Source: an uncultured Roseburia sp.
Lineage (GTDB): Bacteria > Bacillota > Clostridia > Lachnospirales > Lachnospiraceae
NCBI GenBank assembly: GCA_945787015.1
Contig: CALZGM010000021.1
Location: 1 to 64,000, forward strand
DNA length: 64,000 nt
Direction: 5' to 3'
A program made the translations under genes and the position numbers. Of this stretch, positions 1-64,000 are shown piece after piece. Position 1 is the first letter of the stretch, and each line of letters opens with the position of its first letter. The notes under the pieces are model-generated. The model was not told where the DNA came from. It worked only from the letters and a program-made list of their open reading frames with translations, and searched no databases.

Positions 1-8
1 TTTGCTGC

Positions 9-294
9 AAAATTTGGTTTATCGTTACGTATATTGAAGAGAGAAAGAGACTGGCTTTTTTCTGTTCGTTTGGGAGCATATTAGAAGTTCTTTATCTATA
101 CTTCACAGTCAGCGGGAAAATGGCATGGATGCCATTTTTAACGGCAAGTGACACGGATGTCACTTTGCCGTGACGCGTTATGACTATAAAAAATTTCATG
201 TATAGATAATAGAACTTCTTATATGCGTACATCCGAATAGAAAAAAACCAGTCTCTTTCTCTCTTCCTCAATATACGAAACAATAAATCAAAAT
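9..294. repeat. Long imperfect palindromic element with two nested hairpins
   Basis: This gene-free stretch is one large inverted repeat. The left arm (about 9-100) and the right arm (about 200-294) are near reverse complements: the run GAAGAGAGAAAGAGACTGG at about 36 is answered by CCAGTCTCTTTCTCTC at 248, and TATAGATAA-type and AGAAGTTC blocks are also mirrored. The centre carries two tight hairpins: a perfect one at 117-138 (AAAATGGCAT, GG, ATGCCATTTT) and a near-perfect one at 142-170 (CGGCAAGTGACA, loop, TGTCACTTTGCCG). The architecture suggests a non-coding mobile repeat (MITE-like) or a structured RNA. It lies downstream of the minus-strand hydrolase gene, so it may also stop transcription. 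The only open frame across it looks accidental. Confidence 0.7.
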
Positions 295-313
295 TTTGTA
301 CTAAATATCTATA

Positions 314-1258
314 TCACGTTGTAATATGTACTTCCATCCAGGATAAAATATCACTAAAAACAATCTCCTTATCCGGTTCATTAATCAGTTCATGACGGTC
401 ATCCTTATAAAGCTTATAGGTAACATCTCTTAAACCGGCTTCCTCATACATGTAATATACCTTCTTTACACCCTCGCCCAAATCGCCCACTGGATCGTCC
501 TGTCCGGAAACGAGAAAGATAGGCAGCTTAGTTGGTGTCTTCTTAACATTTTCCATCTGCACATCATAATACACGGTATCCATTAACGTATGGAAACCAT
601 TTAAAGTAAAGATATACGTGCAGGCAGGGTCACTATAATATCGTTTTACACATTCCCCATCACGACACAGCCAGCTGTTTTCCGGAACGGTTCCATCCAT
701 GTTAAACTTCTTATATGGGCCACCAAAAGTAAGAGAATTCACAAACTTACTTCTGTGATGCCAGCCAAAGAACTTTGCCAGAATACTGCATACTGTTTTT
801 CCCATCTTAGCTGTCTGCGCCGGGACACAACCGGTTCCCATAATAATTGCTCCGCGCAGATTATCATTATAAATCGTTAAATACCTGCGTAGCAGATAAG
901 AGCCCATGCTATGCGCCAGCATAAAATATGGTACACCTTCATTTTCTGCCTGAATCATGGTTCGCAGTGTGTGCATATCTTTATTTAGAATATCTGCAGC
1001 ATCTTTTTCTGCAAAATAACCCCAATTTGCTTCTGAAGTAACAGACCTGCCATGTCCCAAATGACTATGCCCCACTACCATATACCCATGTTCATTCAAA
1101 AATTCTGCAAAATGTCTGTAACGATCAATGTACTCTACCATTCCGTGGCTAATCTGCAAAATCGCATGATACTGCCCACTTTCCGGAATCCACTTTACCG
1201 CATCAATCGTTGTCTTTCCATCCGCTGATAAAAAAGAAAAACGTTCCTCTCTTGTCAT
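314..1258 (-). CDS. Alpha/beta hydrolase, monoacylglycerol lipase/lysophospholipase-like
   Basis: A serine hydrolase of the Hydrolase_4 (lysophospholipase / monoacylglycerol lipase) family, probably cytoplasmic, cleaving an acyl ester of unknown nature. It shows the oxyanion region with QISHGMVEY, a nucleophile elbow AHSMGSY with the serine near residue 117, an acid in SGQDDPVG and a C-terminal histidine in DDRHELINE, so the catalytic triad looks complete. The start at 1258 is chosen because GAGG lies 8 bases before that ATG; an in-frame ATG at 1315 has a weaker site and would overlap the end of recJ by 44 bases. With this start the gene begins 13 bases after the recJ stop, so the two are probably cotranscribed. 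No signal peptide is visible. The substrate cannot be told from sequence. Confidence 0.85.
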   Translation of the reverse strand: MTREERFSFLSADGKTTIDAVKWIPESGQYHAILQISHGMVEYIDRYRHFAEFLNEHGYMVVGHSHLGHGRSVTSEANWGYFAEKDAADILNKDMHTLRTMIQAENEGVPYFMLAHSMGSYLLRRYLTIYNDNLRGAIIMGTGCVPAQTAKMGKTVCSILAKFFGWHHRSKFVNSLTFGGPYKKFNMDGTVPENSWLCRDGECVKRYYSDPACTYIFTLNGFHTLMDTVYYDVQMENVKKTPTKLPIFLVSGQDDPVGDLGEGVKKVYYMYEEAGLRDVTYKLYKDDRHELINEPDKEIVFSDILSWMEVHITT

Positions 1259-1271
1259 ACCCCATACCTCA

Positions 1272-3029
1272 TTATTGATAGTTTCGAATGATAATTTGAA
1301 TACTCTCTGTTCCATTATACCTATTTATTTCCGGATAGTATACTATTTTTAGGGAAATTTTATTATTTTTACCTTCTAAAGCCAGCTTTACCTCGTCTTC
1401 CCCAAATTTTTCTCCATAATAGTTCAAAAATTCTTCCACATCTCCAAAATAAACAGCAGAAACTATCTCTCCAAAAGATGTCTCCAACTGTAATCGTAAG
1501 ACATTTCGATTTTTTCCAATAATAGCTGCACGTCTGAGTTTTAAGTCCTTATCTGCAAACAGCGGCTTCGTATTTCCCTTTCCAAAGGGCTCTAATACCT
1601 CAAGTTCCTTCACCAAAGCAGGATTGGGATATCCCACAGGCATTGCAATATCAATCTTTATTTTGGGGATAAAATCCTCCTCTGTAAGTCGGCAGTTTTC
1701 ATTTATCATAGTGCGAAAAGCCGCTACCTTTTCTGCCGGAAGAGACACACCCGCTGCCATTGGATGTCCTCCGAATTTTGTAAATAATTCCCTGCATCTG
1801 CATAATTCTTCATACATGGAATACTCCTCAATCGAACGCCCGGATCCCTTCACACCATCCTCTGCATCTGTTAACACAAATACTGGCTTATGATAAATCT
1901 CTCTGATACGTCCGGCAATAATGCCGGCAAGACTTTCATGGGTATCCGGAAGATAAATTACCAGAACTTTATCTTTTTTGTACTCTCTTTCCACAAGTTC
2001 TTTTGCCAGTTCTACTCCATCTGCTGTCATATCCTTGCGCTGAATATTTAATTCCACCAGCTCTCTTGCGATTGCTGCTGCCTTCTGCTCGTCTTTTTCC
2101 AAAAAGAGCTGCAAAGAAATACGTGCTGTATCCAGTCTTCCACTGGCATTAATGCAGGGACCAAGTACAAACCCGAAGTGATACGCATTCACCTGTTCTA
2201 TTTCCAGTCCGTTCTGTAAAATAAGCGCGCGCATGCCCGGATTTTTTGTATGATGAATCCGACGCAATCCCTCTTTCACCAGAATCCGGTTTTCATCCGT
2301 TAAATCCATCACATCTCCAATGGTTGCAAAGGCTACATTTTCCAAGAACTCGTAACTTTCTTCTGCCGGGATTTCAAAAAGCTCATAAAGCACCTGTATG
2401 ACCTTCCATGCTACTGCTGCACCACAGAGTCCCTTAAACGGATAGAAACAGTCTGCCTGCTTTGGATTCACGATGGCATCTGCTTTACTAATTAGATATT
2501 GTCGTTCTCCATTTGCTTCTTCATAGGGGATTTCATGATGGTCTGTCACCAGAACCGTCATGCCTAGTTCCTTCGCATAGGCGATCTCCTTAATGGCAGC
2601 AATTCCATTGTCGCAGGTTACTATAGTATCAACATCATCTTCTTTTGCCTGTTCAATCAAATGCTCATTGATTCCATATCCATCCTTCAGACGATTCGGA
2701 ATCACAGTACTGACATTTCCGCCCACGCGGCTGATTCCGGAGTACAAAATGAAAGTTGCCATCACTCCATCAATATCATAATCACCAATAATACGAATTC
2801 GCGCACCGGTTTCTATTTTTTCCCTTAAAAGCACACACAAACGGTCCACGTCCTTTAACAGATGTGGATCGTTTGCCTCTGTTATGCTTCCCCTCAAATA
2901 TTTTTCGAATTCTTCCCCCGATATCACATCACGGTTACGAATCAGCCTTGCTGTTAACGGGCTAATACCAAATTTTCTCCCAAGCTCTTCAAAATCTGCC
3001 TTTTTATTAATTACAAACCACTTTTCCAC
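1272..3029 (-). CDS. recJ: Single-stranded-DNA-specific exonuclease RecJ
   Basis: RecJ is a 5'-3' single-strand DNA exonuclease acting in recombinational and mismatch repair. The DHH phosphoesterase core is clear: DYDIDG at residues 83-88 and VTDHHE at 161-166 carry the metal-binding aspartates and histidines, and the DHHA1 region contains FGGHPMAAGVSL. At 585 residues the length is normal for the family. The start codon is GTG at 3029; upstream ATG triplets are out of frame or run into a stop. It precedes the hydrolase gene at 314-1258 and follows the SleC-like gene by 44 bases on the same strand, which suggests a loose operon. No defect is seen. Confidence 0.95.
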   Translation of the reverse strand: MEKWFVINKKADFEELGRKFGISPLTARLIRNRDVISGEEFEKYLRGSITEANDPHLLKDVDRLCVLLREKIETGARIRIIGDYDIDGVMATFILYSGISRVGGNVSTVIPNRLKDGYGINEHLIEQAKEDDVDTIVTCDNGIAAIKEIAYAKELGMTVLVTDHHEIPYEEANGERQYLISKADAIVNPKQADCFYPFKGLCGAAVAWKVIQVLYELFEIPAEESYEFLENVAFATIGDVMDLTDENRILVKEGLRRIHHTKNPGMRALILQNGLEIEQVNAYHFGFVLGPCINASGRLDTARISLQLFLEKDEQKAAAIARELVELNIQRKDMTADGVELAKELVEREYKKDKVLVIYLPDTHESLAGIIAGRIREIYHKPVFVLTDAEDGVKGSGRSIEEYSMYEELCRCRELFTKFGGHPMAAGVSLPAEKVAAFRTMINENCRLTEEDFIPKIKIDIAMPVGYPNPALVKELEVLEPFGKGNTKPLFADKDLKLRRAAIIGKNRNVLRLQLETSFGEIVSAVYFGDVEEFLNYYGEKFGEDEVKLALEGKNNKISLKIVYYPEINRYNGTESIQIIIRNYQ

Positions 3030-3073
3030 TTAACATTACTCACTTCATTTTTCTAAGGTATTTTTTAAACGTC

Positions 3074-4336
3074 TTACACCAACTCTGCGATTCTTGTTAC
3101 TGCTACATAAATTTCCGATATCTTATACCATGTACGATAATCAATCACACCTGTTACCGGAAGCCCAAACACAGACTGAAACTTTTCTACCGCAGCCCTT
3201 GTTGCAGGTCCATATATTCCATCCGGCGTCACTGTAGGGATTGCCGGGTAAGCTCTTGAAATCCTAGCCAGTTGCTGTTGTACCTGTCGCACTTTCGGCC
3301 CGGTAGAACCAATGGTAAGATCCATTCCCGGCCAAGATGCCGGAATCCCCGAAATCGTTTCTGCTGTATTGATATACATATTATTTCCATAATAGTAACG
3401 CAGTATTTCAATCGTCTCGTAACCCTGGTCTCCTAAGTATTTGCTACCCCACTGACTTAGCCAGTTACTGCAGGTCACCTGCTGTCCATCGCAATACTGG
3501 GTTAGAATCGGCTGTGTTACATTCGGTCGTGATAAGAAATTCTGGAACATTTCATCTACAATATCCGAAATACTTTGGAAAATATTTCGACCATACGTAA
3601 ACTTCTGGTCAAATGCAGTTGAGGATGTAATCGTAAAATCAAATCCTTTATTCCTGTACCATTCGGTGTAAACTCTGTTCATGGTAAAAGACATGATTGC
3701 CAGTATATTCGCCCGAAGCGTTGCGTCCGGCCAAGTACTGTATATTTCACTGCTGGCTACATTTTTAATGTAATCCTTATAGCGCACATAATAATTTGCA
3801 GCCGTCGGGTCTGTCGGTGCCCCATCATGTACCACCACATATTCCGGGACTACCACTCTGCTTAAAACAATCTCCCCTGTCTCTGCAATAGGCTTAATTT
3901 CCGATTCTGCAATCTTTGGTGGGAAATTACCAAACAACGTATTTACCGGAATAACGATTGTATCGATTCGATTCCCTTCCGCTTCCTCCCTAGTAAGCCG
4001 GACTTTCTGAAGCGAAAGCTGCCCTGAGAAGAGTTCAATTCCCGTAACGGTAAATGGTCGAAACCCAGGTGCAAAAACTTGGATGGTATACTGTGAGAAT
4101 GGCTGGTTCTCCGAGGGTTCCATAGAATATTCAAGTGGAGGCGTATCAAGTGCCACTTCGTCGGACATGCCATTTTCATCCGTCTGCACCTCCTCTAACT
4201 GCTGTCCCGGTTCACCCGAATAAGAAATTTGAATCTGTGCCCCTTTTACCGGTGTATTATCTACCCCTGACACAACTTCTACTTTGAGGTTTCCTTTATC
4301 TACCGTATCTGTCTGCATATATCGCATTTCGTGCAT
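3074..4336 (-). CDS. sleC: SleC-like spore cortex-lytic enzyme (SpoIID-like lytic domain plus peptidoglycan-binding domain)
   Basis: Resembles the clostridial SleC germination enzyme, which degrades spore cortex peptidoglycan. Visible order: a beta-rich N-terminal pro-region (about 15-125, with the phrase DTPPLEYS), then the segment VVVHDGAPTDPTAANYYV, then a SpoIID-type lytic domain with NVASSEIYSTWP (the glutamate near residue 197 corresponds to the SpoIID catalytic Glu), a YCDG and LSQWGSK stretch, and a C-terminal PG_binding_1 domain with GPKVRQVQQQLA and DGIYGPATRAAVEKFQ. The 420-residue length fits SleC (about 430). There is no normal signal peptide, as in SleC. The start has a weak GGA site 7 bases upstream. 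The family is known from spore formers, so the host probably sporulates or did so recently. Processing by a Csp protease is inferred only. Confidence 0.75.
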   Translation of the reverse strand: MHEMRYMQTDTVDKGNLKVEVVSGVDNTPVKGAQIQISYSGEPGQQLEEVQTDENGMSDEVALDTPPLEYSMEPSENQPFSQYTIQVFAPGFRPFTVTGIELFSGQLSLQKVRLTREEAEGNRIDTIVIPVNTLFGNFPPKIAESEIKPIAETGEIVLSRVVVPEYVVVHDGAPTDPTAANYYVRYKDYIKNVASSEIYSTWPDATLRANILAIMSFTMNRVYTEWYRNKGFDFTITSSTAFDQKFTYGRNIFQSISDIVDEMFQNFLSRPNVTQPILTQYCDGQQVTCSNWLSQWGSKYLGDQGYETIEILRYYYGNNMYINTAETISGIPASWPGMDLTIGSTGPKVRQVQQQLARISRAYPAIPTVTPDGIYGPATRAAVEKFQSVFGLPVTGVIDYRTWYKISEIYVAVTRIAELV

Positions 4337-4457
4337 GATTCATTCCATAAATCATCAATTTATAGTATCATATGCACAACATTTTCTTTTTGTACCAAAT
4401 ATATTCATTCTACGTTCAGATACGTAATCCTGTAAAACAGACATATTCCTCTTTTAC

Positions 4458-6071
4458 TTATTCTACTGTCACAACCTTTGCAAGGTTTCTTGGCTTATCA
4501 ACATCAAAGCCTTTATCTGATGATACATAATATGCTAATAACTGTAATGCTACAGATGCCGGAAATACCATAAAATAATCCTCAATATCCGGTAATGTCA
4601 CCACCTTGTAAGATGGATCCAAGTCTACTGCCAGTTCTTCTTTGATAAAAAGTACAATGTCAGCACCTCGGGATTTCACTTCCTTAATATTGGATAATTC
4701 CTTTGCTATTACATGCACTTCACGCTTTTTTGCCAACATTTTAGTTACTGTATCCGGCACACGTTCCAACGCATCAATAAAACTCTTGACCTCTTCGATA
4801 CCGAAGATACCACGTAAATATGCCATTTTTGCAACCAAAAGATAAAATACAGAAAGCTGTGTTGTGTATGCTTTTGTGCTTGCAACTGCAATTTCCGGAC
4901 CTGCTGCGGTATATAGCACATAGTCACTCTCTCTGGCAATGGAAGATCCTTTTACGTTAATAATAGACAAACAGGTTGAGCCCTGTTTTTTTGCATATTT
5001 CAAAGCCTCTAACGTATCGATGGTCTCTCCGGACTGTGATACTGCAATTACCAGCGTTTTCTCATCTACCACCGGATCGGTGTACATAAACTCAGAAGCC
5101 ATCTCTACATCGATATGCATGTGTACGATTCGTTTTACCAGTGCCTGCGCCACCAGTCCGGCATGTCTTGCTGTTCCGCATGCTACAATACAAATTCTCT
5201 CACACTTTGTAAAAATATCATCCGGCACACCTGCCTCTGAAAAGTCAGGCATCCCATCCTTAATGTAACTCTCAATGGTAGTACGGATTGCATCCGGCTG
5301 CTCCATAATTTCTTTTTCCATGTAAAACGGATATCCTGCTTTTCCGGCACTATTTAGTTCCCAGTCCACTTCCATAAATTCCGGTTCCACTAAATTGCCT
5401 TCAAAATCCGTTAATACGATTTTATCCTTGTGAAGCTCTAAAATATGATACTCCGGCACAACAAAATACTCGTTTGTAAAACGGCACAATGCTGTCAAAT
5501 CCGATGCAAGCATGGCACCCTCTTCACAAATGGTTGCTACAATCGGGCTGACATTACGAACTGCATAAATCACTCCCGGCTGATCATCAAACATAACAAC
5601 AAGTGCAAATGTCCCCTTTAGCTTACGTACAGCCTTTTTTAAGGCTTCATGCGGTTTGCCTTTATAATAATGATTAATCAACGACGCAACAACTTCACTG
5701 TCTGTCTCCGATTTCAGCATATCCTGCATATCATAGCTGTTTATCAAGTCCTTATAGTTCTCTACGATTCCATTGTGAACTAAAGTGACCTGTCCCTGCC
5801 TGTGGGGATGTGCATTCGCATCGGTTACGCCTCCATGCGTTGCCCATCTTATATGCCCGATTCCGCAAGTAGACAGGATTCTCTTTTTCTCACAGATTGC
5901 ACGCAAATCACTGACTCTTCCTGCACATTTGTACACATTTGTCTCCTGTGTCGCATCATTTTTTATCGCAATTCCTGCACTGTCATATCCACGGTACTCT
6001 AAAAGTTCCAATGCATCCAACAGCACATTTTTTACCTCTTCACTTCCTGTATATCCAATAATTCCACACAT
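4458..6071 (-). CDS. glmS: Glutamine-fructose-6-phosphate aminotransferase with an internal in-frame deletion
   Basis: GlmS makes glucosamine-6-phosphate from fructose-6-phosphate and glutamine, the first step of amino-sugar and wall synthesis. The glutaminase half is intact: MCGIIGYTG gives the N-terminal Cys nucleophile, followed by HIRWATHG and VHNGIVENY. The first SIS domain (ACGTARHAG, SQSGETIDT, GPEIAVASTKAYTTQ) and the C-terminal tail DVDKPRNLAKVVTVE are present. However the frame jumps near residue 462 from VIAKELS directly to SNIKEVKSRG, and the block normally between them, with the EGSLKLKEISYIH and AGELKHG motifs, is missing. The protein is 537 residues instead of about 608. The missing block holds the residues equivalent to E. 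coli Lys485, Glu488 and His504, needed for isomerisation, so this copy is predicted inactive as a synthase. The ribozyme upstream is intact. Deletion or assembly artefact are both possible. Confidence 0.9.
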   Translation of the reverse strand: MCGIIGYTGSEEVKNVLLDALELLEYRGYDSAGIAIKNDATQETNVYKCAGRVSDLRAICEKKRILSTCGIGHIRWATHGGVTDANAHPHRQGQVTLVHNGIVENYKDLINSYDMQDMLKSETDSEVVASLINHYYKGKPHEALKKAVRKLKGTFALVVMFDDQPGVIYAVRNVSPIVATICEEGAMLASDLTALCRFTNEYFVVPEYHILELHKDKIVLTDFEGNLVEPEFMEVDWELNSAGKAGYPFYMEKEIMEQPDAIRTTIESYIKDGMPDFSEAGVPDDIFTKCERICIVACGTARHAGLVAQALVKRIVHMHIDVEMASEFMYTDPVVDEKTLVIAVSQSGETIDTLEALKYAKKQGSTCLSIINVKGSSIARESDYVLYTAAGPEIAVASTKAYTTQLSVFYLLVAKMAYLRGIFGIEEVKSFIDALERVPDTVTKMLAKKREVHVIAKELSNIKEVKSRGADIVLFIKEELAVDLDPSYKVVTLPDIEDYFMVFPASVALQLLAYYVSSDKGFDVDKPRNLAKVVTVE

Positions 6072-6099
6072 ATAAATTCCTCTTTCTTTCTAAAACTGC

Positions 6100-6250
6100 T
6101 TAAAATCCTATTATGTCGTATTTGTTTTGCAGTTACCCGCATATTTGCCGACATATCTCGCACTAGGATAGTACGGAAGGACATCCGCCGAATTTTCGAT
6201 AATCCTTCCCCTCGTGAACCTGTCATACTACAGGTGCCTGGCGCTAAAAG
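6100..6250 (-). ncRNA. glmS ribozyme (glucosamine-6-phosphate-activated)
   Basis: The leader of glmS carries the conserved glmS ribozyme core, read on the minus strand. The cleavage site is A|GCGCCAGG (between 6245 and 6244), followed by a P2 arm with ACCTGTAGTATGACAGGT, then ACGAGGGGAAGGATTATCG, the invariant AAAATTCGGCGGATGTCC, and the pseudoknot segment GGGTAACTGCAAAACAAA near 6121-6138. The ribozyme ends about 30 bases before the glmS ATG. Known biology: glucosamine-6-phosphate acts as cofactor for self-cleavage, and RNase J then degrades the downstream mRNA, giving feedback control. All core elements appear intact, in contrast to the damaged coding sequence it controls. Confidence 0.93.
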
Positions 6251-6337
6251 GAATCTATATGCCTGTTCTTTTACTACAGAATTAAGTATCTGAAAATAGA
6301 ATGATATAAAGTTTTCAAAGTTCAATGCAGTAACTAT

Positions 6338-6365
6338 ACTATAATACGCAAAAAAAGTCCAGTAA
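6338..6365 (-). promoter_or_regulatory. Possible promoter of the glmS leader
   Basis: On the minus strand TTACTG (6360-6365) and TATAGT (6338-6343) are separated by 16 bases, upstream of the glmS ribozyme. The -35 box sits within the 3' arm of the ilvE terminator hairpin. A start near 6330 would give a leader of about 85 nucleotides before the ribozyme cleavage site. The hexamers are imperfect, so this is tentative. Confidence 0.35.
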
Positions 6366-6395
6366 GTTTCTATCTTTTTAAACTTACCGGACTTT
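6347..6395 (-). terminator. Rho-independent terminator of ilvE
   Basis: Read on the minus strand, AAAGTCCGGTAAGTTT pairs with AAACTTACTGGACTTT around a short loop and is followed directly by a run of T residues. It lies between the ilvE stop and the glmS leader and separates the two transcription units. Confidence 0.85.
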
Positions 6396-6396
6396 C

Positions 6397-6440
6397 TATT
6401 ATTTGATATTATTTGATATTATTTGATATTATTTGCTATT
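6397..6440. repeat. 10-bp tandem repeat at the ilvE stop
   Basis: The unit ATTTGATATT occurs three times exactly (6401-6430), followed by one variant ATTTGCTATT (6431-6440). The last unit touches the ilvE stop codon at 6439-6441, and the array lies between the stop and the terminator hairpin. Probably replication slippage in a non-coding spacer. Confidence 0.75.
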
Positions 6441-7503
6441 ATTTTACTTCTACGGTCCAACCGTATTTATCCTCTAATCTGCCCCACTGAATACCTGTCA
6501 ATGTATCATAAAGCTTCTGCGTCAATTCGCCGATTTTAAAATCGTTAATTGTCACTACATCATCTTTATAGCGCAACTCACCAACCGGAGAAATAACGGC
6601 TGCTGTACCGGTACCAAATACTTCTTCCAAAGTACCGTCATGGCCGGCTTTCATTAAGTCATCAATGGAAAGTCTTGTCTCATTTACCTTATAACCCCAG
6701 TCTCTTAATAAATGAATCATGGAATCTCTGGTAACACCCGGCAGTACTGTTCCTTCGATTGGCGCGGTGTAAATCTCACCTGCAATCTTAAACATAATGT
6801 TCATGGTTCCCACTTCTTCTACATATTTACGATGTTCTCCATCTAACCAGAGTACCTGTGAATATCCCATCTTCTCTGCTTTTACCTGTCCTAAAATGGA
6901 ACCTGCATAGTTACCACCGCATTTTGTAAAACCTGTTCCACCTTTTACAGCACGAACCAGCTCATCTTCCACTAAAATCTTAACCGGGTTAATACCCTCT
7001 GCATAATAAGCACCAACCGGACAGCAGATAATCATGAATTTGTAAGAAGATGCCATATGAACACCCAAGGCAGACTCTGTTGCAAACATAAACGGGCGAA
7101 TGTAAAGAGAGGTCTCCGGTTCAGACGGAACCCAGTCTTCTTCTACGTTAACAAGTGCCTTAACAGCCTCTACAAACATGTCTACAGGAAATCCCGGCAT
7201 ACACAATCTTTCATTGGAACGAATCATACGTTTTGCATTCATTTCCGGGCGGAATAGCTGAATCTTTCCTTCTGCGGTACGATATGCTTTCATTCCTTCA
7301 AAGGTTTCCTGTGCATAATGCAGCGTTACACAAGCCGGATCTAACGTAATCGGTGCATGAGGCTCGATTCTTGCATCATGCCAGCCCTCATCCTTGGTCC
7401 AGTCCATAACAAACATGTAATCTGTCATATACTTACCAAAGCCAAGATGCTTCCAATCCGGTTTTTCCTTTAACACTTCTCTTTTTACAAATCTGATATC
7501 CAT
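6439..7503 (-). CDS. ilvE: Branched-chain amino acid aminotransferase
   Basis: A PLP-dependent fold-type IV transaminase that interconverts leucine, isoleucine and valine with their 2-oxo acids, using glutamate/2-oxoglutarate. Family marks include HYAQETFEGMKAYR, the region TKCGGNYAGSI with the PLP-lysine context, EEVGTMNIMF and GTGTAAVISPVG. At 354 residues it matches the usual BCAT length. GGAGG lies 10 bases before the ATG. It is flanked downstream by its own terminator and appears monocistronic. No anomaly other than the tandem repeat at its stop. Confidence 0.95.
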   Translation of the reverse strand: MDIRFVKREVLKEKPDWKHLGFGKYMTDYMFVMDWTKDEGWHDARIEPHAPITLDPACVTLHYAQETFEGMKAYRTAEGKIQLFRPEMNAKRMIRSNERLCMPGFPVDMFVEAVKALVNVEEDWVPSEPETSLYIRPFMFATESALGVHMASSYKFMIICCPVGAYYAEGINPVKILVEDELVRAVKGGTGFTKCGGNYAGSILGQVKAEKMGYSQVLWLDGEHRKYVEEVGTMNIMFKIAGEIYTAPIEGTVLPGVTRDSMIHLLRDWGYKVNETRLSIDDLMKAGHDGTLEEVFGTGTAAVISPVGELRYKDDVVTINDFKIGELTQKLYDTLTGIQWGRLEDKYGWTVEVK

Positions 7504-7610
7504 AATGTCTATCCTCCAATTTCCTTTTTCGGAATTATTTTCTGAAACACATTATGATACTTTCTTTTTGCACTGTCAAGATTATTCCAAGAGCTTATAA
7601 TTACTATTCC

Positions 7611-8117
7611 CTAGCGCGATAATACCTGTATAATTTCGCCAACATACATGGTATGAAGGTCACCATCCGCATACCACTTTTCCTTGATTTCCGGTGAAAT
7701 AAAGGTATCTTCCTGAATTGGAACCGCAGCCATCTTCTGGCAAAGCAGTACCAGATTTGCCTCATCCACATAAGGAATTCCGTGGGCAAAAGCAGGGGTT
7801 AGTCCTGCCTTTTCAAACTTATTTTCCTCTCTTCCGGAATGTGCACCACAATAACTTAATGCCGGACGATACTGCTCATTTAAAAAGCTGACAGAGAAAA
7901 AATCTCCCTTGTCAATAAATTCCTTGGTATATCTGGAATCACGAATAAAAATGTAGGCAACATTTTTCCCCCAGAGGACACCGACACCGCCCCAGCTTAC
8001 GGTCATAGTATTTGCTCCTTTTTTGTCGCCTGCCGTAACCAGCGCCCATTCTTTTCCGATTTTTAAGAATGGATTAATCTCTAATAAATCAATTGGAAAT
8101 GGTTGAAATGTATGCAT
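7611..8117 (-). CDS. Flavin reductase-like FMN-binding protein
   Basis: A split-barrel flavoprotein of the flavin reductase / FMN-binding family (Flavin_Reduct). Supporting features are TAGDKKGANTMTVSWGGVG near the N terminus, AYIFIRDSRYTKEFID and FSVSFLNEQYRPALSYCG, the typical substrate and flavin phosphate region. The start at 8117 is preferred over the ATG at 8135 because AAAGGAG lies 8 bases before it. The stop of the upstream MFS-glycosidase gene is only 27 bases away on the same strand, so readthrough is likely. The electron acceptor is unknown; relatives act as reductases or as flavin/FMN carriers in anaerobes. Confidence 0.8.
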   Translation of the reverse strand: MHTFQPFPIDLLEINPFLKIGKEWALVTAGDKKGANTMTVSWGGVGVLWGKNVAYIFIRDSRYTKEFIDKGDFFSVSFLNEQYRPALSYCGAHSGREENKFEKAGLTPAFAHGIPYVDEANLVLLCQKMAAVPIQEDTFISPEIKEKWYADGDLHTMYVGEIIQVLSR

Positions 8118-8144
8118 ATGTAAAACTCCTTTCATGTTCTTTTC

Positions 8145-11100
8145 TTATTTTACTACTATTTTTGCCATTTCAGACATTATTTTTTGGGATAACTGTTTCA
8201 TATCCTTTTTTACGACCTTGCATACCTTACGGTCATAGGTATATAAACCGTTTATCTCATCTTCCACATCACTTAGCTGCGTATAGACACAGCCACAGAC
8301 TCCTTTTTCAATTCCCGGAAGAATCATAGCTTCATACATGTCTGTAATCATCTTCGTCAATTCTTTTGCATTCTCTGCTCCGCCATAGCCATAGGTATTA
8401 TATTTACTATAATAGTGTCCCTCTTCTACTGCAGAATAGCCACCGCACTCTGACACCAGAAGCGGACGCTCCTTTACCTCTAAATCAATCGTCTTAAAAT
8501 AAATATGCTCACTGTCAAAATCATTTTTTTCCTGTGCAAACCACCCTGAAGTACTGTCAACCAAACGGCTGTCATCCAGTTCTTTTGCCATATCATACAT
8601 GGCATCACTTTCAAACTGTCCCCAGCCTTCATTAAATATGGTATAGGCAATAATACACGGATGATTGTAAAGATGCCCAATTGTTTTTTTCGTATGCTTT
8701 TTAAAAATTTCTCTGGTCCGATTATTTCTTCCACCGATATCCTTTCGGATCTTCATCCCAATAGTTGGCAACGCTGTATCACGCAGAAACGAATACCCAC
8801 CATTATTTACCATATCCTGCATAACAAGCATTCCATGCTTATCACAATAATAGTAAAAACTTTCCGGTTCTATCTTAATATGCTTCCGCAAGAAATTATA
8901 TCCAATTTCCTTCATGCGGAGAATGTCTCTCTCATACTCCTTTGGTTCTGCCGGAAGAAAAATGCCATCCGGATAATATCCCTGATCCAAAACTCCATGC
9001 AGAAAAACCGGTGTGCCATTTAAGCAGACACGGTTTATACCGTTTACATTTTGAATATCGATTGTTCTTAAGGCAAAGTACGAACACACTTCATCCTCTG
9101 CAGTCTTAATCGTTAGATCATATAGATACGGCTGATCTGTGGACCAAAGTTTTGGCCGGTAACTGCTGCCATCCGCACAGATATGATTCGTCAGCTGAAT
9201 TCTGCCGCTTGTTCCCATAAACTGCTTTGTATAAGTCTCTCCATTTGAAAGCGAAACGGCAACTGAAAATCCATCAATACCATCCCCCTTTATCGTAAGG
9301 TCAATTCCTTCCAAATCCGGTTTGATCACCACTTTTTCGATAGAATGCTCTGGCACATTTTCCATCCACACACTCTGCCAGATGCCGCTTACCGGAGTAT
9401 ACCACATACCGCCGCGTTTTCTGCACTGCTTTCCATAGGGATACTCTCTTGATAAAGTATCTGTTACTTTCAACGTGATTTTATTTTCTGCATCACGGGA
9501 TACGAACTCTGTCACATCTACCGTAAACGGCAGATAACCGCCCTTATGTACTCTGGCAAATTTACCGTTTACCCACACTTCTGCCACCTGATCAACTGCA
9601 CCAAAGTGGAGCAGAATTCTCTCTTTTGTAAAGGTTTCCGGAATACGAATTACTGTTTCATACAGGAGTCTGGAACCGATTTTATGCGGATAATCCGATA
9701 ACATTGCCTGTGGTGGAAACGGCATCGAAATCGGTTTTCCATTTAAAGTCCAGTTTTCGTTCAATATCACATATCCTTCACGCTTCAACTGCGGTCTTGG
9801 ATAAACGTCCCATGGATTACTGTACTCTTCACTCTTTCTGCCTTCTCTTACCGCTTCTCCGGCTTTTGCCCACAATTCATAATGCCCCTTGCGAATCATA
9901 AGAAACAGTCCCCATAATGCCACTGATAAAACAACAGCTGTAAGAATTGCCGCTATCCATATATTTTTATTCGGAAGAAACGAATAAGTTCCATCATTAT
10001 TTGCAATCTGCTTTGCATTACGAAGAGCGAATGCACCGATTGCAGAACCAATCACACCCGGAACCAATACCTGTCCGATAATACGCACTCCTTGGAATCT
10101 TCCGGCCATGCTTTCCGGAATATGTTCCCTTATCTTTGCAACAAATACCGCCATACCGCTTAAATAGCCGCTTAACATAAATACGGTTCCGATAAACACC
10201 GGCACGGTGGTTTCCGTCAATAGCAAAATTACGTAGCCGGTGAATAGCATCACCACTACCGGAACCACACTTTTTTCAAATTTTAGCTGGTCATATAGCC
10301 TTCCGTATATCGCCGTCACAATTGCTGCCAAAACGATAGCCGGAGCAAATATGATTACATAGTTGGTCATCTGCAATGTTTTTTCATAATAAACAATCAG
10401 ATACGGCATAAAAGTCTGAATAGAAATACAAAACAGTGCAAATGTCCCAATTACTGCATAAAGCAGTTTGTTTTCCTTAAAAGTGGAGATACGAAAGCTG
10501 TAGATCACATTTTCCCAGTAAGACTCTTTTGCTGTCGCTTCCTTTTCCGGTGTATTGGTTTCTTCCACTAAGAAAATGCCCAAAGCTCCTATCAGAAATA
10601 CAATTACACCAATCACCATAAAAATCACAGTCCAGCTTTTTGCCTGTTCCAAATCAAATCCCATAAAGCCGCCGAATACCAACAGGATGGAGAGCAGTGG
10701 CATCATCGCATTGATGCCTTCAATTTTGCCGCGATTAGAAGCATCCCCCTCATCCGTCAGCCATGCGTTATATGCCGCATCGTTTGCTGCTGAACCGAAA
10801 AAAGTCATGATGCAGTCCAACGCGATTACCAAATTGATTCCCAATGCTGCTGCTTTTACGGCATTGCCACAGATTGGTGTCAATACATCCATACGCACCA
10901 AACCGAACGCTACTATGGATATTCCCCAAACCAGATAGCCCCCGCACATAAAAACTTTTCTTTTCCCTATGCGGTCAGACAGCGCTCCGATTAAGATGGT
11001 CGTTACAGTAGCTGCCACAGAACTTGCTCCTACCATAAGTGAAATATCCGCCGGCTGTGCGTGGAACATCTTATATATGAACACGTTTAAATACATGTTC

Positions 11101-11177
11101 TCCACTACCCATGCCACCTGTCCGATCAGTCCAAACAGTATCATTGCCATCCAAAACTTTTTTCCTAATTTCCCCAT
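8145..11177 (-). CDS. MFS transporter fused to a family 2 glycoside hydrolase
   Basis: One uninterrupted frame of 1010 residues encodes two enzymes. Residues 1 to about 440 form a major facilitator superfamily permease with about 12 hydrophobic segments and the loop GALSDRIGKRKVF typical of MFS loop 2-3. After a charged linker (GEAVREGRKSEEYSN) a GH2 enzyme begins with PWDVYPRPQLKREGY, then the sugar-binding jelly roll, and a catalytic barrel with the acid/base in FNEGWGQF near residue 848 and the nucleophile in LVSECGGY near residue 909. Both catalytic glutamates are present. With an even number of helices the glycosidase would sit in the cytoplasm at the transporter exit. The start at 11177 has GAGGG 4 bases upstream and lies one base after the cyclase stop, so the two genes are translationally coupled. 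The sugar is unknown (beta-glucuronide or beta-galactoside are possibilities). Confidence 0.85.
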   Translation of the reverse strand: MGKLGKKFWMAMILFGLIGQVAWVVENMYLNVFIYKMFHAQPADISLMVGASSVAATVTTILIGALSDRIGKRKVFMCGGYLVWGISIVAFGLVRMDVLTPICGNAVKAAALGINLVIALDCIMTFFGSAANDAAYNAWLTDEGDASNRGKIEGINAMMPLLSILLVFGGFMGFDLEQAKSWTVIFMVIGVIVFLIGALGIFLVEETNTPEKEATAKESYWENVIYSFRISTFKENKLLYAVIGTFALFCISIQTFMPYLIVYYEKTLQMTNYVIIFAPAIVLAAIVTAIYGRLYDQLKFEKSVVPVVVMLFTGYVILLLTETTVPVFIGTVFMLSGYLSGMAVFVAKIREHIPESMAGRFQGVRIIGQVLVPGVIGSAIGAFALRNAKQIANNDGTYSFLPNKNIWIAAILTAVVLSVALWGLFLMIRKGHYELWAKAGEAVREGRKSEEYSNPWDVYPRPQLKREGYVILNENWTLNGKPISMPFPPQAMLSDYPHKIGSRLLYETVIRIPETFTKERILLHFGAVDQVAEVWVNGKFARVHKGGYLPFTVDVTEFVSRDAENKITLKVTDTLSREYPYGKQCRKRGGMWYTPVSGIWQSVWMENVPEHSIEKVVIKPDLEGIDLTIKGDGIDGFSVAVSLSNGETYTKQFMGTSGRIQLTNHICADGSSYRPKLWSTDQPYLYDLTIKTAEDEVCSYFALRTIDIQNVNGINRVCLNGTPVFLHGVLDQGYYPDGIFLPAEPKEYERDILRMKEIGYNFLRKHIKIEPESFYYYCDKHGMLVMQDMVNNGGYSFLRDTALPTIGMKIRKDIGGRNNRTREIFKKHTKKTIGHLYNHPCIIAYTIFNEGWGQFESDAMYDMAKELDDSRLVDSTSGWFAQEKNDFDSEHIYFKTIDLEVKERPLLVSECGGYSAVEEGHYYSKYNTYGYGGAENAKELTKMITDMYEAMILPGIEKGVCGCVYTQLSDVEDEINGLYTYDRKVCKVVKKDMKQLSQKIMSEMAKIVVK

Positions 11178-11178
11178 A

Positions 11179-12606
11179 CTACCCTCTCTCAAAACTCTTT
11201 TGCCTTGCTTTATACTCGTACATTTTTTTATCCGCATGCTGCAATACGATTTCTAAGTTGTCTCTGCTTCCCTTTTCCCTGGTTGCATAACCATAGGAAG
11301 CTGTTATTTCATATAAAAAATTCAGAGCAGTACTTTTTTCTTTTAAAATGGCCTCCAGTGCTGCCCATAATGCTTTTATCTCATCCTCCGTCACATCCAG
11401 CATCACTGCAATAAATTCGTCGCCTCCCATTCTTCCTACAAACCCCACTTGTCCGAAAGTGTTCTCTAACGCATCACTGTAAATGCAAAGCAACTCATCT
11501 CCTTTTTCATGTCCATAGGTATCATTTACATACTTAAAACGGTTTAAGTCCATATAGGCAATGGTAACTGCCTTATCTCTTTTTTTCTCCAGGAATTCCA
11601 ACAAATCGTAACAAGCGGCACGGCTATTACATTTGGTTAGTGTATCTGTATAGATTTTTCCATTGCTCCTATGCCAGCGATAAATGATAAGACTCACACA
11701 AAATACCAATAAAACACTGCAAAACGCCAATAATATCCGAAAATCATCCATAAAGGAGTATAATGCTGTGATTTCGGTTACCGGAACTATCTGTACGATT
11801 ACCCAGTTATAATTGCTTAAATAAGTGAGAATGGCCTCATACTCTACTCCGTTTAGTTTTATTCTTCCCTTTTTACTTTCTTTTTCTGCTATCGCTTTTC
11901 GAAGCAATTCCAGTTCCGAATTTTTCGTATTATAAATTGATTCCTTTTTTACCACTTTTTTCGGGTCATCAGATGTCAAATAAACACCGGACGTATTTAA
12001 AATAAAGCATTCGCCATCAAGGATAATCTCATTTGTCTGAAGCAAATCCCGAAGATCCGTCAAGTAGATTGTTCCGCAAAGTACCCCTACTTTTTCTCCT
12101 GCATCATTATACATGGAAACACAAGCTGTAATAAATACCGTTCCCGAGTAGGTATAAAACGGATCCGTTACAAATACCTCATTCTCCATAATATCTTCGA
12201 AAAACTTCTCGCCCTTCTGATTTCTGTGTACGCCCTCATCAATATAAAATCCGACACCATCCGTATTCATAACAAAAATATTACCAAATCCAAAATCTCC
12301 TGCATGTTCTTTCAGGAATTCTTCCTGCCGGCTTTCCTCCATTTCATAAATCTCCGGGTACTTTGTCAATGCCTGCAGTATCTTTATTTTTTCATCAATA
12401 TAATTATCAAAGTGCTTTTTCTGATTAACGGACAGGTTCTCTAATACCGTTTGAACCAGTTCCGTCTGTCTGGTCTTTGCTCTTTCGGTATACGTAGCAA
12501 ACGTAAACAGCAAAAAAACAAGGGATATCGTTGTTCCCAAAAGCATAAAATAATCAAAAGGTTTTAATTTCAGTCTTTGTACATGTAAACGGCTATGCTT
12601 CTTCAT
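11179..12606 (-). CDS. Membrane diguanylate cyclase with extracellular Cache sensor (GGDEF)
   Basis: A predicted c-di-GMP synthase. Order: a transmembrane helix near residues 18-40, an extracellular double-Cache-like sensor (about 50-285, with FGNIFVMNTDGVGFYID and TACVSMYNDAGEKVGVL), a second helix near 295-315, then a GGDEF domain with DLNRFKYVNDTYGHEKGD and the active-site loop RMGGDEF intact. No EAL domain is present. The start at 12606 is chosen for a GGAGG 7 bases upstream; an in-frame GTG at 12630 lacks one. The stop is followed after one spare base by the MFS-glycosidase ATG, so ligand sensing and sugar uptake may be linked, which is an inference from gene order. Confidence 0.9.
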   Translation of the reverse strand: MKKHSRLHVQRLKLKPFDYFMLLGTTISLVFLLFTFATYTERAKTRQTELVQTVLENLSVNQKKHFDNYIDEKIKILQALTKYPEIYEMEESRQEEFLKEHAGDFGFGNIFVMNTDGVGFYIDEGVHRNQKGEKFFEDIMENEVFVTDPFYTYSGTVFITACVSMYNDAGEKVGVLCGTIYLTDLRDLLQTNEIILDGECFILNTSGVYLTSDDPKKVVKKESIYNTKNSELELLRKAIAEKESKKGRIKLNGVEYEAILTYLSNYNWVIVQIVPVTEITALYSFMDDFRILLAFCSVLLVFCVSLIIYRWHRSNGKIYTDTLTKCNSRAACYDLLEFLEKKRDKAVTIAYMDLNRFKYVNDTYGHEKGDELLCIYSDALENTFGQVGFVGRMGGDEFIAVMLDVTEDEIKALWAALEAILKEKSTALNFLYEITASYGYATREKGSRDNLEIVLQHADKKMYEYKARQKSFERG

Positions 12607-12707
12607 TTGTCTGCCTCCGACATTTATCACATCACACCATTTATAGTATCATATTCCCCCTTTTTATGGTATCTTTTTTTACAATTCTTTCACCAATGTC
12701 TGCAGCA

Positions 12708-14072
12708 TTAAGATATGTCTGTTTTTGCCGGATTATCAAGAAGTTTTCCATCCTCATCAAATCGTGAGCCATGGCAGGGACAATCAAAACTATGGGTATC
12801 CGGATTCCATTTTAGTACACAGCCCATGTGGGAGCAGCGTTTTTTTGTAAAAATGCCCTTGGTAAGTCCTGCCACACTGACAGCTGCATCTTTCAAAAAA
12901 TCTTTGCTTCCTGCCCGAACCAACAGTCTCTGTGGAGAAAACACTTCCTGATAAGGATTCTCTTTTCCACAAATTTCATCACACAAAAGCCTTGCTGCAA
13001 TCATGGATGTAGTCATGCCCCATTTTTGAAAACCGGTGGCCACATACAGATGCGGTGTATAGGCAGAAAACCTTCCAATAAATGGGATACCGTCATGGGG
13101 CATACAGTCCTGTGCGGACCAGTGTGCCACTTCCTTTGTCTCCGGGAAATACAATTGTTTCATTTCTCTTAGATGTTCATATGCACCTCCACATTCCTTT
13201 TTCGAAGAGATCTTTCTTCCATAGGCACGTCCTGTCCGATGGCTGCTTCCTCCAAGCAGCAGGTATTCTCCCGCCTGCCTGAAAGACAGTCCATCTTCAT
13301 CAATGCCCAGATACATATTTTTTATGGGTTCAGCGCCCGAAAGTGCAAGCACATAGCTTCGTTCCTGATGCTGACGTAAAAAGTAAAAACCCGGCACATT
13401 TCGCATCGGATAATGGGTGGCTAGTACAATATCATCTGCCGTTAAAATACCCTTATCGGTAATCACCCAATGGTCCTTTACTTCCGTAACCATTGTATGC
13501 TCTAAAATATTCAATTCCACAGCAACTGCTTTCACGAATTCCAAAGGTGAAAACTGCGCCTGATTTTGAAACCGGACTGCCCCTTTTACGTCAAATGGCA
13601 GCTCCGTCTCTGTCACAAATTCCGCATGAATACCCAGCCTGTTTGCTGCTTTAGCCTCTTCCTTCAAATTTTCTTCCGTTTCTAAGGAATACAAATAAGC
13701 ATCTACACGCTCAAACCGGCAGTCTATTTTCTTCTCTTTGATAATTCCTGCATATTGGGCAATCGCCAGTTCATTTGCCTGTGCATAAAGTTTTGCCATC
13801 TGCTCGCCAATCGTCTTGATAAGTCGGGCATATTTTAAACCATGCTGACTTGTAATTTTAGCCGTAGTCCGTTCCGTCTGCCCGGATGCAATGGTATTTG
13901 CCTCTACAACCAACACGCGCTTTCCCTGTTTCTTTAGATGATACGCTGTTAAAATACCTGCCATTCCCGCTCCGACGACCACCACATCCCAGTGGGATTC
14001 CCGAATAGAGGACTGCGGGATTGATTCACTGGGTTTGATTTTTCCGGTTTGCTTTCGCCATAATGATTCCAT
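12708..14072 (-). CDS. FAD-dependent oxidoreductase with C-terminal Rieske [2Fe-2S] domain
   Basis: A DadA-type FAD oxidase/dehydrogenase joined to a Rieske domain. The N terminus holds the dinucleotide-binding fold (VVVVGAGMAGILTAYHLK), a later region has YVATGFQKWGMTTSMIAA, and the C terminus has the Rieske ligands CSHMGC and CPCHGSRFDEDG. The family (YhfW-like) often adds this domain to glycine/D-amino acid oxidase-like proteins; the substrate is not established. The start at 14072 is supported by AAGGAGG 5 bases before ATG; the in-frame ATG at 14117 has no site. The protein stops soon after the Rieske motif (LLDNPAKTDIS), slightly shorter than I would expect but with both ligand pairs kept. 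It is divergent from the next operon. Confidence 0.85.
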   Translation of the reverse strand: MESLWRKQTGKIKPSESIPQSSIRESHWDVVVVGAGMAGILTAYHLKKQGKRVLVVEANTIASGQTERTTAKITSQHGLKYARLIKTIGEQMAKLYAQANELAIAQYAGIIKEKKIDCRFERVDAYLYSLETEENLKEEAKAANRLGIHAEFVTETELPFDVKGAVRFQNQAQFSPLEFVKAVAVELNILEHTMVTEVKDHWVITDKGILTADDIVLATHYPMRNVPGFYFLRQHQERSYVLALSGAEPIKNMYLGIDEDGLSFRQAGEYLLLGGSSHRTGRAYGRKISSKKECGGAYEHLREMKQLYFPETKEVAHWSAQDCMPHDGIPFIGRFSAYTPHLYVATGFQKWGMTTSMIAARLLCDEICGKENPYQEVFSPQRLLVRAGSKDFLKDAAVSVAGLTKGIFTKKRCSHMGCVLKWNPDTHSFDCPCHGSRFDEDGKLLDNPAKTDIS

Positions 14073-14116
14073 ACTGACCTCCTTAGGGACAATTCTTTTA
14101 ACACAACTAGTATGCA

Positions 14117-14145
14117 TTGCTTTTTGAAGAAATAATCCCTATAAT
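14117..14145 (+). promoter_or_regulatory. Promoter of the DUF5058-M20 operon
   Basis: TTGCTT (14117-14122) and a perfect TATAAT (14140-14145) are separated by 17 bases, about 33 bases before the first ATG of the plus-strand operon. Confidence 0.7.
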
Positions 14146-14178
14146 AGTAAACAAATAGATGAAAAGGATGGGACTCTT

Positions 14179-14937
14179 ATGAATATTTTAGATCAGTTAA
14201 GCAGTACTCCGTTGTATCTCATCTCCGGAATTATCATTTTATTTGTAGCCGGAATGAGCATTTTCTTTTTGATTCGCTCTTACCGTGCCGGGCTTTTGCT
14301 TGGTATGGACAAGGTAAAGCTGAAACGTGCCATTACCTCCAGCGTTACCTTTTCTATCCTTCCAAGCGTCAGCATTTTACTGGGTGTCATCGCTCTTTCC
14401 GGTACACTTGGAATTCCTCTTCCATGGCTTCGGCTTTCTGTCATAGGTGCCTTGCACTATGAGACAAGTGTCGCTGATATCGCCGCAAAAAGCATCGGGC
14501 TTTCCGGTTTGAACGTTTCGGAAATGACGTTAGAAGCATTTACTACCATTGCATTATTAATGACCATGGGCATTATCTGGGGCTGTGTTTGTTCCATTTT
14601 CTTTGGAAAAAGCTACAGTAAAAAGCTTCAGGGAAACAGTTCAAAAAAAGGCAGTGGCAAAAGTTTTGGCGACAGCGCCATGACCGCTATGTTTATCGGT
14701 TTAATTACTGCTTACACCGGAAGCTACATTGGTCAGCTGATTCAGTTAAAGAACGGTTCTCTTGTTGTGACAGGTCAGTATCTGCAATTGATAGCCTTTG
14801 CATTTTCAGCTCTTGCAATGGCAATCTTTACCTACTTTGCAGAGAAGAAAAAAATGGTGTGGCTTGACAATTTTTCTATTGCTGGCAGTATGTTAACCGG
14901 TATGGCAGCAGCCGTGATTTTCGGTATGATTTTTTAG
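14179..14937 (+). CDS. DUF5058 family integral membrane protein
   Basis: A polytopic membrane protein of 252 residues with about six hydrophobic segments (near 13-32, 57-78, 118-140, 165-185, 205-222 and 232-251) and a basic, serine/glycine-rich cytoplasmic loop near 145-160. I place it in the DUF5058 family from overall appearance; no motif gives a function. It is first in a tight three-gene operon with a second membrane protein (12-base gap) and an M20 metallopeptidase, so the pair of membrane proteins may import the substrate that the hydrolase cleaves or export the product. That role is inference from context. Confidence 0.75.
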   Translation: MNILDQLSSTPLYLISGIIILFVAGMSIFFLIRSYRAGLLLGMDKVKLKRAITSSVTFSILPSVSILLGVIALSGTLGIPLPWLRLSVIGALHYETSVADIAAKSIGLSGLNVSEMTLEAFTTIALLMTMGIIWGCVCSIFFGKSYSKKLQGNSSKKGSGKSFGDSAMTAMFIGLITAYTGSYIGQLIQLKNGSLVVTGQYLQLIAFAFSALAMAIFTYFAEKKKMVWLDNFSIAGSMLTGMAAAVIFGMIF

Positions 14938-14949
14938 GAGGTGTCAGCG

Positions 14950-15642
14950 ATGAATAACGAAGAACGAGAGCTTTTCTTGGAAAAATATAATGAACGCACA
15001 CACTTTTTTGGCCGTATCAGTTTGATGATAGGCTTGGCATTGCTGATTGCAGCGCCTTTTGTAATGGGTATCAGTTTAGATGCCATGCCAAATATGTCTG
15101 CCTTTGCCAAAGGCTTTGCTCAGATTGCCATTATCTATATTCCGAGCAGTATCGTAGAATTTTTAATCTATGTACCAATGCTTGGCGCAGGCGGAAGCTA
15201 TTTGGGTTTCCTCACAGGTAACCTGATTAATATGAAGATTCCCTGTGCCATCAATGCACGAGATATTGTAGGAACGAAAGCCGGCACACCGGAAAATGAG
15301 ATTATCTCTACGCTTTCCATTGCAACCTCTTCTCTGGTGACGACTGTAGTTATCGCACTCGGAGTTCTTCTTCTCACTCCGATTCGCCCTGTTTTAGAGG
15401 CAGACGTATTACAGCCGGCATTTAATAACGTTGTTCCGGCACTTTTCGGTGCCATGGCATATAAGTATTTTCGCAAGGGCAAACAAATAGTTGCTCTTCC
15501 GTTAATCGTAATGACTCTGCTATTTATTTGTGTACCAAGTCTGATTTCAAATGTTGGTTTCTTAATGCTATTAAGCGGCGCCATTGCGATTGCACATGCT
15601 TTCATTTTATTTAAAAAAGAAGAAAAGGAGAACAAATCATGA
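14950..15642 (+). CDS. Membrane protein paired with DUF5058, possible transporter subunit
   Basis: A 230-residue polytopic protein with about six hydrophobic segments and a central conserved-looking loop (GAGGSYLGFLTGNLINMKIP, then INARDIVGTKAGTPENE). The loop with many glycines and a GTKAGTPE phrase recalls transporter substrate sites, but I do not recognise the family. The start at 14950 is chosen because GGAGG lies 8 bases upstream; the GTG at 14941 touches that site. Its stop overlaps the next ATG (ATGA), which indicates translational coupling with the M20 peptidase. Together with the preceding gene it may form a two-component membrane carrier. Confidence 0.7.
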   Translation: MNNEERELFLEKYNERTHFFGRISLMIGLALLIAAPFVMGISLDAMPNMSAFAKGFAQIAIIYIPSSIVEFLIYVPMLGAGGSYLGFLTGNLINMKIPCAINARDIVGTKAGTPENEIISTLSIATSSLVTTVVIALGVLLLTPIRPVLEADVLQPAFNNVVPALFGAMAYKYFRKGKQIVALPLIVMTLLFICVPSLISNVGFLMLLSGAIAIAHAFILFKKEEKENKS

Positions 15643-17096
15643 ATCCTATCATTATCATCCTCTTAGTATTACTTACCGTTTTATTGGTCTGCTTACTGAT
15701 TGCTGTGATACATACGTTACTCTTACCGAAAAAACAGACCTCCTATTCTCTATCCGAGGATAAGGAGCGAATTGATACCTATTCCGAAAAATTATCCCGC
15801 ATGGTTCAAATGGAGACCATTTCTGACCGCAACGACCCAGCCGTTGAAAAATTTCTTGCGTTTCACGCACTACTGGAAGAACTGTTTCCAAAGGTATTTG
15901 CGACCTGTGAAAAGGTAGAAATTGACGGAAACTTATTATTGAAGTGGAAAGGCCAGTCTTCGGCTGAGCCAATTATGCTGATTAGTCATATGGATGTCGT
16001 AGAAGCCGGCGGCGAGTGGAAATACCCTCCGTTTTCCGGCACCATTGTAGATGGAAAAATCTGGGGACGTGGTTCTGCCGATACGAAATGTAGCTTAATG
16101 GCCTTTTTACAAGCCGCTGAAGAAATGATGGCTGACGGTTACGTTCCTGCCTGTGATATTTATCTCGGAAGCAGCTGTACGGAAGAAATCGGTGGTAGTG
16201 GTGCTCCAAAGCTTGCAAACTGGTTAAAAGAACATGGTGTACACCTGTTTATGCTTTGCGATGAAGGCGGCAGTATCATTATGGACCCGATTGGCGGTGT
16301 GAAGGGACATTTTGCAGCAGTTGGTATTTTTGAAAAAGGTTATGGCGATGTGAAGTTTATTGCCCGAAGCAACGGCGGACATGCCAGCGCACCGGGAAAA
16401 AATACTCCGATTCCACGTCTGGCTAAATTTATCAGCCGTGTAGAAAAAAAGACGCCTTTCCGCGTCGCCTTCACTCCAGCTGTTGAAGCCATGTTTACCC
16501 GTATTGCACCTTATGCCGAAAATTTTGGTTTACGTCTGGTCATGAGTAATCTGTGGCTCTTCCGTCCACTGTTAAAAAAGGTCATGCCGCTTATCAGTGC
16601 ACAGGCTGCTGCCATGTTACAGACCACAATCGCATTCACGATGCAGTCCGGTTCCGCCGGTTATAACGTACTTCCGCAAGAAGCCAGCGTTTGTGCAAAT
16701 ATGCGTTACATCCCGCATCAGGGAACAGATGAAAGTATTGATGTTATCACGGAATTAGCGAAAAAATATGGTTTAGAAACAGAAGTCATCTACCGCGGCT
16801 ATCCATCAAAATCCCTTGATTTGGATGGTGAAGCATTTGCTATTACGCAAAATACAATCGCAACCTGTTTCCCGGGTGTAGGCGTACTTCCATATGTCGT
16901 AACCGGTGGTACCGATGCCCGTTTCTATGATGGTGTCTGCGACAGTTGTGTTCGCTTCAGTCCTGTTTTATATGGACCTGAGCAAATGAAAGGCATGCAC
17001 GGCCTGAATGAAAATATCGAAGCCGGATGCCTTCCGGGTGCAGTTGATTACTATAAGGAAATTATAAAAGCACAGGAAAAACGTATGCAGAAATAA
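15639..17096 (+). CDS. Membrane-anchored M20 family metallopeptidase / amidohydrolase
   Basis: A zinc-dependent M20 hydrolase related to carboxypeptidase S / PM20D1-type enzymes. A single N-terminal transmembrane segment (about residues 3-25) is followed by the di-metal site: SHMDVVEAGGEW near residue 116, GRGSADTKCS, CTEEIGGSGA (base and metal glutamates), the dimerisation-domain histidine in SNGGHASAPG and the last metal ligand in KGMHGLNE. All expected ligands are present and the 485-residue length is normal. It overlaps the preceding membrane gene by 4 bases and ends the operon with a strong hairpin. Substrates of relatives are peptides or N-acyl amino acids; which applies here is unknown. 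Confidence 0.9.
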   Translation: MNPIIIILLVLLTVLLVCLLIAVIHTLLLPKKQTSYSLSEDKERIDTYSEKLSRMVQMETISDRNDPAVEKFLAFHALLEELFPKVFATCEKVEIDGNLLLKWKGQSSAEPIMLISHMDVVEAGGEWKYPPFSGTIVDGKIWGRGSADTKCSLMAFLQAAEEMMADGYVPACDIYLGSSCTEEIGGSGAPKLANWLKEHGVHLFMLCDEGGSIIMDPIGGVKGHFAAVGIFEKGYGDVKFIARSNGGHASAPGKNTPIPRLAKFISRVEKKTPFRVAFTPAVEAMFTRIAPYAENFGLRLVMSNLWLFRPLLKKVMPLISAQAAAMLQTTIAFTMQSGSAGYNVLPQEASVCANMRYIPHQGTDESIDVITELAKKYGLETEVIYRGYPSKSLDLDGEAFAITQNTIATCFPGVGVLPYVVTGGTDARFYDGVCDSCVRFSPVLYGPEQMKGMHGLNENIEAGCLPGAVDYYKEIIKAQEKRMQK

Positions 17097-17101
17097 AAAC
17101 G

Positions 17102-17145
17102 GAGAAAGCTCCCCTTCTTCATTCCGGGGAGCTTTCTCTATATTA
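17102..17145. terminator. Bidirectional terminator between M20 peptidase and cupin genes
   Basis: A perfect 13-bp stem GAGAAAGCTCCCC (17102-17114) and GGGGAGCTTTCTC (17126-17138) lies between two convergent genes. On the minus strand it is followed by CGTTTTTA, on the plus strand by an AT-rich stretch. Confidence 0.8.
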
Positions 17146-17155
17146 TATACGAACC

Positions 17156-17584
17156 TTAATAATGGGCTCTTTCCGCTTCTTCTTTTGTACGGTGAATGGT
17201 TCCTACCGGATGATGTGGCGGAGCGTAAACAGTTGACACCTTCAAAGGAATTCTTCCCGTATTTATGACGTTGTGCCATGTTCCGGCCGGGACAAAAATC
17301 ACATCTCCCTTGCATACTTTTGCCTGAAAATCCAACAGCCTTTCGCAACTGCCCATTTTTACCAATGCACCTCCCTGCTCTATGCGGATGATTTGGTCCG
17401 TGTCTTTATGAATCTCTAATCCAATATCCGAACATACCGGTATACACATAAGCGTCATTTGCGCATAACTGCCCGTCCAAAGTTCCGTACGGAAATTCGG
17501 ATTCTGCGCTGACAGCCCGGCAACATTTGCTGCAAATGGGCGAGAGGTATGATTCGATTGTATTCCATAATAACATGGATTCAT
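17156..17584 (-). CDS. Cupin domain protein
   Basis: A small single-domain cupin of about 142 residues. The two cupin motifs are visible: IGLEIHKDTDQIIRIEQGGA (metal-binding His and Glu) and GDVIFVPAGTWHNVINTG. Relatives in gut Firmicutes are of unknown substrate; metal-dependent sugar or small-acid chemistry, or simple binding, are possible. The start at 17584 has GAGG 6 bases upstream; the ATG at 17596 has no site. It follows the tocopherol cyclase-like gene by 51 bases on the same strand and could share its transcript. Confidence 0.85.
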   Translation of the reverse strand: MNPCYYGIQSNHTSRPFAANVAGLSAQNPNFRTELWTGSYAQMTLMCIPVCSDIGLEIHKDTDQIIRIEQGGALVKMGSCERLLDFQAKVCKGDVIFVPAGTWHNVINTGRIPLKVSTVYAPPHHPVGTIHRTKEEAERAHY

Positions 17585-17635
17585 AAATAGCCTCATTTTG
17601 TTTTTTATATTATATGCCTTGTGAATAATTACGTT

Positions 17636-18274
17636 CTAAACATATTCATACTCAAAAGAAGCTCTATCCGTTTCAAAACAAAAATGTGTGCCTGTTCTTA
17701 CACAAAATCGATAATATACCCGGCAAGCCGCGCTTTCATGAATTGTCCTCATCATATCACCATCTTTAGGAGCCTTGAGAGGACGGTTGGATGCCTTAAG
17801 TAACCGGACTTCCAATTCCAGACTTCCCTGTATAATCCGAACTATTTTATTTTGAATCTGAACAACCCTTGCCCCAAGATAAGTAGCTATTCTGTACTCT
17901 TTCCCCTTCCATAATACAAACCCTATGATACCGGTAAAATAACTGCCTGCCATTGGGATATCTGCCACAGACAGCATGAGGGAACCTTCCGGGAAACAAC
18001 ATTGTGTCCAGATATACCTCTTTGGAAACGATTTTCCCCGGTCGCCTTCCCAATATCCTAACGCATTTTGAAAAGAATATTCTTGTCCATTAATATCCAC
18101 AGTTCCCCGAACAGCGTGCCGCATACTCCACACACTGTGCCTGCATTCCATAAAAGGCACGAATGCGAACCGAATTCCTTTTTCACCAAATCGGTTCCCA
18201 CTAATATAAATCGTTCTCCCCGCCTTATGAACGGCTGGTATTACTGCTAAAGTCTGCGTATGTTTCCCTTTCAT
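17636..18274 (-). CDS. Tocopherol cyclase-like protein, apparently internally deleted
   Basis: The C-terminal two thirds match the tocopherol cyclase-like family (PF14249 type): FMECRHSVWSMRHAV, LGYWEGDRGKSFPKRYIW, SVADIPMAGSYFTGIIG and YRIATYLGARVVQ. Bacterial members are beta-rich lipocalin-like proteins of unknown substrate, usually about 280-320 residues. Here only 212 residues remain. The N terminus goes from TLAVIPAVHKAG straight to RTIYISGNRFGEKGIR and then to FAFVPFMECRH, so two blocks expected between these anchors seem to be missing while the frame stays open. No convincing ribosome binding site precedes the ATG. The gene is probably decayed or strongly shortened; a functional short form cannot be excluded. 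Confidence 0.65.
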   Translation of the reverse strand: MKGKHTQTLAVIPAVHKAGRTIYISGNRFGEKGIRFAFVPFMECRHSVWSMRHAVRGTVDINGQEYSFQNALGYWEGDRGKSFPKRYIWTQCCFPEGSLMLSVADIPMAGSYFTGIIGFVLWKGKEYRIATYLGARVVQIQNKIVRIIQGSLELEVRLLKASNRPLKAPKDGDMMRTIHESAACRVYYRFCVRTGTHFCFETDRASFEYEYV

Positions 18275-18318
18275 GAAAATAATTCTTATTTTTTCACGAA
18301 TATTTTATTTTATTCATC

Positions 18319-18346
18319 TTGACTTTTCTTACATGCAAACTATAAT
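18319..18346 (+). promoter_or_regulatory. Promoter of the TauE-family exporter gene
   Basis: TTGACT (18319-18324) and perfect TATAAT (18341-18346) with 16 bases between them, about 70 bases before the TTG start of the exporter gene. Confidence 0.75.
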
Positions 18347-18414
18347 AGTTCTAATTGCGCAAAACTTTTTCATAAGACATGTCAGAATGCCCACAAAGAA
18401 ATGGAGGAAAAAAA

Positions 18415-19194
18415 TTGGAATTACTATTATTTGAAATCATTATTTGTTTTTTTGCCGGTATGGGCGCCGGTCTTGGAACCGGCTTTGCCGGAATGAGCGC
18501 CGCCGCTGTCATCAGCCCGATGCTAATTACTTTCCTTGGAATGCCGGCGTATGAAGCGGTAGGAATCGCACTTGCCAGCGATGTTCTCGCCAGCGCTGTC
18601 AGTGCTTACACGTATGGAAAAAATAAAAATCTGGATATCAGAAACGGTTTTGTCATGATGATAACGGTTCTAATTTTTACATTCGTCGGAAGCTTTGTTG
18701 CAAGCAAAGTACCTAATTCCACAATGGGCAGCTTCTCGACCATCATGACTTTGCTACTCGGTATTAAATTTATCGTCCGTCCGGTTATGACTACCAAGGA
18801 AAATATGGCTGCTGTCAGTCCGAAGAAACGTTTGATTCAGTCCGTGCTATGCGGTACCATGGTTGGTTTTATCTGCGGATTCATCGGTGCAGGCGGCGGC
18901 ATGATGATGCTTTTACTGCTGACAAGCATTCTTGGTTATGAGCTAAAAACAGCCGTAGGGACAAGTGTATTTATTATGACATTTACTGCTTTAACCGGAG
19001 CCGGAAGTCATTTTGCTATCGGCGGCATGCCACAAATACTGCCTCTGGTTCTTTGCATTACATTTACATTTTTGTGGGCTCGTATTGCTGCGAAATTTGC
19101 AAATAAAGCGAGTGAAGTCACATTAAATCGTGCCACTGGTGTTGTGCTCACTGTATTAGGAGGGGCTATCTTTATTGTGAATTTGCTCAAATAG
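18415..19194 (+). CDS. TSUP family transporter (sulfite exporter TauE/SafE-like)
   Basis: A polytopic membrane carrier of the TauE/SafE (TSUP) family, whose members export or import sulfite, sulfonates or other small organic anions. The duplicated half-repeat is visible: GMGAGLGTGFAGMSAAAVISP near the N terminus and GFICGFIGAGGGMMMLLLLT in the middle, each the start of one half, with about eight helices overall. The start is taken as TTG at 18415 because GGAGG lies exactly 7 bases upstream; an in-frame ATG at 18379 has no site. Monocistronic, with its own promoter and a structured terminator. Substrate unknown. Confidence 0.88.
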   Translation: MELLLFEIIICFFAGMGAGLGTGFAGMSAAAVISPMLITFLGMPAYEAVGIALASDVLASAVSAYTYGKNKNLDIRNGFVMMITVLIFTFVGSFVASKVPNSTMGSFSTIMTLLLGIKFIVRPVMTTKENMAAVSPKKRLIQSVLCGTMVGFICGFIGAGGGMMMLLLLTSILGYELKTAVGTSVFIMTFTALTGAGSHFAIGGMPQILPLVLCITFTFLWARIAAKFANKASEVTLNRATGVVLTVLGGAIFIVNLLK

Positions 19195-19240
19195 TTTTCT
19201 ACTTGTTCTTACAAAATAAAATTCTCTGCATATAATATTT

Positions 19241-19304
19241 AAGCCGGTCAAGCGTTCCGTGCCACCATAACTTAATGGCATTGGACCATTGTCCGGCTTT
19301 TTTT
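19241..19304 (+). terminator. Branched terminator after the TauE-family gene
   Basis: AAGCCGG (19241-19247) pairs with CCGGCTT (19293-19299), which is followed by a T run. The 45-base interior holds a second stem, GTGCCA with TGGCAT. It separates the exporter gene from the convergent GntR gene. Confidence 0.75.
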
Positions 19305-19315
19305 GTTCCATTTAT

Positions 19316-20002
19316 TCACCTACTCACCATCATTTTCTCTACCAGCTTAAAATGTTCCTCTATATGTGTAAGCGCCTTGCTGCTATCCATTTCTACAACG
19401 CCCTGATAGATTTCTTCATGAATTTTTAGAAATTGCTGTGTCACTCCATCATCCGCTTTTTCAATTACTTCTCTCATTTCCTCCAAATATACGTCTGTAA
19501 TGGCATCCATAATAGTGATAAAAATCGAGTTCTCCGTTGCCCTTATCAGGGAATCATGGAACTCCTTATCCAGATATAACCGATTCTCTTTCTCTGGCCC
19601 TTTCATTTCAGAAAGAATTTCTTTCAAATGAGCCTTTTGTTCCTCTGAAAGTCCCTTTTCAGCAACTACGGAACATACAGATATCTCCAGGATTCTGCGA
19701 AACTCCAAAATGTTGGCATTTGAAATGGTTCCCAGTGCTAACATCATGGAAATCATCTGTCCGATGGCTTTGTGGGCATTCTTTACAATATAATTTCCCG
19801 AACCATGAACACTCTCAATCATTCCCATTCCACGTAAAATACTAAGTGCCTCTCTTGCAGAGTTTCTTCCAATTCTAAGTTTCTCTGCCAATGCCCGCTC
19901 TGTCGGAAGTTTACTTCCCACAATCAATTCTCCGGCTTTCATTTTACTGTAAATATAGTTAATAACTTTTTCATATTCCAAGCTTCCATTTGTCTGTGGC
20001 AT
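19316..20002 (-). CDS. FadR-type GntR family transcriptional regulator
   Basis: A repressor/activator with an N-terminal winged helix (about 8-75; KLPTERALAEKLRIGRNSAR is the recognition region) and a C-terminal FCD helical domain (about 95-225) that in relatives binds a small organic acid with a metal through residues such as those in EFHDSLIRATEN. It is the last gene of the lrgA-lrgB operon, 11 bases behind lrgB. Two TGGYANTACCA boxes, typical for this regulator class, lie just downstream of the operon's -10 box, so autoregulation together with lrgAB is likely. In other Firmicutes LrgAB-type proteins carry pyruvate, so an acid of that kind is a reasonable ligand guess. Confidence 0.88.
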   Translation of the reverse strand: MPQTNGSLEYEKVINYIYSKMKAGELIVGSKLPTERALAEKLRIGRNSAREALSILRGMGMIESVHGSGNYIVKNAHKAIGQMISMMLALGTISNANILEFRRILEISVCSVVAEKGLSEEQKAHLKEILSEMKGPEKENRLYLDKEFHDSLIRATENSIFITIMDAITDVYLEEMREVIEKADDGVTQQFLKIHEEIYQGVVEMDSSKALTHIEEHFKLVEKMMVSR

Positions 20003-20013
20003 TCTTTTCTCCC

Positions 20014-20709
20014 TTAGATAAAATTAGCAAATAAAGATGCGAGCGCTACCGTAAAAATACCCGAAACAGCAATTGCAAGACCACTCATCGCACCTTCCAC
20101 CTCTCCGATTTCAATGGCTTTTGCAGTACCTATTGCATGGGCTGATGCACCATAGGCAAGTCCTTTTGAAATTGGCTCGGTAATCTTAAATACTTTGCAT
20201 ATGATTTCACCAAACATGTTACCCAGCACACCGGTAATAATGATGACAGCTACCGTAATGGTTACATATCCACCAAGTTCCTCTGATACTCCCATTCCGA
20301 TTGCCGTAGTAATTGATTTAGGGAGAAGTGTCACATATTCCTCATGTGTCAAACCACAAAGCTTTGCTAATACATATACGGTTGTAAGACTTGTGATTGT
20401 TCCTGCCAGAAGGCCACACAATACCGCCTTCATATTATGCTTTAAAAGCTCCCACTGTTCATACAATGGAATTGCCAAACACACGGTAGCAGGAGTTAAT
20501 AACCAGCTTAAATGCTTTGCCCCCTCGTTATAGGTCTCATAATCAATATCTGCTACCAACAGAACAATCATTGATATCACGATAGAAATCAAAAGCGGAT
20601 TAAAAATCCCCAGCTTAAACTTCTTTTTCAGCATTACTCCTATCAGATACGCAATCAAACTTAAGACAACTCCCGCAAACAGGGAATCCTGAAAAAATTC
20701 ATTTTGCAT
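20014..20709 (-). CDS. lrgB: LrgB family membrane protein
   Basis: An integral membrane protein of the LrgB/YwbG (CidB) family with about seven hydrophobic segments and the conserved stretch VTLLPKSITTAIGMGVSEEL and YGASAHAIGTAKAIEIG. With LrgA it forms a holin-like or pyruvate-transporting complex in bacilli and staphylococci. The 231-residue length is normal. The start overlaps the end of lrgA by 11 bases, indicating coupling. Function in this host is inferred from the family. Confidence 0.92.
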   Translation of the reverse strand: MQNEFFQDSLFAGVVLSLIAYLIGVMLKKKFKLGIFNPLLISIVISMIVLLVADIDYETYNEGAKHLSWLLTPATVCLAIPLYEQWELLKHNMKAVLCGLLAGTITSLTTVYVLAKLCGLTHEEYVTLLPKSITTAIGMGVSEELGGYVTITVAVIIITGVLGNMFGEIICKVFKITEPISKGLAYGASAHAIGTAKAIEIGEVEGAMSGLAIAVSGIFTVALASLFANFI

Positions 20710-21073
20710 TTTCCATCTCCTCCGCTTTCCTTGTTTTTCTTATAATCGCCTGTGAAATACGTCCCGTGGTAACCATAACTGTAATGATTGTAATAATTGT
20801 AATAATCGTTACCGGAACAATCATAGTTTTTAACGTTTCCCAGCTTGTCAGTAATCCCACACCCGCGGGAATAAACATAACAGGCATGATTTCGACAAGA
20901 AAGACACCTGTTTCCTTTACGGCTTCCAGCTTAATTATCCCAGTCATCAGACCAATAAACAAAATCACCATTCCATAAATACTTGCCGGGATTGGCAGGG
21001 GTAATAGATACTTTAGAATTTCCCCTAAAAAGGAAATTACCAGAATAATAAAAAATTGCTTCATGTATTTCAT
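20699..21073 (-). CDS. lrgA: LrgA/CidA family holin-like protein
   Basis: A small four-helix membrane protein with the family signature LPLPIPASIYGMVILFIGL and EIMPVMFIPAGVGLL. It partners LrgB. The start at 21073 is selected because AGAGGTG lies about 5 bases before it; the longer frame to 21121 would begin inside the operator and promoter region and has no binding site. First gene of the lrgA-lrgB-GntR operon, controlled by the promoter and operators immediately upstream. Confidence 0.9.
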   Translation of the reverse strand: MKYMKQFFIILVISFLGEILKYLLPLPIPASIYGMVILFIGLMTGIIKLEAVKETGVFLVEIMPVMFIPAGVGLLTSWETLKTMIVPVTIITIITIITVMVTTGRISQAIIRKTRKAEEMENAK

Positions 21074-21093
21074 TTTGTCACCTCTAAAAAAAT

Positions 21094-21123
21094 AATTGGT
21101 AGTACCACTTGGCATTACCAATT
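21094..21123 (-). promoter_or_regulatory. Double GntR/FadR-type operator in front of lrgA
   Basis: Two 11-bp boxes of form TGGYANTACCA lie 13 bases apart on the plus strand: TGGTAGTACCA (21097-21107) and TGGCATTACCA (21110-21120). They are embedded in a larger palindrome with arms AATTGGTA (21094-21101) and TACCAATT (21116-21123). The pattern TGGT-N3-ACCA is the consensus of FadR/PdhR/LldR-type GntR regulators, one of which is encoded at the end of this operon. The site begins directly after the -10 box, which fits repression. Confidence 0.75.
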
Positions 21124-21151
21124 ATTATAATCATATCTGTTTCATTGTCAA
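21124..21151 (-). promoter_or_regulatory. Consensus promoter of the lrgA-lrgB-GntR operon
   Basis: On the minus strand perfect TTGACA (21146-21151) and perfect TATAAT (21124-21129) are separated by 16 bases. Such a strong promoter followed directly by operator boxes suggests that the operon is normally repressed. Confidence 0.85.
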
Positions 21152-21184
21152 ACTATAATTATTCCTAAAATATCATGCATTTTT

Positions 21185-21679
21185 CTACTCCTGAACCATC
21201 TTGTTCACTAGTTCACATAATGCCGTATACTCGCGAAGATACATTCCCCTTCTCATTTCATCCGTTTGGGCATACGCTTGATGCTGTGAAAATATCGCCG
21301 TTATTTCTTTAATTGGAAGCCATCTTGGTTCCATTCCAACTTTTCTTTCCCGTTCCGTAAGTCTCATATCTGTATGTCCGATAATTTCACCGATAAAATA
21401 TCTGTTAACCCACTTCCATTCTTCATAATACTCGTCAATTTCCAACTGACATTCTGAAGGTCTTATCAGTATTCCGGTTTCTTCTGCAACCTCTCGAATA
21501 CAACATTCCTTCTCATCTTCATCGTCTTCAAGTCCGCCTCCGGGTATCATCCATTGACCGGTAACTTTCTCATACGAAAGAAGAAGTTTGTTATCCTTTA
21601 TGACAATAGCTCTGCATGCTGTTCTTGTTTTTTCCCATTTCCCGAAATAATTCTCTCCAATAATATCTATCGTTTTCAT
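21185..21679 (-). CDS. NUDIX hydrolase
   Basis: A 164-residue NUDIX pyrophosphohydrolase. The NUDIX box is complete, starting at GGGLEDDEDEKE and ending REVAEETGI (residues about 47-70), with the metal-binding REVAEE glutamates. It lacks a further recognisable domain, so the substrate (a nucleoside diphosphate derivative) is unknown. It stands alone between the lrg promoter region and a stretch of gene debris. The 180 bases upstream (21680-21856) contain only short broken frames. Confidence 0.88.
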   Translation of the reverse strand: MKTIDIIGENYFGKWEKTRTACRAIVIKDNKLLLSYEKVTGQWMIPGGGLEDDEDEKECCIREVAEETGILIRPSECQLEIDEYYEEWKWVNRYFIGEIIGHTDMRLTERERKVGMEPRWLPIKEITAIFSQHQAYAQTDEMRRGMYLREYTALCELVNKMVQE

Positions 21680-21856
21680 ATTCTCTCCATTATCCGCCTA
21701 AAACTAGATTTACATCGTCAAAATAAAATTCAGCATCATCTACCGCGAAATACTCCGGAATTACTTAAAACAGATTCTTCATTATGATTTCTCCAATGCT
21801 TCTTTTGTTTTCCCTTCACATATCATCTGTGCATTATGCGTTTCAAAATCTGCTTC

Positions 21857-22426
21857 TTATGCATATGGTAACCATTGTAAATCTTCTCTATAATTACAAG
21901 TTGGAACCAAATAATTCTTAACTGCATCTGTTTGGATTAGGTAATTGTTCTTTGAAAGGAATCTCTTCGCATCCCATTCAATTTTCATTAATTCATTTTC
22001 CTCTTCCTTCAGTCTTTGGAATTCTTTGATAAGATACAATTTGAAAACCGGACTTATTGCTGATGCGAATTCAAAGGCAATATCTTTATGAGCAAATGTT
22101 CCACCATAACGTCCCTTCTTGACAAAAAGGCCAATTGCTCCAGTCTGTTCTATCCATTCAGAAACACTCGGAGTATATGTTAATAATCCTGCCTGTTTTT
22201 TAAAGTGTTCAGATTCGAACACTTTAAAATCCGGATTATATATTTCTTCCCATGTAGATAAAAATTCAAGCGTTGATCTATTTCTCAACCAGTTTCTAAC
22301 AACATCAGCGGCTCTGGAATTATCTGATTTAGCCGCAGCCATATCTGTTATACATATGTAATCATCAATACCTTTTCCGGTTAACAACTGCTCCGGTGTA
22401 ATTTCAAGCACCATACAGATATCCAT
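21857..22426 (-). CDS. KilA-N domain protein, chimeric and truncated
   Basis: The middle of this 189-residue frame is a KilA-N domain: DDYICITDMAAAKSDNSRAA, VRNWLRNRSTLEFL, WIEQTGAIGLFVKKGRYGGT and FASAISPVFKLYLIKEFQ. The domain is a DNA-binding fold common on phages and in bacterial accessory regions. The usual N terminus is absent; instead the frame begins with MDICMVLEITPEQLLTGKG, which looks like the last helix of an XRE HTH domain, and the same frame is open for another 23 codons upstream without a start (to about 22497). The 3' end stops at LQWLPYA where relatives continue with an acidic ADEAD-like phrase; the codons after the TAA read EAD, so a nonsense change is likely. GGGGGA 7 bases before the ATG could still allow translation. 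Confidence 0.6.
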   Translation of the reverse strand: MDICMVLEITPEQLLTGKGIDDYICITDMAAAKSDNSRAADVVRNWLRNRSTLEFLSTWEEIYNPDFKVFESEHFKKQAGLLTYTPSVSEWIEQTGAIGLFVKKGRYGGTFAHKDIAFEFASAISPVFKLYLIKEFQRLKEEENELMKIEWDAKRFLSKNNYLIQTDAVKNYLVPTCNYREDLQWLPYA

Positions 22427-22527
22427 AATCTTATCCCCCGATGACCAAAAGTATGGTATAACTTTATCTTGACAGTTTAAATGTAAGATACTCTAAATAA
22501 CATTCACTAATTCTTTACATAACATCA

Positions 22528-23076
22528 CTAAATCGTACCGTATACCTTCTCGGCTTCTCCATCCTCGATTGCTCCATTCTTCTTGTGATACGTCATCTCC
22601 ACCATATATAAGTGCTCCATAATCAAAGCCTCTATATTGAGCAATTGCAAATATTCTCGTTCCCCAATTAAATCCTGATTCTCAATAATATAATCTTTCA
22701 TTTGCTTGAAGGTTCGAATCAGCGCTCGACTTTGCTTTTCGGCCAAGTCACCACGCAAAACCGTCATCAGCATATAGATTCCTTGTTCTGTAAATGCCAA
22801 CGGCAAATATCTGGAACCGCCCCAACTTGAGGTGAAATTTTTGCACCTCAAATTTTCCCATTCATCTTTTGTAAGCTGAAACATGAAATCATCACCTTCA
22901 AACTTAGCTTTATTATTCTTTACCTGTCTGTTAAAATTCTTGGTTTCATATCCATATATCTCTGCCAAATCAAAATCTAGCATCACTTTCTGCCCACGAA
23001 TCAAATAAATCTTGCTCTGAAGCGTAGTTCCATTAATTTCCACGATTTCAAATTCATTTTTCTTTTCATTTGCCAT
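22528..23076 (-). CDS. ORF6N domain protein
   Basis: Residues about 20-110 form an ORF6N DNA-binding domain: IYLIRGQKVMLDFDLAEIYG, ETKNFNRQVKNNKAKF, DDFMFQLTKDEWENL and LPLAFTEQGIYMLMTVLRGD. Such proteins are frequent on phages and mobile islands and are thought to bind DNA. The tail (EREYLQLLNIEALIMEHLYM and after) is shorter than in many homologues. The start at 23076 is supported by AGAGGTG 7 bases upstream; the ATG at 23127 is within the preceding gene. It follows the unknown 256-residue gene by 4 bases and is probably cotranscribed with it. Confidence 0.8.
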   Translation of the reverse strand: MANEKKNEFEIVEINGTTLQSKIYLIRGQKVMLDFDLAEIYGYETKNFNRQVKNNKAKFEGDDFMFQLTKDEWENLRCKNFTSSWGGSRYLPLAFTEQGIYMLMTVLRGDLAEKQSRALIRTFKQMKDYIIENQDLIGEREYLQLLNIEALIMEHLYMVEMTYHKKNGAIEDGEAEKVYGTI

Positions 23077-23080
23077 ATGA

Positions 23081-23851
23081 TTACACCTCTTTCTGGCATG
23101 TAACACCATTATTTGAAATAAAATCATATAACAACTCCGGAGTATGTATATCTATATCCTGACCATTCTCATCTGTTATCATTCCTGCTTCGTACCTACG
23201 TCCATAATCTAGTTCATAAATGAAATAATCAATATATTCATATTGATCACGCATAATTCGTTTCAAAAGAAACACAACTGAACTCTCATGTGAAATCTGC
23301 AGAGCAGCCGCATTGCAAAAATCATTTTCAATGTTCTCTCTACTATTACGGAATAATTTGTCTACTTGTTCTTGTAAGTCGGAAGCTTCTCGAAGTCGAT
23401 TTAAAATATCAACAAATTCTTGACAATTCAGAATACTTGTTCTTGCTAAATTCTCCTCATTTTTTCGAATCACTGTATTACTTACCGTCTGATAATGTAT
23501 AATCGCCAGTGAATGCGGAAGTAATTTTTCCTCATTCTTCTTTGTTTTAATACTCCACTCGTCAGAAGATTCATTTATGATATATAAATAATCAGTCCAA
23601 TTTTTTGTTACATCAATTGTTCGTTTGCCACATCCAATTGATTCTCTAATCAACTCCTCATCATAGCTAAAATACTTTGTATTAAGATTTCCAACGAACC
23701 GTTCATAGCCCCTATAGTTTCGGAACAATCCGCTTTTGAACCCCTCCACAACCTCTTCTCCATGTATATTGGGATGCATGTCTCCATTAAACTCACATGT
23801 GATATATACTTGCATATCACCTTGAATTAAAATAATTTTTCCTCTTGTCAT
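23081..23851 (-). CDS. Hypothetical protein, accessory region
   Basis: A 256-residue soluble protein I do not recognise. It has a GGAGG 8 bases before ATG and a normal-looking composition, so it is probably a real gene. It is rich in Asp, Glu, Tyr and Asn, has no signal peptide or membrane segment, opens with a short beta-type stretch (GKIILIQGDMQVYITCEFNG) and has a helical middle (about 160-215; FVDILNRLREASDLQEQVDK). It sits directly before an ORF6N gene and near other KilA-N/XRE remnants, so it may belong to a phage-derived or defence-related island. No function can be assigned. Confidence 0.6.
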   Translation of the reverse strand: MTRGKIILIQGDMQVYITCEFNGDMHPNIHGEEVVEGFKSGLFRNYRGYERFVGNLNTKYFSYDEELIRESIGCGKRTIDVTKNWTDYLYIINESSDEWSIKTKKNEEKLLPHSLAIIHYQTVSNTVIRKNEENLARTSILNCQEFVDILNRLREASDLQEQVDKLFRNSRENIENDFCNAAALQISHESSVVFLLKRIMRDQYEYIDYFIYELDYGRRYEAGMITDENGQDIDIHTPELLYDFISNNGVTCQKEV

Positions 23852-23928
23852 AATAAGTGCCTCCTATGTTTTTCTTTTATAGTAAAACACCTATTAGACT
23901 CTGTCATTGGACGGATAGTCCAAAATCC

Positions 23929-24247
23929 TTACGCCACCAATTTAAAGTAATATGCTTTGATCCGTTCTTCCAAATTACTCTTCTTCATCTTTTTTACGTC
24001 GTAACTCAATATATACCCGGTTCTAACCAACAATTCCTCCATATGAACTTGATAGAGTTCGCTTAATTTCAATAAATTATCTACCGATGGCAGAACAACT
24101 CCCTTATACCATCGGTATATAGGTTGGGGGGCAGGAGAGCCCCAGATATTGTTGAATGTCCTTTACACTATAACTGCTACTTTTAGCAAACTTACTCAAA
24201 CGTTTTCCTGTCTCAATCATATCAATTGAAGTTTTTGAACTTATCAC
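23929..24247 (-). pseudogene. XRE-family HTH regulator, frameshifted
   Basis: From a GTG at 24247 with GGGAGGTGG 6 bases upstream the minus strand reads KTSIDMIETGKRLSKFAKSS, then DIQQYLGLSCPPTY and soon stops. Shifting one base restores PIYRWYKGVVLPSVDNLL and LSELYQVHMEELLV to a stop at 23929. This is a lambda-repressor-like HTH protein of about 105 residues in which helices around YLGL and WYKG would form the DNA-binding motif. The break lies in a run of six C residues on the coding strand (GGGGGG at 24125-24131 on the plus strand), where five would keep the frame. The gene may be dead, phase variable, or hit by a homopolymer sequencing error. The rest of the 23852-24281 gap holds nothing else I can support. 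Confidence 0.75.
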
Positions 24248-24281
24248 GATTTACCACCTCCCAGTTGGCTATAACCGTTTA

Positions 24282-25781
24282 CTATTTTTCTTCCTTCACT
24301 TTCTTTAATTCTTCCGTTTCCGCAGAAATTTTCACACGAGTATCCGGTTTTCGGTTGTCCACTTTACCTAAGAGGCACACCGTCTCACAATGATAAGTCG
24401 AAGGGAACATATCTACGCAGTACACCTTCTCCACCCGATATCCTCTGGCCTGCAGCACCTCCAAATCTCTTGCCAGGCTGGTCGGCTTGCAGGAAATGTA
24501 CACCATCTGCGGCACACCGTAATGGATAATCTTCTCTAAAGCCTTCGGATGAATGCCGTCACGTGGCGGGTCCAACACAATATAATCCGGCTTTTCTTCT
24601 ATGGAATCAATCACCTTTAATACATCTCCGGCAATAAATTCACAGTTATGTAAACCGTTTAATTCTGCATTCATCTTTGCCGCCTCTACGGCCTCTTCGA
24701 TAATTTCTACACCAATCACCTTCTTCGCAACCGGAGCAAGCATCTGTGCAATCGTGCCGGTTCCGGAATAAAGGTCGAAGACTACTTTCCCGGATGAGAC
24801 AGCATCCGTACTCTCATCTGAAACAGTCAGCGCATCCCCGATAAAGCTTCTCGCAGTCTCATAAAGCGCCTCTGCTCCCAAAGAATTCGTTTGGAAGAAT
24901 GAAAATGGGGTAATCTTAAAGCGCAGTCCGAGCAGCTCTTCAAAAAAGTAATCCTGCCCATATAAAATGTCAGTGCCATCATTTGCCACCACATCTGCGA
25001 GGCTGTCATTTTTTGTATGAAGAATCCCTGTCATCTTACCGATGTAGGTTTTTGCCAGCAGGGCATCCTTCCATTCCAGTAACAAAGCCTCTTCCTGTTC
25101 CTTTGAATCCACCTGTGTCGTTGTCACTAAATCCACTAAAATCTCGCCTGTTTTTACCGCCTTACGCACCAACAGGTGTCTTAAATAACCTTCATGGCGC
25201 AGCTTATGATAAAAAGAGCAGCCTTTTTCCGTAAAAAATTCTAAGGTGGTCGTCAAAACGGTTCGGAAATCCTCATCCACAATCTGGCATTCCGGTACAT
25301 TTACGATATCATAAAAACTGCCGCGCTTATGCATGCCAAGCGCCAGCGGACCGCCCATCCATGCATCTCCGAAAGAAAATTCCATCTTATTGCGGTAACC
25401 CTTTTGCATAGGACTTGGCTTGATTCCTAAGAATTCATAGCCCTCACTAATCGGTGCAATCACGTCATCAATCAGTTTCTTCACCTGTGCAGCCTTCATC
25501 TGAAGCTGTTCTTCATATGGAAGTGTCTGGTACGTACAGCCGCCACATTCGTTAAAATGAATACAACCCGGTTCTTCCATTTCCAATGGTGATTTTTCCA
25601 ACACCTCAAGTAAACGGCCCTCACATTTTCCTTTTCGAATTTTATTAATCGATGCCAAAACCTTTTGTCCCTGTACACCATTTTTTACAATAACCGGTTT
25701 TCCCTCTTCTGTTGTTATTATGCCTTTATTGGGGAACTCAATTCTCTCAATAATGCCTTCCACAACCTGTCCTTTTTTCAT
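24282..25781 (-). CDS. rlmD: 23S rRNA (uracil-5-)-methyltransferase, RlmD/RlmCD family
   Basis: A TrmA/RumA-type SAM-dependent enzyme placing methyl groups on uridines of 23S rRNA. Order: TRAM domain (about 1-60; GIIERIEFPNKGIITTEEGK), an iron-sulfur cluster motif CIHFNECGGC, a SAM fold with FDLYSGTGTIAQML, the catalytic DPPRDG stretch (VLDPPRDGIHPKAL) and the nucleophile in YISCKPTSLARDL. The Asn usually found in SCNP is Lys here, as far as I recall also seen in related Firmicutes enzymes. At 499 residues it is slightly long because of a charged tail. It is alone on the strand, downstream of a hairpin-rich spacer. Confidence 0.9.
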   Translation of the reverse strand: MKKGQVVEGIIERIEFPNKGIITTEEGKPVIVKNGVQGQKVLASINKIRKGKCEGRLLEVLEKSPLEMEEPGCIHFNECGGCTYQTLPYEEQLQMKAAQVKKLIDDVIAPISEGYEFLGIKPSPMQKGYRNKMEFSFGDAWMGGPLALGMHKRGSFYDIVNVPECQIVDEDFRTVLTTTLEFFTEKGCSFYHKLRHEGYLRHLLVRKAVKTGEILVDLVTTTQVDSKEQEEALLLEWKDALLAKTYIGKMTGILHTKNDSLADVVANDGTDILYGQDYFFEELLGLRFKITPFSFFQTNSLGAEALYETARSFIGDALTVSDESTDAVSSGKVVFDLYSGTGTIAQMLAPVAKKVIGVEIIEEAVEAAKMNAELNGLHNCEFIAGDVLKVIDSIEEKPDYIVLDPPRDGIHPKALEKIIHYGVPQMVYISCKPTSLARDLEVLQARGYRVEKVYCVDMFPSTYHCETVCLLGKVDNRKPDTRVKISAETEELKKVKEEK

Positions 25782-25814
25782 TCCAACTTGATTCCTTTCT
25801 CTATATCCTAAATA

Positions 25815-25890
25815 GAGTTTCGCCTGCGAAACTCTTGCGGAGCATTTTCATGTAATAGGAAATTCTTTCGGATTTCCTATTACATGAAAA
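25815..25890. repeat. Two adjacent perfect inverted repeats (9-bp and 19-bp stems)
   Basis: GAGTTTCGC/GCGAAACTC (25815-25834) forms a tight hairpin and TTTTCATGTAATAGGAAAT (25845-25863) pairs perfectly over 19 bases with 25872-25890 around an 8-base loop. The second stem is far longer than a terminator needs. It lies between rlmD and the acidic membrane protein gene and abuts the latter's terminator. Confidence 0.75.
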
Positions 25891-25913
25891 AGGACTGCGC
25901 TTTGCCGCAGCCC
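25886..25913 (-). terminator. Terminator of the acidic membrane protein gene
   Basis: Minus-strand GGGCTGCG pairs with CGCAGTCC around GCAAAG and is followed by TTTTT, 15 bases after the stop of the 25928-26224 gene. Confidence 0.8.
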
Positions 25914-25927
25914 TAATCGCATACCTT

Positions 25928-26224
25928 TTATTCTTCTGTATCTTCTTCTGTTTCTTTCTTAACCGGTTCTACTTCTTCATCTTCAAAGAAATCATCATCA
26001 TAATCATCTTCGAATTCGTCCTCAAAATCATCGTAATAATCCGGCGCAAAGTAGCGGTAAATACCATAAGCCACAGCTGCTATCGCTGCAATGATTCCGA
26101 TAATAGCGAAAACCCAAACAACCTTAGATGTCTTCTTCTCTTCTTTTTTGTTTAATAATTCATTCAATCTTGCCATATCCAACAACTCATCTTTCATATT
26201 TAATAATTCTTCTACTTTTTTCAT
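25928..26224 (-). CDS. Small single-pass membrane protein with acidic tail
   Basis: A 98-residue protein with a short basic/acidic helical N terminus (LLNMKDELLDMARLNELLNK), one transmembrane helix near residues 36-56 (VVWVFAIIGIIAAIAAVAYG) and a strongly acidic C-terminal half rich in Asp, Glu, Tyr and Phe. By the positive-inside rule the KKEEKKTSK stretch before the helix suggests the N terminus is cytoplasmic and the acidic tail outside, but this is a prediction. The start at 26224 has GGAG about 9 bases upstream. Similar small proteins occur in Lachnospiraceae without known function. Confidence 0.7.
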   Translation of the reverse strand: MKKVEELLNMKDELLDMARLNELLNKKEEKKTSKVVWVFAIIGIIAAIAAVAYGIYRYFAPDYYDDFEDEFEDDYDDDFFEDEEVEPVKKETEEDTEE

Positions 26225-26336
26225 GCCTTCACTCCTCATCGCTGGTATTACAACTTTTTGTTACAATAAGTATACCATATCTTTCCCAATAAGCCTATAA
26301 AAAATTTATGAATTTCGAAAAATTTGTGAAATAAAA

Positions 26337-26530
26337 GTTACTGTTCACACAGCATCCGAGAAGACGGGGGACATTTGTCAAGCTTGCTTATAAAAAGGTG
26401 TCCCGTCTTCTCAGATGTTGTGTTACAACGTAACCTCCACCTCATAAGCAATCTTAGCTCCAAAGGAGTGAGAAAGCAGACGTAGTCGGCGGGATTGCGC
26501 ATGAGGTGGAGGTGCTGTGTGAACAGTAAC
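26337..26530. mobile_element. MITE-like element with 18-bp terminal inverted repeats and 8-bp target duplication
   Basis: The ends are perfect 18-bp inverted repeats: GTTACTGTTCACACAGCA (26337-26354) and its reverse complement (26513-26530). AAATAAAA stands immediately outside both ends (26329-26336 and 26531-26538), an apparent 8-bp target duplication. Inside are two large hairpins: 26353-26418 (GAGAAGACGGG with CCCGTCTTCTC) and 26433-26513 (ACCTCCACCTCAT with ATGAGGTGGAGGT, 13 bp perfect). No open frame of note is present, so a transposase must act in trans. Eight-base duplications are made by several IS families (for example IS66, ISL3, IS1595, IS256); I cannot say which. It lies between pcrA and the acidic membrane protein gene. 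Confidence 0.8.
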
Positions 26531-26543
26531 AAATAAAATTTCT

Positions 26544-28793
26544 TTACAGCTTTTTCAGTTTTGCAAATCCGGCAAACATTTTCTTTGTCCCGTAAGTTTC
26601 AAACTCAACCGTTACCTCATAATCTCTTCCGCCGTCTACAATGCTAAGTACGGTACCAACACCGAATTTCACATGAGAAACCTTATCGCCCACACCATAA
26701 TCCAACTTTGCTACCTTTTCGCCTCCACGTGTCACAAATGCCATGGATTGCAGGCTCTGTCCGGATGGTGCATGCCCGGTTGCCATTGCTGCACGATATG
26801 CCGAAGTAGCTTTTGCCGGAGCATTCTCTTTGCGTTCTGTCTTTTTCAGTTTATGTAAACCACCACAAAGAAGCTCTGTAGGAATTTCCTTTACAAAACG
26901 GGATACTTTATTATATTGTGTTTCCCCGCGAATCATTCGTTGTCTCGCGCAGGTGACTGCCAGTTCCTCTTTTGCACGGGTAATTCCTACATATGCCAGA
27001 CGACGCTCCTCTTCGATTTCTGTCGTTGAATCATCCGAAGAAATCGACATATAGCTCGGAAACAGTCCGTCCTCCATACCGGTCAAAAATACCTTTGCAA
27101 ACTCCAGACCTTTTGCACTGTGTAAGGTCATCAGCACCACATGGTCACTCTCTTCATCTAGACTGTCAATATCTGCCACCAGCGCCACTTCTTCTAAGAA
27201 ACCGCTAAGACTTGGCTCATCCGTGGATTCCTCATATGTGACTGCTTTACTAATTAATTCATCGATATTTTCAATACGGGCAATAGCCTCATCCGTTCCT
27301 TCTGCTTCCAGTTCTTTCACATAGCCGGTTTCCTCGATGACTGTTTTCAAAAGTTCCGATACACCTACAATCGGTGCAATGCTGCGCATCTTTTGAATAA
27401 AAGTAACAAACGGACGAATTTTGGCTGCGCCCTTTCCAAGAGAAGGTATCTCATCTGCCTTCTTTAACGCCGTATAAAAACTGATATCCTCTATAGCAGC
27501 ATAATCAGCCACTTTACTTAAACTGGTGGCTCCGATTCCACGCTTCGGCACATTGATAATTCGCCTTACTGCCAAATCATCCTTAGCATTATCAATGGTT
27601 TTTAAATAGCAGAGCAAATCCTTGATTTCTTTACGGGCGTAGAAATTTACACCGCCTACAATCTTATAAGGAATATTCGCCGTAATAAAACGCTCTTCAA
27701 ACAAACGTGACTGGGCATTCGTCCGGTACAGTACCGCACAGTCCTTATATTGGTATTTTCCCAGCATCACGACATCTTTGATTTCCTCTGCCACAAAATC
27801 GGCCTCGTCATAGCCGGTCTCAAACTGCTCAAAGCGAATCAGGGCACCTGCTTCTTTTCTGGTCCACAGAGCCTTACTCTTTCTTCCCTTGTTATTTGCA
27901 ATCACTGCATTGGCAGCATCCAAAATATTCTGGGTGGAACGATAGTTTTCCTCCAGCTTAATGGTCTTTGCCTCCGGAAAATAACGTTCATAATTTAAAA
28001 TATTGAAAATATTTGCGCCACGGAACTTATAAATCGACTGGTCATCATCACCCACAACACATAGATTTTTATATTTTCCGGCCAGCAAGCGAATCAGTTC
28101 AAACTGTGCTGTATTCGTATCCTGATACTCATCCACCATAATATAACGGAAGCGCTCCTGATAGTAATTCAATACCTCTGCATCTGTCTGAAACAGTTCG
28201 ATTGTTTTTACAATTAAATCGTCAAAATCAAGGGCATTATTTTTTCTTAATTCCTCCTGATATTCGCGGTACACCTCTGCCTGCTTTTTCTTACCATAGT
28301 CTGTCGTGCTGACTGCCTTTAAGGTAAACTCCTGTGGTGAAATCAGTTCATCTTTTGCTTTAGAGATAGCGGCAAGCAGTGCTTTTTCCTTATAAATTTT
28401 GGTATCAATATCCAAACGCTTACAAATATCCTTCATCAAGGTTTTCTGATCGTCTGCATCATAAATCGTAAAATTTGTATCAAACCCGATGCGGTCAATA
28501 TGTCTGCGTAAAATGCGTACACATGCGGAATGGAAGGTAGAAACCCAGATACTCTCCGAGCCATAACCTACCAGGTCGTCAATACGCTCCCTCATTTCTC
28601 CGGCTGCTTTATTGGTAAAGGTAATCATTAAAATATGATACGGATTTACCCCTTTTTCCTCAATCAAATAAGCGGCACGGTGTGTCAATACTCTGGTCTT
28701 TCCTGAGCCTGCACCTGCCAGGATTAAAACCGGTCCTTCTGTATGAAATACAGCTTCTTTCTGCTGTTCATTTAGCATATCATAAATACTCAT
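26544..28793 (-). CDS. pcrA: ATP-dependent DNA helicase PcrA (UvrD/Rep family)
   Basis: A superfamily 1A 3'-5' helicase for repair and rolling-circle replication. The motifs appear in order: Q-motif LNEQQKEAVFH, Walker A LAGAGSGKTRVL, TFTNKAAGEMR, Walker B with VDEYQDTN, VVGDDDQSIYKFRGA, EENYRSTQNI, LMTLHSAKGLEF and AYVGITRAKEEL. The 749-residue length is standard and the C-terminal Tudor-like segment (VGDKVSHVKFGVGTVLSI) that contacts RNA polymerase is present. AGGAG lies just before the start. The stop is six bases from the target duplication of the MITE-like element. Confidence 0.97.
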   Translation of the reverse strand: MSIYDMLNEQQKEAVFHTEGPVLILAGAGSGKTRVLTHRAAYLIEEKGVNPYHILMITFTNKAAGEMRERIDDLVGYGSESIWVSTFHSACVRILRRHIDRIGFDTNFTIYDADDQKTLMKDICKRLDIDTKIYKEKALLAAISKAKDELISPQEFTLKAVSTTDYGKKKQAEVYREYQEELRKNNALDFDDLIVKTIELFQTDAEVLNYYQERFRYIMVDEYQDTNTAQFELIRLLAGKYKNLCVVGDDDQSIYKFRGANIFNILNYERYFPEAKTIKLEENYRSTQNILDAANAVIANNKGRKSKALWTRKEAGALIRFEQFETGYDEADFVAEEIKDVVMLGKYQYKDCAVLYRTNAQSRLFEERFITANIPYKIVGGVNFYARKEIKDLLCYLKTIDNAKDDLAVRRIINVPKRGIGATSLSKVADYAAIEDISFYTALKKADEIPSLGKGAAKIRPFVTFIQKMRSIAPIVGVSELLKTVIEETGYVKELEAEGTDEAIARIENIDELISKAVTYEESTDEPSLSGFLEEVALVADIDSLDEESDHVVLMTLHSAKGLEFAKVFLTGMEDGLFPSYMSISSDDSTTEIEEERRLAYVGITRAKEELAVTCARQRMIRGETQYNKVSRFVKEIPTELLCGGLHKLKKTERKENAPAKATSAYRAAMATGHAPSGQSLQSMAFVTRGGEKVAKLDYGVGDKVSHVKFGVGTVLSIVDGGRDYEVTVEFETYGTKKMFAGFAKLKKL

Positions 28794-28919
28794 AAAAACT
28801 CCTGTCTGTCTTCTTTTTCACCTGTAAAAACAGGCTGGCTTTGTCTCGGCTTATTTAGTATAACACATCCGTTAATTTTATGAAAAGGCTTTTACAATCA
28901 TTTTTTTGTTTCAAAAGAC

Positions 28920-28948
28920 TTGTCATATGGTTTTAAAAACTATATAAT
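28920..28948 (+). promoter_or_regulatory. Promoter of the DUF1836 gene
   Basis: TTGTCA (28920-28925) and perfect TATAAT (28943-28948) with a 17-base spacer. The longest reading frame's ATG at 28949 would fall at the -10 edge, which supports the downstream start at 28988. Confidence 0.75.
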
Positions 28949-28987
28949 ATGTTCTGTATATTAATTTGCACAAATACGAGGTTATTT

Positions 28988-29617
28988 ATGGACGCTGAAA
29001 CGAAAGGGTTTTTAAGAGATATCTTAACTGATTTAAAAGAAATTGATTATATAAAACCGGAAGAGATTCCAAACATTGACTTATACATGGATCAGGTGAC
29101 TACTTTTATTGAGTCTCATCTTGCACCTTCCAATCATCGCAAGGATGGAAAAATTCTAACCAAGACGATGATAAATAACTATGCAAAAAATGACCTGCTC
29201 CCACCTCCGGAAAAGAAAAAATACAGCAAGGAGCACATGCTGACGCTGATCTTTATTTACTATTTTAAAAATGTCATGAGCATCAGTGATATCCAGACGG
29301 TACTAAATCCGATTACGGAACGGTATTTCGGCAAAGAAGAGGGGAACCTGCACTTAGCTGATATTTATAACGAAGTTTTTGGGATGGAATATCAGGAGAC
29401 AAAGGATGTCATGAAGGAGCTTTCCAAAAAGTTTACCAAAGCAGAAGAAAGCTTTCCGGATATAACAGGCGAGGAAGCTGAAATGCTCCATCGTTTCAGC
29501 CTAATCTGTCTGCTTAGCTATGATATCTATATTAAAAAAGCCATCATTGAGCGGCTCGTTGATCAGATGAATGAAGAAAAAGCAGCCCAGCCGGCTCATG
29601 ATAAGCATAAAAAATAG
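28988..29617 (+). CDS. DUF1836 domain protein
   Basis: A 209-residue protein of the DUF1836 family, probably a DNA-binding regulator with a MerR-like helical core. Visible family traits are LTKTMINNYAKNDLLPPPEK, KKYSKEHMLTLIFIYYFKNV and MSISDIQTVLNPI in the first 120 residues. The start at 28988 has GAGG 6 bases upstream. Monocistronic, with its own promoter and a good terminator. The regulated genes are unknown. Confidence 0.85.
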   Translation: MDAETKGFLRDILTDLKEIDYIKPEEIPNIDLYMDQVTTFIESHLAPSNHRKDGKILTKTMINNYAKNDLLPPPEKKKYSKEHMLTLIFIYYFKNVMSISDIQTVLNPITERYFGKEEGNLHLADIYNEVFGMEYQETKDVMKELSKKFTKAEESFPDITGEEAEMLHRFSLICLLSYDIYIKKAIIERLVDQMNEEKAAQPAHDKHKK

Positions 29618-29646
29618 GATTTCGATAAACGAAATCCTTTTTTTAT
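29616..29646 (+). terminator. Terminator of the DUF1836 gene
   Basis: AGGATTTCG (29616-29624) pairs with CGAAATCCT (29630-29638) and is followed by seven T residues, between convergent genes. Confidence 0.88.
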
Positions 29647-29655
29647 GCTTTCTAT

Positions 29656-29964
29656 TTATTCTTCCGGCTTTTTGTAATCATCACAAATTCTGGCAAATAC
29701 CATATCATATCCGTCATTGCCATAATTTAAGGAACGATTTACACGGCTGATGGTTGCTGTAGAAGCACCTGTCTTCTCGGCAATGTCCAAATAGGTCTTC
29801 TGATCACGAAGCATCTTCGCAACCTCAAATCTCTGGGATAACGAAAGTAATTCATTCACAGTACAAATGTCTTCAAAAAAGGTATAACACTCTTCTCTGT
29901 TTTCGAGGCTTAAAATTGCATCAAAAAGTCGGTCCACTGCCTCTGTCCTAAGTTTTTTGCTCAT
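29656..29964 (-). CDS. YerC/YecD family TrpR-like regulator
   Basis: A small TrpR-fold repressor of about 102 residues. The helix-turn-helix is in SLSQRFEVAKMLRDQKTYLD and TGASTATISRVNRSLNYG, and the tail FARICDD is typical of YerC. The start at 29964 has AAGGAG 6 bases upstream; the frame to 30036 would begin in the promoter. In other Firmicutes this family has been proposed to control histidine genes, and here it follows hisC by about 100 bases, which fits. An inverted repeat around its own promoter suggests autoregulation. Ligand unknown (histidine would be the obvious candidate). Confidence 0.88.
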   Translation of the reverse strand: MSKKLRTEAVDRLFDAILSLENREECYTFFEDICTVNELLSLSQRFEVAKMLRDQKTYLDIAEKTGASTATISRVNRSLNYGNDGYDMVFARICDDYKKPEE

Positions 29965-29986
29965 AGTCTTCTCCTTACTAATGAAA

Positions 29987-30031
29987 TACTTCAACTTCTT
30001 AAATTTTAACATATTAAAGTTTTGAAGTAAA
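29987..30031 (-). promoter_or_regulatory. Promoter and inverted-repeat operator of the YerC gene
   Basis: On the minus strand TTTACT (30026-30031) and TAAAAT (30003-30008) are 17 bases apart. Inverted arms TTGAAGTA (30022-30029) and TACTTCAA (29987-29994), both on the plus strand and with the extension AAGTT/AACTT, lie over the -35 box and just past the start of transcription, as expected for a repressor site. Confidence 0.55.
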
Positions 30032-30067
30032 TACATATTTTTTACTAAAAAGCGTTATAAGAAACAT

Positions 30068-31123
30068 CTATTTTATATATTCTTTCAAAAATTCAACCAA
30101 TTCACACATTTCCTCATCCGTACCAATACTGATACGTAGGAAATTATCAATACGGGGCTTGTTAAAATACCGCACATAAATTCCCGCTTTCTTTAAAGCT
30201 TCAAATAATTCCTTTGCCGGCACACTTTCATGTTCCGCAAAAATGAAATTGCTCATGGAGTCTCCAAAGGAAAATCCCAGTTTTCTTAATTCCTCTTTCG
30301 TCCATTCTCTGGTATGTATGATTTTCCGGCAGGTTTCTTCAAAATAAGCCTTATCCCTCATTGCCTCTGTTCCCAAAACTAAGGCTGTCTCATTCATCGT
30401 ATAAGAGTTGAAAGAATATTTTACGTCATTTAGATAGCGAATCAGTTTTTCATTTCCCATTGCATATCCGATACGCATACCGGCCATAGAACGGGATTTT
30501 GAAAAAGTCTGCACAACAATCAGATTGTCGTATTTATCAATGAGTGGGAGTGCCGATGCACCGCCAAAGTCGATGTAGGCCTCATCTACTACCACAATCA
30601 CATCCCTGTTATGCGAAATGATATCCTCCACCTTGGAAAGCTCCATATAAATCCCCGTCGGAGCATTCGGATTTGGGAAAATTACACCACCATTCGGTCC
30701 GTAATAGTCTTCTTTTATAATTTTAAAATGATTATCCAATGGTTTTACTTCATAAGGGACCCGTAGCATATCAGCCCAGACATCATAAAAAGAATAGGTA
30801 ATATCCGGGAATAATATCGGTTTTTCACTATTAAAAAAGGTCAGGTAAATCATCGCCAGTACATCATCGGAGCCAACTCCTACAAATACCTGGCTGCTTT
30901 TCAATCCATAATTTTCTGCAATGGCATCTACTAAAAGTTTACAGGTCGGATCCGGATATTTACGCAGTTTTCCTGTATTCATATCATGCAAGGCTCTTAC
31001 AACACCCGGTGCCGGCGGATACGGATTTTCATTCGTATTTAATTTAATGATGTTTTCCTGCCTCGGCTGCTCGCCCGGCACATATGGAACAACTTTTCGC
31101 ACATAGCTTTCCCAATTTTCCAT
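30068..31123 (-). CDS. hisC: Histidinol-phosphate aminotransferase
   Basis: A fold-type I PLP aminotransferase for the histidine pathway, converting imidazole acetol phosphate to histidinol phosphate. Evidence: the N-terminal YVPGEQP and KLNTNENPYPPAP, VGVGSDDVLAM, FPNPNAPTG, VVDEAYIDFGG and the PLP-lysine in TFSKSRSMAGMRIGY. The start is set at 31123 (MENWESYV), where GGGA lies upstream; an ATG at 31135 is the alternative. It is separated from the second aminotransferase by a few bases, so the two form an operon. Some HisC-type enzymes also serve aromatic amino acids. Confidence 0.9.
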   Translation of the reverse strand: MENWESYVRKVVPYVPGEQPRQENIIKLNTNENPYPPAPGVVRALHDMNTGKLRKYPDPTCKLLVDAIAENYGLKSSQVFVGVGSDDVLAMIYLTFFNSEKPILFPDITYSFYDVWADMLRVPYEVKPLDNHFKIIKEDYYGPNGGVIFPNPNAPTGIYMELSKVEDIISHNRDVIVVVDEAYIDFGGASALPLIDKYDNLIVVQTFSKSRSMAGMRIGYAMGNEKLIRYLNDVKYSFNSYTMNETALVLGTEAMRDKAYFEETCRKIIHTREWTKEELRKLGFSFGDSMSNFIFAEHESVPAKELFEALKKAGIYVRYFNKPRIDNFLRISIGTDEEMCELVEFLKEYIK

Positions 31124-31140
31124 AGCTTTTCCCATCCAAT

Positions 31141-32325
31141 CTATTTGTATTCTTCTGCCAGCTTTTCAAAAGCAGACATGGAACGTTCAATCATTTCGTA
31201 AGACACACAATAAGCCAGTCTGACATAACCCTGGCATCCAAAAGCACTGCCCTTTACCATTAAAATATGATATTTCTTTCCTGCCTCTACAAATGCTTCT
31301 TCATCTTCCACCGGTGATTTTACCCAGAGATAAAAGGCTCCTTCCGGTTTCACACAGGTAAACCCAAGCTCTGTCAGTCCCTCATACAATCGTTTCCGGT
31401 TTCTATCGTAAAAAGCAACATCCGTCGGTTCTTCCAGACAGCGTGCTACTGCCTTTTGCATCAAGGATGGTGCATTTACAAAGCCCAGTGTACGGTTTGA
31501 GATTTCAATCCCACGAATTAAATCTTCTGCATCCGATGCTTCATCCGGCACGACCACATAACCGATTCGCTCTCCCGGAAGGGATAAGGATTTACTAAAG
31601 GAATAGCCAACGATGGTATTCTTATAATATTTTGTCAGGAAATCCTGTTTCACTCCATCATAAACCAGTTCCCGATATGGCTCATCGGATACCAGATAAA
31701 TGTCGTGCCCGATTTCCTGCTGTTTTTTTTCTAAAACGGTAGCAATTGCTTCCATGGTCTTAGGGCTATATACAACACCGGTCGGATTATTCGGTGTATT
31801 TACAATGACTGCCTTTGTTTTAGCAGTAATCTTTGCTTCAAAATCCGTTAAATTCGGTTGAAAAGTCGCAAGGTCAGGCGCTACCGCTACAATGACAGCA
31901 TCAAAATTAGCGGCATACTGACGGTATTCACCAAAGAAGGGTGCAAATACAATCACCTCATCCCCCGGATCTAAAATCGTCTTAAATATAATATTTAAAC
32001 CGCCTGCTGCACCAACCGTCATCGTGATATTGTGAAATTCAAATGACGTATCGAAACGCCGGTTTAAATTCTCCGCAATCGCCTGACGTACTTCCGGATA
32101 TCCGGCATTATCCATATAGCCATGCAGCTCCATGGAATCCGTGTGTGCTGCCAAATCAATAATCGCTTCATTGATTGCTTTCGGTGCCGGTGTAGCAGGA
32201 TTGCCGAGGGAAAAATCATACACATTCTCTGCTCCGTATTTTTTTGCCATTTCTTTTCCTTCCACAAACATTGCCCGAATTGCGGAACTGCCGGCAAAAG
32301 CAGCCTGTATCTTCTTTGAAACCAT
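31141..32325 (-). CDS. Pyridoxal phosphate-dependent aminotransferase, class I/II
   Basis: A 394-residue aspartate/aromatic aminotransferase-like enzyme. Motifs: FSLGNPATPAPKA, VGAAGGLNIIFKTILDPGDE, NTPNNPTGVVYS, LVSDEPYRELVYDG, PLP-lysine in SFSKSLSLPGERIGY, and a C-terminal VRLAYC substrate-arginine region. It is close to the class often annotated as aspartate aminotransferase in Clostridia, but the donor cannot be set from sequence. It heads the operon with hisC. AAGGA lies 8 bases before the start. A small hairpin (CCGGCA/TGCCGG, about 32351-32366) stands in the leader. Confidence 0.88.
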   Translation of the reverse strand: MVSKKIQAAFAGSSAIRAMFVEGKEMAKKYGAENVYDFSLGNPATPAPKAINEAIIDLAAHTDSMELHGYMDNAGYPEVRQAIAENLNRRFDTSFEFHNITMTVGAAGGLNIIFKTILDPGDEVIVFAPFFGEYRQYAANFDAVIVAVAPDLATFQPNLTDFEAKITAKTKAVIVNTPNNPTGVVYSPKTMEAIATVLEKKQQEIGHDIYLVSDEPYRELVYDGVKQDFLTKYYKNTIVGYSFSKSLSLPGERIGYVVVPDEASDAEDLIRGIEISNRTLGFVNAPSLMQKAVARCLEEPTDVAFYDRNRKRLYEGLTELGFTCVKPEGAFYLWVKSPVEDEEAFVEAGKKYHILMVKGSAFGCQGYVRLAYCVSYEMIERSMSAFEKLAEEYK

Positions 32326-32424
32326 AACGAATCCTTCTTTCCTTTATTATCCGGCACATCTGCCGGTCATTTTACCACTTTACCATGTAAAACTGTCCTT
32401 TTCTTACTTTACAACATTCTCTAT

Positions 32425-32468
32425 AAAAAGTAAAGAGGTTCCATGCAATTGCATAGAAACCTCTTTTT
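32425..32468 (-). terminator. Terminator of the hyp operon
   Basis: AAAGAGGTTCCATGCAATTGCATAGAAACCTCTTT (32432-32466, in two arms) is a near-perfect hairpin, 17 bases after the hypE stop. On the minus strand it is followed by an interrupted T-rich run (CTTTACTTTTT). Confidence 0.75.
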
Positions 32469-32482
32469 TAACAGTTACTGTT

Positions 32483-33475
32483 TTAGCATATTCTAGGAAG
32501 CCCTTCGCCCTGCAGTACTTCTAAGTTTCTGAGTCCTCCGATACCGGTCACAAGATACAATTTCCCGGGTTCTTCTTTGGTTACCGTTCCGATTGCCACA
32601 GCCCCTTCGCCGTACTTCGCACTGCGCATTGCCTCAAGTGCCCTCTCCTTCTGCTCTGCCGGTACGATTGCTACCAGTTTCCCCTCGTTTCCCATATAAA
32701 GCGGATCTAAGCCAAGCAAACCGCAGAAATCCCGCACCTGCGGTGTTACCGGAAGTGCTTTTTCTTCCAAAGTAATCGTTGTACCTGAAGCCTGTGCCAG
32801 CTCTTTTAAAACTGTTGCAAGACCGCCTCTGGTCACATCCCGCATGGTATGTACCTCCACACCTGCTGTAAAGAGTGCTTCCACGATTTCTCCCAGAGGT
32901 GCATTATCACTCTCAATATGATTTGTAATTCCCATGCGGCTGGATAGAATGGCTGCATGATGGTCGCCCACGTTGCCGGATACGATTACCACGTCCCCCT
33001 CCTGCACTTTCACAGCGGATACGTCCCGTTCTTCAGGGACAAAGCCTACTCCGGTTGTATTGATATAGCACTCACCGGCTCCGGTCACAACCTTCGTATC
33101 ACCCGCTACGATTGTTACACCTGCTTCCTTTGCCGTTTCTGCCATAGCATGTACAATCTCCTGTAAAACAGATACTTCCATGCCCTCCTGTAAAATAAAA
33201 CCGCAGGTAATATATTTGGGTTTCGCGCCCCGCATCAAAAGGTCATTTACGGTTCCGCAGATGCAAAGACGCCCGATATTTCCGCCCGGATAACACATGG
33301 GTGTCACTACAAAGCTATCCGTTGTCACTGCGATTTTTCCGCTTCCGACTACTACCGCAGAATCCTCCATCTGATTTAAGGTATCATTTGCAAACTCCTT
33401 TGCAAATACTGCGCTAATCAGTTCACTTGTGGCTGCTCCGCCACTACCGTGAACCATGCTGATTCTTTCTTCCAT
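32483..33475 (-). CDS. hypE: Hydrogenase maturation protein HypE
   Basis: HypE dehydrates a carboxamide on its C-terminal cysteine to thiocyanate, donating cyanide to the iron of [NiFe] hydrogenases. The protein has the AIR synthase-like fold (MVHGSGGAATSELI, VTTDSFVV, VSGNVGDHHAAIL, RDVTRGGLATVLKELA) and ends in GLPRIC, the required C-terminal cysteine. 330 residues is normal. Last gene of hypF-hypC-hypD-hypE. It must act with HypF and HypC-HypD for the Ech hydrogenase encoded 13 kb away. Confidence 0.96.
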   Translation of the reverse strand: MEERISMVHGSGGAATSELISAVFAKEFANDTLNQMEDSAVVVGSGKIAVTTDSFVVTPMCYPGGNIGRLCICGTVNDLLMRGAKPKYITCGFILQEGMEVSVLQEIVHAMAETAKEAGVTIVAGDTKVVTGAGECYINTTGVGFVPEERDVSAVKVQEGDVVIVSGNVGDHHAAILSSRMGITNHIESDNAPLGEIVEALFTAGVEVHTMRDVTRGGLATVLKELAQASGTTITLEEKALPVTPQVRDFCGLLGLDPLYMGNEGKLVAIVPAEQKERALEAMRSAKYGEGAVAIGTVTKEEPGKLYLVTGIGGLRNLEVLQGEGLPRIC

Positions 33476-33545
33476 ATCTAAAACTAATCCTTTCCTACTC
33501 TATCCGGGCTGCGTCTTTTCCACCACACGTTTGCATGCAAATGCG

Positions 33546-34580
33546 CTACATGGATGCAAATGCACTGTGGCAGCTGCCCTCCGTGGATACCATACAGGCA
33601 CCCTGCGGTGTCAAAGGTTTACATACTTTTGCAAATAACGGGCATTCCGCCGGGCTCATTTTTCCCATCAGAATCTTGTCACAGCAACATGCCTTATTTT
33701 TCTTATTGTCTTCGTTTAACAAAAGGCTTCCGGCATCGTAGTTTCTATACTCCGGCCGCAGCACCAGTCCGGTGCCAGGGATACTCCCCATTCCGCGCCA
33801 GGTCGCATCGGCAGGCATAAAATACTGCGTTACCAGCTTTTTCGCTTTTTCATTTCCTTCTGCAGTGACCACCTTCGGGTAGCAGTTTTTCACCACACCA
33901 TTCCCGCGCTCTTTTACGAGCTCATACAACGCATATAAAATCTCAGTTCCTTCAAATCCGCTCACTACAAATGGTATCTGATAATTTTCTGCCAGTGGTT
34001 TAAAAATGTCGCTTCCGGTGACTGCTGCCACATGCCCCGGTGCTAAAAAGCCATCCATTTCTGCCCCATTTCGGCACAACTCATCGATGACCCCCGGCAT
34101 TGTTTTTAAAGCAGTCAAAAGCTTTACATTTGTCAAATCTTTTTCTATCACTTCATCCAGTAAAAGCGCATACACCGGTGTGGTCGTCTCAAATCCCACT
34201 GCTGCAAAAATAAAGTTGGTCTGTGGCTCTTTTTCCGCCATAGCAATAATGTCCATTGGCGAATACACCATAACCGCTTTTGCTCCTACACCGGCTGACT
34301 CACTAAGAGAGGTCTTACTGCCCGGCACGCGTAGCATATCACCGAAGGTCACCACGCAGGTATCCGGCGTCATGGCAAGCTCCACAAGGCGGTCCACATA
34401 AGCCGTCGGTGTCACACACACCGGACATCCCGGTCCTGACAAAAGCTTAATATTAGGAGAAAGCATTCCACGGATGCCATTTTTAGAAATAGCTGCCGTA
34501 TGGCTTCCGCAGACCTCCATGATGCGCATCTTCGGTCCGTCATATTCTTTTAAAAACTGTTTTATCTCTTCCAAATTCAT
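33546..34580 (-). CDS. hypD: Hydrogenase maturation protein HypD
   Basis: The iron-sulfur scaffold on which the Fe(CN)2CO unit is built with HypC. Conserved parts: MRIMEVCGSHTAAISKNGIR, LLSGPGCPVCVTP (with essential cysteines), FAAVGFETTTP, PFVVSGFEGTEIL, and the C-terminal cluster cysteines in ACCCDKILMGKMSPAECPLF and TPQGACMVSTEGSC. 344 residues, close to the usual 350-370. The stop of hypC is directly before its start (no gap), so the genes are coupled. A 70-base gap separates it from hypE. Confidence 0.96.
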   Translation of the reverse strand: MNLEEIKQFLKEYDGPKMRIMEVCGSHTAAISKNGIRGMLSPNIKLLSGPGCPVCVTPTAYVDRLVELAMTPDTCVVTFGDMLRVPGSKTSLSESAGVGAKAVMVYSPMDIIAMAEKEPQTNFIFAAVGFETTTPVYALLLDEVIEKDLTNVKLLTALKTMPGVIDELCRNGAEMDGFLAPGHVAAVTGSDIFKPLAENYQIPFVVSGFEGTEILYALYELVKERGNGVVKNCYPKVVTAEGNEKAKKLVTQYFMPADATWRGMGSIPGTGLVLRPEYRNYDAGSLLLNEDNKKNKACCCDKILMGKMSPAECPLFAKVCKPLTPQGACMVSTEGSCHSAFASM

Positions 34581-34796
34581 TTATGAAAAGCCTCCCACGT
34601 CCTCCATGAGTTCCGTCAGGCTTAATGCCTCTTCGGTGGACACCTTCTGCAATATGCATCCGGCATGCACTAACACATAGTCGCCCTCCTTAATATTCAC
34701 AAGTCCCATTCTTGCCGTCACAAGATTTCCTGAGAAATCCACGACTGCATCTTTTTCATTTATCTTTACTACTTTTCCCGGTAATGCTACACACAT
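34581..34796 (-). CDS. hypC: Hydrogenase chaperone HypC
   Basis: A 71-residue HypC/HupF chaperone that carries the iron unit from HypD to the large-subunit precursor. It starts MCVALPGKVVKI with the essential Cys2, and has GLVNIKEGDYVLVHAGCIL. The hypF frame runs 41 bases into this gene, which implies coupled translation. Only one HypC-type protein is in the window. Confidence 0.95.
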   Translation of the reverse strand: MCVALPGKVVKINEKDAVVDFSGNLVTARMGLVNIKEGDYVLVHAGCILQKVSTEEALSLTELMEDVGGFS

Positions 34797-37143
34797 AACG
34801 GTACTCCTTTCTTATAGAACAAAAAATCTGTCCCAAAGCGATTCCGCCATCGCCGCAAGGCACTTTTTCATTGGTATAAACTTCTTTTCCGGCAGCATGT
34901 AATCCTTCTGCCACTTCGTTCAGTAAAATGCGGTTTAAAAAGCTTCCACCGCTTAACACCACCTTATTATACTCCTTGCCGGCGGATTCTGCCATAGTAA
35001 CAATTGCCTTTGCAATGGCATGATGAAACAGATAGGCAAGAACCTCTTTCTGATTCTCATATTGCCTTTTTAATTCACTCAAGTCGGCAAGCAGTTTTAC
35101 ACCATCCGCGATCCACATGCCATCCTGCTTTGTCACATCTGCAGTTAAAAGTTTTTCCCTGCCACCTTCCTGTAACTGTAAAAACTTCTCTTTTCCTTTA
35201 TGAGCAGCCTGCTCCAATAAAATGGCACACTCGCCCTCATACGAATTATAATGACAAATTTCTAACAATGCACTTGCGGCATCAAACAGTCTTCCCATAG
35301 AAGAGGATAAGGCTGTATTAATGTTCTGCTTCCATGCCATTTCCTGTAGACGTTCTGTTTCGCCTGATATGCCCATCTCTATATCCCGGCAGGTTTCGTC
35401 CCCAATAAAAAGTCCCCGTTCACGCGCTTCCATCCGATAGGAAAACAAGGTCTTGTCTGCATCCTTCGCACCGGCATCTCCACCTAACAACCTTACCATG
35501 CCAAAGTGTCCCACACGTTCCATCTTTCCATTGTTATAGGTAAAAAACTCACTTCCCCAGATGGTTCCATCCGTTCCATACCCGGTTCCGTCACAGGCAA
35601 TTCCAAGGATGTTTCCCTCTAACCGGTGTTCTGCAATCACAGATGCCACATGCGCCATATGATGCTGTATTTTTATATTTGTATCCTTTGCAGAAACATA
35701 AGCCGGATGCAAATCACCGACAGAAACTTCCGGCGTCAGCGCAAGTAACTCTTTCATTCGTGTAATTGCGTTACTACGCTGTTTCATACAGCGCACTTCT
35801 TCCAAATCACCAAAATACTGGCTTAGATATACCATTTTCCCACGTCCCAGTGCAAATGTGGCTTTCAAATCGCCACCTGCTGCAAAGGTATCCGCATTGA
35901 GCGAATGTGCCAGTTCAATCGGCTCCGGCACGAGTCCTCTTGCTCTGCGTAAAAGCTGCACGAAGCTTCCATTTACCTGATATATGGAATCGTCCAGCGG
36001 AGTCAAAATTTCTCTGTCATGGGTTAGCATGAAATCCGGACAGCCTTCTTCCATCAGTTTTTTCATTTCCTCTTCATTAGTAATAATCGGTTCGCCGCCC
36101 CGGTTCCCACTGGTCATGACAAGTGGTCCTGTTTCTTCTATTAATAAAATCTGTAACGGGTTACAGGGTAAAAATGCTCCCATCCGATCACTCTCACCAC
36201 AAATTTCCGTCACAAAATCCTTCTTCTTTTTTAACAGCACAATCGGTCTCGCATTTGAGGTCAGAAGTTCCTCCTCTTTCGAAGATACCTCACAGAACTC
36301 CCGAATGGCTTCTATACCTGGGAACATGACCGCAAACGGTTTTTTATCCCGATGCTTAAATTCGCGAAGTCTTTTTGCTGCTGTACTGCTCATCGGTGAA
36401 AATGCAAAATGGAAGCCACCAATATCTTTGATTGCTACAATTTTTTCCTCTTTTAAAGCCTTTACGGTCTGTGTCAGAATCGCTTCTGTATCCTTTTCAA
36501 GAATAACAAATTTCCCGGCACTGCCCACGCTTACCAGCTTTAGCGTCGGACCGCAAGTATGGCAGGCAATGGTCTGTGCATGCCGCCTGATATTTCCCTT
36601 TTTCGTATACTCATTCAAACATTCCGAGCACATTTCAAAATCGCCCATGGTAATGCTATCCCTGTCATATGGCACTTCCCTTTGAATGGAATAACGAGGT
36701 CCGCACTGCGTACAGCTGATAAACGGATACCGGTACCTGCGATTCTTTTTATCAAAAAGCTCTTCCCTACAACGGTCACAGGTTGGAAAATCCACCGGTA
36801 ACAGACGTACCTCTTCCCGCCCGTTGCTGCTTTCTGCAATTACAAACTGTTTCTGTACCGGCGAGTCGATTTGTGCACAACTCCCCATTTTTGTCGAAGT
36901 GCAGGCTGCATCATACGGCACATCCTGCACCTTAAGAGAATCAATTCTGCCAACCGGCAGCAAGCTTAGGCGATGAAGAAACTTCTCCACCGCCTCATTT
37001 TCTCCGGAAGCGAAGATTTCCACCACACCTCCCATATTTTTCACTTGTCCTGCCAACTTACATTCTTCTGCCAGTTCTGCTACTGCCGGGCGAAATCCCA
37101 CGCCCTGCACCAGACCTGTAACAGTAATTTTCTTCGCTTGCAT
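34756..37143 (-). CDS. hypF: Carbamoyltransferase HypF
   Basis: HypF makes the carbamoyl-AMP-derived group passed to HypE. Domain order from the chosen start: acylphosphatase (VTGLVQGVGFRPAVAELA), two zinc-finger blocks (CDRCREEL, CTQCGPRY, CSECLNEY, CHTCGPTL), a YrdC-like domain (EKIVAIKDIGGFHFAF, PFAVMFP) and a Kae1-like carbamoyltransferase domain (KIQHHMAHVASVIAEH, ACDGTGYGTDG, VVLSGGSFLNRILL). The frame is open to 37254 but the family begins at MQAKKITVTG (37143); the ribosome binding site there is weak. The end extends 41 bases into hypC, longer than the usual DGGIALGQ ending. Confidence 0.94.
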   Translation of the reverse strand: MQAKKITVTGLVQGVGFRPAVAELAEECKLAGQVKNMGGVVEIFASGENEAVEKFLHRLSLLPVGRIDSLKVQDVPYDAACTSTKMGSCAQIDSPVQKQFVIAESSNGREEVRLLPVDFPTCDRCREELFDKKNRRYRYPFISCTQCGPRYSIQREVPYDRDSITMGDFEMCSECLNEYTKKGNIRRHAQTIACHTCGPTLKLVSVGSAGKFVILEKDTEAILTQTVKALKEEKIVAIKDIGGFHFAFSPMSSTAAKRLREFKHRDKKPFAVMFPGIEAIREFCEVSSKEEELLTSNARPIVLLKKKKDFVTEICGESDRMGAFLPCNPLQILLIEETGPLVMTSGNRGGEPIITNEEEMKKLMEEGCPDFMLTHDREILTPLDDSIYQVNGSFVQLLRRARGLVPEPIELAHSLNADTFAAGGDLKATFALGRGKMVYLSQYFGDLEEVRCMKQRSNAITRMKELLALTPEVSVGDLHPAYVSAKDTNIKIQHHMAHVASVIAEHRLEGNILGIACDGTGYGTDGTIWGSEFFTYNNGKMERVGHFGMVRLLGGDAGAKDADKTLFSYRMEARERGLFIGDETCRDIEMGISGETERLQEMAWKQNINTALSSSMGRLFDAASALLEICHYNSYEGECAILLEQAAHKGKEKFLQLQEGGREKLLTADVTKQDGMWIADGVKLLADLSELKRQYENQKEVLAYLFHHAIAKAIVTMAESAGKEYNKVVLSGGSFLNRILLNEVAEGLHAAGKEVYTNEKVPCGDGGIALGQIFCSIRKEYRYVCSITGKSSKDK

Positions 37144-37196
37144 TTTAACAATGCCCTTTCTTTCGTCAAAATCCCCGCACCTATTTAGGTCACGTT

Positions 37197-38249
37197 CTAT
37201 GCACGAATAGCCCAACGCATCTTCGTTGATTTTGCTCGGCTGTTTCTTGCACATTCCTCCGCAGACGGACGAATCACATCCTTGGATACTTCACGATAAA
37301 TACCCGCCTTTTCCAGTTCCTTAAAGGAACGTTTCACCAACCGGTCCTCTCCGGAATGGAAAGTTAAAATCGCGACTCTTCCGTTTGGTGCCAATACCTC
37401 CGGTAATTTTTCCAAAAAAGCATACAATACTTCAAACTCACTATTTACATCAATCCGCAACGCCTGAAAGGTTCTGGCACAGGATTTTTTGATTGCCTCA
37501 TCCCGTTCTGCCTTTGGAACACGGCAAAGTGCTTCGGTAATGACTTCCTTCATCTGTGTCGTCGTTTCAATCACCTTTCCGTCCTTAAACCACTTCATAA
37601 CTCTGGCTGAAATTTCCTTTGCATATGGTTCATCTGAATTTTCTACCAGCATTCCAACGAGTTCCTCTTCCGAAACCTCTTTTAACCTTTCCGCTGCGCT
37701 CACACCCTTCAAGGGATTTAAACGCAAATCAAGCGGTCCTTCTACCTTATAAGAAAATCCGCGTTCCGGATTATCGATCTGCATAGAAGAGACACCTAAA
37801 TCTGCCAGAACAAAATCAAACTTCTTTCCGGTCTCCTTTGTCACCAAATCAATGTCCGCAAAGTTTTGTAACCGCACAGTTAAAATATCTTCTCCAAATC
37901 CCTGATTTGCCAATCGTTCTTTGGTTTTTGCTGATTCAATTGGGTCCACATCCAATGCATAGATATGTCCCTGACCCTCTAATTTCTGCAGCATGGCCTT
38001 CGTATGACCACCATATCCAAGGGTCGCATCTAATCCTATCTGCCCCGGTTTAATCTGTAAAAAATCCAGAATTTCCTGCACCATAATGGAAATATGCATA
38101 CCGGCAGGGGTACTGCCTTTTCTGATTACCTTTTCAATGGTATCCGCATATTTCTCCGGATTATGTTCCTTATATTTTTCCTGATAGCTTCTCGGATGGG
38201 TACCCGAATAACGCACGCGGCGCTTATGCTGTTTTTCCTGATTTTCCAT
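37197..38249 (-). CDS. rsmH: 16S rRNA (cytosine-N4)-methyltransferase RsmH-type, paralogue outside the dcw cluster
   Basis: A MraW/RsmH-type methyltransferase. It has an N-terminal extension of about 55 residues rich in Lys and Arg, then HISIMVQEILDFL, DATLGYGGHTKAML, DLGVSSMQIDNPERGFSY and AILTFHSGEDRLVKRSF. RsmH normally lies with division genes; here it is next to hypF, so it may be the second paralogue that some Lachnospiraceae carry. The start at 38249 has GAGG 8 bases upstream; a GTG start at 38270 is possible. It may be cotranscribed with hypF, 53 bases downstream. Confidence 0.85.
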   Translation of the reverse strand: MENQEKQHKRRVRYSGTHPRSYQEKYKEHNPEKYADTIEKVIRKGSTPAGMHISIMVQEILDFLQIKPGQIGLDATLGYGGHTKAMLQKLEGQGHIYALDVDPIESAKTKERLANQGFGEDILTVRLQNFADIDLVTKETGKKFDFVLADLGVSSMQIDNPERGFSYKVEGPLDLRLNPLKGVSAAERLKEVSEEELVGMLVENSDEPYAKEISARVMKWFKDGKVIETTTQMKEVITEALCRVPKAERDEAIKKSCARTFQALRIDVNSEFEVLYAFLEKLPEVLAPNGRVAILTFHSGEDRLVKRSFKELEKAGIYREVSKDVIRPSAEECARNSRAKSTKMRWAIRA

Positions 38250-38305
38250 TTGGTTCGCCTCAATGTCCACATCTATGTGATAAAAAATATTTTATAATAA
38301 TATAA

Positions 38306-38335
38306 GGCTAAAATAGGATTACTCATATTTTAGCC
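38306..38335 (-). terminator. Probable terminator of the restriction-modification gene
   Basis: GGCTAAAATA (38306-38315) and TATTTTAGCC (38326-38335) form a 10-bp stem with a 10-base loop 20 bases after the stop; the following minus-strand sequence is AT-rich rather than a pure T run. Confidence 0.6.
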
Positions 38336-38354
38336 CTATACTACTCTATCAATA

Positions 38355-41300
38355 TTAACTAACAGAATCACAAAGCGCAATATAAAGTTCCTCTAATTTT
38401 ACCTTTATTACTTTGATTTCCTTATCACTACCAAATACTTCATGTGCCTGTTTCGCCAATGCAGCCATCTCCTTTTGAATTTCATTTTCTGAATCATATA
38501 ATGGCATCTTGATATTAAAATCTATACTGTACGAACGTTCACTAAATGTAAATTTGAAGTACTCTTGCACAACATCCGTATTAAGTATAGCAGATAAGTA
38601 ATATGCTTCCTCTTCACAAATAAACCTATTATTCTTATCCATGCTAATATAAGGTGAGTGTTTTGCACATATCGGCATTACTTTTTCTCCCCAAGGAGTA
38701 TCTACTTTCTTTACTACTGCTGCTACTAACTTTGTATTGTCTCTAAATGTTACGATGTTATCACCATATGTGTATGCTCCCACTTTAGATAAAGCATAAA
38801 ATTCCTTTCCTTTTGCAATCATTCTGCTACGTTTCGATTGTTTTCCTATCAACTTCTGGTTCTCAATAAGATACTTTGCTACATATTCAGATGAATTACT
38901 TAAGTCTTCTAATTCTACACATGATATTTCGTGCCTTTTATATGGGAAAATACAGTAATTACAACTTTCTTCTATTCCAAATTCCCTTATACATGGACTT
39001 TTAATTACCGGCTTTATATATTCTGTCTCCAGAACAAATCCATTACTGTCTTTTGCCTTATATACTGAGTTTGTAAACTGGGAATTTTTGAATTTGTAAT
39101 ATCCGGACTTTCCTACTCTAGAAACCGGCTCAACAAAATAAATTTCAGCAGGCGTAAACTCCACACCACTACGGGCCTTATACTCACTTTTACCAATTAT
39201 TTTGCTATACAGCTCGGTTCTGTAATTATCACAGCCGCTAATCATCGTAAATCCAGTTCTGGTTTCATCTAATTGATACGCTTTCCCCCGATTATATAAA
39301 AACATTCCTTTTATATCTTCGTAAGACCCCTGAATATTTATTTTTTTTATATCAATACCATTCTTTTTAATTATATAATTTATAGGAATTCCTGCCGAAT
39401 AATCGACTTTTTTCTCCTGATAATAATAGGTAAGAAATTTTTCAGTTGTATAAATGAATGGATTTCCCGCCTTACTCCAATCATCAATTTTCTGTAAAAA
39501 TAGCCTTTTATCATTCTTAACATCTATGTAAAAGTTTCTAAATCCCGCATAAGAATCCTGTGTCATTAATGTCTTTGGCATTAAAAATGCCAAAACTCCA
39601 TCTTCTTTTAGCCATGATGATGCTGTGACATTCGATATAAGAGCACAAATATTTAAACTAATTGCACCCATATATGTTTGTCCGGAAAACAAATGACGAT
39701 CCAGGCACAATTCCTTTATTTTTTCCGCATAGACTTGTGGCAAAAATTCCCACTTAACCCATGGTGGATTTCCTACAATGATGTCAATATCCTTTATTCT
39801 TGCAACCAACATATAATTCGTCACAATCCTTAGCCAAATGCCATCCCACTTGTTTTTGTGCAGTTCCACTAGTCTTTTTGAGAGATACTGAATGCAGGAT
39901 AAGACTGTATCATTCAAATCATTTTTATCGATACATCCTACTAATTTATTGAAAACGATGTTTTCATCTTCTGCCTTTATAATTGATTGCAGTAAACTCA
40001 TTTTTTCTAAAAAGGATTCGCTTTCAACAAAACTGCAAGGTAAAGTGATATCAATCTGTCCCTGCTTTGTACGCACTACATATTTATAGCATTTCACACC
40101 ATCTAAATCAATTTTCCATGGTATATTAGCAGAATCACCTAAATAAATGGGTATTTCTATTGGTTCTTCTCCCAATAAAGGCGCAATTGCAAGAAGATAA
40201 CTCACTCTAGCGGTTAAAACCGATAATGGATTTATGTCAATTCCCTGCACACGGTTTAATATTTCGTTTAAGAGTTCTCTCTTTTCTTTCTTTGATAAAT
40301 ATAATATCTGCCTGTCACCTATTACATGTTTAATTAACGTCACAACAAATATTCCACTACCGCAACATGGGTCAATCGCTCTCCAGTTTTTAGTTGTAAC
40401 CATTTCTTTGCTGTTTGCAATCACATAATCCGCCAGCCATGATGGGGTAAAATATTCTCCCAAACTATGCCTTACCTCATTCGGCATAATTTCCATATAT
40501 AAATCTTTAAATATGTCGATTGCCGTATATCCATATGAAAATGAAGCATCTGAATATCCTTCTAGCGTATTAATAATATCCATTATGCATTTTGCTTCTT
40601 CTTCATTCCATTGTTCTTCCGAAGCATACCAGGAGAAAAAATCTCCCTCTAAAAGATTTCTAATTCCTCCAATTGCAAAGGTATAACCCTCTTCTAAATT
40701 CTCCATAAACTCACGAAGTTTATCAGCATCAACATTACTAAGATCAGAGAAATACAATATATCGCCCTGGGAATCTGTACATAATCTAGTAATAACTTTA
40801 CAAGCTATCAGTTTTACAATAATTGCATACGTTGTCTGCAAAACAAACAATGCTTTATAATCCATCTCATTGTCTTCAATTTTTCTTTCAAAAATTTTAC
40901 TTAAAGCTACTTTCCTTTTTTCTATATCCAAATTCTGTCCATTATCATTTTCAGAAAGATGAAAAAGTTCCTGCCATTCCTGAAATAGCATATCCGTTTT
41001 ATCTGTCACATGATCTACTACCAAATGAAATAAACATTTTGCCAATTTCAAAGTAACGTCTTTTTCTGCATCAAGTTTAAAATCCTGAATGATATTTTCA
41101 GGAACAAATTTCTTATTTCCTACATTTATAAGACTTCTTACTATTTTATCCAAATCATTTTCATCTATATCTTTAATAGGTGTATGATGCAATGTGCTGT
41201 CTAAATAATAAAAATACCTTATCTTTTGACCATCTGTTAATATTGCACTGTATTCAATATTTCTTTCCGCTTTTAATTGCTCCAAGTAGTCCTCTACTTG

Positions 41301-41636
41301 CACTGTAGCTTTCATCTGGTCCTTTTCAGTTTCAAATTTATTTGCCTTTTTATATTCAATAATTAAGTCATTTGAAACAGCATCCATTCTTCCGGTGAAT
41401 ACATGCCTCTTATGTTTTAAATCAGTCTGTCCAACTTCTTTATCAAATGTAATATCTTTTCCAAGATTAAGTTTAATGAAATAAAATAATTCTGTTTCAA
41501 AAGCAGAAGCAACACTTGCTTCGGTAGTTGCTGCTCTTGTTTTTGCAAGTAATGAGCCCAATGCTTTCTTTAGTTTTAAATAATATTCATCACTATTGAC
41601 AAGTTGCTCAACACTCATCACTTTGTTGTTATTCAT
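38355..41636 (-). CDS. Type IIG restriction-modification enzyme (fused nuclease and N6-adenine methyltransferase)
   Basis: A single 1093-residue protein that should both cut and methylate DNA. The N-terminal nuclease has a PD-(D/E)XK-like site GRMDAVSNDLIIEYKKA (Asp85, Glu94, Lys96). The middle helical part leads to SLGEYFTPSWLADYVI, then methylase motif I DPCCGSGIF near residue 425, and the catalytic motif IV GNPPW near residue 622, i.e. adenine methylation. The C-terminal 400 residues would be the target recognition domain. The layout fits Eco57I-like type IIG enzymes. No separate specificity subunit or partner gene is adjacent, and the genes around it are unrelated. The region looks more AT-rich than its neighbours, suggesting transfer. 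GGGGGAAG lies 6 bases before the ATG. The recognition site is unknown. Confidence 0.85.
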   Translation of the reverse strand: MNNNKVMSVEQLVNSDEYYLKLKKALGSLLAKTRAATTEASVASAFETELFYFIKLNLGKDITFDKEVGQTDLKHKRHVFTGRMDAVSNDLIIEYKKANKFETEKDQMKATVQVEDYLEQLKAERNIEYSAILTDGQKIRYFYYLDSTLHHTPIKDIDENDLDKIVRSLINVGNKKFVPENIIQDFKLDAEKDVTLKLAKCLFHLVVDHVTDKTDMLFQEWQELFHLSENDNGQNLDIEKRKVALSKIFERKIEDNEMDYKALFVLQTTYAIIVKLIACKVITRLCTDSQGDILYFSDLSNVDADKLREFMENLEEGYTFAIGGIRNLLEGDFFSWYASEEQWNEEEAKCIMDIINTLEGYSDASFSYGYTAIDIFKDLYMEIMPNEVRHSLGEYFTPSWLADYVIANSKEMVTTKNWRAIDPCCGSGIFVVTLIKHVIGDRQILYLSKKEKRELLNEILNRVQGIDINPLSVLTARVSYLLAIAPLLGEEPIEIPIYLGDSANIPWKIDLDGVKCYKYVVRTKQGQIDITLPCSFVESESFLEKMSLLQSIIKAEDENIVFNKLVGCIDKNDLNDTVLSCIQYLSKRLVELHKNKWDGIWLRIVTNYMLVARIKDIDIIVGNPPWVKWEFLPQVYAEKIKELCLDRHLFSGQTYMGAISLNICALISNVTASSWLKEDGVLAFLMPKTLMTQDSYAGFRNFYIDVKNDKRLFLQKIDDWSKAGNPFIYTTEKFLTYYYQEKKVDYSAGIPINYIIKKNGIDIKKINIQGSYEDIKGMFLYNRGKAYQLDETRTGFTMISGCDNYRTELYSKIIGKSEYKARSGVEFTPAEIYFVEPVSRVGKSGYYKFKNSQFTNSVYKAKDSNGFVLETEYIKPVIKSPCIREFGIEESCNYCIFPYKRHEISCVELEDLSNSSEYVAKYLIENQKLIGKQSKRSRMIAKGKEFYALSKVGAYTYGDNIVTFRDNTKLVAAVVKKVDTPWGEKVMPICAKHSPYISMDKNNRFICEEEAYYLSAILNTDVVQEYFKFTFSERSYSIDFNIKMPLYDSENEIQKEMAALAKQAHEVFGSDKEIKVIKVKLEELYIALCDSVS

Positions 41637-41742
41637 ATTTATCTTCCCCCGATTTCTTTTCTACGGATACAACATATTATTATTCTATCATATTTTCTTG
41701 GTTTACTCCACAACCAACTACAAAATAATATTATCACCACAA

Positions 41743-41754
41743 GAACAAACGTTC
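41743..41754. promoter_or_regulatory. Candidate LexA (SOS) box upstream of the restriction-modification gene
   Basis: GAACAAACGTTC matches the Gram-positive LexA consensus GAAC-RNRY-GTTC exactly (R N R Y = A A A C), about 107 bases upstream of the type IIG gene. A 12-bp palindrome of this form is uncommon by chance but not decisive. No firm -35/-10 pair overlaps it. Confidence 0.4.
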
Positions 41755-41803
41755 TATTCGCATTATTACTAAAAATACTGTTCAAAACATATAATAATTT
41801 CTA

Positions 41804-41832
41804 CATAAAACAGCCACCAGCGAACTGGTGGC
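41804..41832 (-). terminator. Terminator of the XRE membrane regulator gene
   Basis: GCCACCAG (41813-41820) pairs with CTGGTGGC (41825-41832); on the minus strand the loop is TTCG, a stable tetraloop, and TGTTTTAT follows. It lies 8 bases after the stop. Confidence 0.85.
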
Positions 41833-41839
41833 ATAAAAT

Positions 41840-43036
41840 TTAATCCCCGATGTAAAAGCTTCCCTTATGCTCCTTAGCTGTGACACGCACCACACATTTT
41901 CCGGAAGCCTTCACCTCGTAAATTCCCGTTTCCATATTTTCCTGATGAAAAATTACGTTTCCATCTTCATCTTTTATTTCCACCGCAAAGGTTCCGTCTT
42001 CGGTTTCTACCAGAACCTTAAGGCTTTCTGAATCGCCTTCGTTCCATATATTTCTTTGCATAAAACCATCCAAATACAGGTAGTTTGCGGACCAACTGTT
42101 TCTGTCAGCATTTTCCACACAACCCATTCTTGTCGCAGAGCGCATTGTTCCTATTCCGAAAAATGACAGTACACCCACAAAAACCAAAATCACTAATAGC
42201 AAGACTGTCGTCTTTATTAATGTTCCCTTCTTTTTTTCCGGTTGCTCTCCTTTGGCATACTGGTATTTTCTACCCAATACATATGGTGGAATAAACAATC
42301 CGCCTAAAAAGAGGAGTAATAAAATGCTAATATCCGATAATGGTCTCCACAAAGAAAACACCGCACTTAATGCCACATAAATAATTGGAAGTGTAATCAT
42401 ACCTATGGAAGACCACATGCGAAATGCTCTTATCATATGAGGCCAGTTATGATTATTAAAATACACTCCTGGAATATTCATATGCATCACACCATCCACA
42501 TACACATTTATTTTATGCTCGTCATAATAGGCCGGCAGTTTTTCTTTCATAAAAAACCAAAAGTAGATACCAAAGAACATCATCATTCCCATCATCAAAT
42601 AGACTGGGAATAAATCCGGAAATACTTCCATATTCCATTTACCGCACAGCAAATAGAGCAGGAGCATTTCTACTAATGCAATACCAACACAACCCAGATA
42701 GATAAAAACATGTTTCTTTTTTATCTGCGGCCTGCCCAAGCTCTCTTCTTCCGATATGCCAATGACCTTCTTTACCAAATCATCTGTCTGCGACACATCC
42801 AGGGTATCCTTTCCTTCCATTCTGCGGCATTCCAGTAGTTCTGTCACAGTTACTCCCAATATCTCCGCTAATGGTACCAATAGTGTAATATCCGGTATAC
42901 TATGCCCCGTCTCCCACTTACTGATGGCTTTATCCGAAATATAAAGCCGGCTAGCCAGTTCTTTTTGTGTAATTCCCTTTGCCTTCCGAAGTTCTGAAAT
43001 AAATTCCCCAAACTTTACCTTATCAATCTCATACAT
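41840..43036 (-). CDS. XRE-family HTH protein with membrane domain
   Basis: A 398-residue protein with an N-terminal HTH_3 domain (residues about 8-63: ISELRKAKGITQKELASRLY and SDKAISKWETGHSIPD), a linker, then about six hydrophobic segments (first near 110-128) and a C-terminal soluble region (about 305-398) predicted outside the membrane. This layout occurs in Clostridia as a membrane-tethered regulator of unknown signal. GAGGTGAC lies before the start. It is divergent from the TetR gene, and an inverted repeat GTGGTA-N15-TACCAC stands between them. Confidence 0.85.
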   Translation of the reverse strand: MYEIDKVKFGEFISELRKAKGITQKELASRLYISDKAISKWETGHSIPDITLLVPLAEILGVTVTELLECRRMEGKDTLDVSQTDDLVKKVIGISEEESLGRPQIKKKHVFIYLGCVGIALVEMLLLYLLCGKWNMEVFPDLFPVYLMMGMMMFFGIYFWFFMKEKLPAYYDEHKINVYVDGVMHMNIPGVYFNNHNWPHMIRAFRMWSSIGMITLPIIYVALSAVFSLWRPLSDISILLLLFLGGLFIPPYVLGRKYQYAKGEQPEKKKGTLIKTTVLLLVILVFVGVLSFFGIGTMRSATRMGCVENADRNSWSANYLYLDGFMQRNIWNEGDSESLKVLVETEDGTFAVEIKDEDGNVIFHQENMETGIYEVKASGKCVVRVTAKEHKGSFYIGD

Positions 43037-43104
43037 CTGTTGTCACCTCGCATTATTTGATACTCTGATTGTAACGTCAGATGTAAACAAAGCACAACCG
43101 ACTG

Positions 43105-43131
43105 GTGGTAGAGTCATAACTACTATACCAC
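43105..43131. promoter_or_regulatory. Inverted repeat operator candidate between XRE and TetR genes
   Basis: GTGGTA (43105-43110) and TACCAC (43126-43131) are separated by 15 bases in the divergent intergenic region, upstream of a minus-strand -35 TTGTGC / -10 TACAAT pair (18-base spacer) for the XRE gene. It could bind either flanking regulator. Confidence 0.45.
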
Positions 43132-43161
43132 AAAAGCCTGCCTTTAGAAAGCTTGAATTCC

Positions 43162-43190
43162 TTGCAATTCCACGAAATAAATGCTATATT
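43162..43190 (+). promoter_or_regulatory. Promoter of the TetR-DUF308-radical SAM cassette
   Basis: TTGCAA (43162-43167) and TATATT (43185-43190) with 17 bases between, 36 bases before the TetR start. Confidence 0.6.
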
Positions 43191-43225
43191 CGAGATATTG
43201 AACCAAAGAGAAGGAGGTCGCTAGT

Positions 43226-43783
43226 ATGGCCGGTTTTACGAAAAAAGCAATTCGCGATTCTTTTATTAAATTGTTAAATGAAAAACCGCTTAGCCAAATT
43301 ACCATTCGTGATATCGTTGACGACTGTGGAGTAAACCGCAATACTTTTTATTATTATTTTGAAGATTTGCCAAGCTTACTGGAATCCATCGTAAACGATG
43401 AGTTTGACCGCATCATTAAAGAGCATCCGACCATTGCCTCTATTGAGGATTGTCTTGATGTGATGGTAGATTTTGCATTAAAAAACAGGAAAGCCGCCCT
43501 TAATATCTACCGTTCCACGAATCGTGATATCTATGAGCAATATCAATGGCATATCTGTAACCATGCAGCCACCACATATATTGATAGTGTCTTAGCAGAG
43601 CGAACCATATCAGAAGAGGATTATGCACTTTTCGTCAACTACGTGACCTGCGTCTGCTTTGGTTTTGCGATAGGTTGGATGAATACCGGGATGGCATACG
43701 ATATCCAGTCAAGCTTTCATCGGTTATGCGAATTAAAGCAGGGTGAATTAGAGCAAATGATTGCCCGTTGTGAAGTAAAATAA
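43226..43783 (+). CDS. TetR family transcriptional regulator
   Basis: A 185-residue TetR-type repressor. The N-terminal HTH is KKAIRDSFIKLLNEKPLSQI then RDIVDDCGVNRNTFYYYFED, close to the TetR_N consensus, and the rest is a helical ligand-binding domain with no recognisable ligand. AAGGAGG precedes the ATG. It is followed by a weak terminator and then by a membrane protein and a radical SAM gene that it probably controls, by analogy with usual TetR layout. Confidence 0.88.
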   Translation: MAGFTKKAIRDSFIKLLNEKPLSQITIRDIVDDCGVNRNTFYYYFEDLPSLLESIVNDEFDRIIKEHPTIASIEDCLDVMVDFALKNRKAALNIYRSTNRDIYEQYQWHICNHAATTYIDSVLAERTISEEDYALFVNYVTCVCFGFAIGWMNTGMAYDIQSSFHRLCELKQGELEQMIARCEVK

Positions 43784-43793
43784 TTTTTTAGGC

Positions 43794-43837
43794 AAAATGC
43801 GCCTCGTGTCTGTTTTTTAGGCATGGGGCATTTTTTA
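43794..43837 (+). terminator. Probable terminator after the TetR gene
   Basis: AAAATGC (43794-43800) pairs with GCATTTT (43828-43834) and T residues follow, with a short inner GCCT/AGGC pairing. It may only partly stop transcription towards the DUF308 gene. Confidence 0.6.
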
Positions 43838-43894
43838 TCTGTATGAAACATGAACCTCCTTTGCTATAGTACAACCAGAAAGGAGATTTTCCTT

Positions 43895-44503
43895 ATGGTA
43901 AGAAACAATCAAATTCAAACCGCTAAAGTTGGTTATATCTTTATTTCCATTCTGCTTTGCATATTAGGCATCGTATTGATAATTGTTCCGGATTTTTCAC
44001 TAATACTGCTTTGCAGGCTTAGCGGAATACTTTTAGTTTTATTTGGGATTGTTAAAATCATTGGTTATTGCTCAAAGGACTTGTATCGTCTGGCTTTTCA
44101 ATATGATTTGGCCTTTGGTATTTTACTATCTGCCCTAGGTGTTATCATGATTTTCCGCACAAGTACGATGATTCCCCTTCTGTGCATCCTCTTTGGTATC
44201 TTGGTACTTGCAGATGCATTACTTAAGATTCAGATTGCCATTGATTCTAAGAACTTTGGGATTCAAAAATGGTGGCTGATTCTTCTTGCTGCAATTACGA
44301 CAGGTGTCATGGGCTTTCTTTTAGTTTTTCGCCCATCCAAAAGTGCAGAAATTTTAATGATAATACTTGGACTTTCCCTATTGGCAGAAGGTATTTTAAA
44401 TTTAATCACCATTTTAACCGCTGTGAAAATCAGCCACCGCATGAAACCGAAAATTATTGACGGAGATTGCATAGAAATCGACTCAACCAGAATAGACTTA
44501 TGA
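43895..44503 (+). CDS. DUF308/HdeD-like membrane protein
   Basis: A 202-residue polytopic protein with about six hydrophobic segments arranged as three two-helix repeats, each with a glycine-rich G-(I/V)-hydrophobic pattern (ILGIVLIIVPDFSLILL, ALGVIMIFRTSTMIPLLC, VMGFLLVFRPSKSAEIL). This repeat is typical of the DUF308 (HdeD) family, whose E. coli member is an acid-resistance membrane protein. The start at 43895 has GGAG about 10 bases upstream; 43850 has none. It is 25 bases before the radical SAM gene. Confidence 0.8.
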   Translation: MVRNNQIQTAKVGYIFISILLCILGIVLIIVPDFSLILLCRLSGILLVLFGIVKIIGYCSKDLYRLAFQYDLAFGILLSALGVIMIFRTSTMIPLLCILFGILVLADALLKIQIAIDSKNFGIQKWWLILLAAITTGVMGFLLVFRPSKSAEILMIILGLSLLAEGILNLITILTAVKISHRMKPKIIDGDCIEIDSTRIDL

Positions 44504-44528
44504 AAAAACCATTTAGGAGGAACATACT

Positions 44529-45869
44529 ATGGACGTTAAATCAACGATTAGAAAATTCGGATTAGAACAGGCATTTCGGTATCTTTATAAAGACCCGGAA
44601 AAAAACATGCTAAAAATGATGGACTGGGCAGATAAATTTGCCAAAGGAGAATTCGTATCTCAACGGGCACTTATAAGGGAAATTATCGAAAACCCGGAAC
44701 ATCCTTATCACCCGTTTGTGATGGATTTGGCGAAAAATACGGATCAGGATGTACTTGAAACACTTGCTGTTAATTTCTTCATTCATGCTGCCTTAGAAGG
44801 CTGGCAGGTTCAGGAAGAATGCCGCAAAAAATTTAACTGCAATATTCCATGGGCAATCCTGTTAGACCCTACCTCTGCCTGCAACCTTCACTGTACCGGT
44901 TGCTGGGCTGCGGAATACGGGAATAAATTAAATCTTAGCTATGAAGAAATTGATAACATCATCTGTCAGGGAAAAGAGCTGGGGGTTTACCTGTACATCT
45001 ATACCGGTGGTGAACCGCTTGTGCGCAAAGCAGACCTCATCCGCCTTTGTGAAAAACATTCTGACTGTATTTTCCTGTGCTTTACCAATGCTACCTTAAT
45101 AGATGAAGCCTTCGCAGATGAAATGCTGCGTATAAAAAACTTTGTACCGGCTATCTCTTTGGAAGGATTTGAAGAAGCGACTGACGGCAGACGTGGAAAC
45201 GGCACCTATCAAAAGGTGATTAAAGCAATCAAACTTTTAAGACAAAAGAAGCTTGTTTTCGGAATCTCTGCCTGCTACACCAGTGCAAACTTTGATTCCA
45301 TTACATCAGAAGCTTTCTACGACAGCCTGATTGAAATGGGTGTATCCTTCATCTGGTATTTCCACTACATGCCGGTTGGAAATGACGCTTCTGTAGAACT
45401 TCTTCCGACACCTGAGCAGCGTGTAGAAGTATATCGCCGTATCCGCCTCTACCGCAGTACAAAACCATTGTTTGCCATGGACTTCCAGAATGATGGTAAA
45501 TATGTGGGTGGCTGTGTTGCAGGTGGCAGACGCTACTTACATATCAATGCAAATGGTGATGTCGACCCATGTGTCTTCATTCATTATTCCGACAGTAACA
45601 TTCGCGAGAAGTCATTGCTTGAATGCTTACAATCCGGCATTTTCATGGCTTATCATGACGGTCAACCGTTTAATGAAAACATGCTGCGTCCATGCCCAAT
45701 GCTGGAAAATCCGGAAAAGCTACGAGAAATCGTAGCAAAAACCGGTGCTCATTCCACCGATTTACAGTCTCCGGAGAGTGTTGAACATCTATGCGCAAAA
45801 TGTGATTCTTATGCAGCAAACTGGAAACCAACCGCAGATAAACTGTGGGAAGAGCAAAAACAAAGCTAA
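44529..45869 (+). CDS. Radical SAM protein with SPASM-like C terminus, unknown substrate
   Basis: A 446-residue radical SAM enzyme. The SAM cluster motif is CNLHCTGC (residues about 118-125), preceded by PWAILLDPTSA and followed by YIYTGGEPLV, the SAM-binding GGEP. The C-terminal third has additional cysteines: GGCVAGGRRYLHINANGDV, DPCVFIHY, CPML and LCAKCDSYA, consistent with auxiliary iron-sulfur binding as in SPASM/twitch proteins. The first 110 residues are helical and family-specific. GGAGG lies 9 bases upstream. No short peptide substrate gene is visible beside it. Its partners are the DUF308 membrane protein and TetR; the reaction is unknown. Confidence 0.88.
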   Translation: MDVKSTIRKFGLEQAFRYLYKDPEKNMLKMMDWADKFAKGEFVSQRALIREIIENPEHPYHPFVMDLAKNTDQDVLETLAVNFFIHAALEGWQVQEECRKKFNCNIPWAILLDPTSACNLHCTGCWAAEYGNKLNLSYEEIDNIICQGKELGVYLYIYTGGEPLVRKADLIRLCEKHSDCIFLCFTNATLIDEAFADEMLRIKNFVPAISLEGFEEATDGRRGNGTYQKVIKAIKLLRQKKLVFGISACYTSANFDSITSEAFYDSLIEMGVSFIWYFHYMPVGNDASVELLPTPEQRVEVYRRIRLYRSTKPLFAMDFQNDGKYVGGCVAGGRRYLHINANGDVDPCVFIHYSDSNIREKSLLECLQSGIFMAYHDGQPFNENMLRPCPMLENPEKLREIVAKTGAHSTDLQSPESVEHLCAKCDSYAANWKPTADKLWEEQKQS

Positions 45870-45921
45870 AAAAGCTGCGGTTCCTTACTCGCTAATAGTG
45901 GGAAGGAGCCGCAGCTTTTCT
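45868..45921. terminator. Bidirectional terminator between radical SAM and hypA genes
   Basis: AAAAGCTGCGG (45870-45880) pairs with CCGCAGCTTTT (45909-45919), with A and T runs on both outer sides, between two convergent genes. Confidence 0.85.
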
Positions 45922-45922
45922 A

Positions 45923-46264
45923 TTATTCTGTTTCAATAAAGTCAATCGCCATTTCTTTTCCGGCATCCGTCGGATTTCCCGGTGTCCCACAATGCGGACA
46001 ATTATATTTTAATGGTTTCTTGACAAACAATTCATTGCAGTTCGGACAGCGAAGCATAACGTCAGTCTTTCGAACAGTCACTTCTGCGCCTTCACACATG
46101 GTTCCGACTGCTGCCTCTTCAAAATATCCCTTAACTGCTTCAAAGGAATATCCGGAAGCTTCTCCAATGACTAGCTGAATCTTTGTCACCTTGCTGTGCC
46201 CACGCTCTTTGCAATGTGCTTCTGCGTGTTCAATGATTTCTACTGCACCATGATATTCATGCAT
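45923..46264 (-). CDS. hypA: Hydrogenase nickel incorporation protein HypA
   Basis: A 113-residue nickel metallochaperone. The N-terminal MHE carries the nickel-binding His2, and the zinc site is made of CPNC and CPHCG in the C-terminal third. It inserts nickel into [NiFe] enzymes together with HypB. It ends the ech operon (3 bases after echF), so it is expressed with the hydrogenase. The gene after it is on the other strand; hypB is not present here. Confidence 0.93.
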   Translation of the reverse strand: MHEYHGAVEIIEHAEAHCKERGHSKVTKIQLVIGEASGYSFEAVKGYFEEAAVGTMCEGAEVTVRKTDVMLRCPNCNELFVKKPLKYNCPHCGTPGNPTDAGKEMAIDFIETE

Positions 46265-46267
46265 AGC

Positions 46268-46810
46268 TTAGTTCTCCTCTTTCATAGAGATGCACTTCTT
46301 TGGGCAATTGCTTTCACACAGTCCGCAGCTGACACATGCATCTTTATTTAATTCCCATTTCTTTTCTGTCCGGTCTACTGTAATTGCACCCTGCGGGCAC
46401 TTCTTTGCACAAAGTGTACAGAATACACAAACTTCCGTATCTGCCTGAGGAAATTTTTTCTTCTCCTCTACCGGCTTTTCATAAGTAGCAGATGCTTTCA
46501 TAGACATCGGCTCCTGATAGCCCGGCACAATCGACAAACACTTTTTTGGACATTTTTCGGTACAGTATCCACACTGCACACAATCAAAGCGATTGATGGT
46601 CCACGTTCCGGCTTTGCGGTCTACCGTAATAGCACGGGAAGGACAGTTCATACTGCATAAACCGCATAAAATACAGTCCTCGATATTGATTTCTATATGT
46701 CCTCTGCTGCGCTCCGGATAAACGGCTGGTTCGGCAGGATAATTCTTTGTAACTGGCTTTGAAAATAAATTCTTTAAAACCGTGTTCTTAAAGCTCATAA
46801 GTTTTGCCAT
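46268..46810 (-). CDS. echF: Polyferredoxin-like subunit EchF of Ech [NiFe] hydrogenase
   Basis: An electron-transfer subunit with four [4Fe-4S] motifs in 180 residues: CILCGLCSMNCP, CVQCGYCTEKCP, CVFCTLCAKKCP and CVSCGLCESNCP. Classical EchF/NuoI subunits have two, so this protein appears to be a tandem duplication joined by a Pro/Lys-rich linker (about 95-110). It should connect soluble ferredoxin to the EchC cluster. The start at 46810 has AGGAGG 10 bases upstream. Gene order echA-B-C-D-E-F-hypA is compact. Confidence 0.88.
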   Translation of the reverse strand: MAKLMSFKNTVLKNLFSKPVTKNYPAEPAVYPERSRGHIEINIEDCILCGLCSMNCPSRAITVDRKAGTWTINRFDCVQCGYCTEKCPKKCLSIVPGYQEPMSMKASATYEKPVEEKKKFPQADTEVCVFCTLCAKKCPQGAITVDRTEKKWELNKDACVSCGLCESNCPKKCISMKEEN

Positions 46811-46823
46811 TTTTACGTTCCTC

Positions 46824-47903
46824 CTATCGTTCTGTACAACTGATACATGGATCAATTGTCAAAATCAAAAGCGGCACATCGGCAAGGTCAGCACCCTTTA
46901 AGGTCTCTAACATACCCGGAAGGTTTGCGAAAGTAGGGGTACGGACTCTCATTCTGTCTAAGAACTTACTTCCGTTTGCTTTTACATAATAAATTGCTTC
47001 CCCTCTCGGCTGCTCCACACGCATAAAATACTCACCGTTTGGATTGCCTTTTACGACAGCAGAAATCTCACCGGAAGGCATTTTGCCAATCATCTGGCGA
47101 ATCAAATCGATTGCCTGGAAAATCTCGTTGATACGGACATCACATCTTGCGAAGCTGTCACCAATCTCACTTGTAATCGGTTCAAAATCAAGGTCCGGAT
47201 ATGCACCGTAACCTCTGGTTCTCATATCAATTTTCACACCGCTGGCACGTGCAAAAGGCCCTGCTGCCCCTAAATTATGAGCCTGCTCTTTTGTCAGCAC
47301 ACCAACACCTTTTAATCTGGATTCTACTGTGTAATCGAAAAGGAAGGTCTTACGAATGGTCTTTAATTCTGTTTCCATCTCTTCAAATACAGAAAGCATG
47401 GTCTGTAACATTTCTGCATCGATATCTTTTAACACACCACCGATTTTATTAACAGAGAAAATACATCTTCCACCTGTTGTCAGTTCAAAAAGGTCTAACA
47501 CCTTTTCTCTCATTCTCCAACACTGGTAGAATAAACTTTCAAATCCGAATGCATCTGCTAAAAGTCCAAGCCACAACAAATGGCTGTGGATACGGGACAT
47601 TTCTGCCCAGATGGTACGAAGATATTTTCCCCGGTCTGGTACTTCTACCTTCATGACATTTTCTACTGCTTCACAGTAACCCATGCCGTGCATAAAGCTG
47701 CAAATACCACAGGTACGCTCTACTACATAGGTCATTTCGTTAAAATCTTTCTTTTTTACAAGTCCTTCCAGACCTCTATGTACAAAACCGATAGAAGGAA
47801 TGGCTTCCACGATTTTTTCATCTTCGATGACAAGGTCGAGATGAATCGGTTCCGGTAATACCGGATGCTGCGGTCCAAAAGGAATAATACTCTGTTTTCC
47901 CAT
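46824..47903 (-). CDS. echE: Ech hydrogenase large subunit (NiFe site), NuoD-like
   Basis: The catalytic subunit of a group 4 energy-converting hydrogenase. Both nickel-iron ligand pairs are present: RTCGIC (Cys65, Cys68) and DPCISC (Cys353, Cys356). The protein ends three residues after the last ligand (TER), so there is no C-terminal peptide to cleave; this matches the known Ech/CooH type, which need no maturation protease. Quinone-site features of respiratory complex I are replaced by the hydrogenase site. 359 residues is the expected length. Maturation requires the hyp genes at 32-37 kb and hypA. Confidence 0.95.
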   Translation of the reverse strand: MGKQSIIPFGPQHPVLPEPIHLDLVIEDEKIVEAIPSIGFVHRGLEGLVKKKDFNEMTYVVERTCGICSFMHGMGYCEAVENVMKVEVPDRGKYLRTIWAEMSRIHSHLLWLGLLADAFGFESLFYQCWRMREKVLDLFELTTGGRCIFSVNKIGGVLKDIDAEMLQTMLSVFEEMETELKTIRKTFLFDYTVESRLKGVGVLTKEQAHNLGAAGPFARASGVKIDMRTRGYGAYPDLDFEPITSEIGDSFARCDVRINEIFQAIDLIRQMIGKMPSGEISAVVKGNPNGEYFMRVEQPRGEAIYYVKANGSKFLDRMRVRTPTFANLPGMLETLKGADLADVPLLILTIDPCISCTER

Positions 47904-47912
47904 AACTTCCTC

Positions 47913-48269
47913 CTATTTCAAGAATGGTGTTTCTTCATTGATACGATATAACCGGTTCTGATAATCCAGGTTAATCATCTGAATATTTACACCAAATAAT
48001 TCTTTCATTTCATTTTCATACAAAAATGCATATGGATAAAACTCTGTAATACTGCAAACTTCAGTCTCTTTGTCAATTACAAGACGAAGTGTATGGTAAA
48101 GATTTGTATCATCCTCTGCAAAGGAATAGCTAAGCTCTAACTTTTCATTTACATAAGCTGCACAAATCTGGGAAAGACGGCGTCCCATATTTTTCTGAGT
48201 CATTACCTGTCCTAAAAGGTCTGCCGGAGTAATCTCTTCCAATATATTTGTCGGGTTCTTTACTTCCAT
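47913..48269 (-). CDS. echD: Ech hydrogenase subunit EchD, NuoC-like
   Basis: A 118-residue NADH dehydrogenase 30-kDa-like subunit: LVIDKETEVCSITEFYPYAF and the ENEMKELFGVNIQ phrase typical of NuoC/EchD. It bridges the small and large subunits. Its start overlaps the echC stop by one base (ATGA-type), a mark of coupling. Confidence 0.9.
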   Translation of the reverse strand: MEVKNPTNILEEITPADLLGQVMTQKNMGRRLSQICAAYVNEKLELSYSFAEDDTNLYHTLRLVIDKETEVCSITEFYPYAFLYENEMKELFGVNIQMINLDYQNRLYRINEETPFLK

Positions 48270-48727
48270 TACTTCTGCTCCTTTCTGGATTCCTTTTTCT
48301 TCTGTTCCATTTCATCACTGCGTTTCTGGAACAGTTCAACCGCTTTTACCACACCATCAATGATTGCCTGCGGTCTTGCGGCACAACCGGGTACATAGAT
48401 ATCAACAGGAATTGTCGTATCTACCCCGCCTAAAATATTATAGCAATCTTTAAATACGCCACCGGTACATGCACATACGCCGACAGCTACCACAACCTTC
48501 GGTTTTGGCATCTGATCATATAACTGTTTTACAACTGCCTGATTCTGTGTATTGATACCACCTGTAATCAGGAAAATGTCTGCCTGCATCGGGTCACCGG
48601 TATTGATGACACCAAAACGCTCCACATCGTAAACAGGAGTCAGGCATGCCAGTACTTCGATATCACATCCATTACAGCTGGAACCATCATAATGGAGCAG
48701 CCAAGGAGATCTTTTTACATTTCCCAT
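48269..48727 (-). CDS. echC: Ech hydrogenase small subunit EchC, NuoB-like
   Basis: The small subunit carrying the proximal [4Fe-4S] cluster. Ligands are in GSSCNGCDIEVLACLTP, VCACTGG and VPGCAARPQ, the NuoB-type pattern. 152 residues plus a charged Lys/Glu-rich tail. The start at 48727 is preferred over a TTG at 48748 that overlaps the end of echB; the ribosome binding GAGG lies rather far (about 13 bases). Confidence 0.92.
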   Translation of the reverse strand: MGNVKRSPWLLHYDGSSCNGCDIEVLACLTPVYDVERFGVINTGDPMQADIFLITGGINTQNQAVVKQLYDQMPKPKVVVAVGVCACTGGVFKDCYNILGGVDTTIPVDIYVPGCAARPQAIIDGVVKAVELFQKRSDEMEQKKKESRKEQK

Positions 48728-48737
48728 AATCTTTTGC

Positions 48738-49604
48738 TTACCTCGCAATCATCAGAATAATTAAGTTTGTGCCTGCTGCAAATAACGTTACACCCCATGC
48801 CAGTTTCAACATGGTATCCCATTTTACACGAGCAGAGGTATTATCAATTAAGATTTCAAGGAAATATACTGCAAGAATTGCAAGTATCGCTACCAAATAG
48901 CTCCATGGATTCTCATTGATAAAGAACAGACCTACTACACCCATTAAAAATACGGTTTCATACCACTCAGAAAGCTGGAATAATGCAAGGTTATCTGCAC
49001 CCATTTCTGTCGTAACACCCTTAACCATCTCCTGATGCGGATGATGGGAGGTACTTAAATCAAATGGCGATTTTCTCATCTTAATGGTAAGAATAAATAC
49101 AAACGCCGCAAAAAAGCCCGGTGTCATAAAAATGGCACTCATCTTGGACTGAATAATGTCTGAAACATTGAAGGAACCGGTTGCAAGGTAAAAACCTACG
49201 CAGGTTAATAATACTGCCGGTTCGTAACTCATAATCTGTACCAGTTCACGGGAAGCACCTAAGTTACTGTATGGTGAATTGGTAACACAGGCAGCAAACA
49301 TTAAGAAAGTTGCACCTGTTGAAAGCACGAAGAAGCAAAGTAATAAATCACTTCCGGCAAAAAACATACAGCCTGTAAATACCAGTGTCAGTACATAGGA
49401 AAGAATCAAAAAGGTCTGCGCCGGATTTACAATAATAAACTGTTTTGAAAAAAGCTTTCTCACATCATAAAACGGTTGTAAAATGGAAGGTCCGATTCTT
49501 CCCTGCATTCTTGCAGAAATCTTACGATCCAAACCATTTAGTAATCCACCAAGTAAAGGTGCCAATAAAAGATACGCGATAACGCCAATCACACGATATG
49601 TCAT
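48738..49604 (-). CDS. echB: Ech hydrogenase membrane subunit EchB, NuoH-like
   Basis: A membrane subunit of about eight helices with the NuoH/EchB signature LLNGLDRKISARMQGRIGPS at the N terminus and a conserved acidic loop ASRELVQIMSYEPAVLL and FDLSTSHHPHQEMVKG. It couples the hydrogenase module to ion pumping by EchA. The start at 49604 follows the echA stop with one spare base; GGAGGTG is 9 bases upstream. Confidence 0.92.
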   Translation of the reverse strand: MTYRVIGVIAYLLLAPLLGGLLNGLDRKISARMQGRIGPSILQPFYDVRKLFSKQFIIVNPAQTFLILSYVLTLVFTGCMFFAGSDLLLCFFVLSTGATFLMFAACVTNSPYSNLGASRELVQIMSYEPAVLLTCVGFYLATGSFNVSDIIQSKMSAIFMTPGFFAAFVFILTIKMRKSPFDLSTSHHPHQEMVKGVTTEMGADNLALFQLSEWYETVFLMGVVGLFFINENPWSYLVAILAILAVYFLEILIDNTSARVKWDTMLKLAWGVTLFAAGTNLIILMIAR

Positions 49605-49605
49605 A

Positions 49606-51519
49606 TTATACTGCACCTCCAATTATCACTGCTAATAATGCAATCATAAAGATTGCTGAAATAATTTCACAAGGAACCATAAGCTTCCGCTGTCCGAAAA
49701 GGACTCTAAAGTACCAGTTTGACATAAACAAATGCTTCGGTTCACCAAAGGAATCCACAAACTCTTTGTTGTTACCTACATTAATACCATTCATATAAGA
49801 CAATTTCTTGCTTACTTCGATGTGTTCCGAATACTTAAATGCCAAAATCGGCACGCAGAAAATTACACAGATAATAACAATCAGCAAATACAATACTGCT
49901 GTTGGCAGTACTGCCGTTGCATGGCCAAACATTTCAAACAGCAACGGTTCCACATATGTCTTTGACAATAGTGGGAACAACAGACAAAGTGCAATCATCA
50001 AAATCGCATGAATTGACAATGAAAACAGCTCGTCCTTCTTTGTAATATCTTTTACTTTGATTTCCGTATCTGTAAAGGAAATTAATTTGGTCATCCACTT
50101 TGTCCAGTAGAACATGGTTGTCGCACTACCGAAACAGATAAACAATACCAGCAGAATATTGCTCTCATCAACAGAAGCCTTCAGTGCAGACCATTTTGAA
50201 ATTAACATACCAAATGGTGCCAAAAACATTCCTGCAATACCGACGAACATAAACATACCAAGTCTTGGAAGTCTATAAATCAAACCATGCATGTTCTCAA
50301 TATCACGGCTGTGAAGTGAGTTCTCTGTTGCACCCATATTCTGGAACAATAAGGATTTTGATACTGCATGGAAAATCATTAAGAACACACCTGCCCAAAT
50401 GGTTTCCGAGGTACCTACACCGGCACATGCTACCATAAGTCCTAAGTTGGAAATGGTGGAGAATGCCAGCACTTTTTTACCATCACTCTGTGCAATCGCC
50501 ATAAAGGAAGCTGCAAAGAAAGTGAAACCGCCGATAAAACTGATTAAAAGTCCGGTTGTTGTACCGCACATAGCCGGTGCAAGACGGAATAAAACGTAAA
50601 TACCGGCTTTCACCATGGTAGCACTATGTAACAATGCAGAAGATGGAGTCGGTGCCACCATTGCTCCCATTAACCAGGTAGAAAACGGCATCTGTGCTGC
50701 CTTCGTAAGCGCTGCAACCGCAATAAAGGCAACCGGAATCATAACTGCCTTCTCTCCTGCTACGCCAAGAGCCACCAGATTCTGTAACGATAAGTTTCCT
50801 GTTCCATATGCTGTCAGATAGATTGCAACCGCAAGAAGCACACCACCGAAAAGGTTCATCCATAATGCACGGAAGGAATTTGCAATTGCTTCTTCTGTTC
50901 TTGTATATCCTATCAAAAGGAAGGAACAGATACTGGTCATTTCCCAGAACAAATCAATCCATAATAAGCTCTCGGATAAAACAAATCCAAACATGGAACC
51001 TAAGAATACAAACAGAAGCATAAAGAAATAATATCTTCTGTCTTCAAATTCCGTATGATAATGATGATAACCATGCATATAACCTACGGAATAAATCACT
51101 ATCAAACTTCCAATCAGACCAATAATCACGCACATTAACACAGACAGTCTGTCAATATGAATATGTGCAATGGATGAAAGTTCCGGTCCGTTTAATTCCA
51201 GCTTCACAATCATTAACGTTGGAATAATGGATAACAAACTGATAAGACGTCTCTTATATTTAAAGCAAAGGAACGTCACCAGACACATAAGCAGTACCAC
51301 AACGACAAGCATCGCTCTGTCAATCAAATGTGTCTCATAATACAGATTCATATTCTGGCATCCGCCTGCCAGCCACTGTACAACCATAGCTGCAGTCGCT
51401 GCGATAATAATACCTGCACTTACGTATGCAATGGTATTACGCACTTTGTTTACACGAATGGTAAACATCAGTATGGACACCAAAAATGGAAACATAATTA
51501 GAAAAGGTATTGTCCACAT
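49606..51519 (-). CDS. echA: Ech hydrogenase ion-translocating subunit EchA, NuoL-like
   Basis: A proton- or sodium-antiporter-like membrane subunit of 637 residues with about 16 helices. Typical NuoL/Mrp features: GYTRTEEAIANSF, TKAAQMPFSTWLMGAMVAPT, ALLHSATMVKAGIYVLFR, with the key lysines and the TM5 glutamate in LLWIDLFWEMTS. It would translocate ions as ferredoxin electrons reduce protons to hydrogen, or the reverse. First gene of the ech operon; GGGAG lies 9 bases before the chosen ATG. Confidence 0.92.
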   Translation of the reverse strand: MWTIPFLIMFPFLVSILMFTIRVNKVRNTIAYVSAGIIIAATAAMVVQWLAGGCQNMNLYYETHLIDRAMLVVVVLLMCLVTFLCFKYKRRLISLLSIIPTLMIVKLELNGPELSSIAHIHIDRLSVLMCVIIGLIGSLIVIYSVGYMHGYHHYHTEFEDRRYYFFMLLFVFLGSMFGFVLSESLLWIDLFWEMTSICSFLLIGYTRTEEAIANSFRALWMNLFGGVLLAVAIYLTAYGTGNLSLQNLVALGVAGEKAVMIPVAFIAVAALTKAAQMPFSTWLMGAMVAPTPSSALLHSATMVKAGIYVLFRLAPAMCGTTTGLLISFIGGFTFFAASFMAIAQSDGKKVLAFSTISNLGLMVACAGVGTSETIWAGVFLMIFHAVSKSLLFQNMGATENSLHSRDIENMHGLIYRLPRLGMFMFVGIAGMFLAPFGMLISKWSALKASVDESNILLVLFICFGSATTMFYWTKWMTKLISFTDTEIKVKDITKKDELFSLSIHAILMIALCLLFPLLSKTYVEPLLFEMFGHATAVLPTAVLYLLIVIICVIFCVPILAFKYSEHIEVSKKLSYMNGINVGNNKEFVDSFGEPKHLFMSNWYFRVLFGQRKLMVPCEIISAIFMIALLAVIIGGAV

Positions 51520-51557
51520 TTTCACACTCTCCCTATTTTATAATCATAACCGACATT

Positions 51558-51586
51558 ATTTTAGTCTCTTTTCCCATTTATTTCAA
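51558..51586 (-). promoter_or_regulatory. Promoter of the ech hydrogenase operon
   Basis: On the minus strand TTGAAA (51581-51586) and TAAAAT (51558-51563) are 17 bases apart, about 38 bases before echA. The region between it and the galT stop also holds an imperfect hairpin (51655-51682) without a clear T run, so some readthrough from galKT is possible. Confidence 0.6.
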
Positions 51587-51692
51587 GTGGCAAAGAGCCT
51601 ATTTTGACATTATTTTAACAACCAAGATATGCACACTGCACAAACACATGTTAAGAGGCTGCTTCAAAATCGAAACAGCCCCTATCAAAAAA

Positions 51693-53228
51693 CTATTTAT
51701 TTACTTCATCTATAAATCGGAGGAACGCAGTTCTTCCTTCTTCTGTACACTTATACACCCCTGCGTCAATTAATACCTCGTTAAACACGAGGCCGATTTC
51801 GGTCTGAAGAATGGTATGAATATTGTCTTTATTCACAACTTCATATTTTGGGAGGAACTCTTCGACCCAATCGGCATGTTTTTCTAACACTTCATTTTTT
51901 CGAAGGTTAGCGCCCGATAAAATTGCGTTCTCTAAAGCCGCAATCTCATCCTTCAATCTGGCAGGAAGAACGGCTAATCCCATCACTTCGATCAAGCCGA
52001 TATTTTCTTTTTTAATATGATGCAATTTTGCATGCGGATGATAAACACCAAGCGGGTGTTCTTCTGTTGTAATGTTATTACGAAGCACTAAATCCAGTTC
52101 AAAATCACCCCTACGTCTTCTCGCAATCGGGGTAATTGTATTGTGCGGTTCTCCGTCTGTTTCTGCAAAGATAAATGCATCCTTATCCGTATAACTTCTC
52201 CATGCAAGTAGAATCTTGTCAGCGAGTTCTATCAAACGCTCTTTTTCTGCTGCACGTAAACGGATAACAGACATTGGCCATTTTACAATACCGGCTGCTA
52301 CATCCTCGAATCCTGCAAATGAAATTTCCTTCTCAACAGGTGCTTTTGCCATAGCAAACTCATAGTGACCGCCCTGGAAATGATCATGGCTTAAAATGGA
52401 ACCTCCTACGATTGGAAGGTCTGCGTTGGAACCCACAAAATAATGCGGAAACTGTTCTACGAAATCCAATAATTTTCCAAAAGTAGCACGCTCGATTTTC
52501 ATCGGTGTATGCTGCGCGTTAAAAACGATACAATGCTCATTATAGTAAACATATGGTGAATACTGGAAGAACCAGTCACTCTGATTAATTGTCACAGGAA
52601 TAATTCTGTGGTTCTGTCTCGCCGGATGATTCACACGCCCTGCATAACCAACGTTTTCTTTACAAAGCAGGCACTTTGGATACCCACTCTGTTTCGCTAA
52701 TTTCGCAGCTGCAATCGCCTTTGGATCCTTCTCAGGTTTGGAAAGATTTACCGTGATATCTAAAGTTCCAAACTCTGTATCAGCAGTCCACTTTAAATCC
52801 TTTTTGATACGGTATCTGCGGATATAATCACTGTCGCAGCTTAACTTGTAATAATAATCAGTAGCTGCCTGTGCTCCCTGTTCCATTAATAACGCTTTGA
52901 ATTTAGCAGTCACTTCGCTTGGTCTTGGCATCAACATTCCCATGATTTTCGTATCAAATAAATCACGGTATGTAACCGTATTATCCTCTAACAATCCGTG
53001 TTCTGCTGCATAATCAAGCATCGCACCCAGAATTTCTTCTAAGGAAGCAACAGCTGTTTCTTCTGTCATTGGTTCACGCGTTTCGTACGCTTCCAGCACT
53101 TCATCTTCCAATTCATCCAGACCAAATAATTCTAACAGACGATTGATGGTATATCCCTTATCTTCCGGTTCTACAAGTCCTGTTACCAGTCCATATTCTA
53201 CTAATTCTAAAATTCTTTCCTGTATCAT
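51693..53228 (-). CDS. galT: UDP-glucose-hexose-1-phosphate uridylyltransferase, type II GalT
   Basis: The Leloir pathway enzyme exchanging UMP between UDP-glucose and galactose-1-phosphate. It is the long Firmicutes type (511 residues), with NHPARQNHRIIPV, FFQYSPYVYYNEHCIVF and the active-site SHDHFQGGHYEF containing the His-X-His nucleophile. It follows galK by 37 bases and shares its promoter. A hairpin of moderate strength lies downstream. Confidence 0.95.
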   Translation of the reverse strand: MIQERILELVEYGLVTGLVEPEDKGYTINRLLELFGLDELEDEVLEAYETREPMTEETAVASLEEILGAMLDYAAEHGLLEDNTVTYRDLFDTKIMGMLMPRPSEVTAKFKALLMEQGAQAATDYYYKLSCDSDYIRRYRIKKDLKWTADTEFGTLDITVNLSKPEKDPKAIAAAKLAKQSGYPKCLLCKENVGYAGRVNHPARQNHRIIPVTINQSDWFFQYSPYVYYNEHCIVFNAQHTPMKIERATFGKLLDFVEQFPHYFVGSNADLPIVGGSILSHDHFQGGHYEFAMAKAPVEKEISFAGFEDVAAGIVKWPMSVIRLRAAEKERLIELADKILLAWRSYTDKDAFIFAETDGEPHNTITPIARRRRGDFELDLVLRNNITTEEHPLGVYHPHAKLHHIKKENIGLIEVMGLAVLPARLKDEIAALENAILSGANLRKNEVLEKHADWVEEFLPKYEVVNKDNIHTILQTEIGLVFNEVLIDAGVYKCTEEGRTAFLRFIDEVNK

Positions 53229-53265
53229 AACTCCTTGCTCCTTGTTTTTCGAAGAAAAATGCTCC

Positions 53266-54435
53266 TTATGCCAGTTTCACCGGGCCATCCCCGATTTCAA
53301 CCACATAGAAGTCTGCCGCATAACCGATTTTTGCCTCATACGCAGCACCAACTTCTTTAATAAAAGTGTCTACCGCTTCATCTTTTACGATGCTGACCGT
53401 ACATCCGCCGAATCCGGCACCTGTCATTCTCGAACCGATGACACCTTCTACCTTCCATGCTTCTTCCACTAACGTATCCAATTCAATACCGGTTACTTCA
53501 TAATCATCACGCAAAGATACATGAGAAGCATTCATCAGTTCGCCAAACAGTTTCACGTCATTCTTCTGTAAAGCCTCTACTGCCTTAATAGTTCTCTGGT
53601 TTTCATAAACAGCATGCTTTGCACGTTTTCTTCTTACTTCATCTTTAATTGCATCTTTATGCGCTTCAAACTGCTCTTCGGTCAGTTCTCCCAGGCTGTT
53701 CACCGAAATAACCTTCTGAATTTCAGCCAATGCTGTCTCACATTCGCTTCTTCTCTCATTATATTTCGAATCACCAAGTCCACGCTTTTTATTACTGCAG
53801 GAAATCACAATTTTAGCATTTTCTAATTTAATTGGAGCATATTCATATTTTAAAGTCGCTGTATCCAGGAAAATCGCATGACCCTCCTTACCCATAGCTA
53901 TCGCAAACTGATCCATGATACCACAATTTACACCATTAAACTTATTCTCGGAATACTGTCCGATTAATGCTAAATCCTGATTTGTTACATCAAACCCAAA
54001 CATATCTTTTAAAATATAACCGGTTAATACTTCTACAGATGCAGATGATGAAAGACCGGAACCATTTGGAATATTTCCAAAGAGTACAATATCCATACCC
54101 TGTTCTACTTTCATACCTTTTTCACCAAAGGCCCACATCACTCCCTTTGGATAGTTCGTCCAGTCTGCCTCTTTTTCCGGTTTTAAATTTTCTACTGAAG
54201 ATTCAATGACACCTAACTGTTCAAAGTTCAACGAATAAAAACGCAGTTTTTTATCTTCTCTTTTTCTTGCTACACCATAAGTACCAATGGTTAATGCACA
54301 TGGGAAAACATGTCCGCCGTTATAATCGGTATGCTCTCCAATCATGTTGACACGTCCCGGTGCAAAATAAACACCGATTTCACCCTCTGCTCCGAATAGT
54401 TCCTTAAATTTTTCAAGTACTGATTCCCAAACCAT
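53266..54435 (-). CDS. galK: Galactokinase
   Basis: A GHMP kinase phosphorylating galactose at C1. The signature GRVNMIGEHTDYNGGHVFP near residue 30, the ATP-binding NGSGLSSSASVEV and motif 3 GSRMTGAGFGGCTVSIV are complete. 389 residues, standard. First gene of galK-galT with a good promoter of its own; together with the upstream beta-galactosidase it converts lactose or galactosides to glucose-1-phosphate. Confidence 0.96.
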   Translation of the reverse strand: MVWESVLEKFKELFGAEGEIGVYFAPGRVNMIGEHTDYNGGHVFPCALTIGTYGVARKREDKKLRFYSLNFEQLGVIESSVENLKPEKEADWTNYPKGVMWAFGEKGMKVEQGMDIVLFGNIPNGSGLSSSASVEVLTGYILKDMFGFDVTNQDLALIGQYSENKFNGVNCGIMDQFAIAMGKEGHAIFLDTATLKYEYAPIKLENAKIVISCSNKKRGLGDSKYNERRSECETALAEIQKVISVNSLGELTEEQFEAHKDAIKDEVRRKRAKHAVYENQRTIKAVEALQKNDVKLFGELMNASHVSLRDDYEVTGIELDTLVEEAWKVEGVIGSRMTGAGFGGCTVSIVKDEAVDTFIKEVGAAYEAKIGYAADFYVVEIGDGPVKLA

Positions 54436-54487
54436 CGTATCTGCCTCCTATACACTTGCATCATTTTTTCTGTTCTAACTGATTTTC

Positions 54488-54515
54488 ATTATAGTCTTCC
54501 ATCTTTACTTTTCAA
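54488..54515 (-). promoter_or_regulatory. Promoter of galK-galT
   Basis: Minus-strand TTGAAA (54510-54515) and perfect TATAAT (54488-54493) with a 16-base spacer, about 50 bases before galK and after the terminator of the beta-galactosidase gene. Confidence 0.72.
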
Positions 54516-54566
54516 TAGCTTTTGGCAAGGCTGCAACAAACATCAAAAAACATGCAACAAAATTAC

Positions 54567-54617
54567 ATAAAAAACGAGTGGGACACTCTCGCTGTTTTTC
54601 CAAGAATGCCCCACTCA
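54567..54617 (-). terminator. Terminator of the GH2 beta-galactosidase gene
   Basis: On the minus strand GAGTGGGGCA pairs with TGTCCCACTC and is followed by GTTTTTTAT. It separates the glycosidase gene from galK. Confidence 0.82.
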
Positions 54618-54629
54618 TTTCTAAAAAGA

Positions 54630-56858
54630 TTATTTATTAATTTTATTCAATTCTGCATTGATTGCAAGCAATTCTTCTTTTGTCATCTTAAGACCTGCTG
54701 CTCCCATCAAGCCTACCATACGAACCACCGTAAAGCTTCCGAGCATCTGCATCATGGCACCGCCATTGCCTGCTGCCTGGTCCGCCATTTTTCCCGGCAT
54801 TAATTTACCCATGACACCCATGAAGAAAGCTCTTCCCTGCTCATTTGCCATGATATCAGAGAGCTTGTCATTCAAGGAGAAATATCCCTCCGGCATGGTA
54901 ATGTCAAACCAGTTAAGAATCGCACCCTTTTCCTTCATGCGGTAGTCTTCGTTAAACTTTTCTACTTTACGAATCTGTCCTTTGTCCTTAAAATCACCGG
55001 CAACTGCTGTCAAAGTAGTCTCACCAACATTTGGAACCTCAAAGTAGAAGAAGTGGTCTTCTGCTGTCTTTTTGCCAAGGCTCTTTCCGTTTGCAAAAAG
55101 TTCTACCTCCGGAAGATTTGAATATACCGTAACCTTCGTTACATCCTCAACACGGTCTACATAGCGCTTTCCGCAAAGGTGTACAAACGGGTCATCAGAT
55201 AACCATGCTTTGTATGCATAGAAGGAATCTTTTTTATACTTACGGTCAAAGGTAACCAGTCCCTTATGATTCTGTCCGTTTTCACCACCCTCATTACGGG
55301 AATCTGCGCCAAAATCAAACATGTTCCATACATGAGTCGCCCACAGATATTTTCTCGTAAATAACTGCTTAATTAATTCTTCATGGTAGTATGCCTGATA
55401 CTCTTCTGAATAATCTCCCTGCTCCGGATTTGAATTATGCCAGTTTAATGCTTCACAACCATATTCGCTACATCCTACCGGAAGATTTGGGTATGTTGCA
55501 TGGAATTTATCAAACCATGGTCCATTCATCGAAGTATCACCGCCATACCAGCCAAAGTAATGGTTCCATGATACGGTATCCGGAATCTGTACATACGGAT
55601 CATCCATTGGACACATTGACACGATTGCCATTGTGGTAAGCCTTGTCTGATCCATTTCATGAACCATATCATTTAATATTCTATGATTCTCTAACAAATC
55701 TTCACTGGAACCCTGCATACTGATTTCATTGGAAAGTCCCCAAACTACAATTGATGGATGGTTATAATTCTGTGTAATCAGCTCTTTCATCTGAGAAATC
55801 GTATTTTCACGTCCGGTTGGCATATGGTTGGAAATATACGGGATCTCTGCCCACACTACCATACCTCTTTCATCACATAAATCATAGAAATACTGGTCAT
55901 GCTGATAATGTGCCAGACGAATGGTTGTCGCACCTACTTCACAGATTAAGTCCATATCTTCTTTATGATGCTCCGGCAATAATGCATTACCGATTCCCCA
56001 TCTGTCCTGATGACGGGATACACCACGCAATGGATACTCTTCTCCATTTAAAATAAATCCGTTTTCCGGGTCAATCTTGAAGGTACGGCATCCGAAACGT
56101 GCGCTTACCGCATCAACAGCTTCTTCCCCATCTACTAATGCCACTTCTGCTGTATATAGATACGGGTCCTTTCTTCCATGCCATAAATGAACGTTTTTAA
56201 TCTCCATTACAGCTTTTTTCTCGGAAACGGTTGTCTGTGCCTTGGCAACTACATTGCCTTCCTTGTCTTTTAATAGATAAACAAGAGATTGGGATGGATT
56301 TTCGTTTGTCACATATACTTCCACCTCAACCTTCGCATCAGGGCCATCAATTGTAGGTGTCACCTTGATACCCGGTCCTCCGTAGTAGTCTAAATCAAAA
56401 TGAGAATTGTTTACTGCAATGATATTTACATTACGGTACAAACCGCCGTAGAAAGTAAAATCTGCCATCTGAGGATACACTCTGTCGTTTGGAGCATTGT
56501 CACATTCTACTACAATTAAATTCTCATCCTGCAGTTCTTCTGTAATATTTACTCTCCAGGTTGAATAACCGCCATCATGAGATGCTACTTTTTTGCCGTT
56601 AACATACACATTGGCAGAGGAATTTGCCCCATTAAATTCCAGATAATACTGGTCTGCCTTTGGCAAGTCCACTTTGGATAGCGTCTTTGCATAATAAGCA
56701 GTACCTCGATATAAATCATTGCATCCATCCTGGCCATCAATATCATTCCAGGTGTGTGGAAGTGTTACCCAATACCATCTTTCCGGCATGGTTGCAGGAA
56801 CTGCTGTCGCTTCTTTGCTGAATGCCCACTTTGTGTTAAAATTAATCACTTGTCTCAT
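54630..56858 (-). CDS. Beta-galactosidase, glycoside hydrolase family 2
   Basis: A 742-residue cytoplasmic GH2 enzyme. N-terminal jelly roll with LPHTWNDIDGQDGCNDLYRG, then the immunoglobulin-like domain and TIM barrel with the acid/base in WGLSNEISMQG (near residue 378) and the nucleophile in GCSEYGCEAL (near residue 467). GVSRHQDRWGIGN and IRLAHYQHDQ are typical of family 2 galactosidases. The C-terminal 100 residues (Met- and Gly-rich) are an extra domain of unknown role. AGGAGG precedes the start. Context with galK and galT supports beta-galactosidase rather than glucuronidase activity. Confidence 0.88.
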   Translation of the reverse strand: MRQVINFNTKWAFSKEATAVPATMPERWYWVTLPHTWNDIDGQDGCNDLYRGTAYYAKTLSKVDLPKADQYYLEFNGANSSANVYVNGKKVASHDGGYSTWRVNITEELQDENLIVVECDNAPNDRVYPQMADFTFYGGLYRNVNIIAVNNSHFDLDYYGGPGIKVTPTIDGPDAKVEVEVYVTNENPSQSLVYLLKDKEGNVVAKAQTTVSEKKAVMEIKNVHLWHGRKDPYLYTAEVALVDGEEAVDAVSARFGCRTFKIDPENGFILNGEEYPLRGVSRHQDRWGIGNALLPEHHKEDMDLICEVGATTIRLAHYQHDQYFYDLCDERGMVVWAEIPYISNHMPTGRENTISQMKELITQNYNHPSIVVWGLSNEISMQGSSEDLLENHRILNDMVHEMDQTRLTTMAIVSMCPMDDPYVQIPDTVSWNHYFGWYGGDTSMNGPWFDKFHATYPNLPVGCSEYGCEALNWHNSNPEQGDYSEEYQAYYHEELIKQLFTRKYLWATHVWNMFDFGADSRNEGGENGQNHKGLVTFDRKYKKDSFYAYKAWLSDDPFVHLCGKRYVDRVEDVTKVTVYSNLPEVELFANGKSLGKKTAEDHFFYFEVPNVGETTLTAVAGDFKDKGQIRKVEKFNEDYRMKEKGAILNWFDITMPEGYFSLNDKLSDIMANEQGRAFFMGVMGKLMPGKMADQAAGNGGAMMQMLGSFTVVRMVGLMGAAGLKMTKEELLAINAELNKINK

Positions 56859-56926
56859 TTGTTACCTTCCTCCTATTTTTACTATCCTAATCCTAGCATA
56901 TGATAGAAATTATTTCTTTAAATAGT

Positions 56927-56974
56927 TTTTGGGAAAACTGGCACAATTTTTACTTCGTACCAATTTTCCCAAAA
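56927..56974. promoter_or_regulatory. Inverted repeat upstream of the beta-galactosidase gene
   Basis: TTTTGGGAAAACTGG (56927-56941) and CCAATTTTCCCAAAA (56960-56974) are 15-base arms with one mismatch and an 18-base spacer. The position fits an operator for the galactosidase gene or a weak terminator for the GH3 gene ending at 56990; on the minus strand no T run follows, which favours an operator. Confidence 0.5.
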
Positions 56975-56989
56975 TTTTGTCACCTTTTA

Positions 56990-58276
56990 TTACATTTCCT
57001 GCTTTGCTTTTACAATACGAACAACAGCAGAATTGATGGTTTCCTCTGAAATAGTCCCTGTCTTAACCGCTTCAACAACGCCTTCATAGGCAGCCTTAAA
57101 ATCAGCTGGCATCAAAATGATATCTGCTCCTGCATTGATAGCAGTAATTGCAGCTTCTGCAGAATCATAGTGATTGGTAATCGCCTTCATATTCATAGCG
57201 TCTGTAATAACTACACCTTCAAAGCCCATCTGCTTCCTTAAGACTTCTTTAATCATATACTCTGACATAGAACTTGGAAGCGTACTTCCCGTAATGTTTG
57301 GAACAGTAATATGTCCCACCATAATGAAGTCTGCGCCATTATTAATTGCATTCTGAAATGGTACCAGTTCCTCCTCTTGCATTTCCTCTAAAGTTTTTTC
57401 ACAGGTTGCCAGTCCATCATGAGAATCTGCCTTTGTACTTCCATGTCCCGGGAAATGCTTCACAACACCATAAATATTATTTTCTTCCAATCCCTGTAGC
57501 ATAGAAAGTACCATATTGCTTACATTGCCGCTATCACTTCCAAAGCTTCTGTCCTTTAAGAAGGTATTCTCAGAATTCGTCAGCACATCAGCTACCGGAG
57601 CAAAATCCATATTAAATCCTAAATCATACAGATAATTACCAATCGTACTGCCCAGTTCATAAGCTTTTGATGCATCTCCCGTAGCCCCGATTTCACTTGC
57701 CTTACTAAGCGCTGTAACACCAAACGCCCGATTTGAAGCGATTCTGTTTAGCGCTCCGCTTTCCTCATCTACACCAATAAAAAGAGGCAATCCTGTCTTT
57801 TCCTTTGCAAAAGCCTCCATCTTTGAAAGCATGTCCTTCGTCTGATCCGGACCGGTCAGGTTTTTGCTCATATAAATCAATCCGCCTACCGGATATTTTT
57901 CATATGCATTTTTACTGGTATTCCCCGTTACCGTCGCTCCGTTAACGCCAGTCAAGGCATCCGGTGTTATGATAAACATCTGAGCAACCTTCTGTTCCAA
58001 AGTCATCTCAGATACAACTGCAATTGCCTGCTGTGTCTGTGAATCAATGACAGGCTCCGGTGTCTCTGTTTCCAAATCCTCTGTCTCCGTTTCTGTGGCA
58101 ATTGTTGCTTCTGTATCACTGTTTACCGGTTTCTTATCATCTTTCTTTAAAAATACCGCTAACAAAAGAACGATACCCAGTACAACCGCTGCAACAATAC
58201 AGGATATACCAATTAAAACAGTAGCTGCATTCCTCGTTTCCTGCTCTCGTCTTTGTTTTCTTTCCTCTTGTGTCAT
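56990..58276 (-). CDS. Membrane-anchored GH3 beta-N-acetylhexosaminidase (NagZ-like)
   Basis: A family 3 glycosidase of 428 residues with an N-terminal transmembrane anchor (about 18-43) and a Thr/Glu-rich spacer (to about 75), so the enzyme is likely outside the membrane. The NagZ signature VVKHFPGHGST with DSHDGLA (near residues 270-285) carries the histidine acid/base and aspartate of this type, and VVITDAMNMKAI contains the nucleophile Asp. It probably trims GlcNAc residues from peptidoglycan fragments or host glycans. GAGGTGAC lies before the start. Confidence 0.88.
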   Translation of the reverse strand: MTQEERKQRREQETRNAATVLIGISCIVAAVVLGIVLLLAVFLKKDDKKPVNSDTEATIATETETEDLETETPEPVIDSQTQQAIAVVSEMTLEQKVAQMFIITPDALTGVNGATVTGNTSKNAYEKYPVGGLIYMSKNLTGPDQTKDMLSKMEAFAKEKTGLPLFIGVDEESGALNRIASNRAFGVTALSKASEIGATGDASKAYELGSTIGNYLYDLGFNMDFAPVADVLTNSENTFLKDRSFGSDSGNVSNMVLSMLQGLEENNIYGVVKHFPGHGSTKADSHDGLATCEKTLEEMQEEELVPFQNAINNGADFIMVGHITVPNITGSTLPSSMSEYMIKEVLRKQMGFEGVVITDAMNMKAITNHYDSAEAAITAINAGADIILMPADFKAAYEGVVEAVKTGTISEETINSAVVRIVKAKQEM

Positions 58277-58355
58277 AAGTCACCTCATTTGTATTGCCCA
58301 TTGCAAAAATAGTTACCTATATTTTAACAATATTTCCGCAATAAAACAATCGCTA

Positions 58356-58706
58356 TTATAGGTTCATACGCACAAAACTTTTCATTTTCTTCCTATCTCC
58401 ATCAAAAAACACATTGCAGAGTTCTTCAAATTCCATTTGGATATATGTCTCATAAGGAACTAGTGGTTCATAATAAGATACTCTGCCTACTTTCTCGCTT
58501 TTGAGCAATCCTTTCTTTTCCATCCTGCTGATAAAGGTACAAACCGTCTGCGGCTTCCAGTTTCTTCCATGTTTTTCACTTGTCCACTGCATAAGTGCTT
58601 TTAATTCCGGTCGTTTTTTTGTCTTCTGTTCATAGGAATACATGCATCCCAAAATCAATTTTTCGCAACTGCTCAATTCCATCATTTCTAATTTCTGCTC
58701 TTCCAT
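58356..58706 (-). CDS. BlaI/MecI/CopY-type winged-helix repressor
   Basis: A 116-residue protein of the penicillinase repressor family. LSSCEKLILGCMYS begins the winged helix, WKPQTVCTFISRMEKKGLLK is the recognition region, and VSYYEPLVPYETY follows. The BlaR1-type sensor gene that usually accompanies it is absent, so it may answer to another signal. It lies upstream of the GH3 gene on the same strand, 79 bases away, and divergent from MerR. Confidence 0.82.
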   Translation of the reverse strand: MEEQKLEMMELSSCEKLILGCMYSYEQKTKKRPELKALMQWTSEKHGRNWKPQTVCTFISRMEKKGLLKSEKVGRVSYYEPLVPYETYIQMEFEELCNVFFDGDRKKMKSFVRMNL

Positions 58707-58848
58707 TTACATTACCTCCAGCTTTCATCTTTTTCTTAATTTTAAAGAATTACTTTCATTTTTACAACTGTATTTTCCTGTTTTTTTAATATTTTTCTTA
58801 TATAATAAGAATTTTTCATGATAACAGAAAGTTCGCAGAGCGTACTTT

Positions 58849-58877
58849 TTATTATTATAATTCTTTACGTTTGTCAA
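58849..58877 (-). promoter_or_regulatory. Promoter of the BlaI-type gene
   Basis: Minus-strand perfect TTGACA (58872-58877) and TAATAA (58849-58854) with a 17-base spacer. The -35 box shares its bases with the -35 box of the divergent MerR promoter. Confidence 0.55.
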
Positions 58878-58900
58878 AATATGCCAATAAATGCTATAAT
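58871..58900 (+). promoter_or_regulatory. Promoter of the MerR gene
   Basis: TTGTCA (58871-58876) and perfect TATAAT (58895-58900) with an 18-base spacer, 31 bases before the MerR start. A spacer longer than 17 is usual for MerR-controlled promoters. Confidence 0.65.
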
Positions 58901-58931
58901 AATAAGAAAGAACTTTTAGGGAGATAAACTT

Positions 58932-59729
58932 ATGGCAAACAGATATACCATTCACGAAATTGCAAAGCTTCTTGGCATTTCAGCAGACGCCATCCGGCTT
59001 TATGAAAAAGAGGGGCTGGTTACGCCTGTCCATGATCCTCAAAACGGCTACCGCTATTACGAAACATTAGATATTCAGCGTATTATGGGTATCTACCTAT
59101 ATCGCCAGTTAGATGTAAGCCTTGCAGAAATCAAAGATCTGCTTACTGCCTCTTCTATTACGGAAGTTTCAGACAGTTTTTCTTCCCTAATTCTGAATAC
59201 AGAATCTGAAATAGAGCGTTTACAAAAAAAATTAGAAAAAATCCGTTTTATGAAACAGCACCTTGAAAACCTAAATCAAGGTTTTCATACCTATCGCATT
59301 TTAGATCTTCCTGATCTTTATCTGCTCTATCATCAGGATTTTTCTAAACCTCTGTATTCTAATATGAAAGACATTTTAAACTCACCGATTTTTTCCTTTG
59401 GAAATTTCTGTTACAGCCTGCAAATAGATGAAAATCAAACCTTTCAATCTAAAGCTTTACAATTTGCAATCCGCGAACCAATGATGATGCTATGCCCCTG
59501 GAGTGATAAAAGCAGTTCCCTTCCTAAGGTTCCCGGCTGCCGTTGCTTATATACAGTAACATCTACGCCGATCTACAGTGAACTACACTGGAATCTGGAT
59601 GGACTCCTTGCTTACGCAAAGGAGCACAATCTGCATTGCGCCGACCATGCTTATGCATTCTATATTTTCAGTGTTATTCCCGAGGATACAGTTATGGATT
59701 TTTATGAAATATATGTTCCTATCCTATAG
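58932..59729 (+). CDS. MerR family transcriptional regulator with effector domain
   Basis: A 265-residue regulator. The MerR HTH is at residues 4-70 (YTIHEIAKLLGISADAIRLY, then RYYETLDIQRIMGIYLYRQL), followed by a coiled-coil dimerisation helix (about 85-115) and a C-terminal effector domain of about 150 residues (ILDLPDLYLLYHQDFSKPL onward) that looks like a GyrI-like small-molecule binding region. The drug or ligand is unknown. GGGAG lies 8 bases before the ATG. It is followed by its own terminator. Confidence 0.87.
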   Translation: MANRYTIHEIAKLLGISADAIRLYEKEGLVTPVHDPQNGYRYYETLDIQRIMGIYLYRQLDVSLAEIKDLLTASSITEVSDSFSSLILNTESEIERLQKKLEKIRFMKQHLENLNQGFHTYRILDLPDLYLLYHQDFSKPLYSNMKDILNSPIFSFGNFCYSLQIDENQTFQSKALQFAIREPMMMLCPWSDKSSSLPKVPGCRCLYTVTSTPIYSELHWNLDGLLAYAKEHNLHCADHAYAFYIFSVIPEDTVMDFYEIYVPIL

Positions 59730-59757
59730 AAGACTCATATTTTTCTTGACTTTAGAC

Positions 59758-59803
59758 TAGCACCAACCTTTATGCTATAAGCATAACGGCTGGTGCTATT
59801 TTC
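59758..59803 (+). terminator. Terminator of the MerR gene
   Basis: TAGCACCA (59758-59765) pairs with TGGTGCTA (59791-59798), with an inner TTATGC/GCATAA stem, and TTTTCC follows. Confidence 0.72.
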
Positions 59804-59840
59804 CTATAGTACCGGTTTTAGCAATGATTAGGAGGTTTTT

Positions 59841-61397
59841 ATGGGAACTACAAATGAACTTACACTACAGGAAAAATGCACAAAACGGGCTAATTTTTGC
59901 CTGACTGTAACAATTACAATTGTCTCCGCTTACTTAATGCTTCTGTACCTAGGGCAGACCATACAACAATTAGTCACCGTACGAAAGGCAATTATCGTTG
60001 CAATTATGCTTGCCATTCCGCCGATTATTTCCTTTTTCTTTTATAAAACAAATTCCATTTCAAAACTCTATCGGAATGTCGCCTTGGTATCGTATCTGTT
60101 TGTTTTTGAAATTGCATGCTTATCATCCACAAAATTCTATTATAACTTTTTCTTACTGCCAATTTTGATTAGTATGATTATGTACTTTGATTTGAAGTTC
60201 GAAATTCGAGTTGCAATAATCAACGTAGTAGCTTCACTTTTAAATGCTCTTTACAGCGTCAATGTTTTAGGTGCCAACAGCCGATTGGAACAAAATGATG
60301 CAATTATGACAGTAAGTATTATCATTATTTTAACAATCAGTATTTGTCTCGCCACCCGCGTAGCTGTAGCGCATGTGAAGGAAGAAATGGATGAGTTAGA
60401 ATCCCGTAGGAAAAAACAGGAAGAAATGATGGAAGCAATCATTGCCGTCGGAAAATCCATCAATACTTCTACCCAGTCTATTCAGGCACTTGTTGAAGAA
60501 ATGTCCGATTCAACCATGTGCGTCACACAGGCCATGAATGATGTTGCAATCAGTATGGAAGGTACAGTAGGAAGCATTCAGGAGCAGGCTGCCATGACAG
60601 GTCGTATTCAGGACATCATTCTTGATACAGTTTCCATTTCAGACACTTTAAAAACCATTGCTTCCGAATCAGAGCAGGACGTTGTATCCGGTCAGAAAAT
60701 TGTTGAAAACATTGTTTCACAGACAGAACGAATCGAGCAGGAAAATACATTGGTCAAAAACAATATGACAGAACTACATACTCATACAAAAGATATGCAG
60801 AAGATTATTGGTATCATTCAACAGATTTCTTCTCAGACCAATCTTCTTGCCTTAAATGCTTCCATTGAAGCAGCCCGTGCAGGAGATGCAGGAAAGGGGT
60901 TTGCTGTAGTAGCCAATGAAATCCGTGTACTCTCTGAGCAAACCAAACAGTCTACCGAAAACATTGAAACAATTATAGCTAAATTGAATGAAAATGCAAC
61001 GGATACCATTTCTTCCATGGACCATGTAATGGATGAAATCGGCGGTCAGATTAATATGATTCATGACATTGCAGAAAACTTTACACACATCCGCACCGGT
61101 CTGTATGACTTAAAAGATAAAGCTGTCATAATGAGTGAAAAAACAAACCTACTAAATGAAACCAATCACATCATAGTAGATAACAACAATAACCTTTCTT
61201 CCACAAGCGAAGAAGTCAGTGCTTCTGCAGAGGAAACAACCGCAATGTGCTCTGATAACTCCGAACGATTCAAAGTCGTAAACAACGTTCTTACCGGTCT
61301 AATCACAGAAGCGGCAAAAATGGATGGTTATATCGACGAATATAACGCAATGCAAATCGATAGTGAAGCAGAACAGCTCCATACCGCTCTTGCATAA
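59841..61397 (+). CDS. Methyl-accepting chemotaxis protein with multi-helix membrane sensor
   Basis: A 518-residue MCP. Instead of an extracellular Cache domain the N-terminal 180 residues are five to six membrane helices ([20 protein letters not shown], then [19 protein letters not shown] and others). No clear HAMP domain is seen; a coiled coil (about 180-220) leads to the signalling domain with the hairpin tip [20 protein letters not shown]. This suggests sensing within the membrane or of cytoplasmic state. AGGAGG precedes the start. No CheA/CheW or flagellar genes are in the window. Confidence 0.88.
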
Positions 61398-61418
61398 ATC
61401 AATTCAATTTTCTAGCAT

Positions 61419-61463
61419 TAAAAATGGTTCCCTTCTATTCATACTAAAAGGGAACCATTTTTT
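61419..61463. terminator. Terminator between the two convergent MCP genes
   Basis: AAAAATGGTTCCCTT pairs with AAGGGAACCATTTTT, followed by TTTTTCACTTTTTT on the plus strand and A-rich sequence on the other side, serving both genes. Confidence 0.85.
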
Positions 61464-61482
61464 CACTTTTTTATTTCATTTT

Positions 61483-63207
61483 TTATTCCAACTTAAATTT
61501 ATCAACCTCGGCATTCAGCTGATTTGCTATATCCATATTGGAATTCGCTTCATTTCCGATATCGCCGATACTGGTTGTCAAATCAACAGACATTTCCGTA
61601 ACATTTGTAACACCCTTTGCACTTTCCTCAACTGCAATACTGACTGCTGAAACAGCCTCTTTAATCTGGTCAATACTATCCTTAATCTGTTCACTTTCGC
61701 TTGCAAAATGCTCCATCATCTGGTTCATATCACCAACATCACTTCGGTAGCTTCCGCTGGTTTCTAAGAGTTTCTCATAGCCCGCCATTGCAGTTTCATC
61801 CATAAAGGTAAGCATTTCTTCCGCTTTTTTTGCAAGATCATTTACAGCACTGACTACCTCTACACTAACCTTCTGAATCTGGGCTGCTGTTTCTGCTGAA
61901 TTAGCAGCAAGCTTACCGATTTCATCTGCTACTACCGCAAATCCACGACCTGCTTCTCCCGCCCTTGCAGCTTCAATGCTTGCATTCAAAGAAAGTAAAT
62001 TTGTCTGTTCTGTGATATTAATAATATTCGTTGTCAAGGTTGTAATTTCCTCAACTGCCTTTGATTTTTCAATCTTTTCGTTTACAACATCTGCCATTTC
62101 CTGTGCTAGTTCACGTGCATGTCCCTGCTCTGAAACCGCTTTTTCATAAATATCTGCAGCCTTAGCCATAACTTCATCCGCAGCTGACTTTCCTTCATCT
62201 GCGCTCTGGAATATGGATTCAACCGCATCATATACAGAAATAATAGATGAATTTACCTGATTTAAGGAAGCACTTGTTTCTTCCATCGCAGCACTCATTT
62301 CTTCCATTGTGGCAGATACATCCGTAACATTCATTTCTGCACTACTCAGATTACCTACCACCTTCTTTGAAGAATCTGTCAACTGCTCAGAATTGCGTGC
62401 AATATTTAACATAATGCTTCGGATATGCTCCAATAGCTTATTGATATTCACCGCAATTAATTCCAATTCATCTCCGGTATGAATATCCAGCTTCTGTGTC
62501 AAATCTCCCTCACTATGTACCAAATCATAAACTTTTTGATTGACTGCCCGAAGACTTCTGCAAATATTCTCAACTGTTATTCCCATTAAAACAACTGATA
62601 CAACCAAGCAGATAACTGCCATGATAATAACATTTCTCGTGCTCTCATTCAGCTTGCTCAAAATATTATTAGCATTATAATCACTTCCAAGTACAGCCAC
62701 TACTTCGCCAGTGCTATTTGTAATTGGTCTGTATATTGATATCAGATTTCCATATTCTGTACGGTCAATATATTCCTGTGCAACTTCTTCTCCTCCAAAA
62801 GCACCTGCTAACTGTTCATAGGACTTTTCAAATTCCTGTCCATACTGTGCCTGAAGTTCCGAGGTATCAGTATCTATCATATAATAAACTTTACTGCCAT
62901 CTGAATACAGCAAATACAAATATTCAATATTATATTTCTGCTGTACATTGCGCAGACTGGCCAAAACCGTCTGATACTGTGCTGTTGATTCACAACCAGC
63001 TTCAAAACTACTTATAAGCTTCGCGTCCACCACATCAGCCGCTACCTGTGCTGCCATTTTCGCCTGTTCCACTCCCATTTTTACCATACCGTCATCAATA
63101 CTGCGGTATGCAGAAAATCCTTGTAATACACATATTGCAATAATAAACACAATTGCGGGTAGTAAAATTTTCGTACGTACACTCATTTTCCTAGTTTTTT
63201 GCTTCAT
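61483..63207 (-). CDS. Methyl-accepting chemotaxis protein with extracellular Cache domain
   Basis: A 574-residue MCP with a first transmembrane helix near residues 13-33 ([17 protein letters not shown]), an extracellular sCache-like domain (about 40-190; [17 protein letters not shown] and [20 protein letters not shown]), a second helix near 195-215, a HAMP domain, and the signalling domain with tip [19 protein letters not shown]. Small extracellular ligands are expected. The start is uncertain: ATG at 63207 has GGAG 12 bases upstream, ATG at 63219 touches it. It is convergent with the other MCP. Confidence 0.88.
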
Positions 63208-63263
63208 AGTTTTTAACATCTCCGTTTCATTATAATGTAAAGCCGTACACCTAATATAGTACT

Positions 63264-63292
63264 ATTGTATCAGTATTCGAAACATTTTCCAA
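63264..63292 (-). promoter_or_regulatory. Promoter of the Cache-domain MCP gene
   Basis: Minus-strand TTGGAA (63287-63292) and TACAAT (63264-63269) with a 17-base spacer, about 55 bases before the start. Confidence 0.55.
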
Positions 63293-63312
63293 TGGTTTTC
63301 TGACAAAAACGC

Positions 63313-63348
63313 AAAAAAAAGTGCCGATATTACTCGACACTTTTTTAT
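63313..63348 (-). terminator. Terminator of the solute-binding protein gene
   Basis: AAAAAGTGCCGA pairs with TCGACACTTTTT around TATTAC (63315-63346), with a T run on either strand. It follows the stop of the substrate-binding protein by about 15 bases. Confidence 0.85.
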
Positions 63349-63362
63349 CACATCGTTTTTAC

Positions 63363-64000
63363 CTAGTAAATACCAAGACATCTTGTCATATAACCTGCAT
63401 AGTCAGGAAGCAAGGTAGTAAGATAAGTAGATGGATCACCATAATCCGGAGCCCAACCGGATAAATCATACATATCATAGTTGTTCTCATAACCATAACC
63501 GGTATAGTAACCTGCATAATACCATCCATCCAGATTTCCGGCATCTACAAGATTTACAATCACTTTTCCGCCTAATGTACTTTCTACCGACTTCTTATAA
63601 GCATTTGCTCTATTGGTGTAAACTTCACCTGAGGATGGATATGGAACATCAAATACGATTGGATTTGATTCGTCAACTATGACACCTTCTGCTGCCAACT
63701 CCTCTACCGCAATTTCAAACTCTGCAAGTGCATTTTCTACACTATGCCATCCGTCAAAACCATCACCGGAACCAATTCCGTCATCTGCTGCCGGATCCCA
63801 TACTTTAATCGCTACACCATCTGCATCAATCTGTGCCTGCATAATCGCACCATAGTAGGTGCCTGCTTTAAACGTAGTTGCAGTTCCGTTAATATCAATC
63901 GTTGTATCTTCAGCAAGCTCTACAAAGTTTGCAGGTGTATAACTATTTCTGATTGAATTGTACTTTAATTCTTCTCCAACTGACTGTGCATTGTAAGAAC
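63363..64000 (-). CDS. ABC transporter substrate-binding protein (family 5, peptide type), 5' part outside window
   Basis: The C-terminal 212 codons of a periplasmic-type oligopeptide-binding protein (SBP_bac_5, OppA-like); the frame stays open to the right edge with no start required. Recognisable phrases are IRNSYTPANFVELAED, DDGIGSGDGFDGWHSVENA, PYPSSGEVYTNRANAYKKSV and YDLSGWAPDYGDPSTYL. The protein ends soon after DYAGYMTRCLGIY. Many OppA proteins continue further, but the terminator follows at once, so this end is probably natural. It would bind peptides for an ABC importer encoded outside the window. Confidence 0.88.
   Translation of the reverse strand, partial: SYNAQSVGEELKYNSIRNSYTPANFVELAEDTTIDINGTATTFKAGTYYGAIMQAQIDADGVAIKVWDPAADDGIGSGDGFDGWHSVENALAEFEIAVEELAAEGVIVDESNPIVFDVPYPSSGEVYTNRANAYKKSVESTLGGKVIVNLVDAGNLDGWYYAGYYTGYGYENNYDMYDLSGWAPDYGDPSTYLTTLLPDYAGYMTRCLGIY

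Follow-up and report, generated by a model that had tools for sequence, protein, structure and literature searches.

Background

We take GlmS to be glutamine--fructose-6-phosphate transaminase (EC 2.6.1.16). Its isomerisation residues are given in an excerpt of PMC9272926 as Glu488, His504 and Lys603, and its glutaminase residue as Cys1. In the normal role of the glmS ribozyme, according to an extract from PMC11477304, glucosamine-6-phosphate (GlcN6P) triggers self-cleavage of the RNA, and the glmS mRNA decays. Akkermansia muciniphila is described in a portion of PMC5902328 as having no GlmS and as needing GlcNAc or GalNAc. A search of open-licence PMC texts, mostly by titles and the first lines of abstracts, found no paper on a glmS-ribozyme pseudogene, on a GlmS pseudoenzyme, on a truncated isomerase domain, or on a ribozyme accompanied by a second glmS, and among the matches listed nothing on topic for glmS in Roseburia. 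Here we describe a ribozyme-preceded glmS gene that lacks part of its isomerase region. It lies in a 64,000-nucleotide stretch of DNA from an uncultured Roseburia sp., a gut bacterium (contig CALZGM010000021.1), which we call the window.

Results

The shortened gene occupies positions 4458..6071 (-). As the preliminary description had claimed, the frame is uninterrupted: it is open across 537 codons, begins with MCGI and has no internal stops. We refer to it as type A; the types A, B and a third are our own, defined by bands of identity with the window protein. The N-terminal glutaminase domain (5352..6071 (-), approximately residues 1-240, with an approximate boundary) keeps the Cys that follows the Met, matches GATase_6 at residues 68-190 and aligns to the E. 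coli structure 1xff_A over residues 2-231. The first SIS (sugar isomerase) domain, 4830..5213 (-), is also kept and is the sole Pfam SIS stretch found (residues 287-414); one stretch was likewise found in the G036 protein discussed below, and two full-length controls gave two apiece. What is left of the second SIS domain is a C-terminal remainder at 4461..4700 (-), aligned to residues 525-608 of the E. coli enzyme chain 2j6h_A and ending in the tail RNLAKVVTVE, which carries the Lys603 counterpart. Both Cys1 and Lys603 thus have counterparts in the window protein.

The loss of about 70 residues reported previously proved to be one of 69, between K457 and E458, in an alignment of 30 proteins: the window protein, that of G036, and those of 28 full-length congeners, of which one has 624 residues and the others 604-608. 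The 69-column block is gap-free and ELKHG is present in 28/28 of these congeners, and both are missing from the window and G036 proteins. The alignment of the window protein to chain 2j6h_A is interrupted: it runs as far as residue 463 of the chain and resumes at 525. The absent block comprises the GSLKLKE and GELKHG motifs, including the counterparts of Glu488 and His504 (positions hand-counted on the alignment), which agrees with the earlier placement of catalytic residues there. That placement also included Lys485 (E. coli numbering), whose counterpart we assume to be a catalytic residue of the same block. In a second alignment, many of whose rows come from outside the genus, the Glu488 and His504 columns are E and H in 36/36 full-length GlmS proteins. 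From these alignments the synthase activity of the 537-residue protein appears almost certainly lost, and it is possible that the protein is a glutaminase-only enzyme.

The window protein nevertheless exceeds the cut-off of NCBIfam TIGR01135 (572.6 bits in two stretches, against 418.05), so automatic annotation could label it GlmS. A working enzyme is not proven by a ribozyme match together with a family-model score over the cut-off. Private changes at otherwise invariant columns number one in the window protein (T74I), three in G036 and 0-7 in the 36 full-length rows, where three changes of one row are X letters; this comparison is not discriminating.

A glmS ribozyme (RF00234) lies upstream of the shortened gene at 6102..6256 (-), and the range first given for the locus, to 6250, includes it in addition to the reading frame. 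The cmscan match covers the full model (1-167 of 167) at 79.3 bits, over a gathering score of 37. Its core had been called perfect; near-intact with a normal score is the better wording, since it has one C where the 18 other ribozymes of a 19-sequence alignment, read by eye, all have a purine. RF00234 was found at 5/5 type A loci with upstream sequence (the window, L040, L041, L042 and L045), at 15 of 19 further type A loci (L047, on the same contig as L045, being one of the 19, and L062, L064, L072 and L079 the misses) and at 3/3 loci of the third type. The ribozyme scan found none in L038, L039 and L043, nor at 12 more type B loci. The locus L079, also from an uncultured Roseburia sp., has a full-length type A glmS and no RF00234 above the gathering score in the 3000 bases scanned upstream, and the other Roseburia-named loci in that scan differ from it.

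The window genome (3,305,552 bases in 59 contigs, 99.65% complete) has three glmS loci: the shortened type A gene, an intact type B gene on contig C17, and a broken type B gene on contig C1. The preliminary description had raised dependence on a second glmS, and the sequence supports this, with the C17 gene as the candidate for that role. The type B protein that it encodes is complete, with 622 residues (L038:5788-7656), and bears EGSLKMKEISYIH and AGELKHG; no ribozyme was found within the surrounding 16 kb. Its neighbours are presumably metA and ligA. In the C1 copy (L039:8079-9873) the frame is disrupted, and a net loss of 86 nt relative to the C17 copy has removed the SQSGET motif. The two share 82-84% DNA identity, and over the first 340 codons dN is 0.045 and dS 1.3, suggesting that both were probably long under constraint. 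It is the broken copy that sits at the usual type B site of many congeners, between LCP-like and degP-like genes, and the intact copy is elsewhere. Of 13 other type B loci, 12 have a degP-like neighbour and 10 an LCP-like one, which in one case is a weak match; L162, a 3.8-kb contig, is too short for its neighbours to be judged. In the sister species G048 a type B gene precedes degP; its 3' end, at least, is kept where the contig stops.

G048, the nearest genome found, retains the type A block. Over the 307 residues shared (its contig is cut), its glmS is 96.4% identical to the window gene in protein and 92.7% in nucleotides. Codon alignment and a repeat scan place the deletion junction at 4698..4705 (-), the single remaining copy of CAAAGGAA; in G048 two copies of this 8-base sequence, 207 bases apart, flank the block, and 207 bases have been lost relative to that genome. 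The proposal that slippage at a short repeat removed the block is supported by these facts, but the repeat is CAAAGGAA and not the TTATCCAAT-like sequence first named, which in G048 is merely degenerate (6/9 bases). The G048 piece contains 14 exact direct repeats that are at least 8 bases long at a spacing of 60-600; the CAAAGGAA pair is among them and is not the longest, which has 10 bases. In six block-retaining glmS genes, 78 of 107 such repeats (the sum of six counts) preserve the frame, so that loss in frame is the more probable outcome and weak evidence for kept function. An in-phase AAGGA stands on either side of the block in 7/7 congeners checked, indicating that slippage there may recur. 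Relocation of the block within the genome was considered and rejected: the type A block was not found elsewhere in the assembly, where the only matches are the two type B copies, at 59% identity.

Substitution rates between the window and G048 genes are dN 0.017 and dS 0.331, a ratio of about 0.05. Four full-length glmS pairs chosen for closeness gave 0.04-0.09, one of them with a dS of 1.39, near saturation. No relaxation is visible, suggesting either that the loss is young or that constraint persists on what remains of the protein.

A second shortened gene was found in G036, a distant congener whose draft genome is 82% complete in about 250 contigs. Its GlmS has 534 residues, is preceded by a ribozyme, and lacks 72 residues, in frame, from nearly the same block with other breakpoints. 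A single inherited origin of the short form was considered and rejected: G048 retains the block, the G036 breakpoints differ, and in the tree G036 groups with G011 and apart from the window (support 85). No second GlmS was found in the G036 assembly, where the LCP-degP site is present without glmS; the fifth of the genome that the assembly lacks may contain a second gene. Two nagA-like matches exceed the cut-off and a nagB-like match falls below it, making GlcNAc salvage conceivable. The preliminary description had held that close relatives with the same shorter protein and proven activity would speak against a loss; G036 supplies the first of these only, a shorter protein arrived at independently.

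The G036 glmS has more private changes than its relatives (54 vs 25 against G021, for example). The same local alignments gave 40 vs 9 for ilvE against G011 and 69 vs 38 for recJ against G004, and the peptidoglycan-binding gene showed an excess in one of 10 comparisons (35 vs 20). Unusually fast evolution was therefore rejected as a property specific to the G036 glmS, as ilvE exceeds it and recJ is also elevated.

Such genes are rare. Of 62 genomes searched in the genus, at least 58 had a match, and a hand count gave at least 57 GlmS carriers: 26 with type A, 9 with the third type and 22 with type B only. Among the matches listed, types A and B occur together in the window genome and G010, and a shortened glmS that is not cut by a contig end occurs in the window and G036 only; the frames of G048, G020 and G047 look contig-cut from their coordinates and lengths. 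At E <= 1e-60 the family sample gave matches in 139 of 150 genomes, window included; the matches of the four other frames under 590 residues all begin no more than 11 bases from a contig end. In the order, where the sample overlaps that of the family, 106 of 146 genomes matched, window included, and the other frames under 590 (G522, G537 and G557) all run into contig ends. Contig-cut frames aside, no comparable gene was found in the 138 other matched genomes of the family or the 105 other matched genomes of the order. Eight other genomes of the family have two GlmS genes each, with all frames of at least 609 residues.

A query made from the junction, which detects close relatives of type A only, matched 28 of 397 family genomes at E <= 1e-22 and aligned in one piece across the junction in the window alone. 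The junction pattern had no matches in viral contigs and none in plasmids (near mode). Among the best 80 of 153 relatives with named genomes, matches span 1803-1872 bases, the exception being L094, cut at its contig start. A separate observation concerns G033, a 99% complete genome of the same genus: among the matches listed it has no GlmS or PurF-like match at E <= 0.001; the search may have missed the genes, or they may be truly lacking.

Upstream of the shortened glmS lies a gene that we take from its translation to be ilvE-like (6439-7503), and downstream are a peptidoglycan-binding protein gene identified by Pfam (3074-4336) and a gene that, again from its translation, is presumably RecJ-like (1272-3029). 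In stretches of varying length from 12 other genomes of the genus, their counterparts were found in 6, 10 and 7 (one partial), respectively. Elsewhere in the window, a 1030-residue frame at 8145-11237 (-) looks like a fusion of a transporter with a glycosidase: Pfam MFS_1 matches residues 49-390, and glycoside hydrolase family 2 domains match residues 490-906. A TwoAYGGAY RNA (RF01731, 106.1 bits) lies at 69-233 (+). The genes at 32483-37254 and 46268-51525 (-) we assume to be hydrogenase maturation-like (hypE, hypD, hypF) together with an Ech-type membrane hydrogenase cluster.

Discussion

In our judgement the locus probably records the recent inactivation of a redundant, ribozyme-controlled glmS by a slippage deletion, with the ribozyme orphaned and GlcN6P coming from the unswitched GlmS. 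Recent slippage between the two 8-base direct repeats would have deleted 207 bases of the type A gene, and with them the first half of the second SIS domain and two isomerisation residues, the loss of which would almost certainly abolish synthase activity. The loss would be tolerated because the complete, ribozyme-less type B GlmS on C17 can be expected to supply GlcN6P. The type A gene would then be a young pseudogene or encode a dead enzyme, and its ribozyme would have had no time to decay. Such a ribozyme would still sense GlcN6P, but would throttle an mRNA that no longer encodes the synthase.

Several facts sit uneasily with inactivation. The loss is in frame and the reading frame is otherwise free of defects, as expected of a retained protein. 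The in-frame loss in G036, whose assembly shows no second GlmS, is not explained by redundancy, and the eight family genomes with two intact-length genes indicate that redundancy does not routinely end in such a loss. A predicted structure also bears on the question: the glutaminase domain was modelled well, the remnant of the second domain was predicted with two strands and helices at mostly confident scores, and the model superposes on E. coli GlmS across 522 residues. The short protein might accordingly be retained for a function, as a glutaminase, as a dead enzyme that binds sugar phosphate, or as a mixed-dimer partner of full GlmS, tuned by GlcN6P through the ribozyme. We consider this unlikely. 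In-frameness needs no selection when most direct repeats preserve the frame, the low dN/dS fits retained function and recency equally and does not separate them, and no third case, frames cut by contig ends excepted, appeared in the other matched genomes of the family and order. The model, moreover, was computed from an alignment in which 36 of 38 rows are full-length, and at the junction (residues 461-468) its pLDDT is below 50.

An assembly or library artefact, with the block present in the real genome, is likewise improbable. One assembly of the species is reachable, and both it and G036 are drafts, which leaves room for error. Against this, the 8-base repeat lies inside a 66,191-base contig, and assembly k-mers are longer than 8 bases; the flanks match those of G048; the assembly holds no unplaced copy of the block; and a different deletion has disrupted another glmS of this genome. 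The AAGGA copies that flank the block in the seven congeners checked, where slippage may recur, would suit a reversible or programmed rearrangement, or a population of mixed long and short forms. We give this very little weight: with the type A block absent from the whole assembly it could be restored solely from foreign DNA, and the neighbouring reading frames do not look recombinase-like by eye, or by a Pfam scan in the case of 3074-4336.

The two shortened genes invite a broader reading, in which loss of the catalytic block from ribozyme-controlled GlmS is a repeated, selected event of the genus, twice independent, and yields a GlcN6P-regulated non-synthase, whether a glutaminase, a sensor or a dominant partner of a second GlmS. 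We think this very unlikely. The most likely course of events is that a redundant gene is being lost in an ordinary way and has been observed at an early stage, with G036 a puzzling parallel. If it is right, a ribozyme-switched essential enzyme has been displaced by an unswitched paralogue and the RNA switch left behind. If G036 truly has the short GlmS only, one would predict dependence on external amino sugars, or an unexpected activity.

The locus can be set beside three described systems. Like other RF00234 ribozymes, that of the window is a full-model match of normal score 5' of a glmS gene; it differs in preceding a shortened, probably inactive enzyme, and none lies near the intact GlmS of the genome. 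The protein resembles the TIGR01135 family in its N-terminal Cys glutaminase domain, first SIS domain, C-terminal tail and above-cut-off score, but is without the 69 second-SIS residues that include the Glu488 and His504 counterparts. The third is Akkermansia muciniphila, which inhabits the gut and, in the same portion of PMC5902328, does without GlmS by using GlcNAc or GalNAc from outside. It is a precedent, and may serve as a model for G036. It lacks a glmS gene altogether, whereas the window genome has an intact second GlmS.
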